The translations under genes and the position numbers were made by a program. A stretch of 64,000 nt of DNA from NCBI GenBank assembly GCA_031213475.1, contig JARUPZ010000023.1:8078157-8142156 (forward strand), written 5' to 3'. Source of the DNA: Nereocystis luetkeana. Its lineage: Eukaryota > Sar > Phaeophyceae > Laminariales > Laminariaceae. The notes beneath the pieces were generated by a model. That model did no database searches. It was given only the letters and a program-made list of their open reading frames with translations, and was not told where the DNA came from. Below, piece by piece: positions 1-64,000 of the stretch (within the stretch, counting starts at the first letter, position 1; the number at the start of each line of letters is the position of its first letter).

Positions 1-79
1 TGGTGTGCATAAAAACCTATATATTTAACCATTTTTACTATCAGTATTTGGTCCCATTAACTATGGTCCCCCGTAATAG
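1..79. mobile_element. Palindromic MITE, copy 1 (cut by window edge)
   Basis: This is the right half of a ~109 bp element whose ends read TATTACGGGGGACCATAG and the reverse complement. It is recognised by comparison with six other copies in the window, at about 12684, 22451, 27521, 32723, 45952 and 46976. The terminal TA suggests a TA target duplication. No coding capacity is present, so it would depend on a transposase elsewhere. Confidence 0.8.
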
Positions 80-1016
80 TATGATATGGTATTGTATGAT
101 GGGATGTGGGTGCAGGTCTGCCGAGCGCTATTTGTACTCGACAGTGTACGTGGAGAATAATAGGGGATTGTAAATGATTTCGTTCGCAGAATAGGGACGC
201 AATACATTATACGCAAAAAGAAAAGTTAAGGCAGACAATTTACGGCGTAGCCGTTGACAACTAAAATCGTGCAGCATGTTTCATGCTTGTTTCATGCTTT
301 CGCGAGCGAGCTCACAGCAGAGCAGTGTGCGGCATCGTTTTTCTTCTAGTTTTTTCGAACGGCGGTTGATGCGACGATTAATTTGAACGGCAGCATGCGA
401 TCAGAGGAGATAATATACGTATATGGTAGCCCCAGACAGGAAAAGGAAGGCCACAAGCAGCAAGTATCGTGACATGCACGAGTGGCACGCTCGTCAAACG
501 AAGGCCATCAGCCTACAGGCGCTTGAGGTGTATCGGTATTACAGCAGCAGACTACTTGGCATCATGTACCGTGACCGTTCCCTTTGACAAGTGCTGTGTT
601 GGCAGTAAGTACGACTGGTGTGTACCTGATATTTGCTGTGTACCATGCCACCAGCCCTTGACGCAACCCGAAGGCAGCGCGACCGAAAAAGTAAAAGAAA
701 AGAAAGTGTTTCGGTGTTATCAACCATCTTTCCTATAAATTCGGCCTGGTAAGTGTGTTCGTGCAGCAGCAAGTAGTACGAGGACGTACAGCAGGGTCAC
801 GCCTCGCCCGTGCCGTGCTGTACGGTGACCTCTTTCGTGTAATGCGGAACACCAAAACTTACCTTCCCCCAACAACATAGTAGCAGCAACAGCAGCAGCA
901 GAAAGCGATGATGGTTCGTAGCAATCGTCACTTTTTGTCGCCTCATTTTTTTCCCCTCCGAGGTCCCGTTAACATAGATGTGAACATAGCTGCGGGTCAT
1001 CACCACCCCCCGGGAG

Positions 1017-1056
<40 letters not shown>

Positions 1057-2927
1057 CATATATCCCCGGGGTTTCCAGGCGTCGATTTCGTCATGGACAT
1101 GACCCGATGCTGTTTTTGGGTATGAGATCTCATGAATTTCCCTCTCCCACGTCAACTCGTAAACACCTGCTATTAATAGGAAGTTTTAGCCTCAGCGGTC
1201 CGTACCGCAGTAACTACCACCCCTGCCCAGGAACCCTTCTAGGACTCAGCCAGATGCAGTGGTGGTCCTATATATTGCCGTCCCAAGTAGCGCGGGCTGC
1301 TCTCCTATATTGTGCCGGTGAAATCGTTCGGCGCAGATGGGATTGACCCGTGTGATAGTGTGCGAAGTGGTAGTACCGGTTACCGCTATAGTGCCGGTAT
1401 TGTTGGCTGGCGCATATACGGGCACTATACAGGGACCACTCACTACTGCTGTGTGCCAGGTAGCAAATACTGCCATGCCGGTTTCGGTCGTATGAACCGA
1501 TCAGGGGGAGCAGCGCCTCGCGGTCCAATTTTGTAGTAATGCGGCCTGCGTGTCGGAGACGTCCTATTTGTTGCATTGCACGTAGCTCGGGTATATATTT
1601 TGAATGACGCCCCCTCCCTCCTTCTACCTTGAGCAACACCGGCATCACAGTCTGCTTGCTTCGTGTGACCGATGCTGTGATACCGTCGCTTTTTTCCACC
1701 CGACAAGTCCCCCCCCCCCCGTGTAGTAAAATCCCTTACAGGGGTTTCGCCAGTCTACTGTGCATGCTATGCGTACGGCTGTTATGCGGTGGTGGGGTCG
1801 TGTTTTGCTTCCTTCCCCCGCCCCGCTTGCTTGACGCCTACATTTGCCACCGCTGGTGACGGTGCGTGCTGCCGAAAGCAGTGCGAGCGCGCTGTGCATG
1901 TTTGCGTGCGTCCATCTATATTTAGTACCTCCAAGGCGAACCCGACATATCTCCCGGTGGGTGCGGTGGCTGTGCATCTGCTCCTCCATCTTGTTGTGGC
2001 TTCAAGCTCGACTATCTCGGAACTTTCTCCCTCACCCTCCCCCCCCCCCCCCGCGCCCTTCCCCTTTTGGGCTGTCGGCCTACGTATACACCATTCAGCA
2101 CGATAACGTGTCGTACGAGGGAGTGCCCACAATAGCACCTTGTCTTGTACGAGAGCATGCCCGATGAGAGCACGAGAGCATGCCGTTATCGCTCGATGTA
2201 CGTGTTCAGCTCGCTTTTCCACGTGTTGTCATGTATTATAGCGTGAACACGGACGGAGGGAAGGTGTCATGGCGTGTGGTGCTGTCGGGTGGCACACCCA
2301 CCCACTCCACCCACCCACCCACCCACCCAGCCTCCAGATCGCTTGTTGTTCATTCGTTCGCTGAAAATAGCAGGATATACATGCTCTGGTCGCCGCCGCC
2401 ATCTTGATTCAGTGTCGCTGCTGCTGCTGCCATTGAAGATGCCGTGGTCACTGTTGTTGTGGCTCAACCCGTTATCTCAAAACTTGCAAGCAACAAAGCG
2501 GCCATTGTGCTCGTTTTTGTTTCATGACTCCTTTCCGCACCCCCCCGTCCCCCTCTCTCTCCCCTCCCACTCCGCTCCGTCTCTTTCTGTCTCCGTCTTG
2601 CTCTCTTCCGCCCCAACCTCATCCAAACAACGCGCTCAGGCGCGAGGACGCAGCCAGAGCCGAAACCGCAGCCACAGCCGCCGCAAGCCACAGCGAGCAA
2701 AGCTCTGTATCCAACAAAAAATCTTGAGCGACACCTTTTTTTTTTCATCAGGGAGACCAAGGCAGGGCAGTTTTTTTTTCCAACGGGTGCCGGGGTCGGG
2801 CCCGGGGGCTGTGGCCTTGGCGGGCGCGTTTTTTTTATCGCTTCCTGCTTTTTTGCGTCTGGTGAAGACCGGGCAAGCTAGGAAGCTAGCGAGCGGAGAG
2901 AGATAGAGAAGAGGGGGGAGAATAACC
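80..2927. other. Upstream region of the GIGYF-like gene, no gene recognised
   Basis: Short open frames occur on both strands but none resembles a known family. Visible structure: a (TA)n run near 1018-1050, a C-rich tract near 2040-2052, a (CACC)n run near 2293-2330 and T-runs near 2740-2840. The last few hundred bases probably include the promoter and 5' UTR of the gene starting at 2928, but no defined core element could be assigned. Confidence 0.5.
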
Positions 2928-3047
2928 ATGGCCGATTCCGGCACTGAGAGAGCCCTTCCTGAGGACATGCCTCGCCTGGGACCCACGTGGAGCCGCGGGG
3001 GTGGTATGTTCAAGCCGCCCAAGAGGCCCCAGGGGGATCACGAAGGG
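2928..3047 (+). CDS. GIGYF-like gene, exon 1 (start)
   Basis: Encodes residues 1-40, starting MADSGTERALPEDMPRLG and including the segment FKPPKRPQGD. The ATG has a good eukaryotic context (ACCATGG). The exon ends in phase 0 at GGG|GTGAGA. The frame runs straight on into exon 2 after a 1.6 kb intron. The 5' UTR may contain further non-coding exons. Confidence 0.7.
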
Positions 3048-4863
3048 GTGAGAGAAAATAAAAAGTAGGCGGGGGGAAGGCGTTTTGGGCGGGCGGGGCG
3101 AAGGGAGACGTGAGACGTCCCAGCATCAGGAGTTGTTTTGTCCTTAACGTCTACCATGTATGTATTGACAACAGTATATTCAAAAGATGGGTTGCGATTT
3201 TTTTTTCGAGCTCACTTGACAGCTGTGAGGTGTGTGTGTGTGTGTGTGTTTTTTTTTTCACGTTTGGGTGTATGGTGTGTCTATCCATATGGGATAATAC
3301 TCGGTATATCAGGGTATCTATTAATAGGCTACATTTTGATCTTCGTTGTTGTCGTGTATATGCAGCCGTACGATATAATGTGGTTGGGCATGTATGGCAA
3401 TGGCATGCTATCATCATGGTATTGTATTAGTTGTACGCACCCGGTATTTTATTACCAGGTACTGGTATATTGCATGATTCACAGCACATAAGTGGAACAC
3501 GTAAAACATCAGAAACATCCAATACCCGACGTCCAAACCTCTTCATAACAGCATCGAAATGTTTTACATAAAACCATTTCGCACTTGAACATAATCGCCA
3601 GAAACCAACACCCAAAACAGGGGCGTCCGTGAAAAAGACAAAACGACACACCTTACTCCCAGAGGTCGGAATGGAAACCCGTTTCAATCGTTGTGATCAC
3701 ATAAGGAAATGAGAAAAAGGAAGAAGAAAAGTTATCCTTATTTTCATTTGTTGTCACTTGATTCTAGTACCCCCCCCCCCCCTTGTCTATGGTCATACGA
3801 CTACGGCCATGCATGAGATCGAGTACATCTCTCCTGTCGAGTTCAGCCCCTCCGCTCTCTCGAGCAAAAAACAAATCTGTGACGGTTCACATTTTTTTTA
3901 CTCCGGGCGCCCTCGCCCCAAACGTGAAAAAAACCCATCAAGTTATCAAATATTCAACATGTACTACCTGTTCGCGCCGTTCGTACCGATGTAGTCGCGG
4001 AGGCGTCGTAGCGTAGAAGTCGCGGAGCAGTCGCCGTGATGAGGTCGCGAAGCGAGGGTCCATTGTAGCCGTCGTTACGGCCGACGTGAGCCGAGCAGAG
4101 GTCTTCGTTGATATTTAGCAAGGAGATGCTATTAATAGAGGTAGTCTGACTCGGTGGGGAGTTTCGTCACCCCAGAGTCTGCGGCGGATTATCTCCCGAT
4201 AGCTATCTCCCGAGGACGGGTCAACACCGTCAATGACGTGAGACCGCTCGTGACCCGAGATCTGACATTGCTTGACCGGTGACGTGTCCTTCGCGCGTGC
4301 GTGTTTCGAGATCTACGATATCTCCGACCCTGGCTTCCACAAAAACCCAAATATAAGAAATAACATACCAGGTACCTGGTATAAAATATGCAATATCATG
4401 ATCCAACACCACAAAGACCAGAATTACCAACGTAAGAAGCATCGGAAACATCCCCCGCTGGCCGGAAATGTAAGGACCGTTTGGGTGTTCATGAATGTAA
4501 TCACCGTTGTGGCTACCAATTCTGTGACAAAGCGGTCGTAACATTTCCGACCAGGGAGGTACTATTACAAACATCCAAACGCTGTTCGCTTTTGCGTGTG
4601 CGTGTCTTTGGTTCGTCCGTTCCTTCCATTGTTTTCGTCTGTCGTTTTTTGTTTCCTTATTTGTTGGTTGATTGCTAACAGGAGGAGGGCACCGGGGCTG
4701 CGGCACCGTCGCCCGCTGGGGGTGGGGGTGGGGGCGGCGGCGGGGCAGGGGGGCCGGGCACCGGGCGTGGCCCCGCCCCGTCCTCGGCCGTGGATGCTCC
4801 TTCCAGGAAGGCGCCACCCGTTTTTGGACACGCGGTGAGCGGGCAGTGGTTTTGGCGGGGAGG

Positions 4864-4897
<34 letters not shown>

Positions 4898-7327
4898 GAC
4901 CTCCATGTCTATGTCGAGAGGGGTGGGGCGGGGGGGGGAAGAGGTGGGCACCGTCCCCGGCGAGGTGGTGGTTTGGGGTGGGACCGGGGGTGGGGGAGTT
5001 GGGGGAGGGAGGGGGTTGGTGCCCTCCCCGTCCACGCCGAGGCGGGGTGGTGGTTGTTGAGGTATGTTGAGGCTGTGCCTTCGTCTACTTGTTTTACCGC
5101 CTTCGCCTCTATCAATATCATCTTCGTTGGTGCAGGTATTATGGTAAGTGGCATGTACGTGTTTCTCGATCGTGTCTTGGCTGGAGTGTCTTCGTTGGTG
5201 TACAGCAGGGCGGTCGCGATGTCTTTGGATCCAGGTGGTGCGATCCGTATGTCGGGTAGGCACGCACGCGCGTCTCCTTGCGGTCGATGCTGCCGACCCT
5301 TGCAGTACGGTACGGTTCGGTATAGCATGGTACGGCCCGGTACGGTACGGTACGGCGCGGCACGGCCTGACACATGACGCCAATACGGGGCGTGGTACGG
5401 CACCTGGTACAGCCATGGAGCTAGCCGCCCCCGCGCGTCTCCCCCGCTCGCACGCCTCTAGCCATGGAGCTAGCCGCCCCCGCGCGTCTCCCCCGCTCGC
5501 ACGCCTCTGCGCTTGCCCCGCCAAGGGAACGGCAAAGGCAAACGGTTAACATCATCTTCGAATACTCTTCGAATACCAAGCTTTCAACGTCGACGTCAAC
5601 ATCAAGCTCAACCACATCCTCACCTTCAACCTCTATCTCCGTCACCTTACCTCCCCTTCCGCCCCCCCCCCCCATTCCTCCCAAATCTCTCTATTAACGC
5701 CTCTTGTAACGCAGGCTCGGGGCGGTCTTGAAGCCCTCGCCAGCGCCACGACCCAACGCGGGTTCGCTCCCCGCGACGGTAGTGGCGGCCTTTCCGGCAC
5801 GGGACATCCCGCGGAAGCCGGAGGGCCGGGACTGGGATTGTCGGGGGGTGGGGGAGGGGGGACAGCGGCAACTGCTGTCGGAGGCGTTCGCATCGCCGCG
5901 GGGCCGCCCCCGACAGGTCCGACTGAGACCACTGGAGGAGTCGGTGGCGGGGGGTTGGGGACGGGCAGGTGGGAGCGCGAGGCGCGCCCTGTTTCGATCG
6001 ACAAGCGCAAGGTGGGTGGAGGGGCTGTTGTTGTTGTTGTTGTTGTTGTTTTTGCTGCTTTTGTGGGAAGAGGAGAGTTATTTGAGTGTCTTGTGCAACG
6101 AGGGGGAAGAGCGGAAGTGAGGGAAAGCGGTCCAAATATATCTCCTTGTTTCTTTAGGCACATCGGTGACCTCCGCCTTCACTGTTACGCCTGACCTTGG
6201 CTGGCTGACCTACCTACGGTAGACCGTTCCACATTTCAGCTTTTGACGTTATGCGTGCAAATTCAAACCCTGGACTTTCCGCCTTGACCCTTCTCCTTCA
6301 CCGTTTGACCCCCCACCCTCAGCTTCGCGCTGACCGATCCACCCTTGACCTTGCCCCCGCCTTGCCCCCGCCTTGCCCCCGCCTTGCCCCCGCCTTGCCC
6401 CCGCCTTGCCTCCGCCTTGCCGTCACCTTCCACCTTGGGCTTGCCTTCGTTTTCGCCTTTTGCCCTTCGCATTTCCCCCTTCTCTTTTGGTCGTCCGCCT
6501 TGGCCTTTCGCCATGGCCTCCGCCTTCGTCGACTTGAACAAGGTGCAGCGCTTCTCGGCAGAGGAAATCCTTGCGCTGAGGAGGGCTCCCACCCGCCCCT
6601 TGCGCAACATGCCGGTCCTCGGCGCAGACATCTCGGTGATTGTCTCGGAAGAGCCGCTAGAGCCGGTCACTTCCGCCCAGCCCGACCAGGAGGAGATCAA
6701 CAAGGTGTGTTGTTTTTCCACTCTCAATGGCGGGGGACACAATAACCCGTTAGGGCTCTGATGTCATATACCGAACGATGAATACTATTCCGCCCAGAGC
6801 AGAATATCGTAGCGCTCGCCAACCGACGGATGTGTTTTTATTCTTCAGGCTTTTATGGGTTTTACGTTACCTCTTTCTTTTTATGTATGTACTTGGTACT
6901 GCTGTGCTTTACAGCAAATTGCATCCAACGAAAAGTTGGAAAACCCCCCCAAAAACCAAGACGAAAAGCTCTGTGACGTTAATGAAGCATAAAAACTTGG
7001 ACGTCGGCTGGATTTTGACTGACCGGCCCGGCCCTTCACGCCTACGATGAAATATCGGCGCAGATTTGGGCGGCGGCCTCTGAACGCCCCCCCATGAGGG
7101 GCAGGCGCGGGCGTTGGCCTGGCGCCGGAGAGGATGGACCGGGGGCAGGGCCAGGGCCAGGGCCCGGGGCTGGCGGAGGTCGTTGGGCTGGGGAACGCAC
7201 CCATGCGCACAGGTCGGTCTGGAACCTGGAGCTTGTATGGAGGGTTTGTTGGTTGGTTGGTCGGTTGGCTGGCTGGTTGGTCAGTCTGGTTGTTTGGTTT
7301 ATTGGCTGGGTGGTTCGGTAGTAGTAG

Positions 7328-7375
<48 letters not shown>

Positions 7376-7401
7376 CAGTAATGATAATAGTAGCAGTAAT
7401 G

Positions 7402-7444
<43 letters not shown>

Positions 7445-7445
7445 C

Positions 7446-7483
<38 letters not shown>

Positions 7484-9060
7484 CAGTAGTGGTAGTGGTT
7501 GCAGTAATAGAAGTATTCCTAGTATACCAGGTATATAGCAGTGTTCCACGAGTAAGATAGTACCTGGTACATATACAGTATTAATGGTAGAAGTGGTGAT
7601 CGCAGTAGCTGTTACAGTAGTAGCGTTTCAAGAAACAAATCGCCCCTGTTTGGAGGCACATCTCACTCTCTTTCTGTGCGTGTTCGTGGTCGGGGCGTTT
7701 CTAGCGCAATCCTGAAAAATGGCGACTGGTTTCAACGCTTCGCTCTCACCCCGTACCCCCCCCCCCACCCCATGCTACTACTGCTGCTGCGGCTGATGCT
7801 GCTGTTACTGTTACTTTTTGCTTGTTTTGACAGGCGCGAGAGCGAGGAAGACCTATGGGACGATGTTGGCGCAGGAGGGGTCACGGGAGAAACCACGGGT
7901 GGTCTCCATGGTGTTGAAGGTGATGGTGTCGTTGGTTTTACTGTTGGTTAGCGTGTCGAGCTCTCGATATTTCGTCGAGCAGGTACCATAACAAGTTTTG
8001 ATATCTCGAGCTTTCGATATATCGCATCGAAGGCGCTTCGCTTTGCCCTTCCTTTGTACGTCCCCTGACATCCCCCGTGTGTTTTGTTGTGGCGGTTTCG
8101 AACGAAAAGCTTGACGCGTGGGACGGATCATCGATTCCCACTTTCATGATATACAGTACCGCTCTTGTCCGAAATTATAGCAACCATGTATGCACTATTA
8201 TTCAATACAAACGGTCCTTATATTTAGGGACATAGTGGTAGACCTTTCTGAGCGGATAGAGATTCCTCCATCTGTCGGTACGATCTACAGCGGTAGCCCA
8301 AAAAAGGGCGATGGCCGCATAATCTGCATGATGTACGTATATAAGGACGTGTTCCCTGGGTTGGACACTGCTGTCTGTATGTACCTGGTACTATATATCC
8401 ATGGAGACCCTGCCTGCACGACAGCTCATATCGGCAGGTTAGAAATCCAGAGATGACCACGGCAGTAGATCGTGGTGTGCCCGACGCGTGAAAAGTTTCG
8501 CTGTGTATATACGGCGTACCTCCCGTGGAAATCGTATTGACATCAGAGTCCAGTTGGGGATTAATTATGTTGCTGTCCAGAATGGTGTATCACTTTTTTC
8601 GTTTTTCGAGTGTACGTACTGTATGATACTCGTAACTTGAGTATACCAGGTGTGACATATGGTTACGCTTCCTGGTGTTTGGTTGCAACTGATGCGGGAT
8701 GGTATCCCACAGCTCGATAGGGTGCGATTCCGTCGGGCGCTGGCACTGCGGTGCGCTTCGCTAATTTGTGTATTCTCGTTTGTTTTGTTCCATCGAGACG
8801 TTTTTTTTGTTCTGGCCTGTTTTGTGACCAGGGGGCTAAATACATTTCAAGGTATTGAGCTCGCAACATGAGAAAATCGTTATCATCACCATCATTACCA
8901 CCATCGTCACTCTTTTGCCTTGTCGTCTTAGCGTGGATATTTTACACAAAAATCACGTACTGCTGTATATGTACACAGGTATGAACTTGGTCCACATGGC
9001 TCAGGCGTCGGACAAGTTTCAGGAGCAAATGGAGTCCATGGCGCGCCGCATGGTGAGCCC

Positions 9061-9116
<56 letters not shown>

Positions 9117-10682
9117 GAGAGCGGGGTGGTACGGTATACGTGCAGGTCCTTTGGTTTCGTACCGGGTGTCCGCTTGTTAGTACTGCCACCAAAGCAACCG
9201 TCGTATGGGAACAAACTATCACACATGGTTAGGACAATCTATTTGAAAAAGTTGAGTCAATCCTTTTAGCACCGCACTTCCATCTGCGGGGACAAAGCGC
9301 TCAACTTTCAAGTAGTTTATCCTCAAAACGGGTCTACAGTCCTAAAGGTGTTGACGATAAAGACATGAACATACACCGGAAAAAAAACGCCACTCGGCAA
9401 GCTACTTGTACGTGCTAACACGGAATTATTTTTTTGTTGCCACTATTTTTGTTATTATTTCCCGATGTATTGACACCCACTCCTTGAATTCTGCAGCTTG
9501 AGATGTTTTCTTCCTCCCATGCGGACTCTGTGTTTCATGCATGAGGCCATTTAAAACCCGTACGAAGTAAGCGCAATCGAAGTACCACAGACAGCTTGCA
9601 AATATGACTTTCGACGGAATCCTCGATCTCACAGCTGTTGGTTTTCGATTTTATTGATTCATGTTGCTGTTTCATGCTGCCCGATGGGTGGGTTGGTTGA
9701 ACGGAATAACCGCTCTCTGGTGGGTGCAAACCCGCCCCTTCTGGTTTCGGAGGGTAGCGGCCTACCACCTACTCGACACCATGGTTGACAAGACTCTGCT
9801 GTGCTCGGGGCTGGTCCTGTCCGTCTTGTACGCAGTGTGCCAACCATAGCGTCCGTCTTGTACGCAGTGTGTCAACCATAGCGCCCGTCTTGTACGCAGT
9901 GTGTCAACCATAGCGTCCGTCTTGCACGCAGTGTGTCAACCATAGCGGCCGTCTTGTACGCAGTGTGCCAACCATAGCATCCGTCTTGTACGCAGTGTGT
10001 CAACCATAGCGTCGAATAGATGGCAAGCTGTACTGCGGGTGTGAGTTCAAAAAGCAAGAGCAGAAAGAAAGGAAGCTTTGGCCGCGCTAAACGAACAAGG
10101 CGAAAGGTGAAGAAAGAGGGGCTATTTTCGAGTACCCGACATGAATATACAACGGTACCTGAGGTGCATGTATCGTTAAGTTTATGTTTTCCGACCTCTC
10201 CCGCTCTGTGTCTCCCTCCCTACGAGTGTATACCCTTTTTTATGCCCCCCCCCCCCCCCCCCTATGGCTCCAATGGTGTCGAATGTCTTTCTGCCCCTCT
10301 TCCGCCTCTCTCCCCTTCCCTGCCTGCCACCCCCTCGCCCCTCGTGCCCCTCCCTCCCCCTCGCTGCCCTCATCGCTCCCTACCCCCTCTATCTGTTTGT
10401 CTCTTTTAGGAGGGCGTGGAGCTTCACGAGCAGCAGGAGGAGGCGAAGCGCAAAGCAAGGGATGATGAGTTCCAGCGTAGGCGGCACCCCCAGCAGCCGC
10501 CGCCCCAGCCCCAAGCCCAGCCCGCGGCGCAACAGCCCACGCCTGCTGCTGCGGCTGCTTCTGCTCCACCTTCCTCGCCGCCCGCTTCTCTCCAGCAGCA
10601 GCAGCAGCAACATCAACCACAGCAAGGGATGGACACACAAGCGTCGCCGCTACCCGCGCTTGTCACGGCGGGATCACCTTCT

Positions 10683-10716
<34 letters not shown>

Positions 10717-13700
10717 TGCATCAGATGCAGCAACAGCAGCAGATGCAACATCAGCAGCAGATGCAGCGGGGGCAGTCCCTGAGGCAGCTAGGCGGCACGG
10801 ATACGTATGAGGGGGCGTCCAGGCTAGGCTTGCACCGGAACGTGTCGTCGGCGGAACAGCCCGGTGACGACGGTGCCGGTGCCGGTGCTGGTACCGGTGC
10901 CGGTACCGGTGCACCCCCTGCCAACCAGGTGAGGATGGTTGTGTTCTTCAAGGCTTTGTGTGTTTGTGAGACGAGTAACCTGCCAGGTACAAAGTAAAGT
11001 CAAGCAAGTACGTGCCGATCATACATAGCACGACAACCTGAGCAAGCAGAGACAAGAGTCGGCGAGAGCCAGCATCTCGTCGAGCGTTTACAGCTACAGC
11101 GGTGTGATCGAAACGAAACCAATAAATCGAAATCCGCAAGGCTTACTATTTAGTAGCGTACCGCAAGAGTAGCGACCCCTCTTTGGTGCCAGGCTGAGTA
11201 GTGCCGGCTGCCCGCTACAGTCAGCGCCCAGGTGAAACCGTATACGTAGGCGTGCACCTCTGTATCCCGTTCGTTCACACCGCTGGGTGATCTTCTTCCC
11301 TTGTGAGCGAGAGCGTTGCGGGCGGCGAAAACAGCCCGCGGAGCGAGTCGCTTCGTTCGCACTACTGCTGTTTATACGTGTACAATAGTTCGTGTGGTGT
11401 CGATGTTGTTTTTGTCTGTACACGTTGTGTGGATGCCTGTCTCTGCCCGTCTTGTGTGGGCGCACGCTTTTATTTTCTTTGCTCTTTTGTTACCGCGAGG
11501 TACGTTCGCCCTCCGACATAATTCCAGTCCAAGTCTCGATCGCTCATATATACGTCTTGCATCATACTCACCTACATAGCCAAAAGGAAGAAAGCCCAAC
11601 AGGCACTCAACCCAACAGGCACTCATTTAGTCAACCAAGGGAGCTATTCACGTATCTTACTTTTTTGGATTAATTTTTCTTCCAATGACTCTGTTACGTT
11701 CTTCCGTGTATATATACCAGGTACCTGGTATATACCAGGTAGACGTTGCTGTTTTTGTTTTTGTTTTGCAAATTTCTTACACCTCCTGCTTGTTTTTGTT
11801 GTTGTTCTGCTTGTTCTGCTTCTTATTAGAACCCGCAAGAGCCGTGGGCCATGACGCAGCGCACTACCGCCGCCGCCTCCGTTGGTGTCAACACCACCTC
11901 GGCCGCTCGCCGGTCCAGCATCCTCGCGGACCTCGGCATCATCCCGCAAGACACGGGAGGAGGCGCCGGGAGGGGCGTCGCGGCGGGGTCTGTTCCAGGG
12001 GAGGCGGAGGGGGCGAGGAAGACAGGGGACGCTCAGTACGCTCACGAGATGGTGAGTAGAAGGGCGAAGGAAGGTCTCGAGGGGTGAAGGGGGGGGGGGG
12101 GGGGAGGTGGAAGATAGGGAGAGGTCGGGGGAGGGGAGGGGGGGGTACTAGCTATCACACATGGCCGTAGTCGTATGACCATAGACTCTCGCATCCTTAC
12201 AATGCCGGGACGAAGCACATCGAGTTTTCACCGACCAGGCAGACATTGCTTGTACCAAGCGCGAAGCGCCGTGAGGTGCTCGGCGAGTCGCATGAAGGGT
12301 GAGCTGCATCCTACTAAAACGGCTTCTGGGGTGGATTTTATTGCGTGTGGATGACAGCATCAGTGAATTGATTTATTTTGAGGTCGGGAGTGGGGGGTTG
12401 GAGGGAGAGGTGGCAGGTGGGATTGGGGTCATGTATGGCGGTAGTCGTATGGCCATATACCGGGAGGGGGAGGGGGAGTTTTTTTTTTTGCGTTGATGCC
12501 TGATGAGGAAGATGTGGCGGCTGGCCGGCGTCATGCCGTCGTGCTTTTCCATGCTTCGTGCTGTCGTCGCGAGCTCGGGGGGGGGGGACCGAGCGGCGGC
12601 GGAAGGTACCACGACCGCATCCGTCTCCCCCTCCCCCCCCTGGTTTTGAGTTCCGTGCGAGCTGTCTGCGCTGCTGCTTTGTTTATTACGGGGGACCATA
12701 GCATATAGGACCTACGGTGCGCACAGGCATTTACTAACAGTAGTTGGTCCGATTTTACTATGGTCATCCGTAATATTAATAGTAACGTTTTGTGTCGCTG
12801 TTTACGTGTACGTACTTCGTCCGTCCCATAAGTTGGGTGAACTATGTTTGCACAGGCCCCCCTATACCGGTGTTTGATGTGTTTTTCGTGTTTTTTTTCG
12901 GTTTGGACGGCGTTTTTTTGTATTTGAAATCCTTTTTTTTCGCGCTGGCCAATCTCGCCGTGTGGCCGCACGGCCAAAACAGATTCGGTCGGCCCGAAAA
13001 TAGCCGTGTATTTCGCCCCTGTTTCGAGTGCAAAAATTCGTCGGGGGAAAAAAATATAAGAAGTAGTCGTCCTCTCTGTCACTGGAGATTGATGCTAGAT
13101 ACAGTAGTCCCAAGCAGCTTTGAAGGCGTCCACGTCGTATTGCGAGGTCGTGGGGTGCTTGGGGGGTTGTGACGTCCGTGGCCAGTAAGGGGCGGGCGCT
13201 AAATTGGGAGTTTCTTTTTTTTCGAGTTTCTTTTTTGTTTCAAAGTCCAAAAACTATCCAAAATAATCCCGAAATAGGGTGTAGTCTGCTCTAATTTTAG
13301 CGTAAGAGTAATTATCTCCTTCCTTTTTTCTTCGTTTGTGCCAGCAACGTATGCGTTTTTCATCTCTCAAGTATACCTGGTACCCAACAATAGCGTGGTA
13401 ACCAACAGCTTTATAATAATAGGCTGTACGACCTAATGAGCGTTGTTTACCTAACTTATGGGACAGAGGAAAGTTTGTATCTTTCGCGCTTGCTTTTGAT
13501 TTTTTGTCTTGCCTGCTCGCCCGTTTTTTTTGTTATTCTGCCGTCTTGATTATATACCTGATATTCCTGTTTAACTTGGTTGTCCTTGCTTCCTTTTCGT
13601 TCTTTTTGGTGTCGTTTTTGCTGTTTTTGATATCGTCTTTGGTGCTCCGGTTCGTTGGTCGTCTGTGTGCAACAACTGCAGCAGCAGCTGCAGCAACGGC

Positions 13701-13738
13701 AACAACAGCAGCAGCAACAGCAGCAGCAGCAACAGCAA

Positions 13739-13795
<57 letters not shown>

Positions 13796-16700
13796 CGGAG
13801 GGACTCTGGTGCCGACCTCCTCTCCATGCTGCACGAGCAGTCGACTCTTCACGGCCAGCCCCCTCCCCCGCCCGCCGCGCAACAGTCGCTGCAGCAACAA
13901 CAGCAGCAACAGCAGCAGCAGCAACAGCAACATGAGATTTTGCAGCGCCGCCTGCAAGCCCAGCAGCACGAGATGCAAGTAAACGCGGGCATCTTGCAGA
14001 AGCAACAAACGCAGCAGCTCGCCCAGCAGCAGCAGCAGCACGCGGAGCAACGAACCAGGGAGCACTTGCTCGAGCAGGGTCAACAGCAGCAACAGGTGGG
14101 TTGGAAAGCGATGCTACCGAGCGTCGGTAGTGTTTTCTTGTGCTGGTGGTATAGTTGTTTTTTCGAGTGTGTTTTTTTTTTTTCGTTATTTATATGCCGC
14201 TCACTCGCATCAAACCATTTTTTTTTCTCGTTTTTTTTTCGCGTTTCTCGTATATTGTGCTTTTGACCTTTTTTCCCATTTCTCGTATTTTTTGTGGCAA
14301 TGCAGCGCTTGCAGCGTGAAACAGAGGTTGCCCGGCTGCGGACGCTGCAGCAGCAACAACAACAGCAGCAGCGAGAGCTGTACCAGCAGCAGCAGAGGGT
14401 ACAACAGCAGGCACATCTGCTCCAGCAGCAGCTGCTCCAGAAGCAGCAGGCCCACCAGCTGGCGGAGCAGCAGGTAAGGGTCGCGGTGTAGAGGCTATAG
14501 CAGTATATAGTGTTTACTTTTATTTTGTTACCCATCCGCCGGAGGATAACACGAAACTAATGCCGTTGAGAAGCTTCTTGCCATACCTTGCCTTGGCCTT
14601 GCCTTGGCCTTGCCTTTGGCCTTGCCTTGGCCTTGCCTCGGCCTTGACTTGGCCTTTACCTCTTTTCGTTTTTGCCTACTTTCCTGCCTCCAGCGCCCGC
14701 CCCCATTCGTGTTGATAAGATCATACTGCGCACCTGGGTGCCAGGCGCTAGGTATACTAGTGCTTAACGTGGTGCGTGACAGAACCGACTCTATTTGTTT
14801 GGACCTTCCCCGTCCATGACATTGTGTCCGCCCCCTTCCCTCCGTCTCCCTCCCTCCGTCTCCCTCCCTCCCTCCCTCCCCCTCTTGATTTTCTTGTGTT
14901 TTATGCTGTGCCGATATACTGACTGTCTCATCTGGCCGGGGCCGGGCCGACTGCTGTGCTACGAATGGCCGCCGTTGTTGTATGATCGTGTTCCATGTTG
15001 TATACATGTCTGTGTATCGCGTGTATTGTGCGTGCCTTGTGTTTTGTTTACATACTCCGGAAATACGTTTATTCGTGTGATTTGTGCGCGTGGTATTTTC
15101 CGTTTGTGTGTCGATCGATGTGGGTTGGTGCTTGTGGCGTTTTTTTGTTGGGGTGTTCGTGTTTGTGGTGTATTCTGTTCGTGGTGGCGTGGTGTGTGTT
15201 GTGTTGTCTTTGATTGGTGGTCGTTGTGGTGTTGCAGCTCCAAGCTCAGCAGGCCGCTAGGCACCTCGCTCAGATGCAGGACGCCGAACTGCAGGTGAGC
15301 TTTGCACTCGCAGCCAGATTACTGATTTGATACATACAGTACGGCTCTGTCGCTGCTCATACATGCATACCGCCCAGCCGTGACGGTGCCTTTGTGGACA
15401 TCGCCGTTTGTTGTGGTTCCTGCCTTCGGCGTTGTGTGGGCTGGTGTCGGTCATGTGTCGGGGGGATGCAGGTGCCGGTGTAGTGTAACAGCTTCTCACC
15501 AATGAAATGGAGTCCTGCTGTACTGAATGAAGGTACTACTGCCGTTCAGTAGTGATATCGTAAATATGGTTACGAAGTATTATGCTGTACCTGGTACGAA
15601 AGAGCGCGTATGGTGGCGTGCCTGTGAAGCTTGACCCCCCTGTATGCCACTGTCGGTGTTTTTGCTGCTGGTGTCTTCGTTGGTGGTGGTGGTGGTGGTG
15701 GTAGTGGCGTTATGGTCGCCGCTCGGTTGCCCTAGGGTAAGTCTGTTTCCGCTCTTTCCTTTCCTTGACGAGGTGTCAGTTTACTCCCCAAGCCTGCACC
15801 CAACTAACCAACCGATTCGCATCTGTGTGTATATTTGTGCGCGTTTGCCTGTGCGTGCGTGCGCGCGTGCCCGTCATTGCCTTGCGTGTGTACTCTTCGC
15901 CCTCCCTCCCTTCCTCCTCCTTCTCTTCCTCCTCCTCCCCTTTCTTCTCCCCCTACTCCGCCTTCTCGTCATGGGTTTCCACTTTTTTGGTTTGTCGGCG
16001 TTTTACTTGGTGTAGGAGCGACAACGTCGCGCGCACGAGCAGCAGCAAATACAGAGGGAACAGCAGAAGGAGCGGGAGGCGAGGGTGGCCGCCGTCGCAG
16101 CACGGGAGCAACAGCAGCAACAACAGCAGCAGCAGCTGCTGCTCCAGCAGCAGCAACAGCAGCAGCAGAGGCGGAGGCAACAGGTGTTCGAGCAGCAGCA
16201 GCGAGCGGAGGCCGTCCGAGCCGAAATGCAGCCCCAGCAGGGCCAAACGCAGGCGCAAGTACAAGCACAAGCGCAGCAGCAGCAACATGCTCCTACGCAA
16301 CAGCAGTTACAGCAGCAGCAACAACAACAGCAGCTATTAGAGCAGCAACGCCAGCAGCAACTTGCACAGCTTCATCGCATGCAGCAGCAACAGCAGCAAC
16401 AACAGCAGCAACAGCAGCAGCAACAGGCAGCGGCGGCGGCAGAAGCAGCTAATGAGGCGGCCGCGGCTAGGGAAGCAGCACAAGAGGCGACGGCGGTTTC
16501 GGCGGCGACGGCGGCTGCGTCAGCAGCTTTGTGGTACTATCTGGACCCGCAGAACCGCGTGCAGGGGCCTTTCGAGGGGACCGAGATGCGTCAGTGGCTC
16601 GAAGCAGGGTACTTTCAGGTAAGCTTCCCCTGAGCATGTGCAAACTATGGAGAGAGACGACGAGGGGCCGACTTTTCCCGACCCCCGCTCCCGACCCCTG

Positions 16701-19700
16701 CCTCACCACCCCCTCTACCCCCGCTACCGCTACCTTCCCCCCCCCCACCCAGATGCGTTTCACCCCCCTCGTGTGACGGCACTGGCTTGGAGGTAACCCC
16801 CGTGAATTCTGCTTCGCCTGATTCACCCCGCACCACGCCCCCCCCCCATCCGATCTCACTCTGACCGTAATGGTGTATGCGGCCGCTTGGCGCCGACACG
16901 GTATTGTACCACGGCTGCGCAGTCTTTACCGAGTATTTTGGTTGGTGTCCGCGTGAATGCAGTCGGCGCGACCCCAGCTGACCCCATCCCATCCCTTCCC
17001 AGCTGATCCCCTCTCCTCCCAGCTGACCCCATCCCATCCCACCGTACCCGTCCATTGTGTTGCGTTGGTTGTTTTTTCCCCTCCAGCCTAATCTACCCGT
17101 ACGGCGCGGCTTGAACGGGGATTTTGTAGCGTTGGAGAGGCTGTTTCCGGGAGAAGGAGCGGCCACGGCTTTCTTGGAGGCACCTCCCAGTCAGTATCGT
17201 CACGAGGGGGTGAGACGCGTCTGGGTGGGGGGTGCGGTAGCGGTAGCGGGGGTAGGGGGGGGGGGTGGGGGAGGGGGAGGGGGTGGGGGTGGGGCAGTCG
17301 GAGGAATGATGCAGCAGCAGCAGCAGCAGCTACCGCGCGGTTACCGCTACCACCACGTTCAAGAAGAAGGACCCGCTTCCTCCTCCTACTCGCCTCTTCC
17401 TTTTCCTTTCCCTCCTACCTCTGCTGCTACTGCTGCTGCTGCTCATGGCACTCGACGGTACGAGTACCGCCTGGATGGGTGAACGCAGGAAGAACCGTAC
17501 CTACACCGACCCACCCACCCACCCACGAGAATCAAAACCAAGAAGTGACTTGTGAAGGACTTACTGTTCTCCGCGCGTCTCACCTTCTTTTTCCTCTCCT
17601 GTGTTTTGCGGACAACGATGACGGGGATGACATCTTCATCGCTGGCCCCGTACCCTAGCCCACCCCCCCCGCCCCCCCCCCCCCCGCTGCCGCCACCTTA
17701 TAGCCCTAGAATGTACGTTTTTTATAAACATTTTTCTATCCCCTCTCTCGAACGTTTCACGCATAGGACAGATCGCCGGTCCCCACTACAGTAGATGATC
17801 TGCGGTAGTTCTCTCATTGGCAGATAGATGCATTCCTGACGCTGTTTGATCCAAAGCTTACGTTGCGGGGGGGGTGTGAGCGGTATCTTATCTGCATGAC
17901 GTAGGGCCTGGTGACCAGGTTGAATCTATCTGTGCTGTTCAGACCATGCACAACATCTCGCAACGGCGTGTGAGGGTCTAGATTATCTACAGTTACGGTA
18001 TACCGTGGTTTCTGTCCTACATGTGGGGATCAAAGGTTTTGTTTAGTAGGGTCTGATGTATACACTGGCGGTACCCGGGCACCTACCCGAGTACGACCAA
18101 CTTTCAAGCGTGGTACTCGGGTACCACACGTAAACGCGGGTCCGAAAGTATAGATACCCGGGTTCTCCGAGGTGTTTGCGCGGGTACCCCGAGGTATATT
18201 CCCGGATATCCCAGTATATACCCGGGTACCCCGAGGTATATATATACCCGGATACCCCAGTATATACCCGGGTACCCCGAGGTATATATATATACCCGGA
18301 TACCCCAGAATATACTCGGGTACCCTGGAGTATATACCCGGGCACCCCAGAGTTTACACTAGGGTACTCCAGAGTATATACCAGAGTATATGCCTTACTA
18401 AACTCACCCTTGACACCTTTCATATTGTGCCAATGTTGGTGTCCCGTCGTTTTTGTTTGAAAGGCGTTCGTGATGAGAAGTAGGGGAGGGGTGTCTCGAG
18501 GGGTGGGGGGGGGGTGTAAGGTGATTTGATAAGAATGACGAGCTCTTGGGGGTTAATTTAACGTGTTTGTATTTTGTATTTGTGTATTTTTTCGGGCGGG
18601 AGGGGGGGGGAGGGTGGCGGTGGTGTGGCGCGGCGCGGCCGATTTGGAGTGCTGGCTTACTGGGTACCGCCGCACCCCTCACGTAGTGTGGTGTTATGCA
18701 TGCAAGCAATGCAGTGTGATGTGATGCGGTGTGTGGTGTGATGTGGCATGGTGTGGTGTGGTGTGAAGTGACTTTCCTTTCATGTCGTCATCGAATGGGC
18801 CCAACCTGATTTTGTCTGACTCCGGTTGGATTTTGATTGGATGCGATTGGGTCGGACCAACTTGATTGGACCAACTCGATTCGATTGGGTGTTTGATTGG
18901 ATTATATAGGCAATGTTGGCCGGATTTGGTTGGATTGGGTTCGACCGGCTTCATTGGAGTGGAGCTTCTTGTTGCGATTGGAACAACTTGACTGGATATG
19001 GGATTAGGTTGGATGTTTTGTTGGTGGGAGGCGACGGTGGTTGTGTTTTCGGTTGCTATGATGTCTCGGGCTACATCAAAGGAACACGCAGTGCCTGCTG
19101 CCAGAGAGGGAGTTAAAGGGGAGGAGGTCGCAGATGGCTGATTTTGGCTCGCCCCTACGAATCGATGCGCGGTTTGATCTCAATGGGCACGCGGTTTGAT
19201 TTGATCGGACACGCGGTTCGATTTGACTGGGCGCGCAGTTTGATTTGATTGAACGCGCGTTTTGATTCGATTGGACGCGCGGCTCGAGTGAGAACACGCA
19301 GTTTGATTTTATTGGACGCGCGGGTTGATTTGATTGAACGCGCAGTTCGATTTTATTGGACGCGCATTTTGATTTGATTGGACGCGCGGTTTGATGCGAT
19401 TGGACGCATGATTTTATTTGATTGGGCACACGGTTTTACTTGATTGGACGCGCGGTATTTCATTGTGGACGCTCAACATGATTGGACGAGCGATTTTCGC
19501 ATCAATGGTAACGTCCGACGGCGAATTGGCCGTATGTAAGTCGTCGTAATTGTAAGCGAGAAGACATTACCGCACACAAACACTCACTAGGTATATTAAT
19601 AATTGATAGCAGGACGGGGGGGGGGGAGAGGAGGGGGATGAGGAGGAGGAGGCGGGTAGTATCAGGTCAGAGGGGTTGAAGCGTTGCGATCGTTCGACCG

Positions 19701-22700
19701 GGTCGGACGGTTCAGAGAAACGAACCCGCTTTATACCCCCCCTCTGTACCCCCCCCCCCCCCCCCCCCCCCCCCTCCCCTAACTCGCCTCCTTCGGGGGA
19801 GGTTGTTGCTGTGAGAGGATTTTGGTTTCCTGTTCCATGTTTTTTTATGTGTCGAGAGGTTACTGCTACTATTGATACTATTCATAGTAGCTGTAGGTAA
19901 TGATATATATATATTTTATTTCGATTTGATTTTGAGTCGGTTTGTGTTGTGTGTGCGCGTGTTTGTTTTTTTTTCTTGTCGGGGTTGGTTCTTGTTTTGT
20001 TGTTTTGTTGTTTTTTTGCCTCTTTCTCCGGTTCGTCGCCGCTATGGGGCCGACCAAAAGACCGGGCTGGAAAAATTGGGCCGCCCGTTCTTTTTTGGCA
20101 CCCTATGCTGATCTCCGATGGGTTCCCCCCCGTGCCCTCGCAGGGAGGAAAGGGTGATGATGGCGTATGCGCGATGATGACCGGGGGTCAGAGTGAAGCT
20201 CTGGGCCCTTTCCCACCACATCCGCATTATGGGGATAACCTAGTCGAATTAGACTGGGAATATTACTGATGTAGGAAGGGTTTGGCGTTGGTCGTGTGGC
20301 CTTGATGGCCGCGTTATATATATGTGTATCCATATGTATATACAGGATAGACTATTTTTACCTGCGCGTGTTATTCCACGCAACGAGCACGCTCATGGTT
20401 CTGCTGCTTCGGCTTTTCTTTTTCGCCAGCGACAGACAGCAGTACGTGCACGTTGTACGTGCAGTAAATGTGATGTTTTGCGTTCAGACAGCGGCGTGTG
20501 TTTTTTTTTTTTTTTGCGTCATTCGCCTGGTGTACCTGGTTACGTGATATTTTTTCAATTGTATTGTGTTCGTTGCGTGTGTTGGGATTCCAAGTGCAAC
20601 AACGTTTCGCTTTGTTGCGTGTCGAGTGTTGCGTTTCGTGTGTTCCGCGTCACGTGTTGGTGCTTCCACGCGCGGTGCGTTGCATATGTTGCCTGCAACC
20701 GTGGCCGTTGCGTGTAGCGTGTTACCTACCGGTACGTGTTACGCGTAACGTTTCACGTGTTGCGTCTTGCACGTAGGCGCATGTGTTTCCATTGATCTAT
20801 ACAGAAGGTGTAGGTAGTGAACACGACAGGGGAGGAGGGGGGGAGGGAAGGGGGGGGGGGGGTCGGAGGTAGATCGCGCGCGGAACAAGCTCGCACAAAG
20901 GGTGGCCCTGTCCCGTCCTTGTCCCTGTTTTTGTGCCGCAGTCAGTGGCGCAAGAAAATGGTTGTATAAGTTGTGCTTTCCTATCGTTTTATGCACCCAT
21001 TCGTTTGTTCGGTTTGTGTTCGGTTTCTTTCATTGCGCTCCTTTGATTTCGTTGTTGCGTTGTTGATTTCGTGCGCGTTGGTTGTGGTTCCATCGTTTGT
21101 CCTATAGCTTGCGAGTTGCTTTCATTACGTGGGGGACGGATGTACTTTCGTTTTCGCTAGTAAATACGACGCCTGTGTACCTTTGTTGGGGTTTTTTTTT
21201 TCGTATGCTTTTTAAGGTTTTTGTACGAAAAGGATGGCTCTGAGGTTGGCGGGGTGGGGGGGGGGGGGGGGGGGGGCAGCTTCAAGAAGGACTCTCGCTG
21301 CTGTTCTCTCCCGAGTCATTTTTCCTCGAGGTTGGCTTTCGGTAGGGGGCAAGGGGAAACGATGTCGTTCGTTATTTATACAATCTGGTACGTTTTCAAG
21401 CACATACCTGGTACCAGATACCTGGTATTTTACGTGGAAGGACTTTATTCCAATAGGTATCTGCTGTCTCTTCTTGGATGGTGGGGGTACGCCGCGCACG
21501 GTCACGGGGCACGGTTCGGTCCGTCCGAATCGACCCGAACCGAACCGACCCACCGCATTGGTTTTGCGTTTCGCGTTCGTTGCGCCGCATGATCTGTATG
21601 ATCTGCGATCTGTATGCGCTGTATGTGCTGTATGCGCCATGTGTGTGTGTGTGTTTTTTTTTTCTTGTATTTTTTCGTCGGACCGTACCTCTCCTGTTGG
21701 CTTTTTCTTTCTTCTCGTTGTCGGATGTCGGACACCGAGACACACCTTCTCCCCTCCCCCCCCCCCCGCCCTCCCCCGCCTCAGCTTTGGTCGGAGCTAC
21801 TAAAAAAATTGAGAGGCGTGAAACGCGGTCACGTCAAAACACGAAAATAAAACTAACAAGAGATTTTCGCAAAAATCATCAAAAGCATTCGGAAGGCCGA
21901 GTGCGTATTTAGTGCGTGCGTGATCACGTGCGTGTAGCACACCACTACCCCTGTCGTCTCGTATCTATTTTGGTCACACGTACCTTCACCTATCCCCAGT
22001 TCCTCTCTCTGCGAATATGGTGTATCTCTTTTATTTTTTTCATCGCTCATGTAAGCCCCCCCCCGCCTCCCCGCCTCTTTCTCTAAACCTACCCTGAACG
22101 CGCTGTTTTTCCGTTGGAACCGAATATGCGCTTTAATACCGTTGGGACGCCGAACAAGCGGTTTAGCAGCGGTGGAACAACGAAAATGTGCTATAATGCC
22201 GTTAGAACACCTTACTTTCATATGTGCGCTCTATTGCCGCTGCAACGCCGAATATGCCCGTTGTATCGCATGCATGCCCGCGTGCACCCCGTGTGCCCCC
22301 CACCCCCCGCCGTAAGATGTGCGTTTTTTTTTTTCTTCATATATCATGATACATGGGGAAAAAGTAATGACCGCCTAATTGTTGGAGGTAGTAGGAGTAG
22401 GAACGGTCCTCCGTCTCGACTGAGGGAAGCGTGGTCAATAGTGAAAATACTGTTACGGGGGGCCATAGTTAATAGGACCAAATATTGTTGTAAAAATGGT
22501 TAAATATATAGGTTTTTATGTGTACCATAGGTCCTATTAACTGTGGTCCCCCCCTCCCTTGGGAAAAGCTTTCTGTCGTGATTCGCGCTGTAGGTCATGC
22601 TACCATAGAGGAGGGTACGGTTCCTAAAAATGACCAGGTTCCCAACCTGAGCTCTCTGTAGGCATCAATCACCCCAAAAACCGTGTTTTGAGCTACAGAG

Positions 22701-25700
22701 AAAACCCACCACTTCGGCGGGGGGGAGCTTAAATCACCGTTCGATCTCGACATCAGAGGTCCAAACGGTGTTTATGTCTGCGCGCAAGCCGTGCGCTCTG
22801 CCGTTGACATTACCCCACGAACACAATCGAAAACGACACACAAGGAGGGTCCCCCCCCCCCCCCCCCCTCCCAAAAAATGCGTTTTTTCACAGCTGCCGT
22901 GCTTTGCCTGTTGTATCGTGCACCTGGTGCAGACATGGGGCTGCAACGATACTTGGTATTGTGATCAGATAGTGCATGAGTTGAGCGTGTCGCTCGATGT
23001 ATACTTCGAAGTGGGTACTACGGTACACTGCTGTTTTGTAATATGTGTATTCATTGTTAGACAAAAGAAAAACAGCTGTGAGACCTATGCCGATGGAAAG
23101 GCGAAGTCAAAAAGGTTTTCGTTAAAAAATACGAAGTATTGCTTTCAAAGACAAGCGGAAAACATATCCCCGTACCGCCGCTGTGGGGAAAAATGGCGAA
23201 AAAAACGATGCTTTTTTTTTTTTTTTTTTTTTTTTGCTCTACCGGCTGCAGGCGGCGCAATTTGTTTTTTTTCTCGTTGCAAAATGTCAACACGCTGATT
23301 ATAAATCAGCTCATGCGACGATAGATAGACGCTCGATCTCGACATAGACTCAGCCCGCGGCCGACCCGCTTGGTGTCGGGCAAGATCAACGGGTATAGAT
23401 GACGGCCTCGAAGAAATCAGGCGGGTCCATGGTCTAGGAGGCAAGAGCTTGCCGGCGGCGGCATACGGTATCCTCCCAAACCTGAAAAAAAAGCCTATTT
23501 TGTGCCATTCGAGACGAATCGGGAAACTTTGTCTTCTATTTTGTGCACACCAGCGACCAACTGTTTTTTTATCATACGCCTGGCCAGCGCCCGCCACACG
23601 TTAGCGGCCATTGTGTGTACACGGTGACCCTAGGGTGGGTCGGAGCCCCTAACGAGCGTACTCCGTGCAGATTCCATGACGCAGTCGTTGGTTTTGTCGA
23701 TCGATGTCTGTCGAGGACTCGGAATCTCACCGCTTCGACTTCGACCGAACATCCGCCTGAGTTTTTCTGAAGCCGATCTTGGCCCAACATCGACATTGTT
23801 TTTTTTCGGGCTTTTCCAAACGTTTGAAACTTTCCGTTCGAGGAAACGTGCCCGTAGCAAGCTGCACATTAAAAGTTATGACGAGTATCTTTGGAATACA
23901 AACTTTTTATGGGAACCTTGCGTTTCCATTGGCATAGGTCTGAGACCGAGGACTTGGTCGAAACTCGCCATTGCGAGCTGCGTGTGATCCTTCTCAGCAG
24001 TCAACCTAATCAGCCCCAAAGCGCCATGCGAAGCAATAGATGGTGAAGATATTAGTTTGACGCCCCGTGTCACCTCTCTGCTTGCTTGCCTCCCGCTCTC
24101 TCTCTCTTCGTCTCTTTACGAGCCCTTTATGGCCGCGTCGTCGCTAGCCCCCGCTTCGACCCCGTTTCGATCCCGGTTGTAGAGGGGGCTGCTCGTGCGG
24201 TGGAGAGGCTCTTTCTTTCGCCCTCTCTCCTCGTTGCCTTCGTATCTCTCGTCTCTTCCTCTCCTCGCCCCATCTCTGTGCTCTCGCCCCCTCCTGTTGC
24301 GGTTGTTGTGTTGCTTTCCTTCCTTCCTTCCTCGCCCCCCCCCCCTTCCCCCTCCTTCCCTCCTTCCTTCCTTCCTTCCTTCCTTCCTTCCTTCCTTTCT
24401 AACTCCCGTCACGCGTGCCTCGACGCACGGTGTGATGAGTGGGCCGACCCGTTTTCGAGTGAATTTTGTTGTGCTCTCGTGTGCTGTGCTGGGCTTGCAT
24501 AGCTTACTTAGCTTAGCTCAGCTGGGGGGCTGTTTTTTTTTTTCGTCGTGTCTTTGCTTTTTGTTTCTTTTATCCCCGTCGGAAGCTGATTGTTGTCGCT
24601 GCCGTTGTCTGGTGACCACGCTTTTTTTTTTCTCGGCTGCAACACAGCAGCAACAGCAGCAGCAACAACAGCAACAGCAGCAACAACAGCAACAGCAGCA
24701 GCAACAGCAACAGCAGCAGCAGCAGCAGCAGCTTCAAAGACGGATGTCGCAAGAGTCTGAGGAAGCTATGCTTATCCGCCAGCAGTCTTCGGATGCCCTA
24801 CAGCAGCAGCAGCAGCAGCGACAAAGGCGGATGTCGCAAGAGTCTGAGGAATCTCAACTTACCCGGCAGCAGTCTTCCGAGCTACAACTTCAACAGGTGC
24901 AGGCACTGAGACAGCAGCAGCTGGTGCTACAGCAACAGCAGCAGCAGCAGGAGGAACGGATGATACAACGCGAACAGCAGATGCAGCAGCAGATGCAGCA
25001 ACAGCAACAACAACAGCAGCAGCAGCACGGGGAGCCAAGCGAAAAGGTATGATGAGACGCACAGACACACGCGACGTCACCACACACCCCCTCGGCACCG
25101 CCGCCTATCCTCGCCAGGAAACCCGTCGTTTTGTAGGTAAAAAGTGCAGTTATCGATGTTTGTCATAGTCTCCACACCTTTTGCATTTTGCCCGTTTTTG
25201 GGATATACTTCTTGCAGTGCTGTACAACAGGGTTTTTTATAATCTGTATTCTGTCGCCGGCGGGGGGGGGGGGCGGGGGGGTCCGCGCATTTTGTCAGGC
25301 GATGACAACGGGGGAGCCGGACCAGCGCACGGGTGCAGCAGCCCTTACCGCCGCTGCCGTGGATGAGGATGCCAAGGCAGGGGAGACGGTTGCGCGCGGG
25401 GCGGGGCGGTCTGCCAATATTTTGGATGCGTGGGGGGCGCACGCAGAAGACGCGGAGAACAACAACGCTAGCGGCAGCACTAGCAACAACGCCGCCGCCA
25501 CCGCTGGTGCTGCTGCTGGCAGCAACGCCCGTTCAATCCAGCAGCAGCAGCAGCAGCAACGCGCCTGCGAGTCGACGGGCGAGGCTTCTGATGTTCTGAG
25601 ACAGCAGCAACAGCAACAGAGAGAGCGCGAAAGACAGCAGCAGCAGCAGCAGCAGCAGCCCCCTCCGCCTGCGGCGCCTGCGGCGCCCCCCACCCAGCAG

Positions 25701-28700
25701 CAGGAAGGGGAGGCGGCGGGGTTGGTGTTGAACGCGCCGCGGGACAATGCCTGGGGTGGGGCCGCGAAGAAACCGGAGACGAAGAAGGGTCTCATGGAGA
25801 TTCAGGTGGGAAAGGTGGAGGGCGGGGGAGGGGGCGAAGAGGTGTGATCTTTAAATAGTTGCCTGCCTGAGACATGTCACCACTGACCAAGCATCCCTTT
25901 CGAGACGGAGATGGGGGGGGGTCGTTGTGAGTGGGCATCTGTGCACGGGGGTTGCTGAAAGCGGAGCGCTGGATGAGTGATTGTGGCGAACGTGTTTGCC
26001 ATGGGTGTCGTGCTTGGGGTAGGGAAGTGGGGTGGCGGGGGGAGGGGGGGGGAGGGTTTTTTTCACCGCAGGGGGGGGGGGGGCTTGTGTTGGTGTTGGT
26101 GTTGGCCTATGTCCGTATCAGTGAGTGTTGGGGAGGCTATCGGAGTTGGGTACACCCACTAACTTTGGTCGGTGTTGGTATATAGGTGTGTTGGTGTTGG
26201 TATCGATATCGTTGGCGCTGGAGCTGGTGTCGGTGTCTGCGGAGGGCGTTGGTGTACTGGCCCCTGCTGAGGTATCCCTGTTTTCTGATACAGCACTCGT
26301 GTGGGGTGTGGCTGTTGCCGAGCGCAGGAAGAGGAGAGCCGGCGCAGCCTCGAGGCGGAGCTGCAGCAGCGCCATCAGGCGGCCCTCCAGCTGCAGCAGC
26401 AGAAGCAACAGCAGCAGCAGCAGCAGCTTCAGGCGCAGCAGGCGCAGGTGTGGGCGAATGCCGACGTGTCTGAAGCGACTGTCGTAGCATACCTAGTATT
26501 GGTAGCAGGGTGTGTATTATGTAGAGGTCCTCCCCGGGCAAAATAACTCCTGGTACCAGGTAGTGAGTTTAACCCCTTTAGAACCGCAGTCCCGTTTTGG
26601 GGACTAACCAGTCAAATTTTAAATAGTTTGTCCCCAAAACGGGAGTGCGGTTCTATAGGGGTTAATTAATTAACAGGGGACGCCCCCCGCCCCCTCTCTC
26701 CGTTCCTCCGGATGCCCCTTTCACTCAGTTTTTGTTTCTGATTTTGTTCCGTCAACACGGTCATTTGTTCGGTTATTTGTTTAATTATTTTTTTAATTAT
26801 TTGTTGCGCCAAATTTGTTCCATTTTACGCCATCATCTGTGTGGAAAGGTTTTCATCGCCTGTTGTTTTGTTCCTCCGTGCCTTGGGTTACGATTTTTGC
26901 CGAACACCTTGCACTTGTCATCCGTCGACGTTCTCGGTAGGTCCAGCAGAAGGCGAGCCAGGCGCAGCAGCAGCGCTTGCAAGCTCAGCAGCTCCAGCAG
27001 CAGCAGCAGCAGCTTCAGCAGCAGCAGCAGCAGCAGCAAGAGCAGCGGGTAAGAGCTGTTGCCTAGGGCGCAGGGTGTACGGAGGAGAGATCACGCTTCT
27101 TCCCCAACTCGCGTACATACGATACACGGAGCGCTCCGACCTTGGCCATCCCCACCCCAACCCCACCTAACCCAACTTAGCCCAGCCCAGCCCAGCCCAA
27201 CCCAACCCAACCCAACCCAACCCAACCCAACCCCCAACGTCCACCCCCATCCCAATCACAACCCGCCCCCACCCAAACCCATTACCCGTAACATCTTCCC
27301 CAACCCGCCTCCCTTGTTTTTTTTTTTCGCTTGGCGGGGCAGGCGGCGGCAGAGGCGGCTCGCGCCCCCCCCGCGGACCCCACGCGCCCCCCCTCGCCCC
27401 TGGTCGGGCCCAGCGGAGAGCCGTTGGAGAAGCCGGCGGCGGAGAAACTTCAGCCGGTACCGTTGGCGGCGGCGGCGAGCGCAATCCCCGCGGGCCTCAA
27501 CCAGAAGGGCCGAAAGGTACTATTACGGGGGACCATAGTAACTAGGGCCATATATTGTTAGTAAAAATAGGTGAATATGTAGCGTTTTTTGTCTGTACCG
27601 TAGGTCCTATTTACTGCTGTGGTCCCCCGAAAATACTAGTATAGCATACTACCGCTGTAAACTTATGATACTGTTTCGTACGGCGTGTACTTTTTTATTC
27701 ACGAGTATTGATAGATGCTACTAGGACGGGCGTAATACGAGTGGTGTGATTGGTGGTATCCGAACCGTACGGGATATATGTACGTACGTTCGTACGTACG
27801 TGCTGGTGGGTATTTTCAAATGTTGTGATTTTATTCCAGTATGGTGTACCAGGTATGTTTTGGGGCGCGGGCTCTGCTTGTGTTTGTGGCTTCATGCTGA
27901 AAGCACGACCCATCATTCACCCCACCTTTCGAAAGGTTGCCGGGTCTCGCACGTGGCTCGTCTACCGTTAGACGCCCACTCTCCTCCCCTGAAATTATAT
28001 CAACTCATCGAAGCTGCCACCCATATGCAAGTCCGCCGCCTCACAAGCGGTTCTTAGTAGGCTGCAGCTCACCCTTCATGCGACTCGCCGGACACCTCAC
28101 GGCGCTTCGCGCTTGGTGTGCAAGCAATGTCTGCCTGGTCGCGGTGAACACCCGACATGCTCCGTCCCGGCATTGTAGGGATGCGAGGTTTATGGTTGTA
28201 CGACTATGGCCATGCATGAGATCGAGTACATATCTCCTATCGAGTACACCCCCCCCTCCCCTCCTCCCTCACCACCCTCCCTCCGATAGGCATACGAGAA
28301 GAAGATGAAGCAGGAGGCGGCCAAGGTGGTGGCGGCGGCAGCGGCGGCGCAGCAACAGCAGCAGCAGGCGTGGGGCAACGCCGCGGCTGCGGGCCCCAAA
28401 AAGGGCTTGGCTGAGATACAGGTGCCGCGCGGGGAGGGGAGGGGAGGGAAGGGAAGGGGGGGGGGCGTGGGGGGGGGCGGTACTCATTTTTCGCATCCTT
28501 TTCGAGACGGAGCACCTTTTTTACTCCTAATAAAAATGTCTCCAACAGGAGGGGAAGGGGTGGGGGGGGGAAAATAATGGCGCTCGCGTGTCTGCCTATC
28601 GACCGGCCCGCAGAGAGAGGCTGCGACGAGGGGTTTAGGGAGGGGGGGGAGGGCAGAGGGGGACGGGGCGGGGATGGAGATATGCATTGGGGGGGGGGGG

Positions 28701-29308
28701 GTGTGATGTGACCGGCAGCAATCCATGGGGGATGTGCCGAAAGTGGAGTATTGACTGATGTATCCATGTTTTTGGCATTTGGGGGCGATCGCTCGCGCTT
28801 GTCTTGACTGTGGCTCGCTTGGGTTGGTGTTCAGTTGGTTGATTGGCTCGTTCGTTCGTTGATTTGTTGATGGGTTTGTTGGTTGGTTGGTCGTCAGCCG
28901 TCTTGTTTTTTTGTTTTTTGTTCGTTGGCATCCTTTTCGGCGGTGCCAAGACTCACCAACACGAAAACCCCCACCCAATCACAGGCGGAAGAGGGCAAGC
29001 GCCAGGCGCAGAACGCTTTCCAGTCTCCCGGCCAAACCCAGGTGACGGTTGGTTGACTTTTTATGCACGTTTTACGAGGATCGTTTTTCGTTTGTTTTTT
29101 TTTCGTACGAGTAGTATCGTGGTGTGTTGGTGGTGGTGGTCTTGGTGTCCGTTCGTGTTGGTAATGTTAGTTTCTTTGTTGGTGTTTTTCGAGATGGTGG
29201 TGTTGGTGCTATTGGTATTGTTGGGGTGGTGTTGGTGTTTTAGGTGGTGGTGGTGGTGGTGATGTTCTTGACTTGTATGTCATGGCTTCTTGCCGGCGTT
29301 TCGGGCAG

Positions 29309-29360
<52 letters not shown>

Positions 29361-32300
29361 GCTGTTGTTGCTGTTGTTGCTGCTGTTTCTTGACTTGTTG
29401 GTGTTTTGTTGTTTAGCTGCCACTACGCCTGTTGCCGTTTGTTTCCCGTTGTGTTGCTGCCTCTAATGCTCGTAGTGCTGCTGCTGCCGCTGATCTCCTG
29501 TTTTCTTCTTTTTGGCGTGTGTGCTTGGCAAACTTCTACTCTCCGAGCAGGCCCTAGCGGAGGAGCACCGACGCCTGCGAGAAGCGGCAGCGGCAGCAGC
29601 CGGCGCGAGTACCGGACAGCAGCAGCACGGCGGCATCGCGGTGCCATGGGGGAAGGGAGGCGGGGGTGGCGGAGGCGGCGGCGGCGGCAACAAGCCTGCC
29701 CCATCTCTCCTCGAAATCCAGCAAGAGGAAGCCAGGGTAGCCAAGCAGCAGCAGCAGCAAGGTAAGCACATACGCTCTTCACTCGTAGTATACCGCGCTT
29801 CGACCCCTTTTGACTAGCCCCCCCCCCCCCCCCCCCCTGCAACACTTAACCTTTTGATAATATGTTAACGCGGAGAGAGGGGGCCTTGAAGACGCTCCCA
29901 GAAAACAGACCAGTATTTCTCCTTCCTGCTCGTTTATACCGGTAGATGGCATCTGTCAGACGGAATAGACATGAATATTCCGGTTGCGAGAGTCCTCGAG
30001 CGAGAGGAAGAACGGACCCGGGAGAACGGACTGGGTGGGACGCGGATGTCGTTGATAAAACATATCGTACAGTAGTTTTCCAGGGCTGATCGTAGGCCGT
30101 GACGCGACCCGCGAGGTTTTCAAAGTCTCACGGGTCGGCCCAGATCACCCCGACCCGACCCGACCCGACCCGACCCGACCCGAGGTTTGACCTCACCCAT
30201 GAACGTCCCTGGGTTTTTTTCGAGCGAAGCGAGTTGCTAATGCACACCGCAGCCAAACATATGGGGAGGTGGAAAGAGGCGGAGATCTGCGATGTCCGGC
30301 CCATTTTTTGTTTGTTTGTTTGATGAGTTCCTTTCACCAGCGCACAATAATTGACGACAGTTACCAACGTATATTAATATTCATATATAAGTGCTGTCTC
30401 ACGGTCGTCTGTATATGTATGTTATGTGCTTACGTAGATAAGTTTTTCGTCTTCTTGTTTTTTTGTTTTTTTTTGTTCCATGTTTTTCATCGCCAGCAGG
30501 CGCCGGCTTTAACAACGCCGCCAACAACTCCGGATGGGCTGCCCGACTTGGCGGAGGGCAGGCGCCCCCGGGAGGAGGGGCCGCGAGGGCGCAGCAGCCC
30601 CAGCCGGGCACCGCCGCCGCAGCCGCCGCCGCCAGCTGGCAGCAGATGCGGTCGCAGGCCCCGACGGTGCAGGCGGTGGCTGGCGCTGGAAGCGGAGGGG
30701 GGGGAGTTGCAACTACGATGGCCACCACTAGGGGGGGGGGGGGACAGGGTGACCTCATAGCCGCCACGTCTAACGCGGTCACGGTCACGGCTGGCGTTGG
30801 CGCAGGGGGGGGCGGGGATGGTGGGTTTTGGGAGACCCCCGCAAGGACTGCTGCGGCTCGCGCGGCGTCGCCCCCTGGCCGGGGAGGGGGAAGCGGGGGC
30901 GGGAGGGGAGCGGGGGGCGGGAAGGCCACTGCGGCGTTCGGAGGGTGAGGTTTCGTTGCGGCAGGGGTGCCGTTAGGGTGGAGGGGGGGAGGGGGGGAGG
31001 GGAGGGTACTCATGAAATGGCATGGCCGAAGTTGTTTGACCATTTTAGACCCTCGCATCCCTACAGTGCCTGGACGGAGCACATCGGGTTTTCACGGACC
31101 AGGCAGGGGAGGGGAGGGGAGGGGAGGGGGGCTCATTTATTGCTTGCCTAGCCATTTGACCATCGACCACGCATCGCTTTCGAGACGGAGCACCGTTTCC
31201 CTAGTCGGGACACGCCCAACATTTTGGGCGTTCTCTACGTTTTTTTCGATGTCATTACGAGTACTTGGAAAAAAAATCGCCTACCAAGGCGCTCACCTTA
31301 AGTCGCTTCCTGTTTCTCCTTTTTATTGGCCATTATATAGAACTACATACTTAGATCACAACCCCTGAGCGTGCTCGGTTGGTGTATCCCTGGCCTCTCA
31401 GAGCTCCCACTTCCAAACCGCCTCCTTTCATTACTTGCCGGACCTTTCCAGCAGTTCTTTGTTTTGTTGGTCCTTTCTTCTTTTTTTCTTCTTTCGTTTC
31501 GTGTGCGTGCGTGTTCTCCGAGCACGGCATCGCGGGAGGACCCGGCACCGTCGCGGGTGCCAGCGGGTGCTGGCGGGTAGAGGGGGGGTTGCAAGGAGCG
31601 CGGTCGCCGCTTTCGTGCCTAGGCGTCGCGTGTGCCTCGAGACACGAGAGATGCATGAACGGGCTTTGTCTGGCTTCGATTTACGATTGTTGATAGAGTA
31701 TGTACGAGTTTATAAAGGTCGTTCGGGAGGGCAAGATAATACTTAAGCGGTGCTTATTTTTGCGACCACGCTGAAGTTGAAAGAGGGAGGTGTGCAGTTT
31801 GAACACCAACGTTATCGAGCTGGCGAACGACGGCTACGGTGAGCACCGGGCTTCACGCGGGGCGGGCGACGGGGCTGATTGTGGCAGAGAGTGATAAAAG
31901 CTTCACTCGGACCGAATCGGTAGCGAGGTGGTCGCGAGAGGGGCGGGCGGCGTACAAGGCTGAGAGAGAAGCTCTTCTGTGTGCGATTTTTTTTTTTCTT
32001 CTTTTCGACCGGGTGTAAGGGGTTCCAATCAGGCAGAAAAATATTACACGAGAGGGGACGGGGATTTTTTTCCTTTCCGAGTTCTCGGTTTCATTTTCAT
32101 TGTGTTTGCTGCTGTGCCGTGCTGTGCTTTCGCTTTCTTCGTACACACAGTACAGACATACCAGGTAGAGCGTATCGAAAGAAGAAAATAAGTACAGAGA
32201 GTAGAACCCTACATGGGGTATATGTACGTACGTACGGCGACGCGAAGCGTATATGTGGCATCCAAGCTGACGTCGGAGCTGTTTTTCCTGAAGCATGGCG

Positions 32301-34829
32301 GCGGGACTCTTGGCATTATCAAGTCGCCGGTTTGGAATTACGATCCTTGAAAAAACTAAACTCAATCGTGGACCTCTGTTCGCTTCGCATAATTTGATGT
32401 ACTTTTTTCCTTCCTGAGCGAGCGTAGCGGGCGGCGTAGGCCGCCCGCGGAGCGAAGCGCCTTGCATAATATACTGGTATATGCATATATATGTATGTCC
32501 TAGGGGTTGAGTTTTGTGATTTTTGTGTCGGGCGATGGGAGTTTTGGGGCTGGGGGATGGGGGTAAGTATTTTTTGTTTATGTTTTGGGTACGTGATGGT
32601 CGGTTCATTGCTCCGTCCGTATGCGGTGAAGATTTCCTTCCGGTGGAGCCCTTGGGCGTATCGTTGAACGTTGGCACTCGGATGGGCCGCAAGTGGTCGC
32701 CAGGCCTTTATGGCTGTATTAATACTACGAGGGACCATAGTTGATAGGACCAAATATTGTCAGTAAAAATGGTCATGTATATAGGTTTTTATGTATACCA
32801 TAGGTGCTATTAACTATGGTCCCCCGTAATAGTAGAAAGAGCGGACTATACAGTAGGCGAAGGCCGCAACATAGACCGTATATATGAAAGGGTACGATAC
32901 CATACCATACCGTACCGTACCGTACCTCGCCCGTGTTTTTGTGCTCCTCTGCATTTTACGTGAAATATCGAGTATGCTATTAATAGATGTACGGGTGCCA
33001 GGTGGGTTTTTGTTTTCGGTCCGTGCAGCAATCAACCAATCAAACCAACACGAATGCTACTACAGGCAGTACTCGTTCGCATCAGTATCTTTGCAACACG
33101 ATACGATATTAATCCTGCAGAAAGAACTCCAAAATGTCTTATGATACCTTGCGGATGAACCTATAACCCCTTTGCTGTTTGTTGCTGTTGCTGGTCCTTG
33201 TTGTATGCGCCACCGCCTCCCGTCTTTGATCTCGTTTCATCGCATGACTACGGTGGAATGTCGGCTGCGCGCGCATGCGTGGACGTCGGCTGCGGTTTTG
33301 TACATTTTTTTTTTAATATACTATGTGGACGTTTTTTGTTGTTGGCGGGGATTGTTTTTTTTTTATTTTTCGCAAGGTCCGGGATGCCGCCCGCCATGTC
33401 GAGCTGGGCGAGCCAGCAGCTGAAGAAGATCAACGGAAAGGACGACCTGACGCTTCTAGAGTTCTGCATGTCGCTCTCCGATGCGTCGGAGATCAGGCAG
33501 TACCTCGCGGCTTACCTGGGCTCCACCCCGGAGGTGAGTGGGCGTGAAAAGAGCTTGAGGCTGGGGTGGGGTGGGGTGGGAATGGGGGTCAATGGTAGCC
33601 TGCCGCCTTCTCACATATACATATATATATATATTATATCCCTAACCCTATATATATACCAGGTATATAGATATATAGATATATTTTGCGCCCGTCAGCG
33701 GCGGTGCTGCTGTCTTGAATTTCGATCAAATGGCTACACTATTAATAGCGAGCTGCTGTCGTTGCTGCTGCTACTGCTACTGACTGCCCTCGCTTTACTG
33801 GGGTTTTTTTGTTTTTTCGATCTACTGCCCTTTTTGCCCCCCTCTCCCTCCCCCTCCCCCAATGTACAACTCCCTCCTTATTTCCTTTTTTTCTCCCTTT
33901 TCTTCAGGTCTCGTCTTTCGCGACGGAGTTTCTTCACCGTAAGCAGCAGTGCCGCAACGGAGGTGGTGGGGGGGGAGGGTTTGGGGGCGGCGTCGGCGGC
34001 GGGGCAGGAGGAGGAGGAGGAGGAGGTGCCGGCGGTGGGGGCGGCGGAACCACCGCCAGGGTGCCTGCAGCGGCGGCTCCGGTGGGTTGGGGTAGGGTTG
34101 GGTTGGGGGGTAGTAGGGGTGGGTTGGGGTTAGGGTGTTGGGGTGTGGTTAAGGTTACGGTTGTGGTACATTGCGGTATATATAATACTTTGAGTAGGCT
34201 TTCGGTGGGGTAGGGTTAGGGTTAGGGGGTATGGTTGGGGTTAGGGTTCGGTAGGTTGGTTGGGGTATATAGCGTTCGGGTAGACTTCGGTGGAGTTGGG
34301 TCGGGGTAGGTTCGGTTTGGGGTAGGTTAGGGTTTAGGGTAGATTAGGGTTAGGGTGTTCGAAGTGTGGTTTGGCTTGGGGTAGGGTTATTGTTGGGGGT
34401 TAGGGTTAGGTGTGGTGAGGGTATGGCTAGGATTGGGGTAGATTAGGGTTAGGGCTAAGATAGGGTGAGGTAGGGTAAAGGACGGTTGGCGACGATGAAA
34501 GGTTGCGGTTGGGTCGGTTGGGTCTGGCTTGTCTAGGGGTTAATTGTTCCGCGGTACTGCACGTACTGGGCGCCGCTGTGGTCGCTCCGCCGCTCCTCGC
34601 ACTCGGTTTCGGTTCTCCTCCACCCCCGTCACGCCGTCGCCCTTGCGCGTGCGAGTCGCCTGTGCTGAGATCATTATATGGCGATTTTCCTTTTTGTTTG
34701 CTTCCGCCCCCGCTCCCCATCACCGCTGTGCTATGTCTCTGGTCTGTTTTTTTTCTCTTGTTTTTTTTTTAGGTTACTGACGGGTGGGCGGCCATCGGCA
34801 AGAAGGGAAAGAAGGGCAAGAAGCACTGA
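2928..34829 (+). CDS. GIGYF/4EHP-GYF-type GYF-domain protein, 26 exons (whole gene span)
   Basis: Joining 26 exons with compatible phases gives an open frame of 1893 codons plus stop. Family markers in order: an N-terminal motif F-S-A-E-E-I-L (residues 192-198), matching the Yx4L-phi eIF4E/4EHP-binding box of animal GIGYF1/2 (YGREEML) but with F for Y; a downstream PLEPV segment; an RG-rich stretch (~253-290); polyQ helices; a GYF domain (977-1030) with the W-x-Y, GPF, M-x2-W and GYF signatures; three LxEIQ motifs; a conserved C-terminal helix region (~1780-1835); and a basic tail. The family recruits eIF4E-type cap-binding proteins and decay factors to repress mRNAs in the cytoplasm; that role is inferred here. 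Start chosen at AACCATGGCC. 21 of 25 introns are phase 0. Exon edges inside CAG repeats are the least certain; the overall assignment is strong. Confidence 0.85.
3760..3850 (-). repeat. R1 dispersed repeat, partial copy
   Basis: Reverse-orientation fragment: a C-run, then TGGTCATACGACTACGGCC and GCATGAGATCGAGTAC. It lies in intron 1, more than 800 bases from the exon 2 acceptor, so unlike several other R1 copies it is not close to a splice site. Confidence 0.7.
4682..4834 (+). CDS. GIGYF-like gene, exon 2
   Basis: Residues 41-91, phase 0 at both ends. Acceptor GCTAACAG, donor GCG|GTGAGC. Rich in glycine, alanine and proline, then a basic/proline segment (APSRKAPPVFGHA). No domain is recognised; linkers of this kind are expected in the disordered N-terminus of GYF proteins. 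The intron immediately downstream carries a long G-run (4865-4897). Confidence 0.7.
5412..5509. repeat. 49 bp direct tandem duplication in intron 2
   Basis: A 49 bp unit starting GCCATGGAGCTAGCC occurs twice head to tail, at 5412 and 5461, almost without change. It follows a degenerate GGTACG run at about 5305-5370. Confidence 0.85.
5715..6011 (+). CDS. GIGYF-like gene, exon 3
   Basis: Residues 92-190. Acceptor ACGCAG, donor CGCAAG|GTGGGT, phase 0. Gly/Ala-rich until the end, where the conserved-looking charged segment GRWEREARPVSIDKRK occurs; similar R/W/E-rich segments precede the 4E-binding box in the family. The glycine stretch also leaves the antisense strand open, but only the plus frame joins its neighbours in phase. 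Confidence 0.75.
6351..6421. repeat. 11 bp minisatellite before exon 4
   Basis: About six to seven copies of an 11 bp unit, CCTTGCCCCCG. It forms a long pyrimidine-rich stretch roughly 130-200 bases upstream of the exon 4 acceptor, so it may help or confuse 3' splice-site choice. Confidence 0.8.
6549..6704 (+). CDS. GIGYF-like gene, exon 4: eIF4E/4EHP-binding motif
   Basis: Residues 191-242. Contains RFSAEEILALRRAP followed some 30 residues later by SEEPLEPVT and DQEEINK. Animal GIGYF2 has YGREEMLALY followed by PLQPLALEPLTEEE, so both the motif and its spacing to the PL.P segment match. The aromatic anchor is F instead of Y and the L position is I. Acceptor taken at GTGCAG; AACAAG six bases earlier would add V-Q. 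Donor AACAAG|GTGTGT, phase 0. Confidence 0.8.
7064..7212 (+). CDS. GIGYF-like gene, exon 5: RG-rich segment
   Basis: Residues 243-292. Acceptor TCGGCGCAG, donor CACAG|GTCGGT, which leaves AG (phase 2). Encodes RGRRGRWPG followed by a GPG repeat; an RG-rich region at the same place is typical of GIGYF proteins. The choice is supported because the phase-2 end joins the phase of exon 6 and keeps SEEDLWDDV in frame. The donor is weaker than most here. Confidence 0.65.
7318..7500. repeat. (TAG)n microsatellite
   Basis: An imperfect (TAG)n/(AGT)n run of roughly 180 bases in intron 5, with scattered GTAGCAG interruptions. The long serine, valine or leucine open frames here are artefacts of the trinucleotide repeat. 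Confidence 0.9.
7834..7919 (+). CDS. GIGYF-like gene, exon 6
   Basis: Residues 292-321. Acceptor TTTTGACAG, one leading base; donor GAAG|GTGATG, one trailing base. Encodes RESEEDLWDDV then a Gly/Thr-rich stretch. An acidic D/E-W-D patch is common in GIGYF and plant GYF proteins. An alternative phase-1 donor lies at ACG|GTGGTC upstream. Confidence 0.65.
8979..9052 (+). CDS. GIGYF-like gene, exon 7
   Basis: Residues 321-345. Acceptor TACACAG, donor CGCATG|GTGAGC (phase 0). Encodes a short helical segment, MAQASDKFQEQMESMARRM. The phase-1 entry fits exon 6. A (GA)n microsatellite starts about 10 bases into the following intron. Confidence 0.7.
9062..9122. repeat. (GA)n microsatellite at donor of exon 7
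   Basis: A (GA)n run with a short CACACA interruption, beginning about 10 bases after the exon 7 donor. No other signal is seen in it. Confidence 0.9.
9820..10011. repeat. 32 bp minisatellite, six units
   Basis: Six tandem copies of a 32 bp unit beginning TCCGTCTTGTACGCAGTGTG and ending in CAACCATAGCG, differing by one or two bases each. It lies in intron 7. No gene is seen in it. Confidence 0.9.
10410..10928 (+). CDS. GIGYF-like gene, exon 8: first polyQ/charged region
   Basis: Residues 346-518. Acceptor CTCTTTTAG, donor AACCAG|GTGAGG, phase 0. Starts with the charged helix EGVELHEQQEEAKRKARD, then Pro/Gln/Ala-rich sequence with a Q11 run and MQ repeats, then GGTDTYEGASRLGLHRNV, then a GAGAGTG repeat. 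Probably disordered with helical Q-rich parts. Confidence 0.85.
11303..11352. repeat. GC-rich hairpin related to the 1.13 kb repeat end
   Basis: GAGCGAGAGCGTTGCGGGC and a following inverted GCCCGC/GCGAGTCGC block form a hairpin. It closely resembles the hairpin at the 3' ends of the 1.13 kb repeat (about 32415-32464 and 59812-59860). It may be a decayed end of the same family. Confidence 0.55.
11830..12051 (+). CDS. GIGYF-like gene, exon 9
   Basis: Residues 519-592. Acceptor CTTATTAG, donor GAGATG|GTGAGT, phase 0. Encodes NPQEPWAMTQRTTA and RRSSILADLGIIPQD, then a Gly/Ala-rich stretch ending in DAQYAHEM. No domain is recognised. A G-rich tract and an R1 repeat follow the donor within ~100 bases. 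Confidence 0.8.
12088..12375 (+). repeat. R1 dispersed repeat, near full copy
   Basis: A G-rich tract followed by CATGGCCGTAGTCGTATGACC, CTCGCATCC, CCGACCAGGCAGACATTGC, GCGAAGCGCCGTGAGGTGC and GATGACAGC. Sense orientation in intron 9, close behind the exon 9 donor. Confidence 0.85.
12684..12776. mobile_element. Palindromic MITE, copy 2 (diverged)
   Basis: Starts TATTACGGGGGACCATAGC and ends TATGGTCATCCGTAATA. The middle is diverged from other copies. It lies in intron 9. Confidence 0.7.
13682..14095 (+). CDS. GIGYF-like gene, exon 10: long polyQ
   Basis: Residues 593-730. Almost pure CAG/CAA glutamine tracts flank GRRDSGADLLSMLHEQST and a segment HEILQRRLQAQQHEMQV, giving a long Q-rich helix. 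Donor CAACAG|GTGGGT, phase 0. The acceptor is placed at CTGCAG; because CAGCAG follows, NAGNAG slippage by one or two glutamines is possible. Confidence 0.8.
14306..14473 (+). CDS. GIGYF-like gene, exon 11
   Basis: Residues 731-786. Acceptor GCAATGCAG, donor GAGCAG|GTAAGG, phase 0. Encodes RLQRETEVARLRTLQ and Q-rich repeats, a predicted coiled coil continuing exon 10. Pattern and codon use match the neighbouring Q-rich exons. Confidence 0.8.
14583..14665. repeat. CCTTGGCCTTG tandem repeat
   Basis: Degenerate 11-17 bp tandem units (CCTTGGCCTTG) in intron 11. No gene signal. Confidence 0.75.
15238..15294 (+). CDS. GIGYF-like gene, exon 12 (19 codons)
   Basis: Residues 787-805, LQAQQAARHLAQMQDAELQ. 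Acceptor GTGTTGCAG, donor CTGCAG|GTGAGC, phase 0. It is too short to show up by open-frame length alone and is called from flawless splice sites, phase and Q-rich helical content. Confidence 0.75.
16016..16618 (+). CDS. GIGYF-like gene, exon 13: coiled coil and GYF domain start
   Basis: Residues 806-1006. Acceptor GGTGTAG, donor TTTCAG|GTAAGC, phase 0. Charged, Q-rich coiled coil (ERQRRAHEQQQIQREQQKER) is followed by long polyQ and Ala-rich sequence, then the GYF domain: W978-Y979-Y980, the G-P-F turn at 989-991, M996, W999 and G-Y-F at 1003-1005. These are the residues that form the hydrophobic pocket for proline-rich ligands in GYF domains, and all are present. Confidence 0.92.
17087..17209 (+). 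CDS. GIGYF-like gene, exon 14: GYF domain end
   Basis: Residues 1007-1047. Acceptor CCCTCCAG. Encodes PNLPVRRGLNGDFVALERLF, the usual second half of a GYF domain (V-R-R-G, F.pL..lf). Donor taken at GAGGGG|GTGAGA (phase 0), which fits the phase of exon 15. The frame stays open a further 91 codons to a TGA at 17480-17482, so an alternative terminal form is possible. The intron is about 7.4 kb, the longest in this gene. Confidence 0.85.
18060..18400. repeat. CCCGGGTA / GGTATATA minisatellite
   Basis: Degenerate tandem units made of TACCCGGGTACCCCGAGG and GTATATATATACCCGGATAC. They lie in intron 14 and contain many KpnI/SmaI-like palindromes. No gene signal. Confidence 0.85.
18790..19495. repeat. 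Period ~21 bp GATTGGACGCGCGGTTTGATT array
   Basis: A first part (18790-18990) has GATTGGACCAACTTGATTGG-like units. A second part (about 19150-19495) has roughly 21-base units of the type TTGATTTGATTGGACGCGCGG. On the minus strand the second part keeps an open frame with a 7-residue repeat (consensus near R-V-Q-S-N-Q-T / A-R-P-I-K-S-N), most simply a by-product of a unit length divisible by three. Confidence 0.8.
22451..22555. mobile_element. Palindromic MITE, copy 3
   Basis: TGTTACGGGGGGCCATAGTT start, inner part with AAATATTGTT and TAGGTTTTTATGTGTACC, and end CCTATTAACTGTGGTCCCC. The right terminal bases are eroded into a C-rich stretch. It lies in intron 14. Confidence 0.85.
24648..25046 (+). 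CDS. GIGYF-like gene, exon 15: polyQ with internal duplication
   Basis: Residues 1048-1180. Opens with about 28 glutamines, then RRMSQESEEAMLIRQQSSDA, then a near copy RRMSQESEESQLTRQQSSEL, showing an internal duplication, followed by more Q-rich helix and HGEPSEK. Acceptor CAACACAG followed by CAGCAA (NAGNAG possible), donor GAAAAG|GTATGA, phase 0. Confidence 0.85.
25299..25805 (+). CDS. GIGYF-like gene, exon 16: first LxEIQ motif
   Basis: Residues 1181-1349. Acceptor TTTGTCAG, donor ATTCAG|GTGGGA, phase 0. Encodes MTTGEPDQRTGAAAL, SANILDAWGAHAEDAENN, Q-rich blocks, PPPPAAPAAPPTQQQ, then DNAWGGAAKK and KKGLMEIQ (1342-1349). The W-G plus LxEIQ pair is typical of the C-terminal half of GIGYF/plant GYF proteins and occurs two more times in exons 20 and 22. 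Confidence 0.88.
25865..25925 (+). repeat. R2 dispersed repeat, degenerate fragment
   Basis: GTCACCACTGACCAAGCATC and CCCTTTCGAGACGGAG match the R2 core seen at 31127, 42049 and 49378. It lies about 60 bases after the exon 16 donor. Confidence 0.6.
26328..26447 (+). CDS. GIGYF-like gene, exon 17
   Basis: Residues 1350-1389, EEESRRSLEAELQQRHQAAL then Q-rich. Acceptor GAGCGCAG, donor GCGCAG|GTGTGG, phase 0. In GIGYF proteins a charged E/R/Q helix regularly follows LxEIQ, as here directly across the splice junction. Confidence 0.82.
26941..27048 (+). CDS. GIGYF-like gene, exon 18
   Basis: Residues 1390-1425, VQQKASQAQQQRLQAQQLQ and further glutamines ending QEQR. Acceptor CTCGGTAG, donor CAGCGG|GTAAGA, phase 0. 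Continuation of the Q-rich coiled coil. Confidence 0.8.
27173..27236. repeat. (CCAAC)n pentanucleotide array
   Basis: AGCCC units turning into a run of AACCC/CCAAC units in intron 18, about 100 bases before the exon 19 acceptor. Confidence 0.85.
27343..27516 (+). CDS. GIGYF-like gene, exon 19
   Basis: Residues 1426-1483. Acceptor GGGGCAG after a T-run, donor CGAAAG|GTACTA, phase 0. Pro/Ala-rich (DPTRPPSPLVGPSGEPLEKP) ending GLNQKGRK. A palindromic MITE begins at 27521, so only the first four intron bases (GTAC) lie between exon and element. Confidence 0.82.
27521..27636. mobile_element. Palindromic MITE, copy 4, adjoining a splice donor
   Basis: TATTACGGGGGACCATAGTA start and CTGTGGTCCCCCGAAAATA end. 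It begins four bases after the exon 19 boundary, so the flanking GTAC supplies the donor dinucleotide while donor positions +5 onward are element sequence. Confidence 0.88.
27985..28250 (-). repeat. R1 dispersed repeat, near full copy before an acceptor
   Basis: Reverse-orientation copy: GTCTGCCTGGTCG, GACATGCTCCGTCCCGGC, TACGACTATGGCCATGCATG, GAGTACACC, ending in a C-rich tract. The C-rich end runs directly into the pyrimidine tract of the exon 20 acceptor at 28289. Confidence 0.85.
28290..28421 (+). CDS. GIGYF-like gene, exon 20: second LxEIQ motif
   Basis: Residues 1484-1527. Acceptor CTCCGATAG, donor ATACAG|GTGCCG, phase 0. AYEKKMKQEAAKVVAAAAAA, Q6, then WGNAAAAGPKKGLAEIQ (LAEIQ at 1523-1527). 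It mirrors the end of exon 16 and likewise ends exactly at Q of LxEIQ. Confidence 0.88.
28436..28545 (+). repeat. G-rich tract plus R2 fragment after exon 20 donor
   Basis: A GGGGA-rich tract, then GGTACTCATT, CGCATCCTTTTCGAGACGG and AGCACC. Sense orientation, about 60 bases after the donor. Confidence 0.65.
28985..29041 (+). CDS. GIGYF-like gene, exon 21 (19 codons)
   Basis: Residues 1528-1546, AEEGKRQAQNAFQSPGQTQ. Acceptor AATCACAG, donor ACCCAG|GTGACG, phase 0. As after the first LxEIQ, an acidic/basic helix start follows the motif across the junction, supporting this very short exon. Confidence 0.72.
29315..29385. repeat. (TTG)n microsatellite
   Basis: TTG repeats with a few GCTGTTG variants in intron 21; surrounding sequence is GGTGTTGGTG-rich. 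Confidence 0.9.
29551..29761 (+). CDS. GIGYF-like gene, exon 22: third LxEIQ motif
   Basis: Residues 1547-1617. Acceptor CCGAGCAG, donor CAAG|GTAAGC leaving one base (phase 1). ALAEEHRRLREAAAAAA, an Ala/Gly-rich part with VPWGKGG, then KPAPSLLEIQQEEARVAKQQ (LLEIQ at 1599-1603). This is the copy closest to the classical family motif, with QEEA directly after it. Confidence 0.9.
30133..30186. repeat. (CGACC)n array
   Basis: Pentanucleotide CGACC run with a TCTCACGGGTCGG lead-in, related to the arrays at 36500-36780 and 37560-37785. It lies in intron 22. Confidence 0.85.
30500..30944 (+). CDS. GIGYF-like gene, exon 23
   Basis: Residues 1617-1765. Acceptor GCCAGCAG with two leading bases, fitting the phase-1 exon 22; donor GGAGG|GTGAGG (phase 2). 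Gly/Ala-rich with NNAANNSGWAARLGGGQ, SWQQMRSQAP and FWETPARTAAARAA; an F-W-(D/E) element just before the C-terminal module occurs in this family. In-frame TGA just after the donor. Confidence 0.8.
30990..31250 (+). repeat. R1 fragment followed by R2 copy
   Basis: A G-rich tract, GGTACTCATG, GGCATGGCCGAAG, CTCGCATCCCTAC, CACCGACCAGGCAG (R1), then another G-rich tract and GCTTGCCTAGCCATTTGACC, CGAGACGGAGCACCG (R2). Sense orientation, beginning roughly 50-60 bases after the exon 23 donor. Confidence 0.8.
31334..32464 (+). repeat. 1.13 kb interspersed repeat, copy A
   Basis: Nearly identical over its whole length to 58731-59860, same orientation on this strand. It starts TATATAGAACTACATACTT and ends with a GC-rich hairpin (GCGGGCGGC/GCCGCCCGC) plus GGAGCGAAGCGCCTTG. 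Open frames inside are short and unrecognised. It lies in intron 23. Class unknown: a terminal hairpin is reminiscent of Helitrons, but the final CTTG does not match CTRR. Confidence 0.85.
32723..32831. mobile_element. Palindromic MITE, copy 5
   Basis: TACTACGAGGGACCATAGTT start; AAATATTGT and TAGGTTTTTATGTATACC inside; CCCCCGTAATA end, 109 bp. It lies in intron 23. Confidence 0.9.
33377..33533 (+). CDS. GIGYF-like gene, exon 24: conserved C-terminal helices
   Basis: Residues 1765-1817. Acceptor TTCGCAAG, one leading base; donor CCGGAG|GTGAGT (phase 0). Encodes SSWASQQLKKINGKDDLTLL then EFCMSLSDASEIRQYLAAYL. It matches the C-terminal GIGYF region that in human proteins reads FxxWCEQML...DVHDYIRSCLG, i.e. 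a short helical module. Confidence 0.88.
33908..34081 (+). CDS. GIGYF-like gene, exon 25
   Basis: Residues 1818-1875. Acceptor TTCTTCAG, donor GCTCCG|GTGGGT, phase 0. VSSFATEFLHRKQQ continues the conserved module (human: AKEFAKQFLERRAKQ), then poly-Gly and TTARVPAAAAP. Confidence 0.86.
34082..34480. repeat. Degenerate TTAGGG telomere-type repeats in last intron
   Basis: About 400 bases of GGGTTAGGG, GGGTTGGGG and GGGTAGGTT variants with roughly ten exact TTAGGG hexamers, beginning at the donor of exon 25. TTAGGG is a common eukaryotic telomere unit, also in stramenopiles. Confidence 0.85.
34773..34829 (+). CDS. GIGYF-like gene, exon 26 (terminal)
   Basis: Residues 1876-1893 and TGA stop. 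Acceptor TTTTTTTTTAG. Encodes VTDGWAAIGKKGKKGKKH; a final W/F-x2-(V/I)-G-K-K-x-K-K tail is seen in the family, which supports the end of the gene here. No AATAAA is close; the nearest seen is at 36121. Confidence 0.85.
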   Translation, partial: VTDGWAAIGKKGKKGKKH

Positions 34830-36499
34830 ACCCGACAGACTGACGAAGCGACAAGACGAGTGACCGCCCCGTCCGACCTGCAAACCGGACGGCAAAACTA
34901 CCGAAAATTCCGAAAGACAAGACAAGACAGAAGACCGGCTGCCTGCCCAAGAGGCATTATTACCCAGGGGGCAGGGAAGCCAGGCTTTCGTGTCGGGGAA
35001 TGGTATCATGGATGGCGGTGGCGCTTGCGGCGGGCGCTTCTTCTGCAGCAGCAGCGTTGACCGAAAATCGTAAAACCAAAGTAAAATATCTTCGAGGGGG
35101 TTTGCAATTAGCTCGGGGCGTTACTGATTGGTCGGCTGGTTGGCAAGAGAGAAGGCATTCGATTGGGCAGGGGTGAGGGTGTTGGGGGGGGAGGGGTCGG
35201 TGGGGGGGGTTTATTGGGGGGATTTTGAGGAGGGAGGGGGGGGGGGGGGGATTTCCGCGCTCGTGCGTGTGTGTCTTGGATTGGGCGGCTTTTTTCTTTT
35301 TTGCTCGTGCGTCGGAATCTGTCCGTCCCGTCCCTGTCCCTATCTGGTGATCGTGGGTTTCGATTTAGAGCGCGAGGATTGTTTCGGTCTCCATCGAGGA
35401 GGATGCGCCGGTTGCGTGTTGAGGGGGGAGGAAGGGGGGTGGGGGGCGTTGTATCGACTAGAATATGGGGGCGGAGGGGGGAGGGGGAGAGGGAACTATG
35501 ACGGTGTTTTTGTTGCTGTGCCGGCCTTTTTGAGGCGTACCGGCTGGAATGTTCGTTGCGTGTTGTCGCTGTTTGACTACTGTCGCTGACGGCAATGCAT
35601 GGTGTGGAGGGTGTTGGATGATGATTGATGAAGAAGGTGAATATGGTCACGGCGATGATGGCGGGTGGGGATTGTCGTCATCGTGGTCGTTATCGTCGTC
35701 GCGGAATGCCAACCATTTGTTTCTAGTCTCGGTACCCCCCCTCAATCGAGATCCCAACAGCTACTACTGTTACTTCGCCAGCAGCGACTTTATAGCAGCA
35801 GGTGGTTGATCGGAGATTGCTTACGTTGCGGTGAGAGGGGGGACTGCGAGAGAGAAAAGGGGAGATCGAGGAGGTAGGAGGGGAGGAAGGAAGGAGGAGC
35901 GTGCGGGTAGCGTGTGTATGAGGGGAGGGAGGAGCAGGAGAGGGGGAAGAAGACGTTTTTGCTGGTTTTTGGTTTTTGGGATCATTTGGACGAAGGGGCG
36001 GTGTTCCGGGCCGGGTGTTGCTGCCACCTGAGCTATGGAATCCCGCCGTCGGTCTGCCATGCCACCCGAGCTATGAAGTCTCCGTTGGTCTGCCACAAGT
36101 GAAGAACCATCACCCAACTCAATAAAGTCGAGCGTTTTCTTTTCTTTTATGTTATTTTTAGCTGGGACAACAGGTCGCCGCCGTCCCCCGCCAGCGTGGT
36201 GCGGCGTGCCCTATAACCCTAGCGCGGGTTACTACGTTTACGTCCGACGCAGCATGTCCATTTGCCTTTTTTTTTACCTCTTCGGGCATTATTAATTATG
36301 TTTTTTGACCGCATCGGGTATCATTATGTACCGGTAGGTTGATTAGATTCGATTTGATTTGATTTGATTTGATTTGATTTTTATGTGGAATCCAAGGCAC
36401 GAGGTCGCGGGATATATAACGATGTCTGGCAAAAAAAAATGCTCCAATCGCGCAGCATGCACAACGCAATGCAATGCACTGACAAACAACTAGGGCTTG

Positions 36500-36785
36500 T
36501 CGCGGGTTATAACCCGACCCGGGGGTCCGTTCACGGGGGTATTCAAAATCTCACGGGTCGGGTCGGGTTGGGTCACGAGGTTTTCTAATCTCGCGGGTCG
36601 GATCAAGTCGGGTCGTGAGTTTTTCCAATATCACGGGTCGAGTCGGGTCGGGTCAAGAATTTTTCAAATCTCACGGGTTGGGTCAGGTCGGTTCAAGAGA
36701 TGATGAAAAGCTCACGGGTCGGGTCAGGTCATGACCCGCGAGAAACGGGTCACTCTCGGGTCGGGCCAGCATGATCCGCGAGTTG
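36500..36785. repeat. Degenerate TCACGGGTCGGGTCGGG array
   Basis: About seven degenerate units of 40-50 bases combining CTCACGGGTCGGGTCGGG with an AT-rich GAxxTTTTCAAATCTC spacer. Sister arrays at 30100-30190 and 37560-37785 (inverted in part). Confidence 0.8.
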
Positions 36786-37559
36786 TTTTCTGCTGACTCG
36801 CAGGTCGGACCCGCGCGCTTCCGGCTTGCGTATCCGACACTTGAAACACTTCCCGCTCTCTCACCCCAATACTCAATCATACTCCTTTGGTGGGATATTC
36901 AACCATTAAGCACCGCCAAATCCGCATGCTCGCGTCCATCCATACCCAACTAACTACAGCCGGGCCATATGTCGCTGCAGGGCACAGAAATGGATATAAA
37001 CAAACTTGTTTTTGGAGTGCATACTGCGTTTTTCATATATCGAGAATAAATAGCAGAAGAGAGGCCAAGAACATGTACGAATATCATAGTGAGGCTCACC
37101 AACAAACACGTACGTGCGATATTCATCATGTGCGGGTACGCCAACATCTATCTGCTGCAACATTTACAGGGAGTACGTACGTGTTTCAAACATTTCTGAG
37201 CGTTTTGGTGTGCTTGTCACGTTTAAGCTGTTGAGCCGTGTGGGCTTTTCTTAAGAGGCGAGGGGGGGCATTCTGCGATATACAGATAGATATCGACAGA
37301 CAGACGTGCTTTCCCGTATACATCACCACCGCCGTGTCTTTTGTTCTTGGTTCCAAGGAAGAAAAGCAGACGTTCCGTCTGAGAGCCAAGGTAAGGTGTC
37401 GTCTGTACCGGTGCCGACTGAGCTAGTCCACACTCGCACCGACTCCAACTGCGACCTCACAAAAAAAAAATACAAGCAAACTGAGATCATTGCGCGCTCG
37501 AATGTATTTCATCGAGGGCAGTAACAACAACAATGAATGAATATAAACTTGTTTTGGGA

Positions 37560-37785
37560 GTTTCGACCCGCGGGCCGGATCGGCGGGTCGAGCCTGCGGG
37601 TCAAAAAGATACATCGTCTCGCGGGTCAAGGTGACCCGACCCGAATGAAACCCGTGTCTCGCGGGACAATCGGAAGGTGGCGGGTGCGGTCGAGTCAGGA
37701 GATTTTGAAATCTCGCAGATAGAGTCGGGTCGGGTCAGCTGACCCGATAACCCCGACCCGTGAGGTATGACCTGACCCGCGGAAA
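37560..37785. repeat. GACCCG/CGGGTC array
   Basis: Units of CGGGTC and GACCCG with GAAATCTCGC spacers, the same family as 36500-36785 but with both orientations present. Confidence 0.75.
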
Positions 37786-38429
37786 AATCCTGCAAACAAC
37801 GATCAAAATGACAAACAAAAGTTTGGAGCATTGTTTTATGGTACGTATACCTAAGTTTTTTGTTGCATTTTACATGTACGTATTTGTTGTAGTCTCGTAG
37901 TGCTCGAAATCTGAATTTGAAACCTGAATCTTGTATTATTGGCGTCTGTGCGTCCATGCGTGGCGTAGTTTGATACGTTGCAATCTACCCTCTGTTTTTT
38001 CAGGCGGGCTAGTATTTTACTTGCGACACAGGTTTTGTTGATTAACTCCAGGTCAAGAGCAGCTCTATGAATCCCTCCCTCTCCCCCTCCCTCACTCCCT
38101 CCCCTCGTCCCTCCTTCCCCCCCCCCCCCCCCCCCCCCCCCCCCTTCCCTACCTCCCTATTATATATAGGTTGGGTTGGCGTCGGTTGGCAACGACACAG
38201 TAAAACATGCCGCTCACTATATGAGCTAGACAAGCAGGGTACCGTTTTTTTTCATTTTGTTTTGGCGGTCGGTCGTAGCTGGTTGTCGAGTTAGATTGTT
38301 TGCGCGAGGTGAACAACCTTTACTCCGCACAAGTGGGAATTATCGCATCACGTGGTGTTTATGGTAAGGCACCCAAGAGGCAGTTACATAGTACTCCCAT
38401 TGCTGTCTCTGGAAGTGCCTACACCGGAA

Positions 38430-38695
38430 ATTAAATCAACTCATTGAAGCTGCCGTCCATATGCAAATCCGCCTCTAAAGCGGTTCTTAGTAGGATCCAG
38501 CTCACCCTTCATGCGACTCGCCAGACACCTCACGGTGCTTCGCGCTTGGTGCAAGCAAGCAATGTCTGCCTGGTCGGTGAAAACCCGACATGCTCCGTTC
38601 CGGCATTGTAGAGATGCGAGGGTCTATGATCATACAACTACGACCAGGCATGAGATCGAGTGCATCTCTCCTATCTAGTACACCCTCCCCCCCTC
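38430..38695 (-). repeat. R1 dispersed repeat, near full copy
   Basis: Reverse copy: ATTAAATCAACTCATTGAAG, CTCACCCTTCATGCGACTCG, GTCTGCCTGGTCGGTGAAAA, TACAACTACGACC and GAGTACACCCTCC-type ending. Intergenic. Confidence 0.85.
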
Positions 38696-41095
38696 CCTCT
38701 CTGCCGCGGAATAACCGAATAGCTGACACTATTCCCATGCACACCGTCATCGTCCCCTTTTCTGTAGTAAGCGCGCCCTCCCACACACCCCCACCTTAAC
38801 CCCCTTGTGGGGCCCGGGTAGGCGCAACGATGTAACGATATACACAGTAGCCACCAAAATTATGCGTGATGCGGTTTAACCGGCTGTCTGGTGGGAGCGC
38901 GCGCAGCAGCGCAACAACATATCGCGAGGCGGGCCGCGCGTGTCGTGAGATGCGAGATAATCTTACCATTTGGCTTCAGCTCGGGTGCATAACCCCTGCA
39001 TACCCCCTCTCTCTCATGAGCAGCACAGCCCAGGCTGTTTCTTCGTGGGGGGCCGATGCGACTGGTGCTATGGAAGAAAAAAGGGGGGGGCGGGGGGCGG
39101 GGGGGCACTTGCACGTTTCCCTTGTATTTCTGCCGCTCAGACCCACTCGGCCTATAGTGACTGTACTACTGCTACCTACCCTACCCTACCCTACCCTACC
39201 CTACCCTATCCTGTTCTATTCCGCGTGTGAAGCTGTCGTTTCCTCGGATTGTTCGCTACGCTGCCCACAAAACATTTCCTAGTCCAATTTTCAGCGAGGT
39301 ACAAGAGCCGCTCGCCCCCAGTGACCTAAACGTGGTAGGCTGGACGTAAAAGGAAAGGACAGTTCGGTCTTTCATATCATTTGTTCAAACGATCCTCGTA
39401 TTTTCCGTCCAGAGTACACTTTAAGACATATGTAGACGCCCGCCCGCCCGCCCGCCCGCTCGCCCGTTCGCCAACCGTAGCTGAGCAGTCACGCTGTATT
39501 GGGAACTAGATTTCCGGCAACTTCTCCTCTGAAGCATCCTGAGGGGTAAAGTACTACCGGCGTTAATCAATGCGGTGACTCAGCAAGTGCTCGTACCCCG
39601 GGTAAAAAAAAAAGAGGTGCATTTTACTCGATCTCGGCACACTGCTGCTGTCTCCATTAATTTAGGTACCGCGATGCTATGTACGACGTGGACTTTTAGT
39701 GTGGCATCATGATTGCGGTATGAATTGGACAGACGCGTTATTTGTTTTGTTTGAGTGTACCAGGTATGCTTTTTGGGGGGGGTGGGGGGCCTTCGTGCGT
39801 GTTGTTTTTGGCTTTCCGGGCCCGACTAAACAAGTTAATAGCCTGGTTGAAAAGGCCGGACCCGCATACTTCCAAGGTCGGTCTACGATCCAAGTAACAC
39901 TCAACTTTTCTCATTTTCCGCGTACATACGCTCGACTGTAGCGGAAACAAACACAGATTTTTGTTTTCGCTGCAACATGGACTGCTTCCGCTCTGTACGC
40001 GACATCCCGTCGCCAGGCGGTGAGCGCAAATACTGGGCGACACGTACAACGATGCGGCGTTGCTTGGGCACCGGCGAGGGGTGGGAAGACTCAGCCATGA
40101 CGCACCCCCGGGCGCGTAAGGGGCTGCAAGAGCATGTCGTTGGCGGGCACATCCGGAGACGAGATTACTGAAGCTCGGGAGGTGGAAGACAAAGAGAATG
40201 TAAGAGTGCAGTACGACATGGCGTCGACCACTGGTACACGTGTCCAACAGCACCAGCACTAAACGAGACCGCGCGCAATGCTAGTGCCCCCGGTTTTTGA
40301 GTCAGCTTTCCCCATGTGCGCGCGGAAGTACACCTATAGTACATCAGTACGTACATAGCAACACAAGTTTGCGTGAGACCACACAGCGCCCGGTTGGTGA
40401 TAGATAAAAAACCAAGGAATGCAAGGAAGTTTGGGTACGACCACCGACCGAGGCAGGAGGCCTCATCCAATCAAATACTTACATTGAATGATCGGTGTCA
40501 GCGTAAAAGAATGCTGTAGTAAAATCGTCACCCAATCAGATGGACTCAACTTTGGTACAAAATGAGGAGTCACGATTTGGTGGCATCAACTAAGAAAAGG
40601 AACTCCCGAGTCGATCACTTTGTTGAAGGCTAGCTCCCCTGCTAGAACAGGGGAATAGGCACGGGAAAAATACGGACCTTCCCGCCCACCCTACAAGCTT
40701 CGCAGCCTTTTTCTGCAAGATCGTTTCAATCCCAGGGGGTTGGCGCCGTGCTGAGAACGCACTGAGCGCGGAGTTTATCCCGGGCGAGACCCCTTCTGCT
40801 TCGGGGCAGGAGGCCTCATCCAATCCGATACATACGTTGAATGATCGGCGGCAGGATCAGCGTAAAAGAATACCGTGGTATCACCGGTGCCATGAGCGGC
40901 CTTATGCGACCAGCGCAGCAGCTCTTCTCGTATGCTTGACGCTTTTGACTACATGCCTTGCCTCTACTGTAGTTGCCAACGTTATTCTGACATCTGCTGC
41001 TCGAATTCCAAAACGGCTCCACGAAAAAAACAAAAATCACATTGCTACCGAAAGGTGTTGAAAAAAAAAAAAAACGGAAAAACGAGCCACGACTA

Positions 41096-41551
41096 CTACT
41101 CGAAACCGAACCCAAACGAAAACACTGTATCGCTGCGAAACTCGATGGTCTTGTTCCTCTCTGCTGCCGCTGCTGCTGCTGGGGCGGCGGCGACAGCGGC
41201 GGCGGCTGTTGCCGTCGCCCTCGCCTCCCGTTCTTCTGCTTCTTCTTCCCCCCCCGCTGGATGACTACCAACACCACCACCAACACACTCCCCAACACCG
41301 CCACCGTCAAAACCGTCATCATCACCACCACCAACACCACCATCATCATCATCAATATGACGGTCGAAGTCGTCGTCGTAGTAGCAGAAGCAGGCGATGA
41401 TGTAGCGCACTCCCCTGAGGAGAGGGTCCCCCCCGTGGAGAATGCCTCCTTCGAAGGAAAGCGCGTGGCCTTCGGGGGGGCGGAGGGGGCGACACAGACA
41501 CGGGAAAAACGTCCCCCCACCGGTGTACTCGCCCAGCCCGTTGAGCGCGAT
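41096..41551 (-). CDS. SET-2OG fusion gene, exon 13 (terminal): oxygenase active-site half
   Basis: Residues 1175-1325 and stop. Starts IALNGLGEYTGGGTFFPCL; contains the distal iron ligand H1213 in ILHGGDP and the 2-oxoglutarate-binding R1223 in GVRYI, ten residues later as usual. Then an acidic and Gly/Ala-rich tail ending in FSFGFGFE. Acceptor TTTTTGCAG (minus strand), preceded by a C-rich tract that belongs to an R1 repeat. Confidence 0.9.
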   Translation of the reverse strand: MALNGLGEYTGGGTFFPCLCRPLRPPEGHALSFEGGILHGGDPLLRGVRYIIACFCYYDDDFDRHIDDDDGGVGGGDDDGFDGGGVGECVGGGVGSHPAGGEEEAEEREARATATAAAAVAAAPAAAAAAERNKTIEFRSDTVFSFGFGFE

Positions 41552-44415
41552 CTGCAAAAATCCAAGAGAGGGAGGAGGCGGGGGGGGGAGGGGGGGGAGG
41601 GGGGGTACTCTATACCATGCATGGCCGTAGTCGTATGACCATGGACCCTCGCATCCCTACAATGCCGGGTAGAAGCATGTCGGGTTTCCACCGACCAGGC
41701 AGATATTGCTTGCACCATACGCGAAGCGCCGTGAGGTGCTCGGCGAGTCGCATGACGGGTGAGCTGCATCCTACTATGAACCGCTTGTGAGGCGGACTTG
41801 CATATGGATGACAGCTTCAATGCTCAATGATATAATTTACTTTCCGGCGTGGCTACTTCCAGAGGGGGTTGTGTGGAGAGAACCATACATAAACTCGTAA
41901 CACATCAGTGGGTATACATGGGGAGGGGGGAGGACCAAGAGCACGAACAAATGAACTTGTATTACGTGATACGGCAGTAGGTGGTATTTACAGCAACTTT
42001 TTGTCGCGGATCAAAGTTTGGGGGAAGGGGGGGGGGGGGGGGGGGGCGTGCTCATTTGTTGCTTGCCTTAGTCATTTGACCATTGACCACGCATCCCTTT
42101 CGAGACGGGGCACCGTTCCTGTACTCCTAACAGAGACACCTCTAACATTTGGGCGCTCATTACGTTGTTTCCACATGTTACATACCAGGTATACACTTTT
42201 TGCTAGTCTTATCCCCTTCCTGTTTGGCCGCCTGTGGCCACCACTCCTATTAATAGGATAGCGACCGTTTTCTCGCTGTTATCTAGTGTGTCAAACTCCT
42301 CCATGTCACATTCGTCCATTTCCCTCATCTCCTCTTTTGACACATCCCGTTTCTCCTTGTACATTTCACATTTTACTACCATGTGAGTTCTACTCTCTAT
42401 TGCTTTGCCACAGCAATTGTTTGCCGCGGATCAGAGTTTGAGGGGGGGGGGGGGGGGGAGGAAGCGGCATGGCGGGAAAGAGGGAGAGAAAGTCAGTGGG
42501 TAACAAGGGCAGCCATGTATGGTGACCGACGACGGCCTGTTCCATGCGCCGCCCCTAACAGGTCAGGAAGGAAACAAAAAAAAGTATACAACGAAAAACA
42601 ATAAATTCGCGCGGAGCGGGCCCTTCTCATGACGTATGCTTTAAAAATACCATACTATGTCACACGGCAGGGCAGGGACAATAGAGCTCTCCACGGAGTT
42701 CTACTGCGCACGAAGCCGAAACTCGCCGGGGGGGGGGTTAGTACCAAGCGAACCCCAAGCATGGAAAAAATCAATGCCTGTCAGGAGGCGGAGGCAGGCC
42801 GCCGCCCCCGTGACCCCCGCCCCGATTGAACAGACCACACGCCCTGCAAGCCCCGCCAGAACACCGGCGCAATAACATGTAAAATGAAGGGGCGAGGGGG
42901 GGGGGGGTCCTTCAAGTGTCGGCGGATGGGGGGGGCGGGGGAGAGGGGGTGGTGGTGGTGGTGGTGGTGGTAGTGGTGGTGGTGGTGGTGGTGGTATTTT
43001 TTTCACTGCTGCTACTGCTGCCTGTTTGTTGCTACTGCTGCAGCTGCTGCTGCTGCTACTGCTACTACTGCTACTGCTATTGCTGCTGCTGCCGCTGCTA
43101 CTCTGCTAATGCTACTGCTGCTAGTGCTGTCGCCGGTGTTGCTACTGCTACTGCTACTACTCCTGCCGCTGTTGCCGCTAGTACTATATTATTGCTACTA
43201 CAATACTGTCACAACTGCAGCTACTACTACTACTACCACTGCCACCACCACTACTTGCTCACCGTGAAGGAGTGGGTGGACTGGTCGCGGTGCAGCGGAA
43301 GATGCCGCTGCTTCCCCTCCTCGTACCTCACGATGAACGCGTCGTGAACGGAAACCCTCTCAGCGCCTCCTCGAAGCCCAAAGTGATCGGCGAGCGCCGG
43401 AAGAAGGCGCTCGCTGTGTGTGTTGTTGCATCCATTCATCGATCGGTTAGCTGGGTAGGTTGATTTTTTGGGTTGGGTGGTCGGTCATATTGAACACCGC
43501 GGACAGACAGATATTGATCTATCTATCTATCTATCTAATTATCTATCTATCTACTCTATATATCTATCTGTCTATCTATCTATCTATCTATCTATCTACT
43601 CTAGTTCTTCACCTGCCGTTAAGGGAGGTTGTGCAGGATCTGCGCAGCACGGATCCAACCAAGGAATCGTGTGCTACTGTAGATCGTACAGATCATACAG
43701 ACCCCGCCCCCGCAACATGAGCCAGATCACACAGATCATCCAAAAATCGGGAACAGATATGCCTCGAAAGGATCTACATCACCGACTGGCGGAGGTGTGG
43801 ATTACTGTCGTTGGTTGGTTAGTTGGATATAAAAGTAGGTTGGTTGGTTGGTTGGTTGGTTGGTTGGTTAGTTGATAATGAATGGTTGGCCGATTAAGTT
43901 AGTGTTTTTGGGTGGTGGGGTGGGTTGGTTCGTCGAGGGAAGAAAGGAAGGAAAGACACCAGCGCCGCAATACGAGGCAATGTAAGTGTTGGGGGCAATG
44001 TAGTCGATGTCATGCACGGCCGTAGTTACATTACCATAGGCCCTCGCATCCCTGCAATGCCTAAGACGGAGCGTGTCGGGTTTTCACCGACCAGGCAGAC
44101 GTTGTCGGCACCAAGCGCGGAGCGCCGTGAGGTGTTCGGCAAGTCGCATGAAGAGGGAGGTGCATCCTACCGAGGAACGCTTGTGAGGCGCACTTGCACA
44201 GGGGCAGCTTCAATGAGTTTATTTAATTTGCGGTGTCGCCATCTCCAGAGATAGCAATGGTGGCACTATGTAAATGTCTCTTGGGTGTCTTACCATCAAC
44301 ACTACGTGATGCGAGCATTCCCACTTGTGCGGAGCAAAGGTTCTGCACCCCGCACCCAATGATCTATAACTCGATCGCCAGCTGTGACCGACCGCCAAAC
44401 AAACACAACAACAGC

Positions 44416-44462
<47 letters not shown>

Positions 44463-47400
44463 AAACGGTATCCTGGGTGTCTAGCTTACGTTAGTGAGCG
44501 GCTTGTCTGCCAGTGTCGTTGTCAACCGACGCCAACCCAACCTATATATATATATATATACTATAATTTATTTTCCCGGGGGGGGGTACACTCATATGAT
44601 GCATGGCCATAGTCGTAGGACCTACGGGTGGCGTTGGTGGTACGCGTTTAAAGCACTAGAAGCAACAACTTCAACCAGCGACACAAAGCAGCACCAAGTG
44701 CTGGGCTCTGCTCAGGTTACGAGGCCGTCTAACAAAACCACCTAAACTAACCACCTCAACCAAACCAACCGAATCAAACCAAACAAAACCAAGCAACCAC
44801 ACACTCAGGTCAGGCAAGGAAGCGGGGTCGAGCAAAACAGAACCGCCAGGGGGTAAAAATGCACAAACCATAAAACGACCCCCCCCCCCCCCCCCCCCCC
44901 CAACACACGAAAACACACAGAGAACAGCACCCGAAACCAAAAACACGCCACCTCATCGTCTGCGAATCCCTGCTCTGACCTCAGGAGCGAGCGGGACCGT
45001 GGGAGTAAACAAACACCGATCCCCCTAGAAACAAAAGACACCCCATCGTCTACAAAACCCCCATCCGGCCTCACGACCCACAGTCGGGCGGGGGACCGTA
45101 CGGGCAGGTAAACACCGACCCCTCCCCCCACCCGCCAAAAAACGCAATCCCATCGTCCCAAAAAAACTACCTGACCCGAGGAGCGAGCGAGACCGTGCGG
45201 GGGAAAATAAACACCCACCCCCTCCAAAAAAAACAAAAAACGAACAAACTAAACGCCATAACATCGGCTGCGAAACCTCGCTCTGACCTCAGGAGCGAGC
45301 GGAACCACGGCAGCACGGTCTCCTTCAACGCGTGCACCGGGAGGTCGGTCGTGGGCACGGCGTAGTGTCGGGAGGTGGTCCAGCCTCCGTTCGCCTGCAT
45401 TATGTTTTTTTTCGGTCAAAAAATGCGCCGATCGATCGACCGGCCGACCGACCGACCGACCGATCAAGCGGAGAAAAGCAACCGCAAGCGAGCAGGCGAA
45501 TGTTGATGGCGACGGTCGAATCAATGCGCTGACCGACCAATCAAGCGGGAAGAGTGACCGTAAACGATTATTATAGTCTGACGGCGAAAGGCAACGGTCA
45601 AATCAGTGCACCCACCGACCAAGCAAGCGGGAAAAGGAACCAAAAGCGAAGAGCCTTAAGGTTTAAATCGTAGCGCAACGAGCTTTTTGTTTTTAGTTAA
45701 ATCAGTGCACCGACCGTCCAGGCGAGCGCGGGAAAAGCAACCGCAAACGAGTACGAAGTCCAACGTTAGCGAAGGGTGAACGCTACGAGCAATTTGCTTC
45801 AGGAAAAACCAGTTGCACCGATGGACCAAAAGCAGGCGGGGAAGATTTTATCCATTAAAAACGAGCAGTCTATATCGTTCATGGTATAACGCAACAAGCA
45901 TATGTCAAACCTCGATGCGCACACCGGACCGACTGATCAAGCGGGGGAAAGTATTACGGGGGACCATAGTTAATAGGATTAAATATTGTTAGTAAAAATA
46001 GGTAAATACATAGGTTTTTATGTATACCATAGGCCCTATTAACTATGGTCCCCCGTAATAATCGAAAACGAGTACCGGGTACCTGGTATACCGTATAGAT
46101 AGCGCACCGAAATAATACACAGCCGTGAAAGGTCGAAACTATGTCAGAAACAGTACTGCAACTGAAAAAAGAAAAAGAAGCGGAGTTTGATATTTCCAAA
46201 AGGATATTCAGTTGCTCTTATGTTTTTTTCCCGGACGGGCTCGCCCCTTAACCTGTGTGCCGAAACTATCCCTTTCTTGATAGAGGGTCAAAAACTTACC
46301 AGTAGCTATCTATCCTCACCAGTATTCACTGACTTTGACGTTCGTGTATCTTTTTTCATTTTAACTTCCATTCAAATGTCCTGGGATGATTTTCAGAGTC
46401 GACTTTTCTCCAAAAACTAGGGGGACGCACTCTTTCATAGAATGTGTATGGCGTGCCTGCCGTATCCATCCAGTGTGATGACATGGCATTACATTGCCTA
46501 CTCTGCTTACGGCGTGCCAACTGTTGAAGCATCTCTGTGACGCGGTTTTGTGACCACATAACTTGTACCTCTCTAGGATGAAAGAATCGGCACGGACATT
46601 GGTTGTGCTGGATGTCGACGGGTAGAAATAACGGTTTAATATGAAGAACATATACAGACACCGCCAACGAAAATGGGGGCTTTGGGAAGGTCTGATCGAG
46701 ATATTTCCGTAGACTTTTTGCTCGTCGCTCGGCGACTGGTTGCTCTCTTCCCCCCTGTCGAGAAAATCAGCTTTGAAGTTCGTCCGAGTAGGGTGTGTGT
46801 TATCTTCTATCCCCCAGTGTGATATCATATACGGCCCTCTGGCCAGAAATATAAGGAGCGTTCTAGTCTCCATGTTGACATCTAACCGTTCCTTGTATCA
46901 ACGCACAGAACGGCGTAGTACACGTTTCGAGGGTTTTCGTCGAAGATCATGAACGAAGCCCCCAAAAAAAGAAATTATTACGGGGGACTATAGTTAATAG
47001 GACCTATGGTACACATAAAAAACTAGATATTTAGCAATTTCTAGTAACAATATTTGGTCCTATTAACTATGGTCCCCCGTAATAGTGAAAAAAAAAGATA
47101 AACTCATCAGGAATGTTTCGTTCGGCGTTGAAAGAAGGTGAGGGAATCGATCGTTCCATGGTAAAAAAAAACAACAGCACTTTTTCGTTGAGGTCACTAG
47201 ATCAATGCACCGACCAAACAGGCGGGAAAAGGTGAACTGTTCATGATATATATACACACGAGCCGCGTTATTGGTAAACGCACATACCGAGTGACCGACG
47301 GAAAAAATCAAGCGAACCGACGGAAAACGTAGAAACAAAGGTTATGGCAGCGCACCCGGGGGTATAGAAGGCGTTCGGCATGTCGTCTTGACATCAACGG

Positions 47401-50400
47401 CAACAACAGCGTGAACAGCAACGACGACGTCGACGGCCATCACCAACACCACACAACCACCACTACCACCACCGGCACCGCCACCACCACCACCCACTAC
47501 AGCACCATCACCACCACCACCAACACCACCAACATCACCACCACCACCGCCACCACCACCACCATCACCGCCGCCGCCACCACCACCACCATCACCGCCG
47601 CCGCCACCACCACCACCACCACCGTCGCCACCACCACCACCCCCGCCACCACCACCGCCACCGCCACCGCCAACACTACCAATCACTCCATCTTCCCACC
47701 ACTAACACCCATTATCGGCAACATCAACAACTAAAACGTCAACCCTACTCCTATAATTTTCATCCTATTATGAGACATTAGGCACACCTATTGCCCACGT
47801 ATCATCTAGTCACACCTGCGCGTATTTTTCGGCCGCGGCAATGACTCCGCGGCATTCCTCCCCCGACAGCACGGGCGCTCTGCTCATGAAGATGTCGGGA
47901 CCACCACCGGGGGTCGACTAGTAGCCGCGGCAAGAGCGTTGTTTTTTCAGGCGTCGCAAGCAGGGCAGGTGCACGCACAAAAGCGCGCAACGATTTACGG
48001 GACACGCCACAGGATGGAACGGCATGACACCATACGGGACGGCGCGATAGGGACGAACACAGGTCACGGAAACAACGAAACGTACACAGGATGGGACAGG
48101 ACCGGACGGGACGGGATGTCATGGCACCGGGGCGGGGAATCGACACGGGAAGACATGGATCGGGATAACACAACACGGCACGGGATGGCATGATAACGGC
48201 ATGCCACGGGGTGGGGCAACAAGGCATGGGACGGTATGGCACGGGACGACAGCATATGGGACGGTATGGCACGGGACGGGGCGCGAAGGGAAAACGAGAT
48301 ACAGCGCGGAAAAGGCACGCAAAAACGAAACGGGCGCAACACAGGAAGGGACGGTAAGGGACGGTAAGGGACGAGACGGGACGGGACAAAAACGCAGAGA
48401 TATGGCAGCGCACGGCAGCGCACGGAAAATCGAAACAAGCGCACAGACAAGGCGCACGCGGTTGAAGCAGACGGACCAGGACGGGAGGGGCCCAGGTCGA
48501 TCACCTCTCTCTGGAGCTGGCGCGCGTGGGACGTCAACAACAAAACCAACGAAAACCTCTAAAACATTATCGAAATATCTCAAAGATATATCCAAAATAT
48601 ATATTATCGATACAACATATATAAAAATACAATAACTGAGCTTTATTTTTATTTTTGTAGACTCCAAAATATGGGGGGGAAAGTAGTGTCGAAATGTCAC
48701 ACCTCAAAACGGTCGTACCCGCCCCAGTCGCCCGCAGCCGCCGACGCCTCCGTCTCCGCCTCCGCCTCTGCTGCCACCGCCGCTGCCGCCGCCGGCGTCA
48801 ACCATCCGAGACTCGCAGCCAGCTGGACCCTCGACGGGGCCCCGACACCCATCGGCCGGTACGCCCCCTCCTTCTCCGCCTGCTCTCGAAGGGCCCGATG
48901 GGACGGCGCCTCGTGGAAACCCCTGAGTGCGTTTCACACGCACAGTCGTCGTCATTAATCGTCATCGCCATCAACGTAGTCGATGCAAAAAAAAAACAAA
49001 AAAAACGATTGGAGGGTTGGCAGCGCGGGGGGGGGGGGGGTGGGAGGGGAGGGATGCTCATCCGTCCGAGGGGCGGAATAGCGGGGGGTGGGGTGTAGGG
49101 GGTAAGGGGTTGGGTGGAGGGGGGAATGGGGGCGAGGTGCTGGAGATGATCGGGTTCCCTTCGGACAGCTATATAAAACCTTTTGTTTTCAATAATGTGA
49201 GATATCCGGTCGGAAAAGTTGTTCGGTCGGGTATTTTAGTTGAGCGAGACGGCGGCGGTGGCGGTGGGTCGAGAGGACGAGAAGGAAAGGGAGTAGGTGA
49301 AGCAGGAGGAGAAGGAGGAGGAGGGGGAGCACGAGGACGAGGACGAGTAGAATGGGAAGGGAGAGGGAAGGGGGGCGGACTCATTTGCTGCTTGCCTTAG
49401 TCAATTGCCCATCGACCACGCATCCCTTTCGAGACGGAGCATGGGGGAGGGGGGTCTATACCCTTTCTTTCCCTATCCCACTCCCCTCACCCCTCCCTGT
49501 TCTGAGCACCCAAGTCATCCAATCATCGCGCCCCCCTCCGACGCCCCTTCCTCCGTCTCTTTCCCTCCCCTCCTTCTTCTCAAAAACCAAACCAAACCAA
49601 ACCAAACCAAACCAAACCAAACCAAACCAAACCAAACCGCACCTTTTCCACGCTTTGCATGCTTCTCTGAAACGCCCCGCCGCCAGCAGCGCTACCCCTA
49701 CGCCGTGGAGAGCGTCGCCCGCTACGGTTGCCGCCGGTGACTCGTCATCTTCTCTAGAAGGTCTAATCCCCCCCGATGGCCGAGACGGCACGGCGGAGGA
49801 GGAGGAGGAATAGGAAGAAGGGAGGAGCGTTGGGGTGGCAACCGCTTGCCGGTACAACCCCAGGGCGCTGTCATGTCTGCCCTCTTCCAAAGCTTGGTCC
49901 GCCAGAATCTGCCACAGCGGCGAACACACAAGGTGGCAAAACAAGCGCAACAACAACGACAACAACATGGACAACAGCGGGAAGCAGAAGTGACCCGAAA
50001 CAAGAATTGCTGTCGATTAAAGTTGCTGTCGAATAGGGCTGTTGTCGAACTGGAGTTGCTGCCCACTATAGTTGTTGTCTATGAAAGAGACGTAGCCGTT
50101 TGATGGCTGTTGTCGATGATTATAGAGTCGTCGTCAACTCATAATCGTTGCCGATGAGAGCCGTTGCCCATTAGAGCCGTTGTCGATTCAACTTGTGTCG
50201 ACTTGAACAAGTTGTTGTCGACTAGAGTTGCTCGATCGATTCGAAGTGGTCGTCGGTGAGAGCAGTACCCTTCCTTACCTTCAGCATATCGCGCCCAAGC
50301 GAACATCGACCTCCCCCAGACTCCAGCAGGCAGCGCGGGCAGCTGCAAACGCCACCACCACCACCACCACCACCACCACCACCACCACTGGCCGCAGGGA

Positions 50401-53278
50401 ACCTTAACGACAGCTCTCGCCTGCGGTCCTCAACGTTCTGGCCAAGGGCGACGTAGGGAGCGAAGAGCTCCCCGCCCCTGCGAACGCCACGCAAAGTTAT
50501 CAAACCCACGCGGAGAGCCGACTGCCCGCCGATCCGTAATTCCCGCGTTGTTCTTCTTGCTGGGAGTGCGCTCTGGCTCCCGGCGGAGGCTTTCGGGTTT
50601 ATCGCGGAAGAGAGGAAGGGGGCGACGGACAGCGGGGCGACAGGGGCCGTGTAGCCGGGAGGGGGGAGATTTGAGGTGGGGGGTGAGGGTGCGTGTGGGG
50701 GCAGGATTGGGGTGGGGGGAGTGGGGGTAGGGGGGTGGGGCGGGGGGGGCGGAGCGGAGGTGAGAGTGGAGATGCGAGTGGTAGGTGGGGGTTGGAGGTG
50801 AGCGTGGGGGCGGGGTTGGGGTGGGGATAGGGGGGGAGTGTACTCGTGTCATGCATGGCCGTAGTCGTATGACCGTCGGGTCTTGTGGGATACCATCGAA
50901 CACGAGGCATGCGCCGCAGCAGATCGAGAGCCAATAAAGATATGAGCAGCCCACGTTGATCTGAGTCTGAAGATAGCGAGATCGTCTACGGTAGTGTTGT
51001 CGTTCGAAGGACTGCTTGCCAGCTTGTCCTGTCTGCTTGCTTGCTCGATCGGTTGATTATTTTGGTCGAGAGATGAAAGAGAGAGAGAAGAGACACAAGG
51101 ATGGGGAGGGGAGGGGGGGAGGGAGGGACTAGCTGTGTTTTGTCGCACTACGGAATATTAGGCAATACGATTCCCCGCACAGGCTGCCCATTCCCCCACG
51201 GCAGTCCCCCTCGCACACCCCCTTCGCACGAGAGGAGCAGGCGTTTCTCCGCTCGTTTCCCCCCCCTGATGCCACTATACAATTAACACAGACGAGCCAT
51301 CTTCGTGAAGCGTGGGTGACCTCCCCCCACTCCCCCACTGATCAAAGTGGGCTCGCAGGATCATCTCGATAGGATGCAGCTCACCCTTCATGCGATCCGC
51401 CGAACACCTCACGTGTCGCCTAGCGCTTGGTGCAAGCAACGTCTGCCTGGTCGGTAAAAACCCGACGTGCTCCGTCCCGGCCCCGCAGGAATGCGATGGT
51501 CTACGGCCATACGACTACGGCCATGCATGACATGAGTACACCCCCCTCCACCCCCCTGATATCGCCTAAAAGTACGAGACAACGCAGAGCGCGACGCGGA
51601 GCCCCCCCCCCCCCCCCCCCCGGCTTTACCGTACCTCTACTGCCGCCGCCTCTATCACTGTCGCTGCTGACGATGCCGCCGTCGTCGCCGTCGATGGGTG
51701 CAGACCAAGTAGCGCCGTGTTCAGCAGACACCGTCACTGCCCCCACTGCAGTTTCCCCTCGGTTTAATGCCAGGCGTTCCATCGGGGAGGCGGTCAGGTT
51801 GGGGGCTAGGGAGGCCTCGAGCTGCACGTTCGGCACGCAGCTGTGCTCCGGGGTGCAGGCAGGGGGGAGGAGTCCAACCACCGACAGAGGCGGGAACGGG
51901 CTGGAAAGGGTGTGGACGCACGCAGGGGGGGCACGCAGATGGACACACACAGGGAGACAAAGATGGAGGAAGAGGCAGACAGAGAGAGATAAAAAAACGG
52001 GGGGAAAGGAGCGCGAGAGGGAGAGGGAGAGCGTGGGGAGAGCATGGAGCGCGCGGGGGGGGGGGGGGGACTCATTATCATTCATGGCCGTATTAGTATG
52101 AAAAAAAACAGCGGCAAAAGAGAGGGGCAGATGTGCAGACATAGAGAGAGGGAAAGAGAGGGAGGACAGAGGACGCACACACCGCGCATGCGGGATTGGG
52201 ACTGGACAAGACGACGGCGTGAGAAAGAGATCGCACCGCGTGAGCAAGAAAAAACGTTGCGTGGGGCCGGCTAGCTGGCGCAGAGCGGACGTCATGGCGC
52301 ACGAGGCAACAAACGTAACAGCGCTCCAAATCAAGAAAATAAAAGTATCCCAAGAAAAGTATCACAAGAAAACATATGACGAAGCACGGTCAAGCCATGG
52401 CGTCCGGAACCCAGTGCTCCAGTTCTGCAGCAATGACTTTTCAGAGCTAGCCAAAGAGAGAGGCGAGCGATTGCCATGCTTTCGCGCGGTCTGGTGATTT
52501 TGGGCCGGGAGAGCCGTCGTGGGGAAGGCAGGCAGACATGTAAATCGAGCAGGCAGCGCACACGAAACCCCTTCCCGTGAATGGTTCCCGGCCCCTCGGA
52601 AAAGCACAGAGTCCCTTACCCGGCCGCCGCCCCCGCTGCCGCCGCCGCGGACGCCTGCACGACTCTACAAAGCCCCCTCTCCTTCACGATGTCTTGCTCG
52701 TCGTCGTCGCTAGTGCCATCGCCGCTACCGCCACCGCCCCCACCCCCGCCCGCACCTCCGCCCCATTCCGGGCCCGCTCCGCCCTCTCCAGCTGCAGCTC
52801 GAAGCCCCGATCTTCCAGCACCGCTTGCTCCTCCTGCTCCTCCTCTCCCCCCCTCTCCTCCCTCGCCCCCGCTTCCTCCTCCTCCCCCGGCCCCTCCCCC
52901 TTCCTCTCGTCCTCCTACTCCTCCTCCTCCCTCTCCCCCCCGTCCCCCCCCTGTCCAGGAATCCCCGCCACCAACCCGACTTTCTACAGAGCGCTTCAAC
53001 CCCACCCCTGTCGCCCCCTCCCTCATCCCTGCCGCCCCCGCCCCTGCCACTGCTGCTGCCGCTACCACTTCCGCCGAAGGTATGTCATCCCCGCCCTCCG
53101 CGCCCCCGAACGGCCCGGCCCGGTCGATTGCTGGAGCCAACCATGGGAAGGCGCGGGACTTGTCCTCCGCGCTCGCCCGCACTAACAGCGAGCAGTAGCT
53201 GAGGCACACATACAAGGAGACAGGAAGAGAGGGGCAGAAATACAGACAAACAGACAGAGAGAGACAGAGAGACAGAGG

Positions 53279-53314
<36 letters not shown>

Positions 53315-56300
53315 GGCAGAAAAACAGACAGACGGCAGACAGACAGACAGGTCAGACAGACAGGACACACAGGCAGGCAGGACAGACAGACACCAAACAA
53401 ACAGACGATAGACAGACAGACACGTCAGACAGACAGGACAGACGAACACACAGGACAGACAGGCAGACAGACATAGATATAGATAAATAGATAGAGGTAG
53501 AGAGATTGGCAGGCAGGAGGGTTGAGGGAGGGCGAAGGGCGATCCAAGAGCTAAGGCCAAGGGTGCATTGGAAGTGTCATCGAGGAGAGTTGGCGGATTG
53601 GGGTGGAGCGAGGTGGAGCGGATCGCAGCGGACGCAAACAAGAGCGAAATGCAATGGGGGCGAGGGTGGGTGGGTGGGAGGGGGGGGGAAGGGGGAGGAG
53701 GGGAGATAAAGGGGGGGAAGAGAGGGGGGGGTTAAGAAAGGGGGAAAGGAGGAGGGGTGTACTCATGTCATGCATGGTCGTAGTCGTATGACCATAGAGT
53801 AGAGGGGGGGGGGATACTCATGATCATGCATGGCCGCATTCGTATGACCATAGACTCTTGCAACCCTACAATGCCGGGACGGAGCACGCCGGGAAGCGAG
53901 CAATCGATGTCGATGCTGCAGTCGGCGGAACTTTCGGGCCCAGCCTTAGCGCCACAGTAGGCTCTCCACACAAGATGGGGGTGGCTCGCGACGGAAGCAA
54001 ACCGTCCTGGGAAGGCGGGGTGAGCGTGTGCGTGTTTTTGCGTGTCGGGCGGTAGGCTAGCCTTGTTGATCCCTCTCATAGTTAGGAAGCCTCAAAAAAA
54101 GCGCCGGGAACCACTTGGCGGACGGCAACCATGGTGCGCGCGATGAGCGAGCACAGCGTCCAGGAGCTCCCATCCTGCCATCATGGAACGGTCACAATGC
54201 CGCGATGGTTATGGCTGCGAACACGGCAAGCCCTGAACCTCCACCTCCACCCCCCGCGTGCAACCTTCACCGCGGCCTGTGCCAACAGCCCACAACATCG
54301 TACGTAGGTCTGTTCATTTTCCGCAGCCCAAAGGACGGAACTCTGCCGCTCCGGCCCCTCCACTCCCCCCTCGCCCTCCCACCCCACCCCCTTTCCCCGC
54401 CTCACTCTCCCCTCACCTACCACCCCTCCCTTCCCTCTAACCCCCGCCTGCAGTTCCAATCGCATCACCTGACAAGGGGAGAGGGCACCGTTATCGGTGC
54501 CAAGTGCCTACCCAGCGCTCGTACTACCCGGAGGAAGAAGTCAAACGAAAGCGTCCGCTCAATCTCCCCTTCCGTTGGAAGACCGGACGACCCTCCCCCC
54601 CCTCCCTCTCCTCTTCCTCTTCCCCCTCCTTCTCCTCCTCCTCTTCCTCCTCCTGCTCCCTCCCGCCCTCTCCCTTTTCCTTGCAGGCGATTCAAAAGCC
54701 CCGCACTCAGCATAGACCACGCCTCCTCCGCCTGCGTTTTGCAGTTTTTTTTCCGGCAGGGGTTTCGATCGAATTAAGGAGGTTTTCGCGTTGGTTCACA
54801 ATACAAATTGGGCCCGATGTTCTTCTGAGAGGAGCCTCGAAAAGCAAAACTAGCAACAGCGTATTTCTACCCCCGCGCAGCATTTCTCAAAAGCGAGTGC
54901 CGCAATTGGTTCTTCTCTTCCTACAGTATGATGGAAGGCGCTTTCCGAGCGCTGGATTTCAGTGGCAATTTCTAAGCTCCTCGAAATTATCGCCGGGGGC
55001 TAAAAGTGCTAGAAATGTGGGTTTTAGTGGTTTCTTCCTTGTTATTCTACCCATTTCCCTCTCTGCTCTACTCCTTCCATCCCTCCCTCCTCCTCTCCCT
55101 CCCTCCCTCCCTCCCTCTCTCCCTCCCTCCCTTCCTCCCTCCCTCCCTCCCTCGCCGCCTCCCCCCCTCCTCCCTTTCCCCGCGCACTACCCCCCGTCCG
55201 TTCCGTCTACAAACCCCACCTCTTCCAATGAAACACCGTTCCATTTCGCCGCGGCCCCTTCCCCCCCTTCCCCCCCCCTTCCTCCTTCTCTTCCCCCCTC
55301 CTCTCCTTCTCCACCTCCTCCTCCGCCTCCCCCTCCCGTTGCCTTCCAGTCCTGCCCCGGCAAGCAATCGCCCCAGCCCGCGAACGACTCCAGGTTTCGG
55401 CAGCCCTCGGTCGAGGACAAGGCTGCCGCTATGGCCGCGGCGGCGATGAGGTAGGTCTCGTTCGTGTGGACGGCGTAGCGACGAAATTCAAACAACGGGC
55501 TGTTTGTGGGGTGGACAGGGGGGGGGGCGGGGGGTGTACTTGTTGTCGTGCATGGCCGTAGTCGTATGACGATAGGAAGGGGGGGGGGGGGGGTGTCGCA
55601 GGCGGGGTGGGCGTGGTGGATAGGGGAGGAAAGATTAAATATTTCTCGGGGCGGCAGAAAGCATGCTTTCGAGATGATACGGCGATGATCGTCCCGAGAT
55701 ACATGACTACACGACCCATACAACGGCAACCGGAGCGGGGGTGGGGGTGGGGGTGGGGGGGGGGGTCAAGCTCTCGGGAGAGGATCTCTCTGTTTCTCTT
55801 CTATCTTGCTTTCGTTCTGTCCCTCTCCATCTCACGCTATCTTTCTGTTTTTCTCTCTCTCTGTCCCTGGCTCTCTCTCTCTCACTATCCCTAATTATTA
55901 TTTGTTCACCGACTGGCATTGCCGGTGGCGGGGCACAAGAGCACGCCACCGGCAGGGTTGGTACACATCTATCATCTCAAAAGAACAAAGCACAAACACA
56001 GAAGAACGAGATATCGCCAGCCATAAGTCTTACCAGGTACCAGCTACCAGCTACCTGGGTACAAAGAGCACGCAGCGAGTTTGAGCATCAACCAACCAAT
56101 CCGATCGCACTCACAGCTGACGAATTTGTACGACATACAGTATTTTGAACCAAAAATCGGTCGAACTCACGGCTGACTGAATTTCTACAAAATAAACAAT
56201 TAGTAAAACATCGAGGAATCATTTTCCGGAAACACCCATCACCTGCCCTCCTCGCTCCCCCCGACGCAGATCAGTCCGTGGCCGCCTACCAGCGCCGCAT

Positions 56301-59300
56301 CTCGACACACGACAGAGCAGTACAGATCGTCGCATGGCGCTCCCCTCCTGCACCTGTAGCAGCCGCCGCTCTCTTCTTCTCCCCCCCTCTCCTGACGCTC
56401 CTCCTCCTCCTCTTTCCCCTCCTCCTCCCCTGTCCCCCACCCACCACGCCCTCCAACCCCAGCCCTTTCTTCGACCCCCTCCCCACCCCCCTCTTGCCGT
56501 TCCTTCTCTTCTCCCACGTGCCTAGTTCCACCTCCACCACCACCACCACCGCCCCTACTGTAACTACTACTTCTACTGCCCATACAGTCGGGACTTATTT
56601 TCAAGACGTCACGCCCATCGTCTCGGGCGTTCCCATTGTCACCGTTCCCGCCGCCGCCATCTCCACCACCGCGGTCTCCGCCGGCCCCGTTCCTACCCCT
56701 TGGCGGGTCACCACTTACACCGCTAGCATGTATTTCCTCCCCTTCCTCCTGCTTCTGCTGCGGCTGCTGCTGCTGCTGCGGCTCTCGTAAAGCCGGGAGG
56801 TTCGGAAGGCTGGAAGCCGGCGCGCGGGCGACTGTCATGCGTCGATGTTTGGTGCCCACCGCCACCATTACCGCGCTGCCGCCGCCGCTGTTTACGTTGC
56901 TGTCGCCGCTACGGTTACTAGTGTCGTTACCGTTTCCCACAAAGTTACCGATTTTGTTACCGTTTTCGTTGCCGATTTTGATAACGATTTTATTACCGAT
57001 ACCGTTACCGTTGCCGTTTCCGCTGCCACTACCGTTACAATAGCTGCTATCGGTATCGCTACCGATACCGTTACTGTCTCGACGCCTTTTCTTCGTGGTG
57101 ACTGTAGTGGCGGTGGTAGTGGTGTTGCGAGGAGGTTTTGGGGGGATGAGCCCTTCCAGCATGGCGAGCTGGGTGGCCTCCGTTCCGAGGAAGTGGTGAC
57201 AAGTCGCGCAGACTAAGATCTATTCATACGTACGTGCGAGGAACAATGCACAGGAAAGACAGCCAACAAACAAACGAACGAACGAACGAAGAAACACAGA
57301 AAGATATACTAAGTTAATAAATACACAAAGACACGAACGAGCATCAACACCACAAGCGAACTATAACTAAATAACAAGCAAACCAACAAGCAAACCAAAG
57401 AACAAAATACAACTACAAGTGAATGAAAAAAAGCTGAAAGCAAACGGCGGCTGAGTGCTACTTTTCTTTTTTGTTTTGCAGGAAACGCTCATCGTCCACG
57501 ACGGGGGGGAGGTGTACTCGATACCATGCATGGCCATAGTCGCATGACCATAGACCCTCGCATCTCCACAATGCCGGGAAGGGGGGGGGGGTGTACTCGA
57601 TATCACGCATGGCCGTAGCCGTATGGCCAGATACCCTCGCATCCCTACAATGCCGGGACGGAGCACGTCGGGTTTTCACCGACCAGGCAGGCATTGCTTG
57701 CCCCAAGCGCGAAGCGAAACGTGAGTTGTTCGGCATGAAGGGTGAGCTGGATCGTACTAAGAACCTCTTGTGAGGCGGAATTGCACATGGACGACAGCTT
57801 CAATGAGTTATTTTTTTCCGGTGTGGGGGGGCTGATGGGGTGTGGTGGGTTTGTTATATTGGGAAGTATGGTCAAGCAAGACACGCCCACACTGATAGGG
57901 GAGGCGACGCGGGACGAGTCGAAGCACAGTCGAAATTCGCCCCACGGTGCGTGTGTCCGTGCTCTGCAGCTACCAACATCTTCGTAAATACATGCAAGTG
58001 CCGTTGGGGCTTCACTCACATTAATACACCACGAAACGGTCTACCTGGTGTACATTGCCGGAAAGAGTGTTACGAGGCAAGGCTTGCCTCATTGGACCCA
58101 CGTAGCCTACTCAATAGATTGCTAGTTTACCAGGCGTCTACTCTGTTAATACCAGTATCGCGCGATGGCTTTGGGGCCTTTAAAGGAAACATTGACGGGG
58201 GGGGGGGGGGGGGAAGACGATGTTCAGCATCGACCACACGGAAGTACCTGGCAGGGACTACCAATAGGGGTCAGGGATTAGAGATGCATACATTTTGTGT
58301 CCGAACTACTAACTAGACCTCGATTTGTTTGGTCAAACTCAGCCTGAAATTACTATTGTGTACTGGTATGATACAACACGATGCAAAGATGCGAGGACGG
58401 TCGTTCGACGCGCACGCCAGGAAAATGCTACCCACAGCAGCATGGGCGTACTGCCGTACTCCTCTGCCGGAACCTTGCGTGCTTACACCAATAACAAGAC
58501 CGCAGCTCTTGGTCTCTGTGTCCACTACATCACGTACATAGAAAACGGTGGAAGGGTTGAAGGCCGGCCCTCTCGTCTCACCTGGTTTCGGTTGGCCAAT
58601 GGTTGGTGCACAAGTATCGGCGCCGCCGTTCCCACGACCTCGCCCTTCTCCAGCGCTCTTGCTGTGCACACCTGGACCAACCGCCGGCGACATCGTGATG
58701 ATTGCCATCATTGGACCGAGAGAGTACGAGTATATAGAACTACATACTTGGATCACAACCCCTGAGCGTGCTCGGTTGGTGCATCCCTGGCCTCTCAGAG
58801 CTCCCACTTCCAAACCGCCTCCTTTCATTACTTGCCGGACCTTTCCAGCAGTTCTTGGTTTTCTCGGTCATTTCTTCCTTTCTTCTTCTTTCGTTTCGTG
58901 TGCGTGCGTGTTCTCCGAGCACGGCATCGCGGGAGGACCCGGCACCGTCGCGGGTGCCAGCGGGTGCTGGCGGGTAGAGGGGGGGTTGCAAGGAGCGCGG
59001 TCGCCGCTTTCGTGCCTAGGCGTCGCGTGTGCCTCGAGACACGAGGGATGCATGACCGGGCTTTGTCTGGCTTCGATTTATGATTGTTGATAGAGTATGT
59101 ACGAGTTTATAAAGGTCGTTCGGGAGGGCAAGATAATATACAAGCGGTGCTTATTTTTGCGACCACGCTGAAGTTGAAAAAGGGAGGTGTGCAGTTTGAA
59201 CACCAACTTTATCGAGCTGGCGAACGAAGGCCACGGTGAGCACCGGGCTTCACGCGGGGCGGTCGACGGGGCTGATTGTGGCAGAGAGTGATGAAAGCTT

Positions 59301-60695
59301 TACCCGGACCGAATCGGTAGCGAGGTGGTCGCGAGAGGGGCGGGCGGCGTACGAGGCTGAGAGAGAAGCTCTTCTGTGCGATATATATATTTTTTTTTTT
59401 CGACCGGGTGTAAGGTGTTACAATCAGGCAGAAAATATTACACGAGAGGGGACGGGGATTTTTTTTCCTTTCCGAGTTTTCGGTTTCATTTTCATTGTGT
59501 TGTTTTTGCTGCTGTGCCGTGCTGTGCTTTCGCTTCTTCGTACATACAGTACAGCATAGAGCATATCGAAAGAAGAAAATAAGTACAGGCAGTAGTACCC
59601 TACCTGGGGTGTATGTACGTACGTACGACATCAGCGAAGCGTATATGTGGCATCCAAGCTGACGTCGGAGCTGTGTTTTCCTGAAGCATGGCGGCGGGAC
59701 TCTTGGCATTATCAAGTCGCCGGTTTGCAACTACGATCCTTGAAACACTAAACTCAATCAATCGTGGACCTCTGTTCGCTTCGCATAATTTGATGTACTT
59801 TTTCCCTTCCTGAGCGAGCGTAGCGGGCGGCGTAGGCCGCCCGCGGAGCGAAGCGCCTTGTATACAGTAGTACCCTACATGTTATCCAGAATTGGGCGTT
59901 AGTAATTTCAGGCTGAGTTTCTCCAAAAAATCAAGATTTTACAGCTATTATACGTATGTACGTACGTAAGCATTTGTGCTCGGCCAGGAAAGCCACTCTA
60001 TATCCTATATAATAGCCTTTAAGAGCCTACGCATAAGCTTTACGTTGAGCCGCGAGCCCTAGCCGAAGTAGGAGATTCGTAACTGTTGCTACTGCTGTCG
60101 CGTACGGTGTACCAGGTACCGGTTAATTAAGTTCATTACCCCCGTACTTCCACGTCCTGTACCGGTACTGCAGCATGCTGCAGTACTACTGTACAGCAGT
60201 ACGTAGTACACTGCGGTCGTCCATTGCTGGCACACAACTGGATTAGGGAGGTGCCCCCCCCCCCCTTGTACGTGCAGGTGGCTGTCGCTGCTCACCGCAC
60301 TCTCCTGTACTGGTGCCAGTAGACCACATGCATGATATTTACGTGGACACCGGTGTGAAGTTTACTTCCCGGCGTCTGTTTTCCCAGAACTACTCCTCCA
60401 GACGTACGAAGTACCTCGAGTCACACCGCAGAGTTGTTCCCTGCTCCTGCCTTGTTGTGCTGTTCCTGCGTTGTGGTTTTGCTTTGGCTCCCCAGCATTG
60501 CTGTAAACACGGGACCGCACACCAGCACGCAGCTACCCTACGAGTACGCTACCCTGTCAGAATAGGAGAGATGGGGACACTCTCAGCACAGCAAGGAGTA
60601 CGTGATTACATCATACGCACCGACCAGCCCTTGACAGCTGTCTCACGACGTTCTGCTGCCAAGCTATCCTCGAGTTCCAGCATCCTCTCAGGCAT
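41096..60695 (-). CDS. SET-MYND-TPR-2OG/Fe(II) oxygenase fusion protein, 13 exons (whole gene span)
   Basis: Joining 13 phase-compatible exons gives about 1325 codons. Order: SET N-lobe (TARALEKGEVVGTAAPILVHQ, ~28-48); split MYND-like finger C59-x2-C62, C342-x2-C345, C356-x3-C360, H369-x3-C373; helical/SET-I-like region (382-755); variant NHSC box EHSCVPN (773-779); SET C-part with Y868 and a CSCPRC post-SET cluster; TPR-like helices (927-1040); 2OG/Fe(II) oxygenase domain (~1059-1240) with H1165-x-D1167, H1213 and R1223. The N-terminal half resembles plant ATXR2/SMYD lysine methyltransferases, the C-terminal half resembles P4H-superfamily oxygenases of oomycetes and fungi. Exon 10 carries the end of the TPR region and the beginning of the oxygenase, so the fusion does not rest on joining separate exons. 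Substrates are unknown. Confidence 0.78.
41575..41840 (+). repeat. R1 dispersed repeat, near full copy abutting the exon 13 acceptor
   Basis: G-rich tract, GGTACTCTATACC, GCATGGCCGTAGTCGTATG, CCGACCAGGCAGATATTGC, GAGTCGCATGACGGGTGAGC, GATGACAGCTTCAATG. Relative to the minus-strand gene it is antisense, so its G-rich end becomes the C-rich tract within ~30-60 bases of the acceptor at 41551. Confidence 0.88.
42000..42180 (+). repeat. R2 dispersed repeat
   Basis: G-run, then GTGCTCATTTGTTGCTTGCC, TTAGTCATTTGACCATTGACC, CGAGACGGGGCACCG and AACATTTGGGCG. Very similar to 31127-31250. It lies in intron 12 of the SET-2OG gene. Confidence 0.8.
42939..43250. repeat. (GGT)n and (CTG/CTA)n trinucleotide tract
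   Basis: A GGT/GTG run (42939-42990) followed by about 240 bases of CTGCTACTGCTACTACTG-type repeats, ending just before exon 12. The long valine, cysteine and glycine open frames here are repeat artefacts. Confidence 0.85.
43263..43413 (-). CDS. SET-2OG fusion gene, exon 12: HxD iron-binding motif
   Basis: Residues 1124-1174. Acceptor CACACACAG, one leading base; donor TTCACG|GTGAGC (phase 0). Encodes LLPALADHFGLRGG, VHDAFIVRYE and LPLHRDQSTHSFT. H1165 and D1167 are the two N-terminal iron ligands of a 2OG/Fe(II) dioxygenase; V-x-D-A-F-(I/V)-V-x-Y upstream is typical of the P4H-like family. Confidence 0.92.
43505..43602. repeat. (CTAT)n microsatellite
   Basis: CTAT/ATCT repeats with short interruptions in intron 11. 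Followed at 43838-43870 by a (GGTT)n run. Confidence 0.9.
43995..44250 (+). repeat. R1 dispersed repeat, near full copy
   Basis: GCACGGCCGTAGTTACATTACC, CTCGCATCCCTGCAATGCC, CACCGACCAGGCAGACGTTG, AGCGCCGTGAGGTGTTCGGC, ending GGTGTCGCCATCTCCAGAG. Antisense to the host gene, in intron 11. Confidence 0.85.
44404..44465. repeat. (AAC)n microsatellite
   Basis: About 20 AAC units in intron 11; codes only for an artefactual polyasparagine frame. Confidence 0.95.
44585..44625 (+). repeat. R1 fragment
   Basis: G-run, GTACACTCATATG, GCATGGCCATAGTCGTAGG; only the start of the R1 core is present. Confidence 0.65.
44970..45310 (-). repeat. ~100 bp tandem units containing the exon 11 end and donor
   Basis: On the minus strand, units beginning GG(T/A)(C/T)CC(G/C)CTCGCTCC recur at about 45305, 45200, 45103 and 44997. 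The first is the true 3' end of exon 11 (CTCCTGAG|GTCAGAG). The last keeps the identical CTCCTGAG-GTCAGAG string inside the intron. The unit seems to have been amplified from the exon-intron boundary. Confidence 0.75.
45288..45394 (-). CDS. SET-2OG fusion gene, exon 11: oxygenase N-terminal signature
   Basis: Residues 1089-1124. Acceptor ATAATGCAG, donor CTGAG|GTCAGA (phase 2). Encodes ANGGWTTSRHYAVPTTDLPV and HALKETVLPWFRSLL. G-G-W-T-T-x-R-H-x-x-x-P-T-T-D is a strong signature of one 2OG/Fe(II) oxygenase family known from oomycetes and fungi. Confidence 0.9.
45952..46060. mobile_element. Palindromic MITE, copy 6
   Basis: TATTACGGGGGACCATAGTT ... CCCCCGTAATA, 109 bp, intact at both ends, in intron 10. 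Best-preserved copy together with 46976-47084. Confidence 0.93.
46976..47084. mobile_element. Palindromic MITE, copy 7 (inverted relative to copy 6)
   Basis: Same ends, 109 bp, but the asymmetric centre is in the opposite direction (ACACATAAAAAACTAG precedes TAACAATATTTGG). About 0.9 kb from copy 6. TA flanks both ends. Confidence 0.93.
47455..47690. repeat. (CAC)n/(ACC)n trinucleotide tract
   Basis: About 235 bases of CAC/ACC with GCC variants in intron 10. Apparent polythreonine (plus) and polyglycine (minus) frames are artefacts. Confidence 0.9.
48000..48400. repeat. Degenerate GGGACGG(T)ATGGCAC repeats
   Basis: Irregular units such as GGGACGGTATGGCACGGGAC repeated over ~400 bases in intron 10. 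No coding pattern. Confidence 0.65.
48703..48922 (-). CDS. SET-2OG fusion gene, exon 10: TPR end and oxygenase start (bridge exon)
   Basis: Residues 1015-1088. Acceptor CGCACTCAG, one leading base; donor TTTGAG|GTGTGA (phase 0). GFHEAPSHRALREQAEKEGAY completes the TPR-like unit begun in exon 9 (ACKAWKR), and VQLAASLGWLTPAAAAAVAA EAEAE is the helix that precedes GGW in the oxygenase family. Both modules therefore share one exon. The donor GTGTGA is not ideal; GG|GTACGA slightly upstream would change phase. Confidence 0.8.
49378..49445 (+). repeat. R2 dispersed repeat, partial
   Basis: GGACTCATTTGCTGCTTGCC, TTAGTCAATTGCCCATCGACC, CCCTTTCGAGACGGAGC. Antisense in intron 9. Confidence 0.8.
49584..49640. 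repeat. (AAACC)n array abutting the exon 9 donor
   Basis: Roughly eleven AAACC units; on the transcribed (minus) strand the intron starts GTGCGG followed at once by (TTTGG)n. Confidence 0.92.
49643..49908 (-). CDS. SET-2OG fusion gene, exon 9: TPR-like region
   Basis: Residues 927-1015. Acceptor CTGTGGCAG, donor AAAAG|GTGCGG (phase 2). ILADQALEEGRHDSALGLYR QAV resembles a TPR helix pair; a Ser/Pro-rich loop follows (GGIRPSREDDES); then ALHGVGVALLAAGRFREACKAWKR, a second TPR-type pair. SMYD-type SET proteins carry a C-terminal helical/TPR domain at the same position. Confidence 0.85.
49985..50235. repeat. Degenerate GTTGTCGA-TAGAGTTGCTG repeat
   Basis: About ten irregular 20-25 base units (GTTGCTGTCGA, GTTGTCGATTAGAG) in intron 8. 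No exon seen. Confidence 0.7.
50279..50521 (-). CDS. SET-2OG fusion gene, exon 8: SET C-part and post-SET
   Basis: Residues 846-926. Acceptor GGCGGGCAG, donor CTGAAG|GTAAGG (phase 0). SALRVGLITLRGVRRGGELF APYVAL matches the SET strand-turn usually read as (R)DI..GEEL..SY, with Y868 kept. NVEDRRRELSLRF, a 12-Gly insert, then VCSCPRC, the zinc-binding post-SET cysteines of SMYD-like proteins. Confidence 0.9.
50835..50882 (+). repeat. R1 fragment
   Basis: GTGTACTCGTGTC, GCATGGCCGTAGTCGTATGACC after a ~180 base G-rich tract; antisense in intron 7. Confidence 0.75.
51355..51550 (-). repeat. R1 dispersed repeat behind exon 7 donor
   Basis: Reverse copy: CAGCTCACCCTTCATGCG, GTCTGCCTGGTCGG, CGACGTGCTCCGTCCCGG, CATACGACTACGGCCATGC, GAGTACACCCCCC. 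Sense relative to the minus-strand gene and about 80 bases after the exon 7 donor. Confidence 0.85.
51630..51900 (-). CDS. SET-2OG fusion gene, exon 7: NHSC-type box
   Basis: Residues 755-845. Acceptor CTTTCCAG with one leading base, donor GGTACG|GTAAAG (phase 0). PFPPLSVVGLLPPACTPEHS then CVPNVQLEASL. The SET box N-H-S-C-x-P-N is present as E773-H-S-C-V-P-N779, so the first Asn, which normally contacts the cofactor, is Glu. RLALNRGETAVGAVTVS then an acidic loop follows. Confidence 0.85.
52053..52105 (+). repeat. R1 fragment
   Basis: G-run, GACTCATTATCATTCATGGCC, GTATTAGTATG; antisense in intron 6, about 160 bases from the exon 7 acceptor. Confidence 0.65.
52620..53198 (-). CDS. SET-2OG fusion gene, exon 6: low-complexity inner SET region
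   Basis: Residues 562-755. Acceptor GTGCCTCAG, one leading base; donor GCCGG|GTAAGG (phase 2). Encodes YCSLLVRASAEDKSRAFPWL, APAIDRAGPFGG, then a long Gly/Glu/Ala-rich stretch, and finally KERGLCRVVQASAAAAA. In ATXR2/SMYD this interval carries the short strand before the NHSC box; here it is inflated by low complexity. Phase fits both neighbours; sequence similarity is weak, so this is the least certain internal exon. Confidence 0.6.
53230..53475. repeat. (CAGA)n microsatellite
   Basis: CAGACAGACAGA runs with variants across ~245 bases in intron 5, just upstream (minus strand) of exon 6. Creates artefactual serine/leucine/cysteine frames. Confidence 0.92.
53755..53895 (+). repeat. Two R1 starts in tandem
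   Basis: GTGTACTCATGTCATGCATGG at ~53757 and GATACTCATGATCATGCATGG at ~53813; the second continues to CTTGCAACCCTACAATGCCGGGACGGAGCAC. A nested or tandem insertion. Antisense in intron 5. Confidence 0.8.
54469..54731 (-). CDS. SET-2OG fusion gene, exon 5
   Basis: Residues 475-562. Acceptor AAAACGCAG, donor GTCAG|GTGATG (phase 2). AEEAWSMLSAGLLNRLQGKG, a Gly/Glu-rich insert, EGEIERTLSFDFFLRVVRAL, GRHLAPITVPSPLV. The pattern of a helix followed by N/H-x-x-x-I-x-V-P-(S/H)-P-L resembles the ATXR2 region between zinc finger and NHSC box. Confidence 0.75.
55075..55160. repeat. (CCCT)n-rich tract
   Basis: CCTCCCTCCCTC repeats in intron 4 (purine-rich on the transcribed strand). Confidence 0.9.
55220..55499 (-). 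CDS. SET-2OG fusion gene, exon 4
   Basis: Residues 381-474. Acceptor CACAAACAG, one leading base; donor GAAGAG|GTGGGG (phase 0, less certain because several GT sites occur in G-rich sequence). SPLFEFRRYAVHTNETYLIA AAAIAAAL is typical of the helix after the MYND finger in SMYD/ATXR2 proteins (F..H...TNE..LLAA). Then FAGWGDCLPGQDW and a Gly/Glu-rich stretch. The plus strand is also open here (an exon-like frame ending at 55454), but only the minus reading shows family similarity and phase fit. Confidence 0.78.
55510..55580 (+). repeat. R1 fragment abutting the exon 4 acceptor
   Basis: A G-rich tract, GTGTACTTGTTGTC, GCATGGCCGTAGTCGTATGAC. On the transcribed minus strand its C-rich end is the pyrimidine tract of the acceptor at 55499. 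Confidence 0.8.
56243..57219 (-). CDS. SET-2OG fusion gene, exon 3: split MYND-like zinc finger
   Basis: Residues 56-381. Acceptor ATGAATAG, donor GGCAG|GTGATG (phase 2). ILVCATCHHFLGTEATQLA supplies the first zinc pair (C59, C62). A long insert follows with Asn/Gly/Ile repeats (NGNENGNKIGN type), Q-rich and Gly/Glu-rich parts. CYRCRRGAPCDDLYCSVVCR and HGLIC supply C342, C345, C356, C360, H369 and C373. ATXR2 has the same C-x2-C-(F/H)-F-(I/L)-G opening. The first-pair acceptor choice joins residue Q55 to I56, matching the family N-x-x-x-L-V-C spacing. Confidence 0.82.
57515..57812 (+). repeat. R1: a fragment and a near full copy in tandem
   Basis: GTGTACTCGATACC/GCATGGCCATAGTCGCATGACC at 57512-57580, then a G-run and GTGTACTCGATATCACGCATGG followed by the rest of R1 through GACGACAGCTTCAATGAGTT. 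Antisense in intron 2. Confidence 0.88.
58582..58671 (-). CDS. SET-2OG fusion gene, exon 2: SET N-lobe
   Basis: Residues 26-55. Acceptor TTGGTCCAG, donor AACCAG|GTGAGA (phase 0). VCTARALEKGEVVGTAAPIL VHQPLANRNQ corresponds to the SET opening (V-x-A-x-x-x-x-x-G-E-V-(V/I)...P) and leads straight into the LVCATC zinc pair of exon 3. A stop lies upstream in this frame with no Met, so at least one more 5' exon must exist. Confidence 0.8.
58731..59860 (+). repeat. 1.13 kb interspersed repeat, copy B
   Basis: Nearly identical to 31334-32464, with small indels (one is a TATATATA insertion near 59383). It lies in intron 1 of the SET-2OG gene, antisense to it. Same terminal GC-rich hairpin and CGCCTTG end. 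Confidence 0.87.
60621..60695 (-). CDS. SET-2OG fusion gene, candidate exon 1
   Basis: MPERMLELEDSLAAERRETA VKGWS, 25 codons, donor TGGTCG|GTGCGT in phase 0, matching exon 2. Helical, charged composition contrasts with surrounding sequence, and K-G-W-S followed by V-C-T-A-R is a plausible SET opening. The frame is open upstream through a CAG repeat to another ATG at 60929, so the true start could be earlier, and another exon elsewhere cannot be excluded. Confidence 0.42.
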
Positions 60696-62459
60696 GCTGC
60701 TGCTGTGCTGCTGCTGCTGCTGCTGTGCTGCAGTAAAGGTCAATCGCTCGTGGCCCCTTGAACTGGTGAGGCAAGCAGCCAAGCTGCAACACAGTGTGGC
60801 AGTGGCAAGAAGAGACGCGCGTGGTTGCCTGTCGCTTGTGGTCAGCAACGGGGCTCCCAGAGCAGGAGACGGAGTAGTGGGTGGCATGGGAGCATGTCCA
60901 CTATCCAATGTGTACACAAATATAAGCAACGTTTTATGTATAATAAAATATAAAAACTATCTTTATATTTCAGTACAAAGTAGTATACAATAAGGTTCCC
61001 GAACCGGCACATATTACCCCGCAATTTCTATCTCTGGCACACTCGTGGAGGCTGCCATAGTTCCATCGCCGTCGTCACCATCGTACAAGCTGCATCACAT
61101 CAAACCAGCCGTGAAGCAAGGCTTCCAGGGTGTCTCCCGGGTTATTCGGGAACGTGAGTTCACCTGGTGTACCGCTGCGTCCAGACTCGTTCCGTTCTCA
61201 AAGTGGACCAGCCACCTGCTATGATTTCATCATTTGCATTCTCAAAAACTCCAGTGTGAAAAAAGGCCTGTTGACTCCAGCAGCGTACGGGTAGGCACGT
61301 GCCACTCTGCCACTGCTGTTGCTGCTGCTGCTGCTGCTGCTGCATCCCACGGGTGCAAAATGCACAGCGGAGGTGAAGTGAACACAGCGACATCCCGTCG
61401 CCAACTCGGCAGGCATGTGGCACGGGGCAAAGCGTGTTACCAGGTACCAGCTACCGTTCCTTTTGTAGGGAAAATTACTTGCCGGAGCCCGGCCTACTTG
61501 AAGTTTGGGTGTGGTGCACCGCCGTGCGCAGGTGTACAGCGTGTGCGCATTCGCGCACCCCCACTCGGCGCGGTGCAGCAAAGCAAGCGTTCGTGTTTCG
61601 CCCACCTCGCCGGCCTCCAACACAACTTCAACCGTCAAACGCCAAACAGCTTCCGCGCTGTCACGGGAATTGCCCCAACTCGCCAGTGACCAGTACGAGT
61701 AACCCGTAGCAGTACTTGCATGATAGGCTACTTACGATGCGTGCTACCTGGTACATACCGTACGTACGTGGTGTGCCTGGTTCGTATATATGGCATCCGT
61801 CAGGGCGTCAATGCGCAAGTACCCACAGCAGAAGAAACGACGCTGCTACGAATACTTCTGCTGAGATGTCATTCTTGTCTTTGTGTCTGCTGTCTGTACT
61901 CAATCCTGTCTGTCGTGTAAAATAAGAACGGAGTGCGCGAGTGTACGTACTCGTACTGCTGTACTTGCTTTATTCGGATGGGTTACTTGTATTCCCCTTG
62001 GAAGTGGTCCTGTTTTGTGAGCCAAGCTGTTTTTTTTTTGTTTCTGTTTGCACGCACCGGCACCAGTGCCGCCAATCACCCGGCAAACGTTTTACGTGCG
62101 ACGGACAGAGTACGTTATCGTACTCACGGGTAGGATGGGTTAATTCTGCAAGTTGCCACCTGACGTCTTGGGCATGCCTCCCGGTCTGGTTCCTGTTTGC
62201 GCCCCGCGCGATCTTTTCCCATCTGTCTGCACGCACCCAGAGTGCCACTATCCACCCGATAGCCGCCAATCAACCGATAGTTGCTCTACCCCGTATTTAA
62301 CTACGAGTACATGCTTACAACTCTGTCTGCCCGTACCATACCTGGTATGCACTGACGGCTTGCTTGCGAGGAACACTTTTGTTGGTTCACTGCAACCTCC
62401 GCGCACTGCTGCACACGGCACGGCACCCTCTGGTTATATAGTAACGCGACGACGGAATC
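60696..62459. other. Divergent intergenic region between the SET-2OG gene and a candidate plus-strand gene
   Basis: Open frames on both strands (for example 60313-60993 plus, 61219-61638 minus) are unrecognised and not supported by splice logic. Visible: CTG runs at about 60698-60730 and 61317-61345, many ACGTACGT-type palindromes, and TACCAGGTA/TACCTGGTA motifs near 61438, 61748 and 62337. It may hold the promoters of both flanking genes. Confidence 0.45.
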
Positions 62460-63368
62460 ATGCCCAGGGATAGGGATAGGAATAGCACGGGGCGCGGAAC
62501 CCTACGCGATTGGCGATCGGCCGTAGTGTCAGCCCTCGTTCGAGCTCTCGTACGAGTACAATCACGGAAAAGTAAAAAACAAGGCGACGAGGTCGCACAC
62601 AAAAACGACGACGACGAAGACGACGGTAGTACTACTACTGCTACTTCTACTACTGCTACTGCTACTGCTACTGCTACTGCTACTGCTACTGCTACTACTG
62701 CTGTTTCTGGGTTTGTTTCAGTAGCAAGAGGAGGAGTGATGGGGACAGCGGCCTCTGCGATGGAAGAGGGGCCAACGCCGGCACGCGAGACAACCGGAGG
62801 GGGCGGCGGGCCTCGGGGGATCAACCTCAGCATCCGCTTCGAAGACATCTTGGGGGTCCGCCCTCTGGCCGAGGGAACGGCTTGCAGGCGAGCACAAGTT
62901 TGTGCGTCATGGCGTCCGCAAAATTAATTGCTTGTCGTCGTTGTTCTTAAAAATTTGCGAATGTTTACGTTGTTTATTTCGTTTCCGCTTCGCGCTCGTC
63001 TGCATCTCTGTGGTGTTCTTTTTTTGCATTGCGTGATTGCCCGGGGTCGCAAGCAATGTGGTGTGAGTGTGTCCGTCCCGAGCACGAAGCTCGGTTTGTA
63101 CATAGGCATGATATTTACGTAAGGTTGCGTGTTGCGCGGTGTTGGTCGTGGGGGGAGGGCGTCGATTGGATGGTAATTTGTGTTACACCTCTTTTCTTAC
63201 GCCGGACAGAGGACTGTATATATAGCGAGTGTAAGCAAGCTAGGGTGGGAAACCCCGGAGCATCATTTGATTGCCCGTTTCCCTCGTCTTGTGCCGCACC
63301 GAGAGGGAGTCACAGAAGAAAAATGGCAACGCCGAAAAGGTACGCTGGTTTGCTCCAGAGTATGCTGA
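62460..63368 (+). CDS. Candidate gene 3, unknown function (two to three exons)
   Basis: Proposed exons: 62460-62625 (ATG at MPRDRDRNSTGRGTLRDWRS, ending in an acidic run; donor GACG|GTAGTA); 62722-62897 (acceptor TTTGTTTCAG; encodes GGVMGTAASAMEEG and INLSIRFEDILGVRPLAEG); and 63210-63368 (acceptor CCGGACAG; encodes RTVYIASVSKLGWETPEHH and FPRLVPHREGVTEEKWQRRK). Phases agree for the first junction. The second relies on a weak GTTTGT donor. The intron 62626-62721 is mostly a (TACTGC)n repeat. No family is recognised. A donor-like AAAG|GTACGC at 63340 means the gene could continue past the window. Confidence 0.3.
62635..62705. repeat. (CTACTG)n microsatellite
   Basis: About ten ACTGCT/CTACTG hexamer units, inside the proposed first intron of candidate gene 3. 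Confidence 0.9.
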
Positions 63369-64000
63369 AGCCACAGTATCCTCTTGTAGAGCTTAGAAAG
63401 AAGCAGTATGAGTAACGGCGGGAGTGTGAGAAGCGTTCGGGAATAGCTCAATCTTGGGCAGTAACCCGGATAAATACGTTGCTATATTCCCCACCAGCAC
63501 CAGTATTGCACTACCCCGATTAGTTAAAAAAAATCACCGTGCATGTATACACCCGAGTGAAGCAGGAGTTGGCGCATGCTTCGCCCAAAACGCCAGTGAA
63601 GGACCTGATAAACCAGATCAATAAATAATTGCCCACAGACACAAACACGTTAGTTATGGATATCGACCGATCCCGTAAGGCCCTTTGGTTCGGCACAGAG
63701 GTGCGATCGTTTCTCGTTGCTCGGAGAGGGCGCCAGCGTGTTGAACAAAACATTTTCGGAAATCTCTCGACCAGCTATGCTTCCAAATTCGTCCTGTTCG
63801 GCATTGGCAACCTTCGAGTTGTGACGAAGAGTTGAGCACTGAAAAATGATAAGCACCCCTGTGCGAAGCCAAAGCGCTTTACGGCGATCGAGCACGAAGA
63901 TATCATACTCGTACTGTCCTTGTAGTTCGAAAACAAAGGTCGACACGATTTCGACATTCGAAAACCAGGTGCTGCACATAAAATATCTTCAGTTTTCGTT
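63369..64000. other. Window end, unassigned
   Basis: Lower GC than most of the window. A 110-codon minus frame (63650-63979) and a plus frame (63629-63835) overlap. Two ~45 base arms at about 63660-63715 and 63850-63905 are imperfect inverted copies, so both frames read a similar RKALW peptide. Coding status undecided. Confidence 0.35.

Follow-up and report, generated by a model that had tools for sequence, protein, structure and literature searches.

Results

A predicted gene joining a SMYD-type body to a 2OG/Fe(II) oxygenase

The minus-strand gene at 41096-60695 of a 64,000-nucleotide stretch of Nereocystis luetkeana contig JARUPZ010000023.1 (the window, whose positions are used here) is real. 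From its sequence, we lean towards the view that it encodes one protein in which a SMYD-type body, probably without methyl transfer, would serve as a platform delivering a substrate to an active fused oxygenase. The modules recur in the same order at a second locus, the oxygenase ligands are retained in both copies, and residues of the SAM site are changed in both.

The gene model comprises 14 exons with GT-AG borders, running from an ATG at 60695 to a stop at 41096 and encoding 1360 amino acids without an internal stop (Table 1). All 13 junctions are phase-compatible, an agreement that is partly built in, since the model was rebuilt from three-frame translations and GT-AG sites and phase helped to choose the soft exon ends. 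Four ends are soft because they lie in low-complexity sequence, namely the 3' ends of exons 4 and 7 and the 5' ends of exons 5 and 8. The predicted chain consists of a SET N-lobe (exons 1-2), a MYND-type finger (exon 3), I-SET helices (exons 4-5), the SET C-lobe box and post-SET cysteines (exons 7-8), TPR (exons 9-10) and a 2OG/Fe(II) oxygenase (exons 11-14). A preliminary description of the window had given the same strand, coordinates and domain order, all of which are recovered in this independently rebuilt model. The predicted protein is 20% glycine and carries very long low-complexity inserts.

Table 1. Exons of the predicted gene, with intron 10, in window positions.
Feature	Position	Strand	Basis
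Exon 1: beginning of SET N-lobe, with GWS in place of GxG at exon end	60621..60695	-	own model
Exon 2: SET N-lobe VCTARALEKGEVVGTAAPILVHQPLA	58582..58671	-	own model; inside pairwise match to C13
Exon 3: MYND-type finger	56243..57219	-	own model; aligned with C13 and C31
Exon 4: helices following MYND (FEFRRYAVHTNETYLIAAAAIAAALSS), with low-complexity sequence behind them; 3' end soft	55191..55499	-	aligned with C31 and C13
Exon 5: I-SET helices (FDFFLRVVRALGRHLAPITV); 5' end soft	54469..54642	-	own model; aligned with C13 and C31
Exon 6: mostly low-complexity insert	52620..53198	-	own model
Exon 7: SET C-lobe box GLLPPACTPEHSCVPNV, E753 replacing N of NHSC; 3' end soft	51635..51900	-	model and alignment
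Exon 8: SET C-lobe GGELFAPY (Tyr869 kept) and post-SET CSCPRC; 5' end soft	50279..50589	-	model and alignment
Exon 9: TPR	49643..49908	-	TPR_2 and TPR_14, both slightly below Pfam cut-off
Exon 10: end of TPR region and Ala-rich linker; oxygenase not recognisable	48703..48922	-	model, LH3 match, C13 alignment
Intron 10, 785 nt	47918..48702	-	own model
Exon 11: start of oxygenase (PDIFMSRAPVLSGEECRGVIAAAEKYAQ)	47816..47917	-	model and LH3 match
Exon 12: oxygenase (GGWTTSRHYAVPTTDLPV)	45288..45394	-	model and C13 alignment
Exon 13: oxygenase with H1200-x-D1202	43263..43413	-	model and LH3 match
Exon 14: C-terminal half of oxygenase with H1248 and R1258, low-complexity tail, stop	41096..41551	-	model and LH3 match

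An in-frame ATG at 60887 provides an alternative start upstream of 60695. The 64 residues that it would add (60887-60696) contain a hydrophobic stretch (ASLLATATLCCSLAACL), a possible targeting peptide.

Repeats are also found in the introns. Intron 11 holds a short palindromic MITE-like element twice (about 47084-46976 and 46060-45952). Its end sequence matches the genome (at most two mismatches, 465 Mb) at 27,172 forward and 27,236 reverse places, whereas the reversed control gave none in either orientation; many of the places listed lie in facing pairs about 109 bp across. What looks like another repeated element, CTACGGCCATGCATG, is present at 16 places in the window (at most two mismatches) against 0.15 expected from shuffles, for example at 41616, 50850, 51515 and 57604, and several of these places fall inside introns of this gene.

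A diverged second locus with the same order of modules

Searching the genome (465 Mb) with the oxygenase half of the window gene returned the window itself and C13:1670179-1671189, with the next candidate at E 0.338, and the reverse search with the C13 oxygenase returned the same two loci, with the next at E 0.105. Each search scored 12 candidates, so that two loci is a lower bound and distant members may be missed. At the second locus (G000:C13, about 1661854-1671363, plus strand; hereafter C13), the SET N-lobe, both halves of the MYND finger, the SET C-lobe, post-SET cysteines and TPR lie on one strand upstream of the oxygenase, in the order seen in the window gene. Pairwise identity between the two copies is 27% over 377 amino acids in the SET/MYND/TPR half and 45% over 152 amino acids in the oxygenase half, a divergence which suggests that the fusion arrangement is old and has been kept.

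The two parts of C13 lie in overlapping frames. The TPR frame reaches its stop at 1670229, 338 nt beyond 1669891, where the oxygenase frame opens; separate genes there would have to overlap. The module order is thus repeated at an independent locus that leaves no gap for a gene boundary. A phase-compatible GT-AG intron of 67 nt (1669926-1669992) could join the frames, and so could correction of a length error in the assembly, since a long C run occupies 1669915-1670010, in the frame overlap; the sequence does not discriminate between the two.

The oxygenase half retains its ligands

The closest solved structure to the window oxygenase is that of human LH3 (E 1.1e-9 in a PDB search), with H-x-D, H and R aligned. 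The preliminary description had proposed a complete 2OG/Fe(II) oxygenase, and this holds: the ligands are H1200, D1202 and the distal H1248, followed ten residues later by the basic 2OG-binding R1258 (numbers 35 higher than those given earlier, with the same spacing), and all four residues are invariant between the window and C13. The oxygenase half also matches PHROG 61, '2OG-Fe(II) oxygenase', at 3.6e-15. The Pfam 2OG models match neither copy up to E 10, and NCBIfam PKHD-type models reach 0.017 for the window and at best 1.3e-5 for the pair, far under their cut-off. Solved structures matched by the oxygenase are lysyl hydroxylases, prolyl hydroxylases and PiuC; JmjC demethylases are absent up to E 1. 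On the basis of the similarity to LH3 and of the Arg lying ten residues past the distal His, we favour a lysyl-hydroxylase-like reaction, if tentatively as to the residue modified, since the profile also reaches prolyl hydroxylases and PKHD enzymes.

In prokaryote genomes, none of 209 candidate stretches was confirmed, and seven phage records gave weak oxygenase matches at 23-28% identity. Among viral contigs, none of four pattern matches was confirmed with the window oxygenase alone as query, the two-sequence oxygenase profile matched five loci in part (26-40% identity), and none of 40 candidates was confirmed with the SET/MYND profile. The partial matches to IMG/VR contigs (L051-L053) extend over about 56 residues at 40% identity.

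The SET/MYND/TPR half is related to SMYD proteins

A SET domain split by a MYND finger is read from module order and ligand residues both in the window and at C13. All eight candidate zinc ligands are present in the window finger in a C4C2HC pattern: C59/C62, then a low-complexity insert of about 280 residues, C345/C351 (or C342), C356/C360 and H369/C373. No Pfam zf-MYND match was found for this finger (C13 and a third SMYD-like gene, G000:C31:1404421-1410097, hereafter C31, score 15.3 and 15.0 bits against a cut-off of 22.7), and we call it MYND because of its ligand pattern and its alignment with C13 and C31. The Pfam scan gave 20.9 bits for SET (PF00856; cut-off 22.4) in the condensed window protein and 25.7 for TPR_2 (cut-off 27) in the window TPR segment, such that the TPR-like helices C-terminal to the post-SET cysteines are present with scores slightly below the cut-offs. 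Pfam found no useful match in read-through frames of 49200-64000 (two of the three minus-strand frames), and no SET model matched the C13 N-lobe and C-lobe pieces on their own. The domain composition proposed in the preliminary description is borne out in part by these searches, with SET and TPR below cut-off, the zf-MYND and 2OG models of Pfam unmatched, and LH3 and PHROG 61 matched.

Taken alone, the window SET half finds its nearest SMYD structure in the PDB at E 0.47, and the relationship becomes clear when relatives are added. The half is 29% identical to C31 over 227 amino acids, and a three-sequence profile of window, C13 and C31 matches SMYD1 at 2.2e-12 and SMYD3 at 2.5e-10, scores that are helped by the inclusion of the canonical C31 gene. 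The C31 sequence in this profile carries two letter errors, both outside the matched SET stretch.

SAM-site positions are changed in both fusion genes

The third SMYD-like gene, C31, retains the motifs GRG, NHSCRPNC and SY, and genome searches with either oxygenase half (12 candidates each) found no related oxygenase near it. Pairwise and three-way alignments place GWS of the window at the GxG position, where C31 has GRG and C13 falls in an unaligned gap, read by eye as GVP. At the I-SET Asn position the window has His (H530), and C13 and C31 both have Asn. The box described earlier as NHSC-type in fact reads EHSC in the window (E753), PHSC in C13 and NHSC in C31, and at the catalytic Tyr position the three genes have PY (Y869), SW (Trp) and SY, respectively. 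Three of the four positions are thus changed in the window and three of four in C13 (one of them read by eye), as compared with none in C31, the sole comparison sequence with intact motifs. The window GxG change is the least certain of the changed positions, since it lies at the edge of an exon and another choice of splice site could alter it. The NHSC and Tyr columns fall within the profile alignment to SMYD1, and the I-SET Asn column would, from its position, correspond to SMYD2 Asn182.

These positions matter in characterised relatives. In SMYD3, mutation of G15, G17, H206 or Y239 is described as abolishing activity (PMC3136521), and Asn206 and Asn182 of SMYD2 are described as contacting the cofactor through their side chains (PMC3125274). 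A methyl-transfer role is weakened because such SAM-binding and catalytic positions are altered in the two fusion genes but not in C31. The window gene may still have some activity, since it retains His754 and Tyr869, equivalent to SMYD3 His206 and Tyr239; its post-SET cysteines are also kept. Where the preliminary description paired a methyl-transfer module with an oxidative one, the oxidative module stands, its ligands being kept, and the methyl-transfer module is weakened (GWS, EHSC and H530 in the window; PHSC and Trp in C13).

Discussion

One chain or two

The fusion join is probably real, to judge from the sequence of the two loci. Exon 10 had been taken as proof of it, but the LH3 match starts at PDIFM in exon 11, exon 10 has no recognisable oxygenase start, and the only residues that it shares with C13 are a G and an F. 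Support for a SMYD-type module and an oxygenase in one chain comes instead from the diverged C13 locus with the same architecture. That two neighbouring genes, SMYD-like and then oxygenase, were duplicated as a pair seems rather improbable to us. Exon 10 read through gives GAG-GTG-TGA, one more codon and then a stop, with AATAAA at 48653 and 48647 in intron 10, about 44 and 50 nt past that stop, as expected if a gene ended there; against this stand the overlapping frames of C13 and the start of the window oxygenase. The window oxygenase frame has a stop directly before exon 11 and offers an internal Met only (FMSRAPV), and because a start at this Met loses the first strand matching LH3, a separate oxygenase gene would need another 5' exon. 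The same stop and AATAAA sites would also suit a gene that gives two proteins, a SMYD/TPR product stopping after exon 10 and a longer one that includes the oxygenase, which we consider quite improbable: AATAAA is also absent after the final exon (41096 to 40000) and at C13 between TPR and oxygenase (between 1669642 and 1673802), and it may not mark transcript ends in this genome. A promoter/terminator scan of intron 10 returned three promoter-like sites against 0.4 expected and was given no weight, the models being bacterial. A decaying pseudogene would fit the degenerate SET motifs and the glycine-rich inserts, yet 1360 codons of the spliced model without an internal stop, the preserved oxygenase and MYND ligand residues and the existence of two loci make it highly improbable.

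A proposed platform for the oxygenase

In the reading that we prefer, a single transcript would encode a split-SET/MYND/TPR body that probably no longer transfers methyl groups from SAM and would serve instead as a platform for binding substrate. A partner protein, recruited perhaps by the MYND-type finger and TPR, would be handed to the fused, lysyl-hydroxylase-like 2OG/Fe(II) oxygenase, the sole intact-looking catalytic centre, and hydroxylated there on a lysine or proline side chain. The preliminary description had instead suggested coupled modification of one substrate. In a bifunctional enzyme of this kind, lysine methylation by the SET half would persist, perhaps with altered SAM binding, and the oxygenase would hydroxylate or demethylate the methylated protein. 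The Tyr, His and post-SET cysteines kept in the window speak for this, but the GxG, I-SET Asn and NHSC Asn positions are changed in the window, C13 has also lost the Tyr, and the structural matches of the oxygenase point to hydroxylases and PiuC rather than to JmjC demethylases; we regard a bifunctional enzyme as unlikely. A rather unlikely elaboration of the platform reading is that the dead SET lysine channel has been kept as a reader of a lysine or methyl-lysine protein, presented to the oxygenase, so that the fusion would be an intracellular hydroxylysine writer. If so, a pseudo-writer would have become the targeting part of an oxidative writer.

If the platform reading is correct, a SMYD-type body has seemingly traded methyl transfer for a fused oxygenase. 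If the gene is that of a brown alga, such a targeted hydroxylase would add an extra kind of protein modification to the picture of brown algal chromatin. A 2026 survey of that chromatin describes abundant SET proteins, including two lineage-specific families (PMC13076208), and its main text does not contain 'SMYD', 'MYND', 'hydroxylase' or 'oxygenase'. Similarly, 'MYND', '2OG', 'TPR', 'hydroxylase' and 'methyltransferase' are absent from the main text of a paper on Phytophthora fusion proteins, in which 130 predicted fusions were left out as possible gene-prediction artefacts (PMC2705460).

Comparison with known systems

The SMYD-type and oxygenase halves each belong to known kinds. Their combination would be new among the literature matches listed: a SET/MYND/TPR-oxygenase protein was not found among those from the open-licence PubMed Central literature. 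The window gene resembles SMYD1, SMYD2 and SMYD3 in its split SET with inserted MYND, I-SET, post-SET cysteines and helical C-terminal TPR-like part, and both fusion copies differ from them in the changed SAM-site residues, the huge low-complexity inserts and the fused oxygenase. SMYD5, in which we know of no oxygenase, has an insert at the same place in its MYND finger. That insert, between the first and second zinc-ligand pairs, is given as about 28 residues in SMYD5 (PMC9221539), as against about 280 in the window gene.

On the oxygenase side, PKHD-type hydroxylases (YbiX/PiuC) and prolyl 4-hydroxylases are weaker matches to the profile of the oxygenase pair, far below LH3, and have no SET or MYND. 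Leprecan-type prolyl 3-hydroxylases carry TPR ahead of the 2OG domain in one chain and, to our knowledge, no SET or MYND. The closest likeness is to the C-terminal 2OG domain of LH3 (PLOD3), which is preceded by glycosyltransferase domains, whereas the window gene has SET/MYND/TPR in their place.
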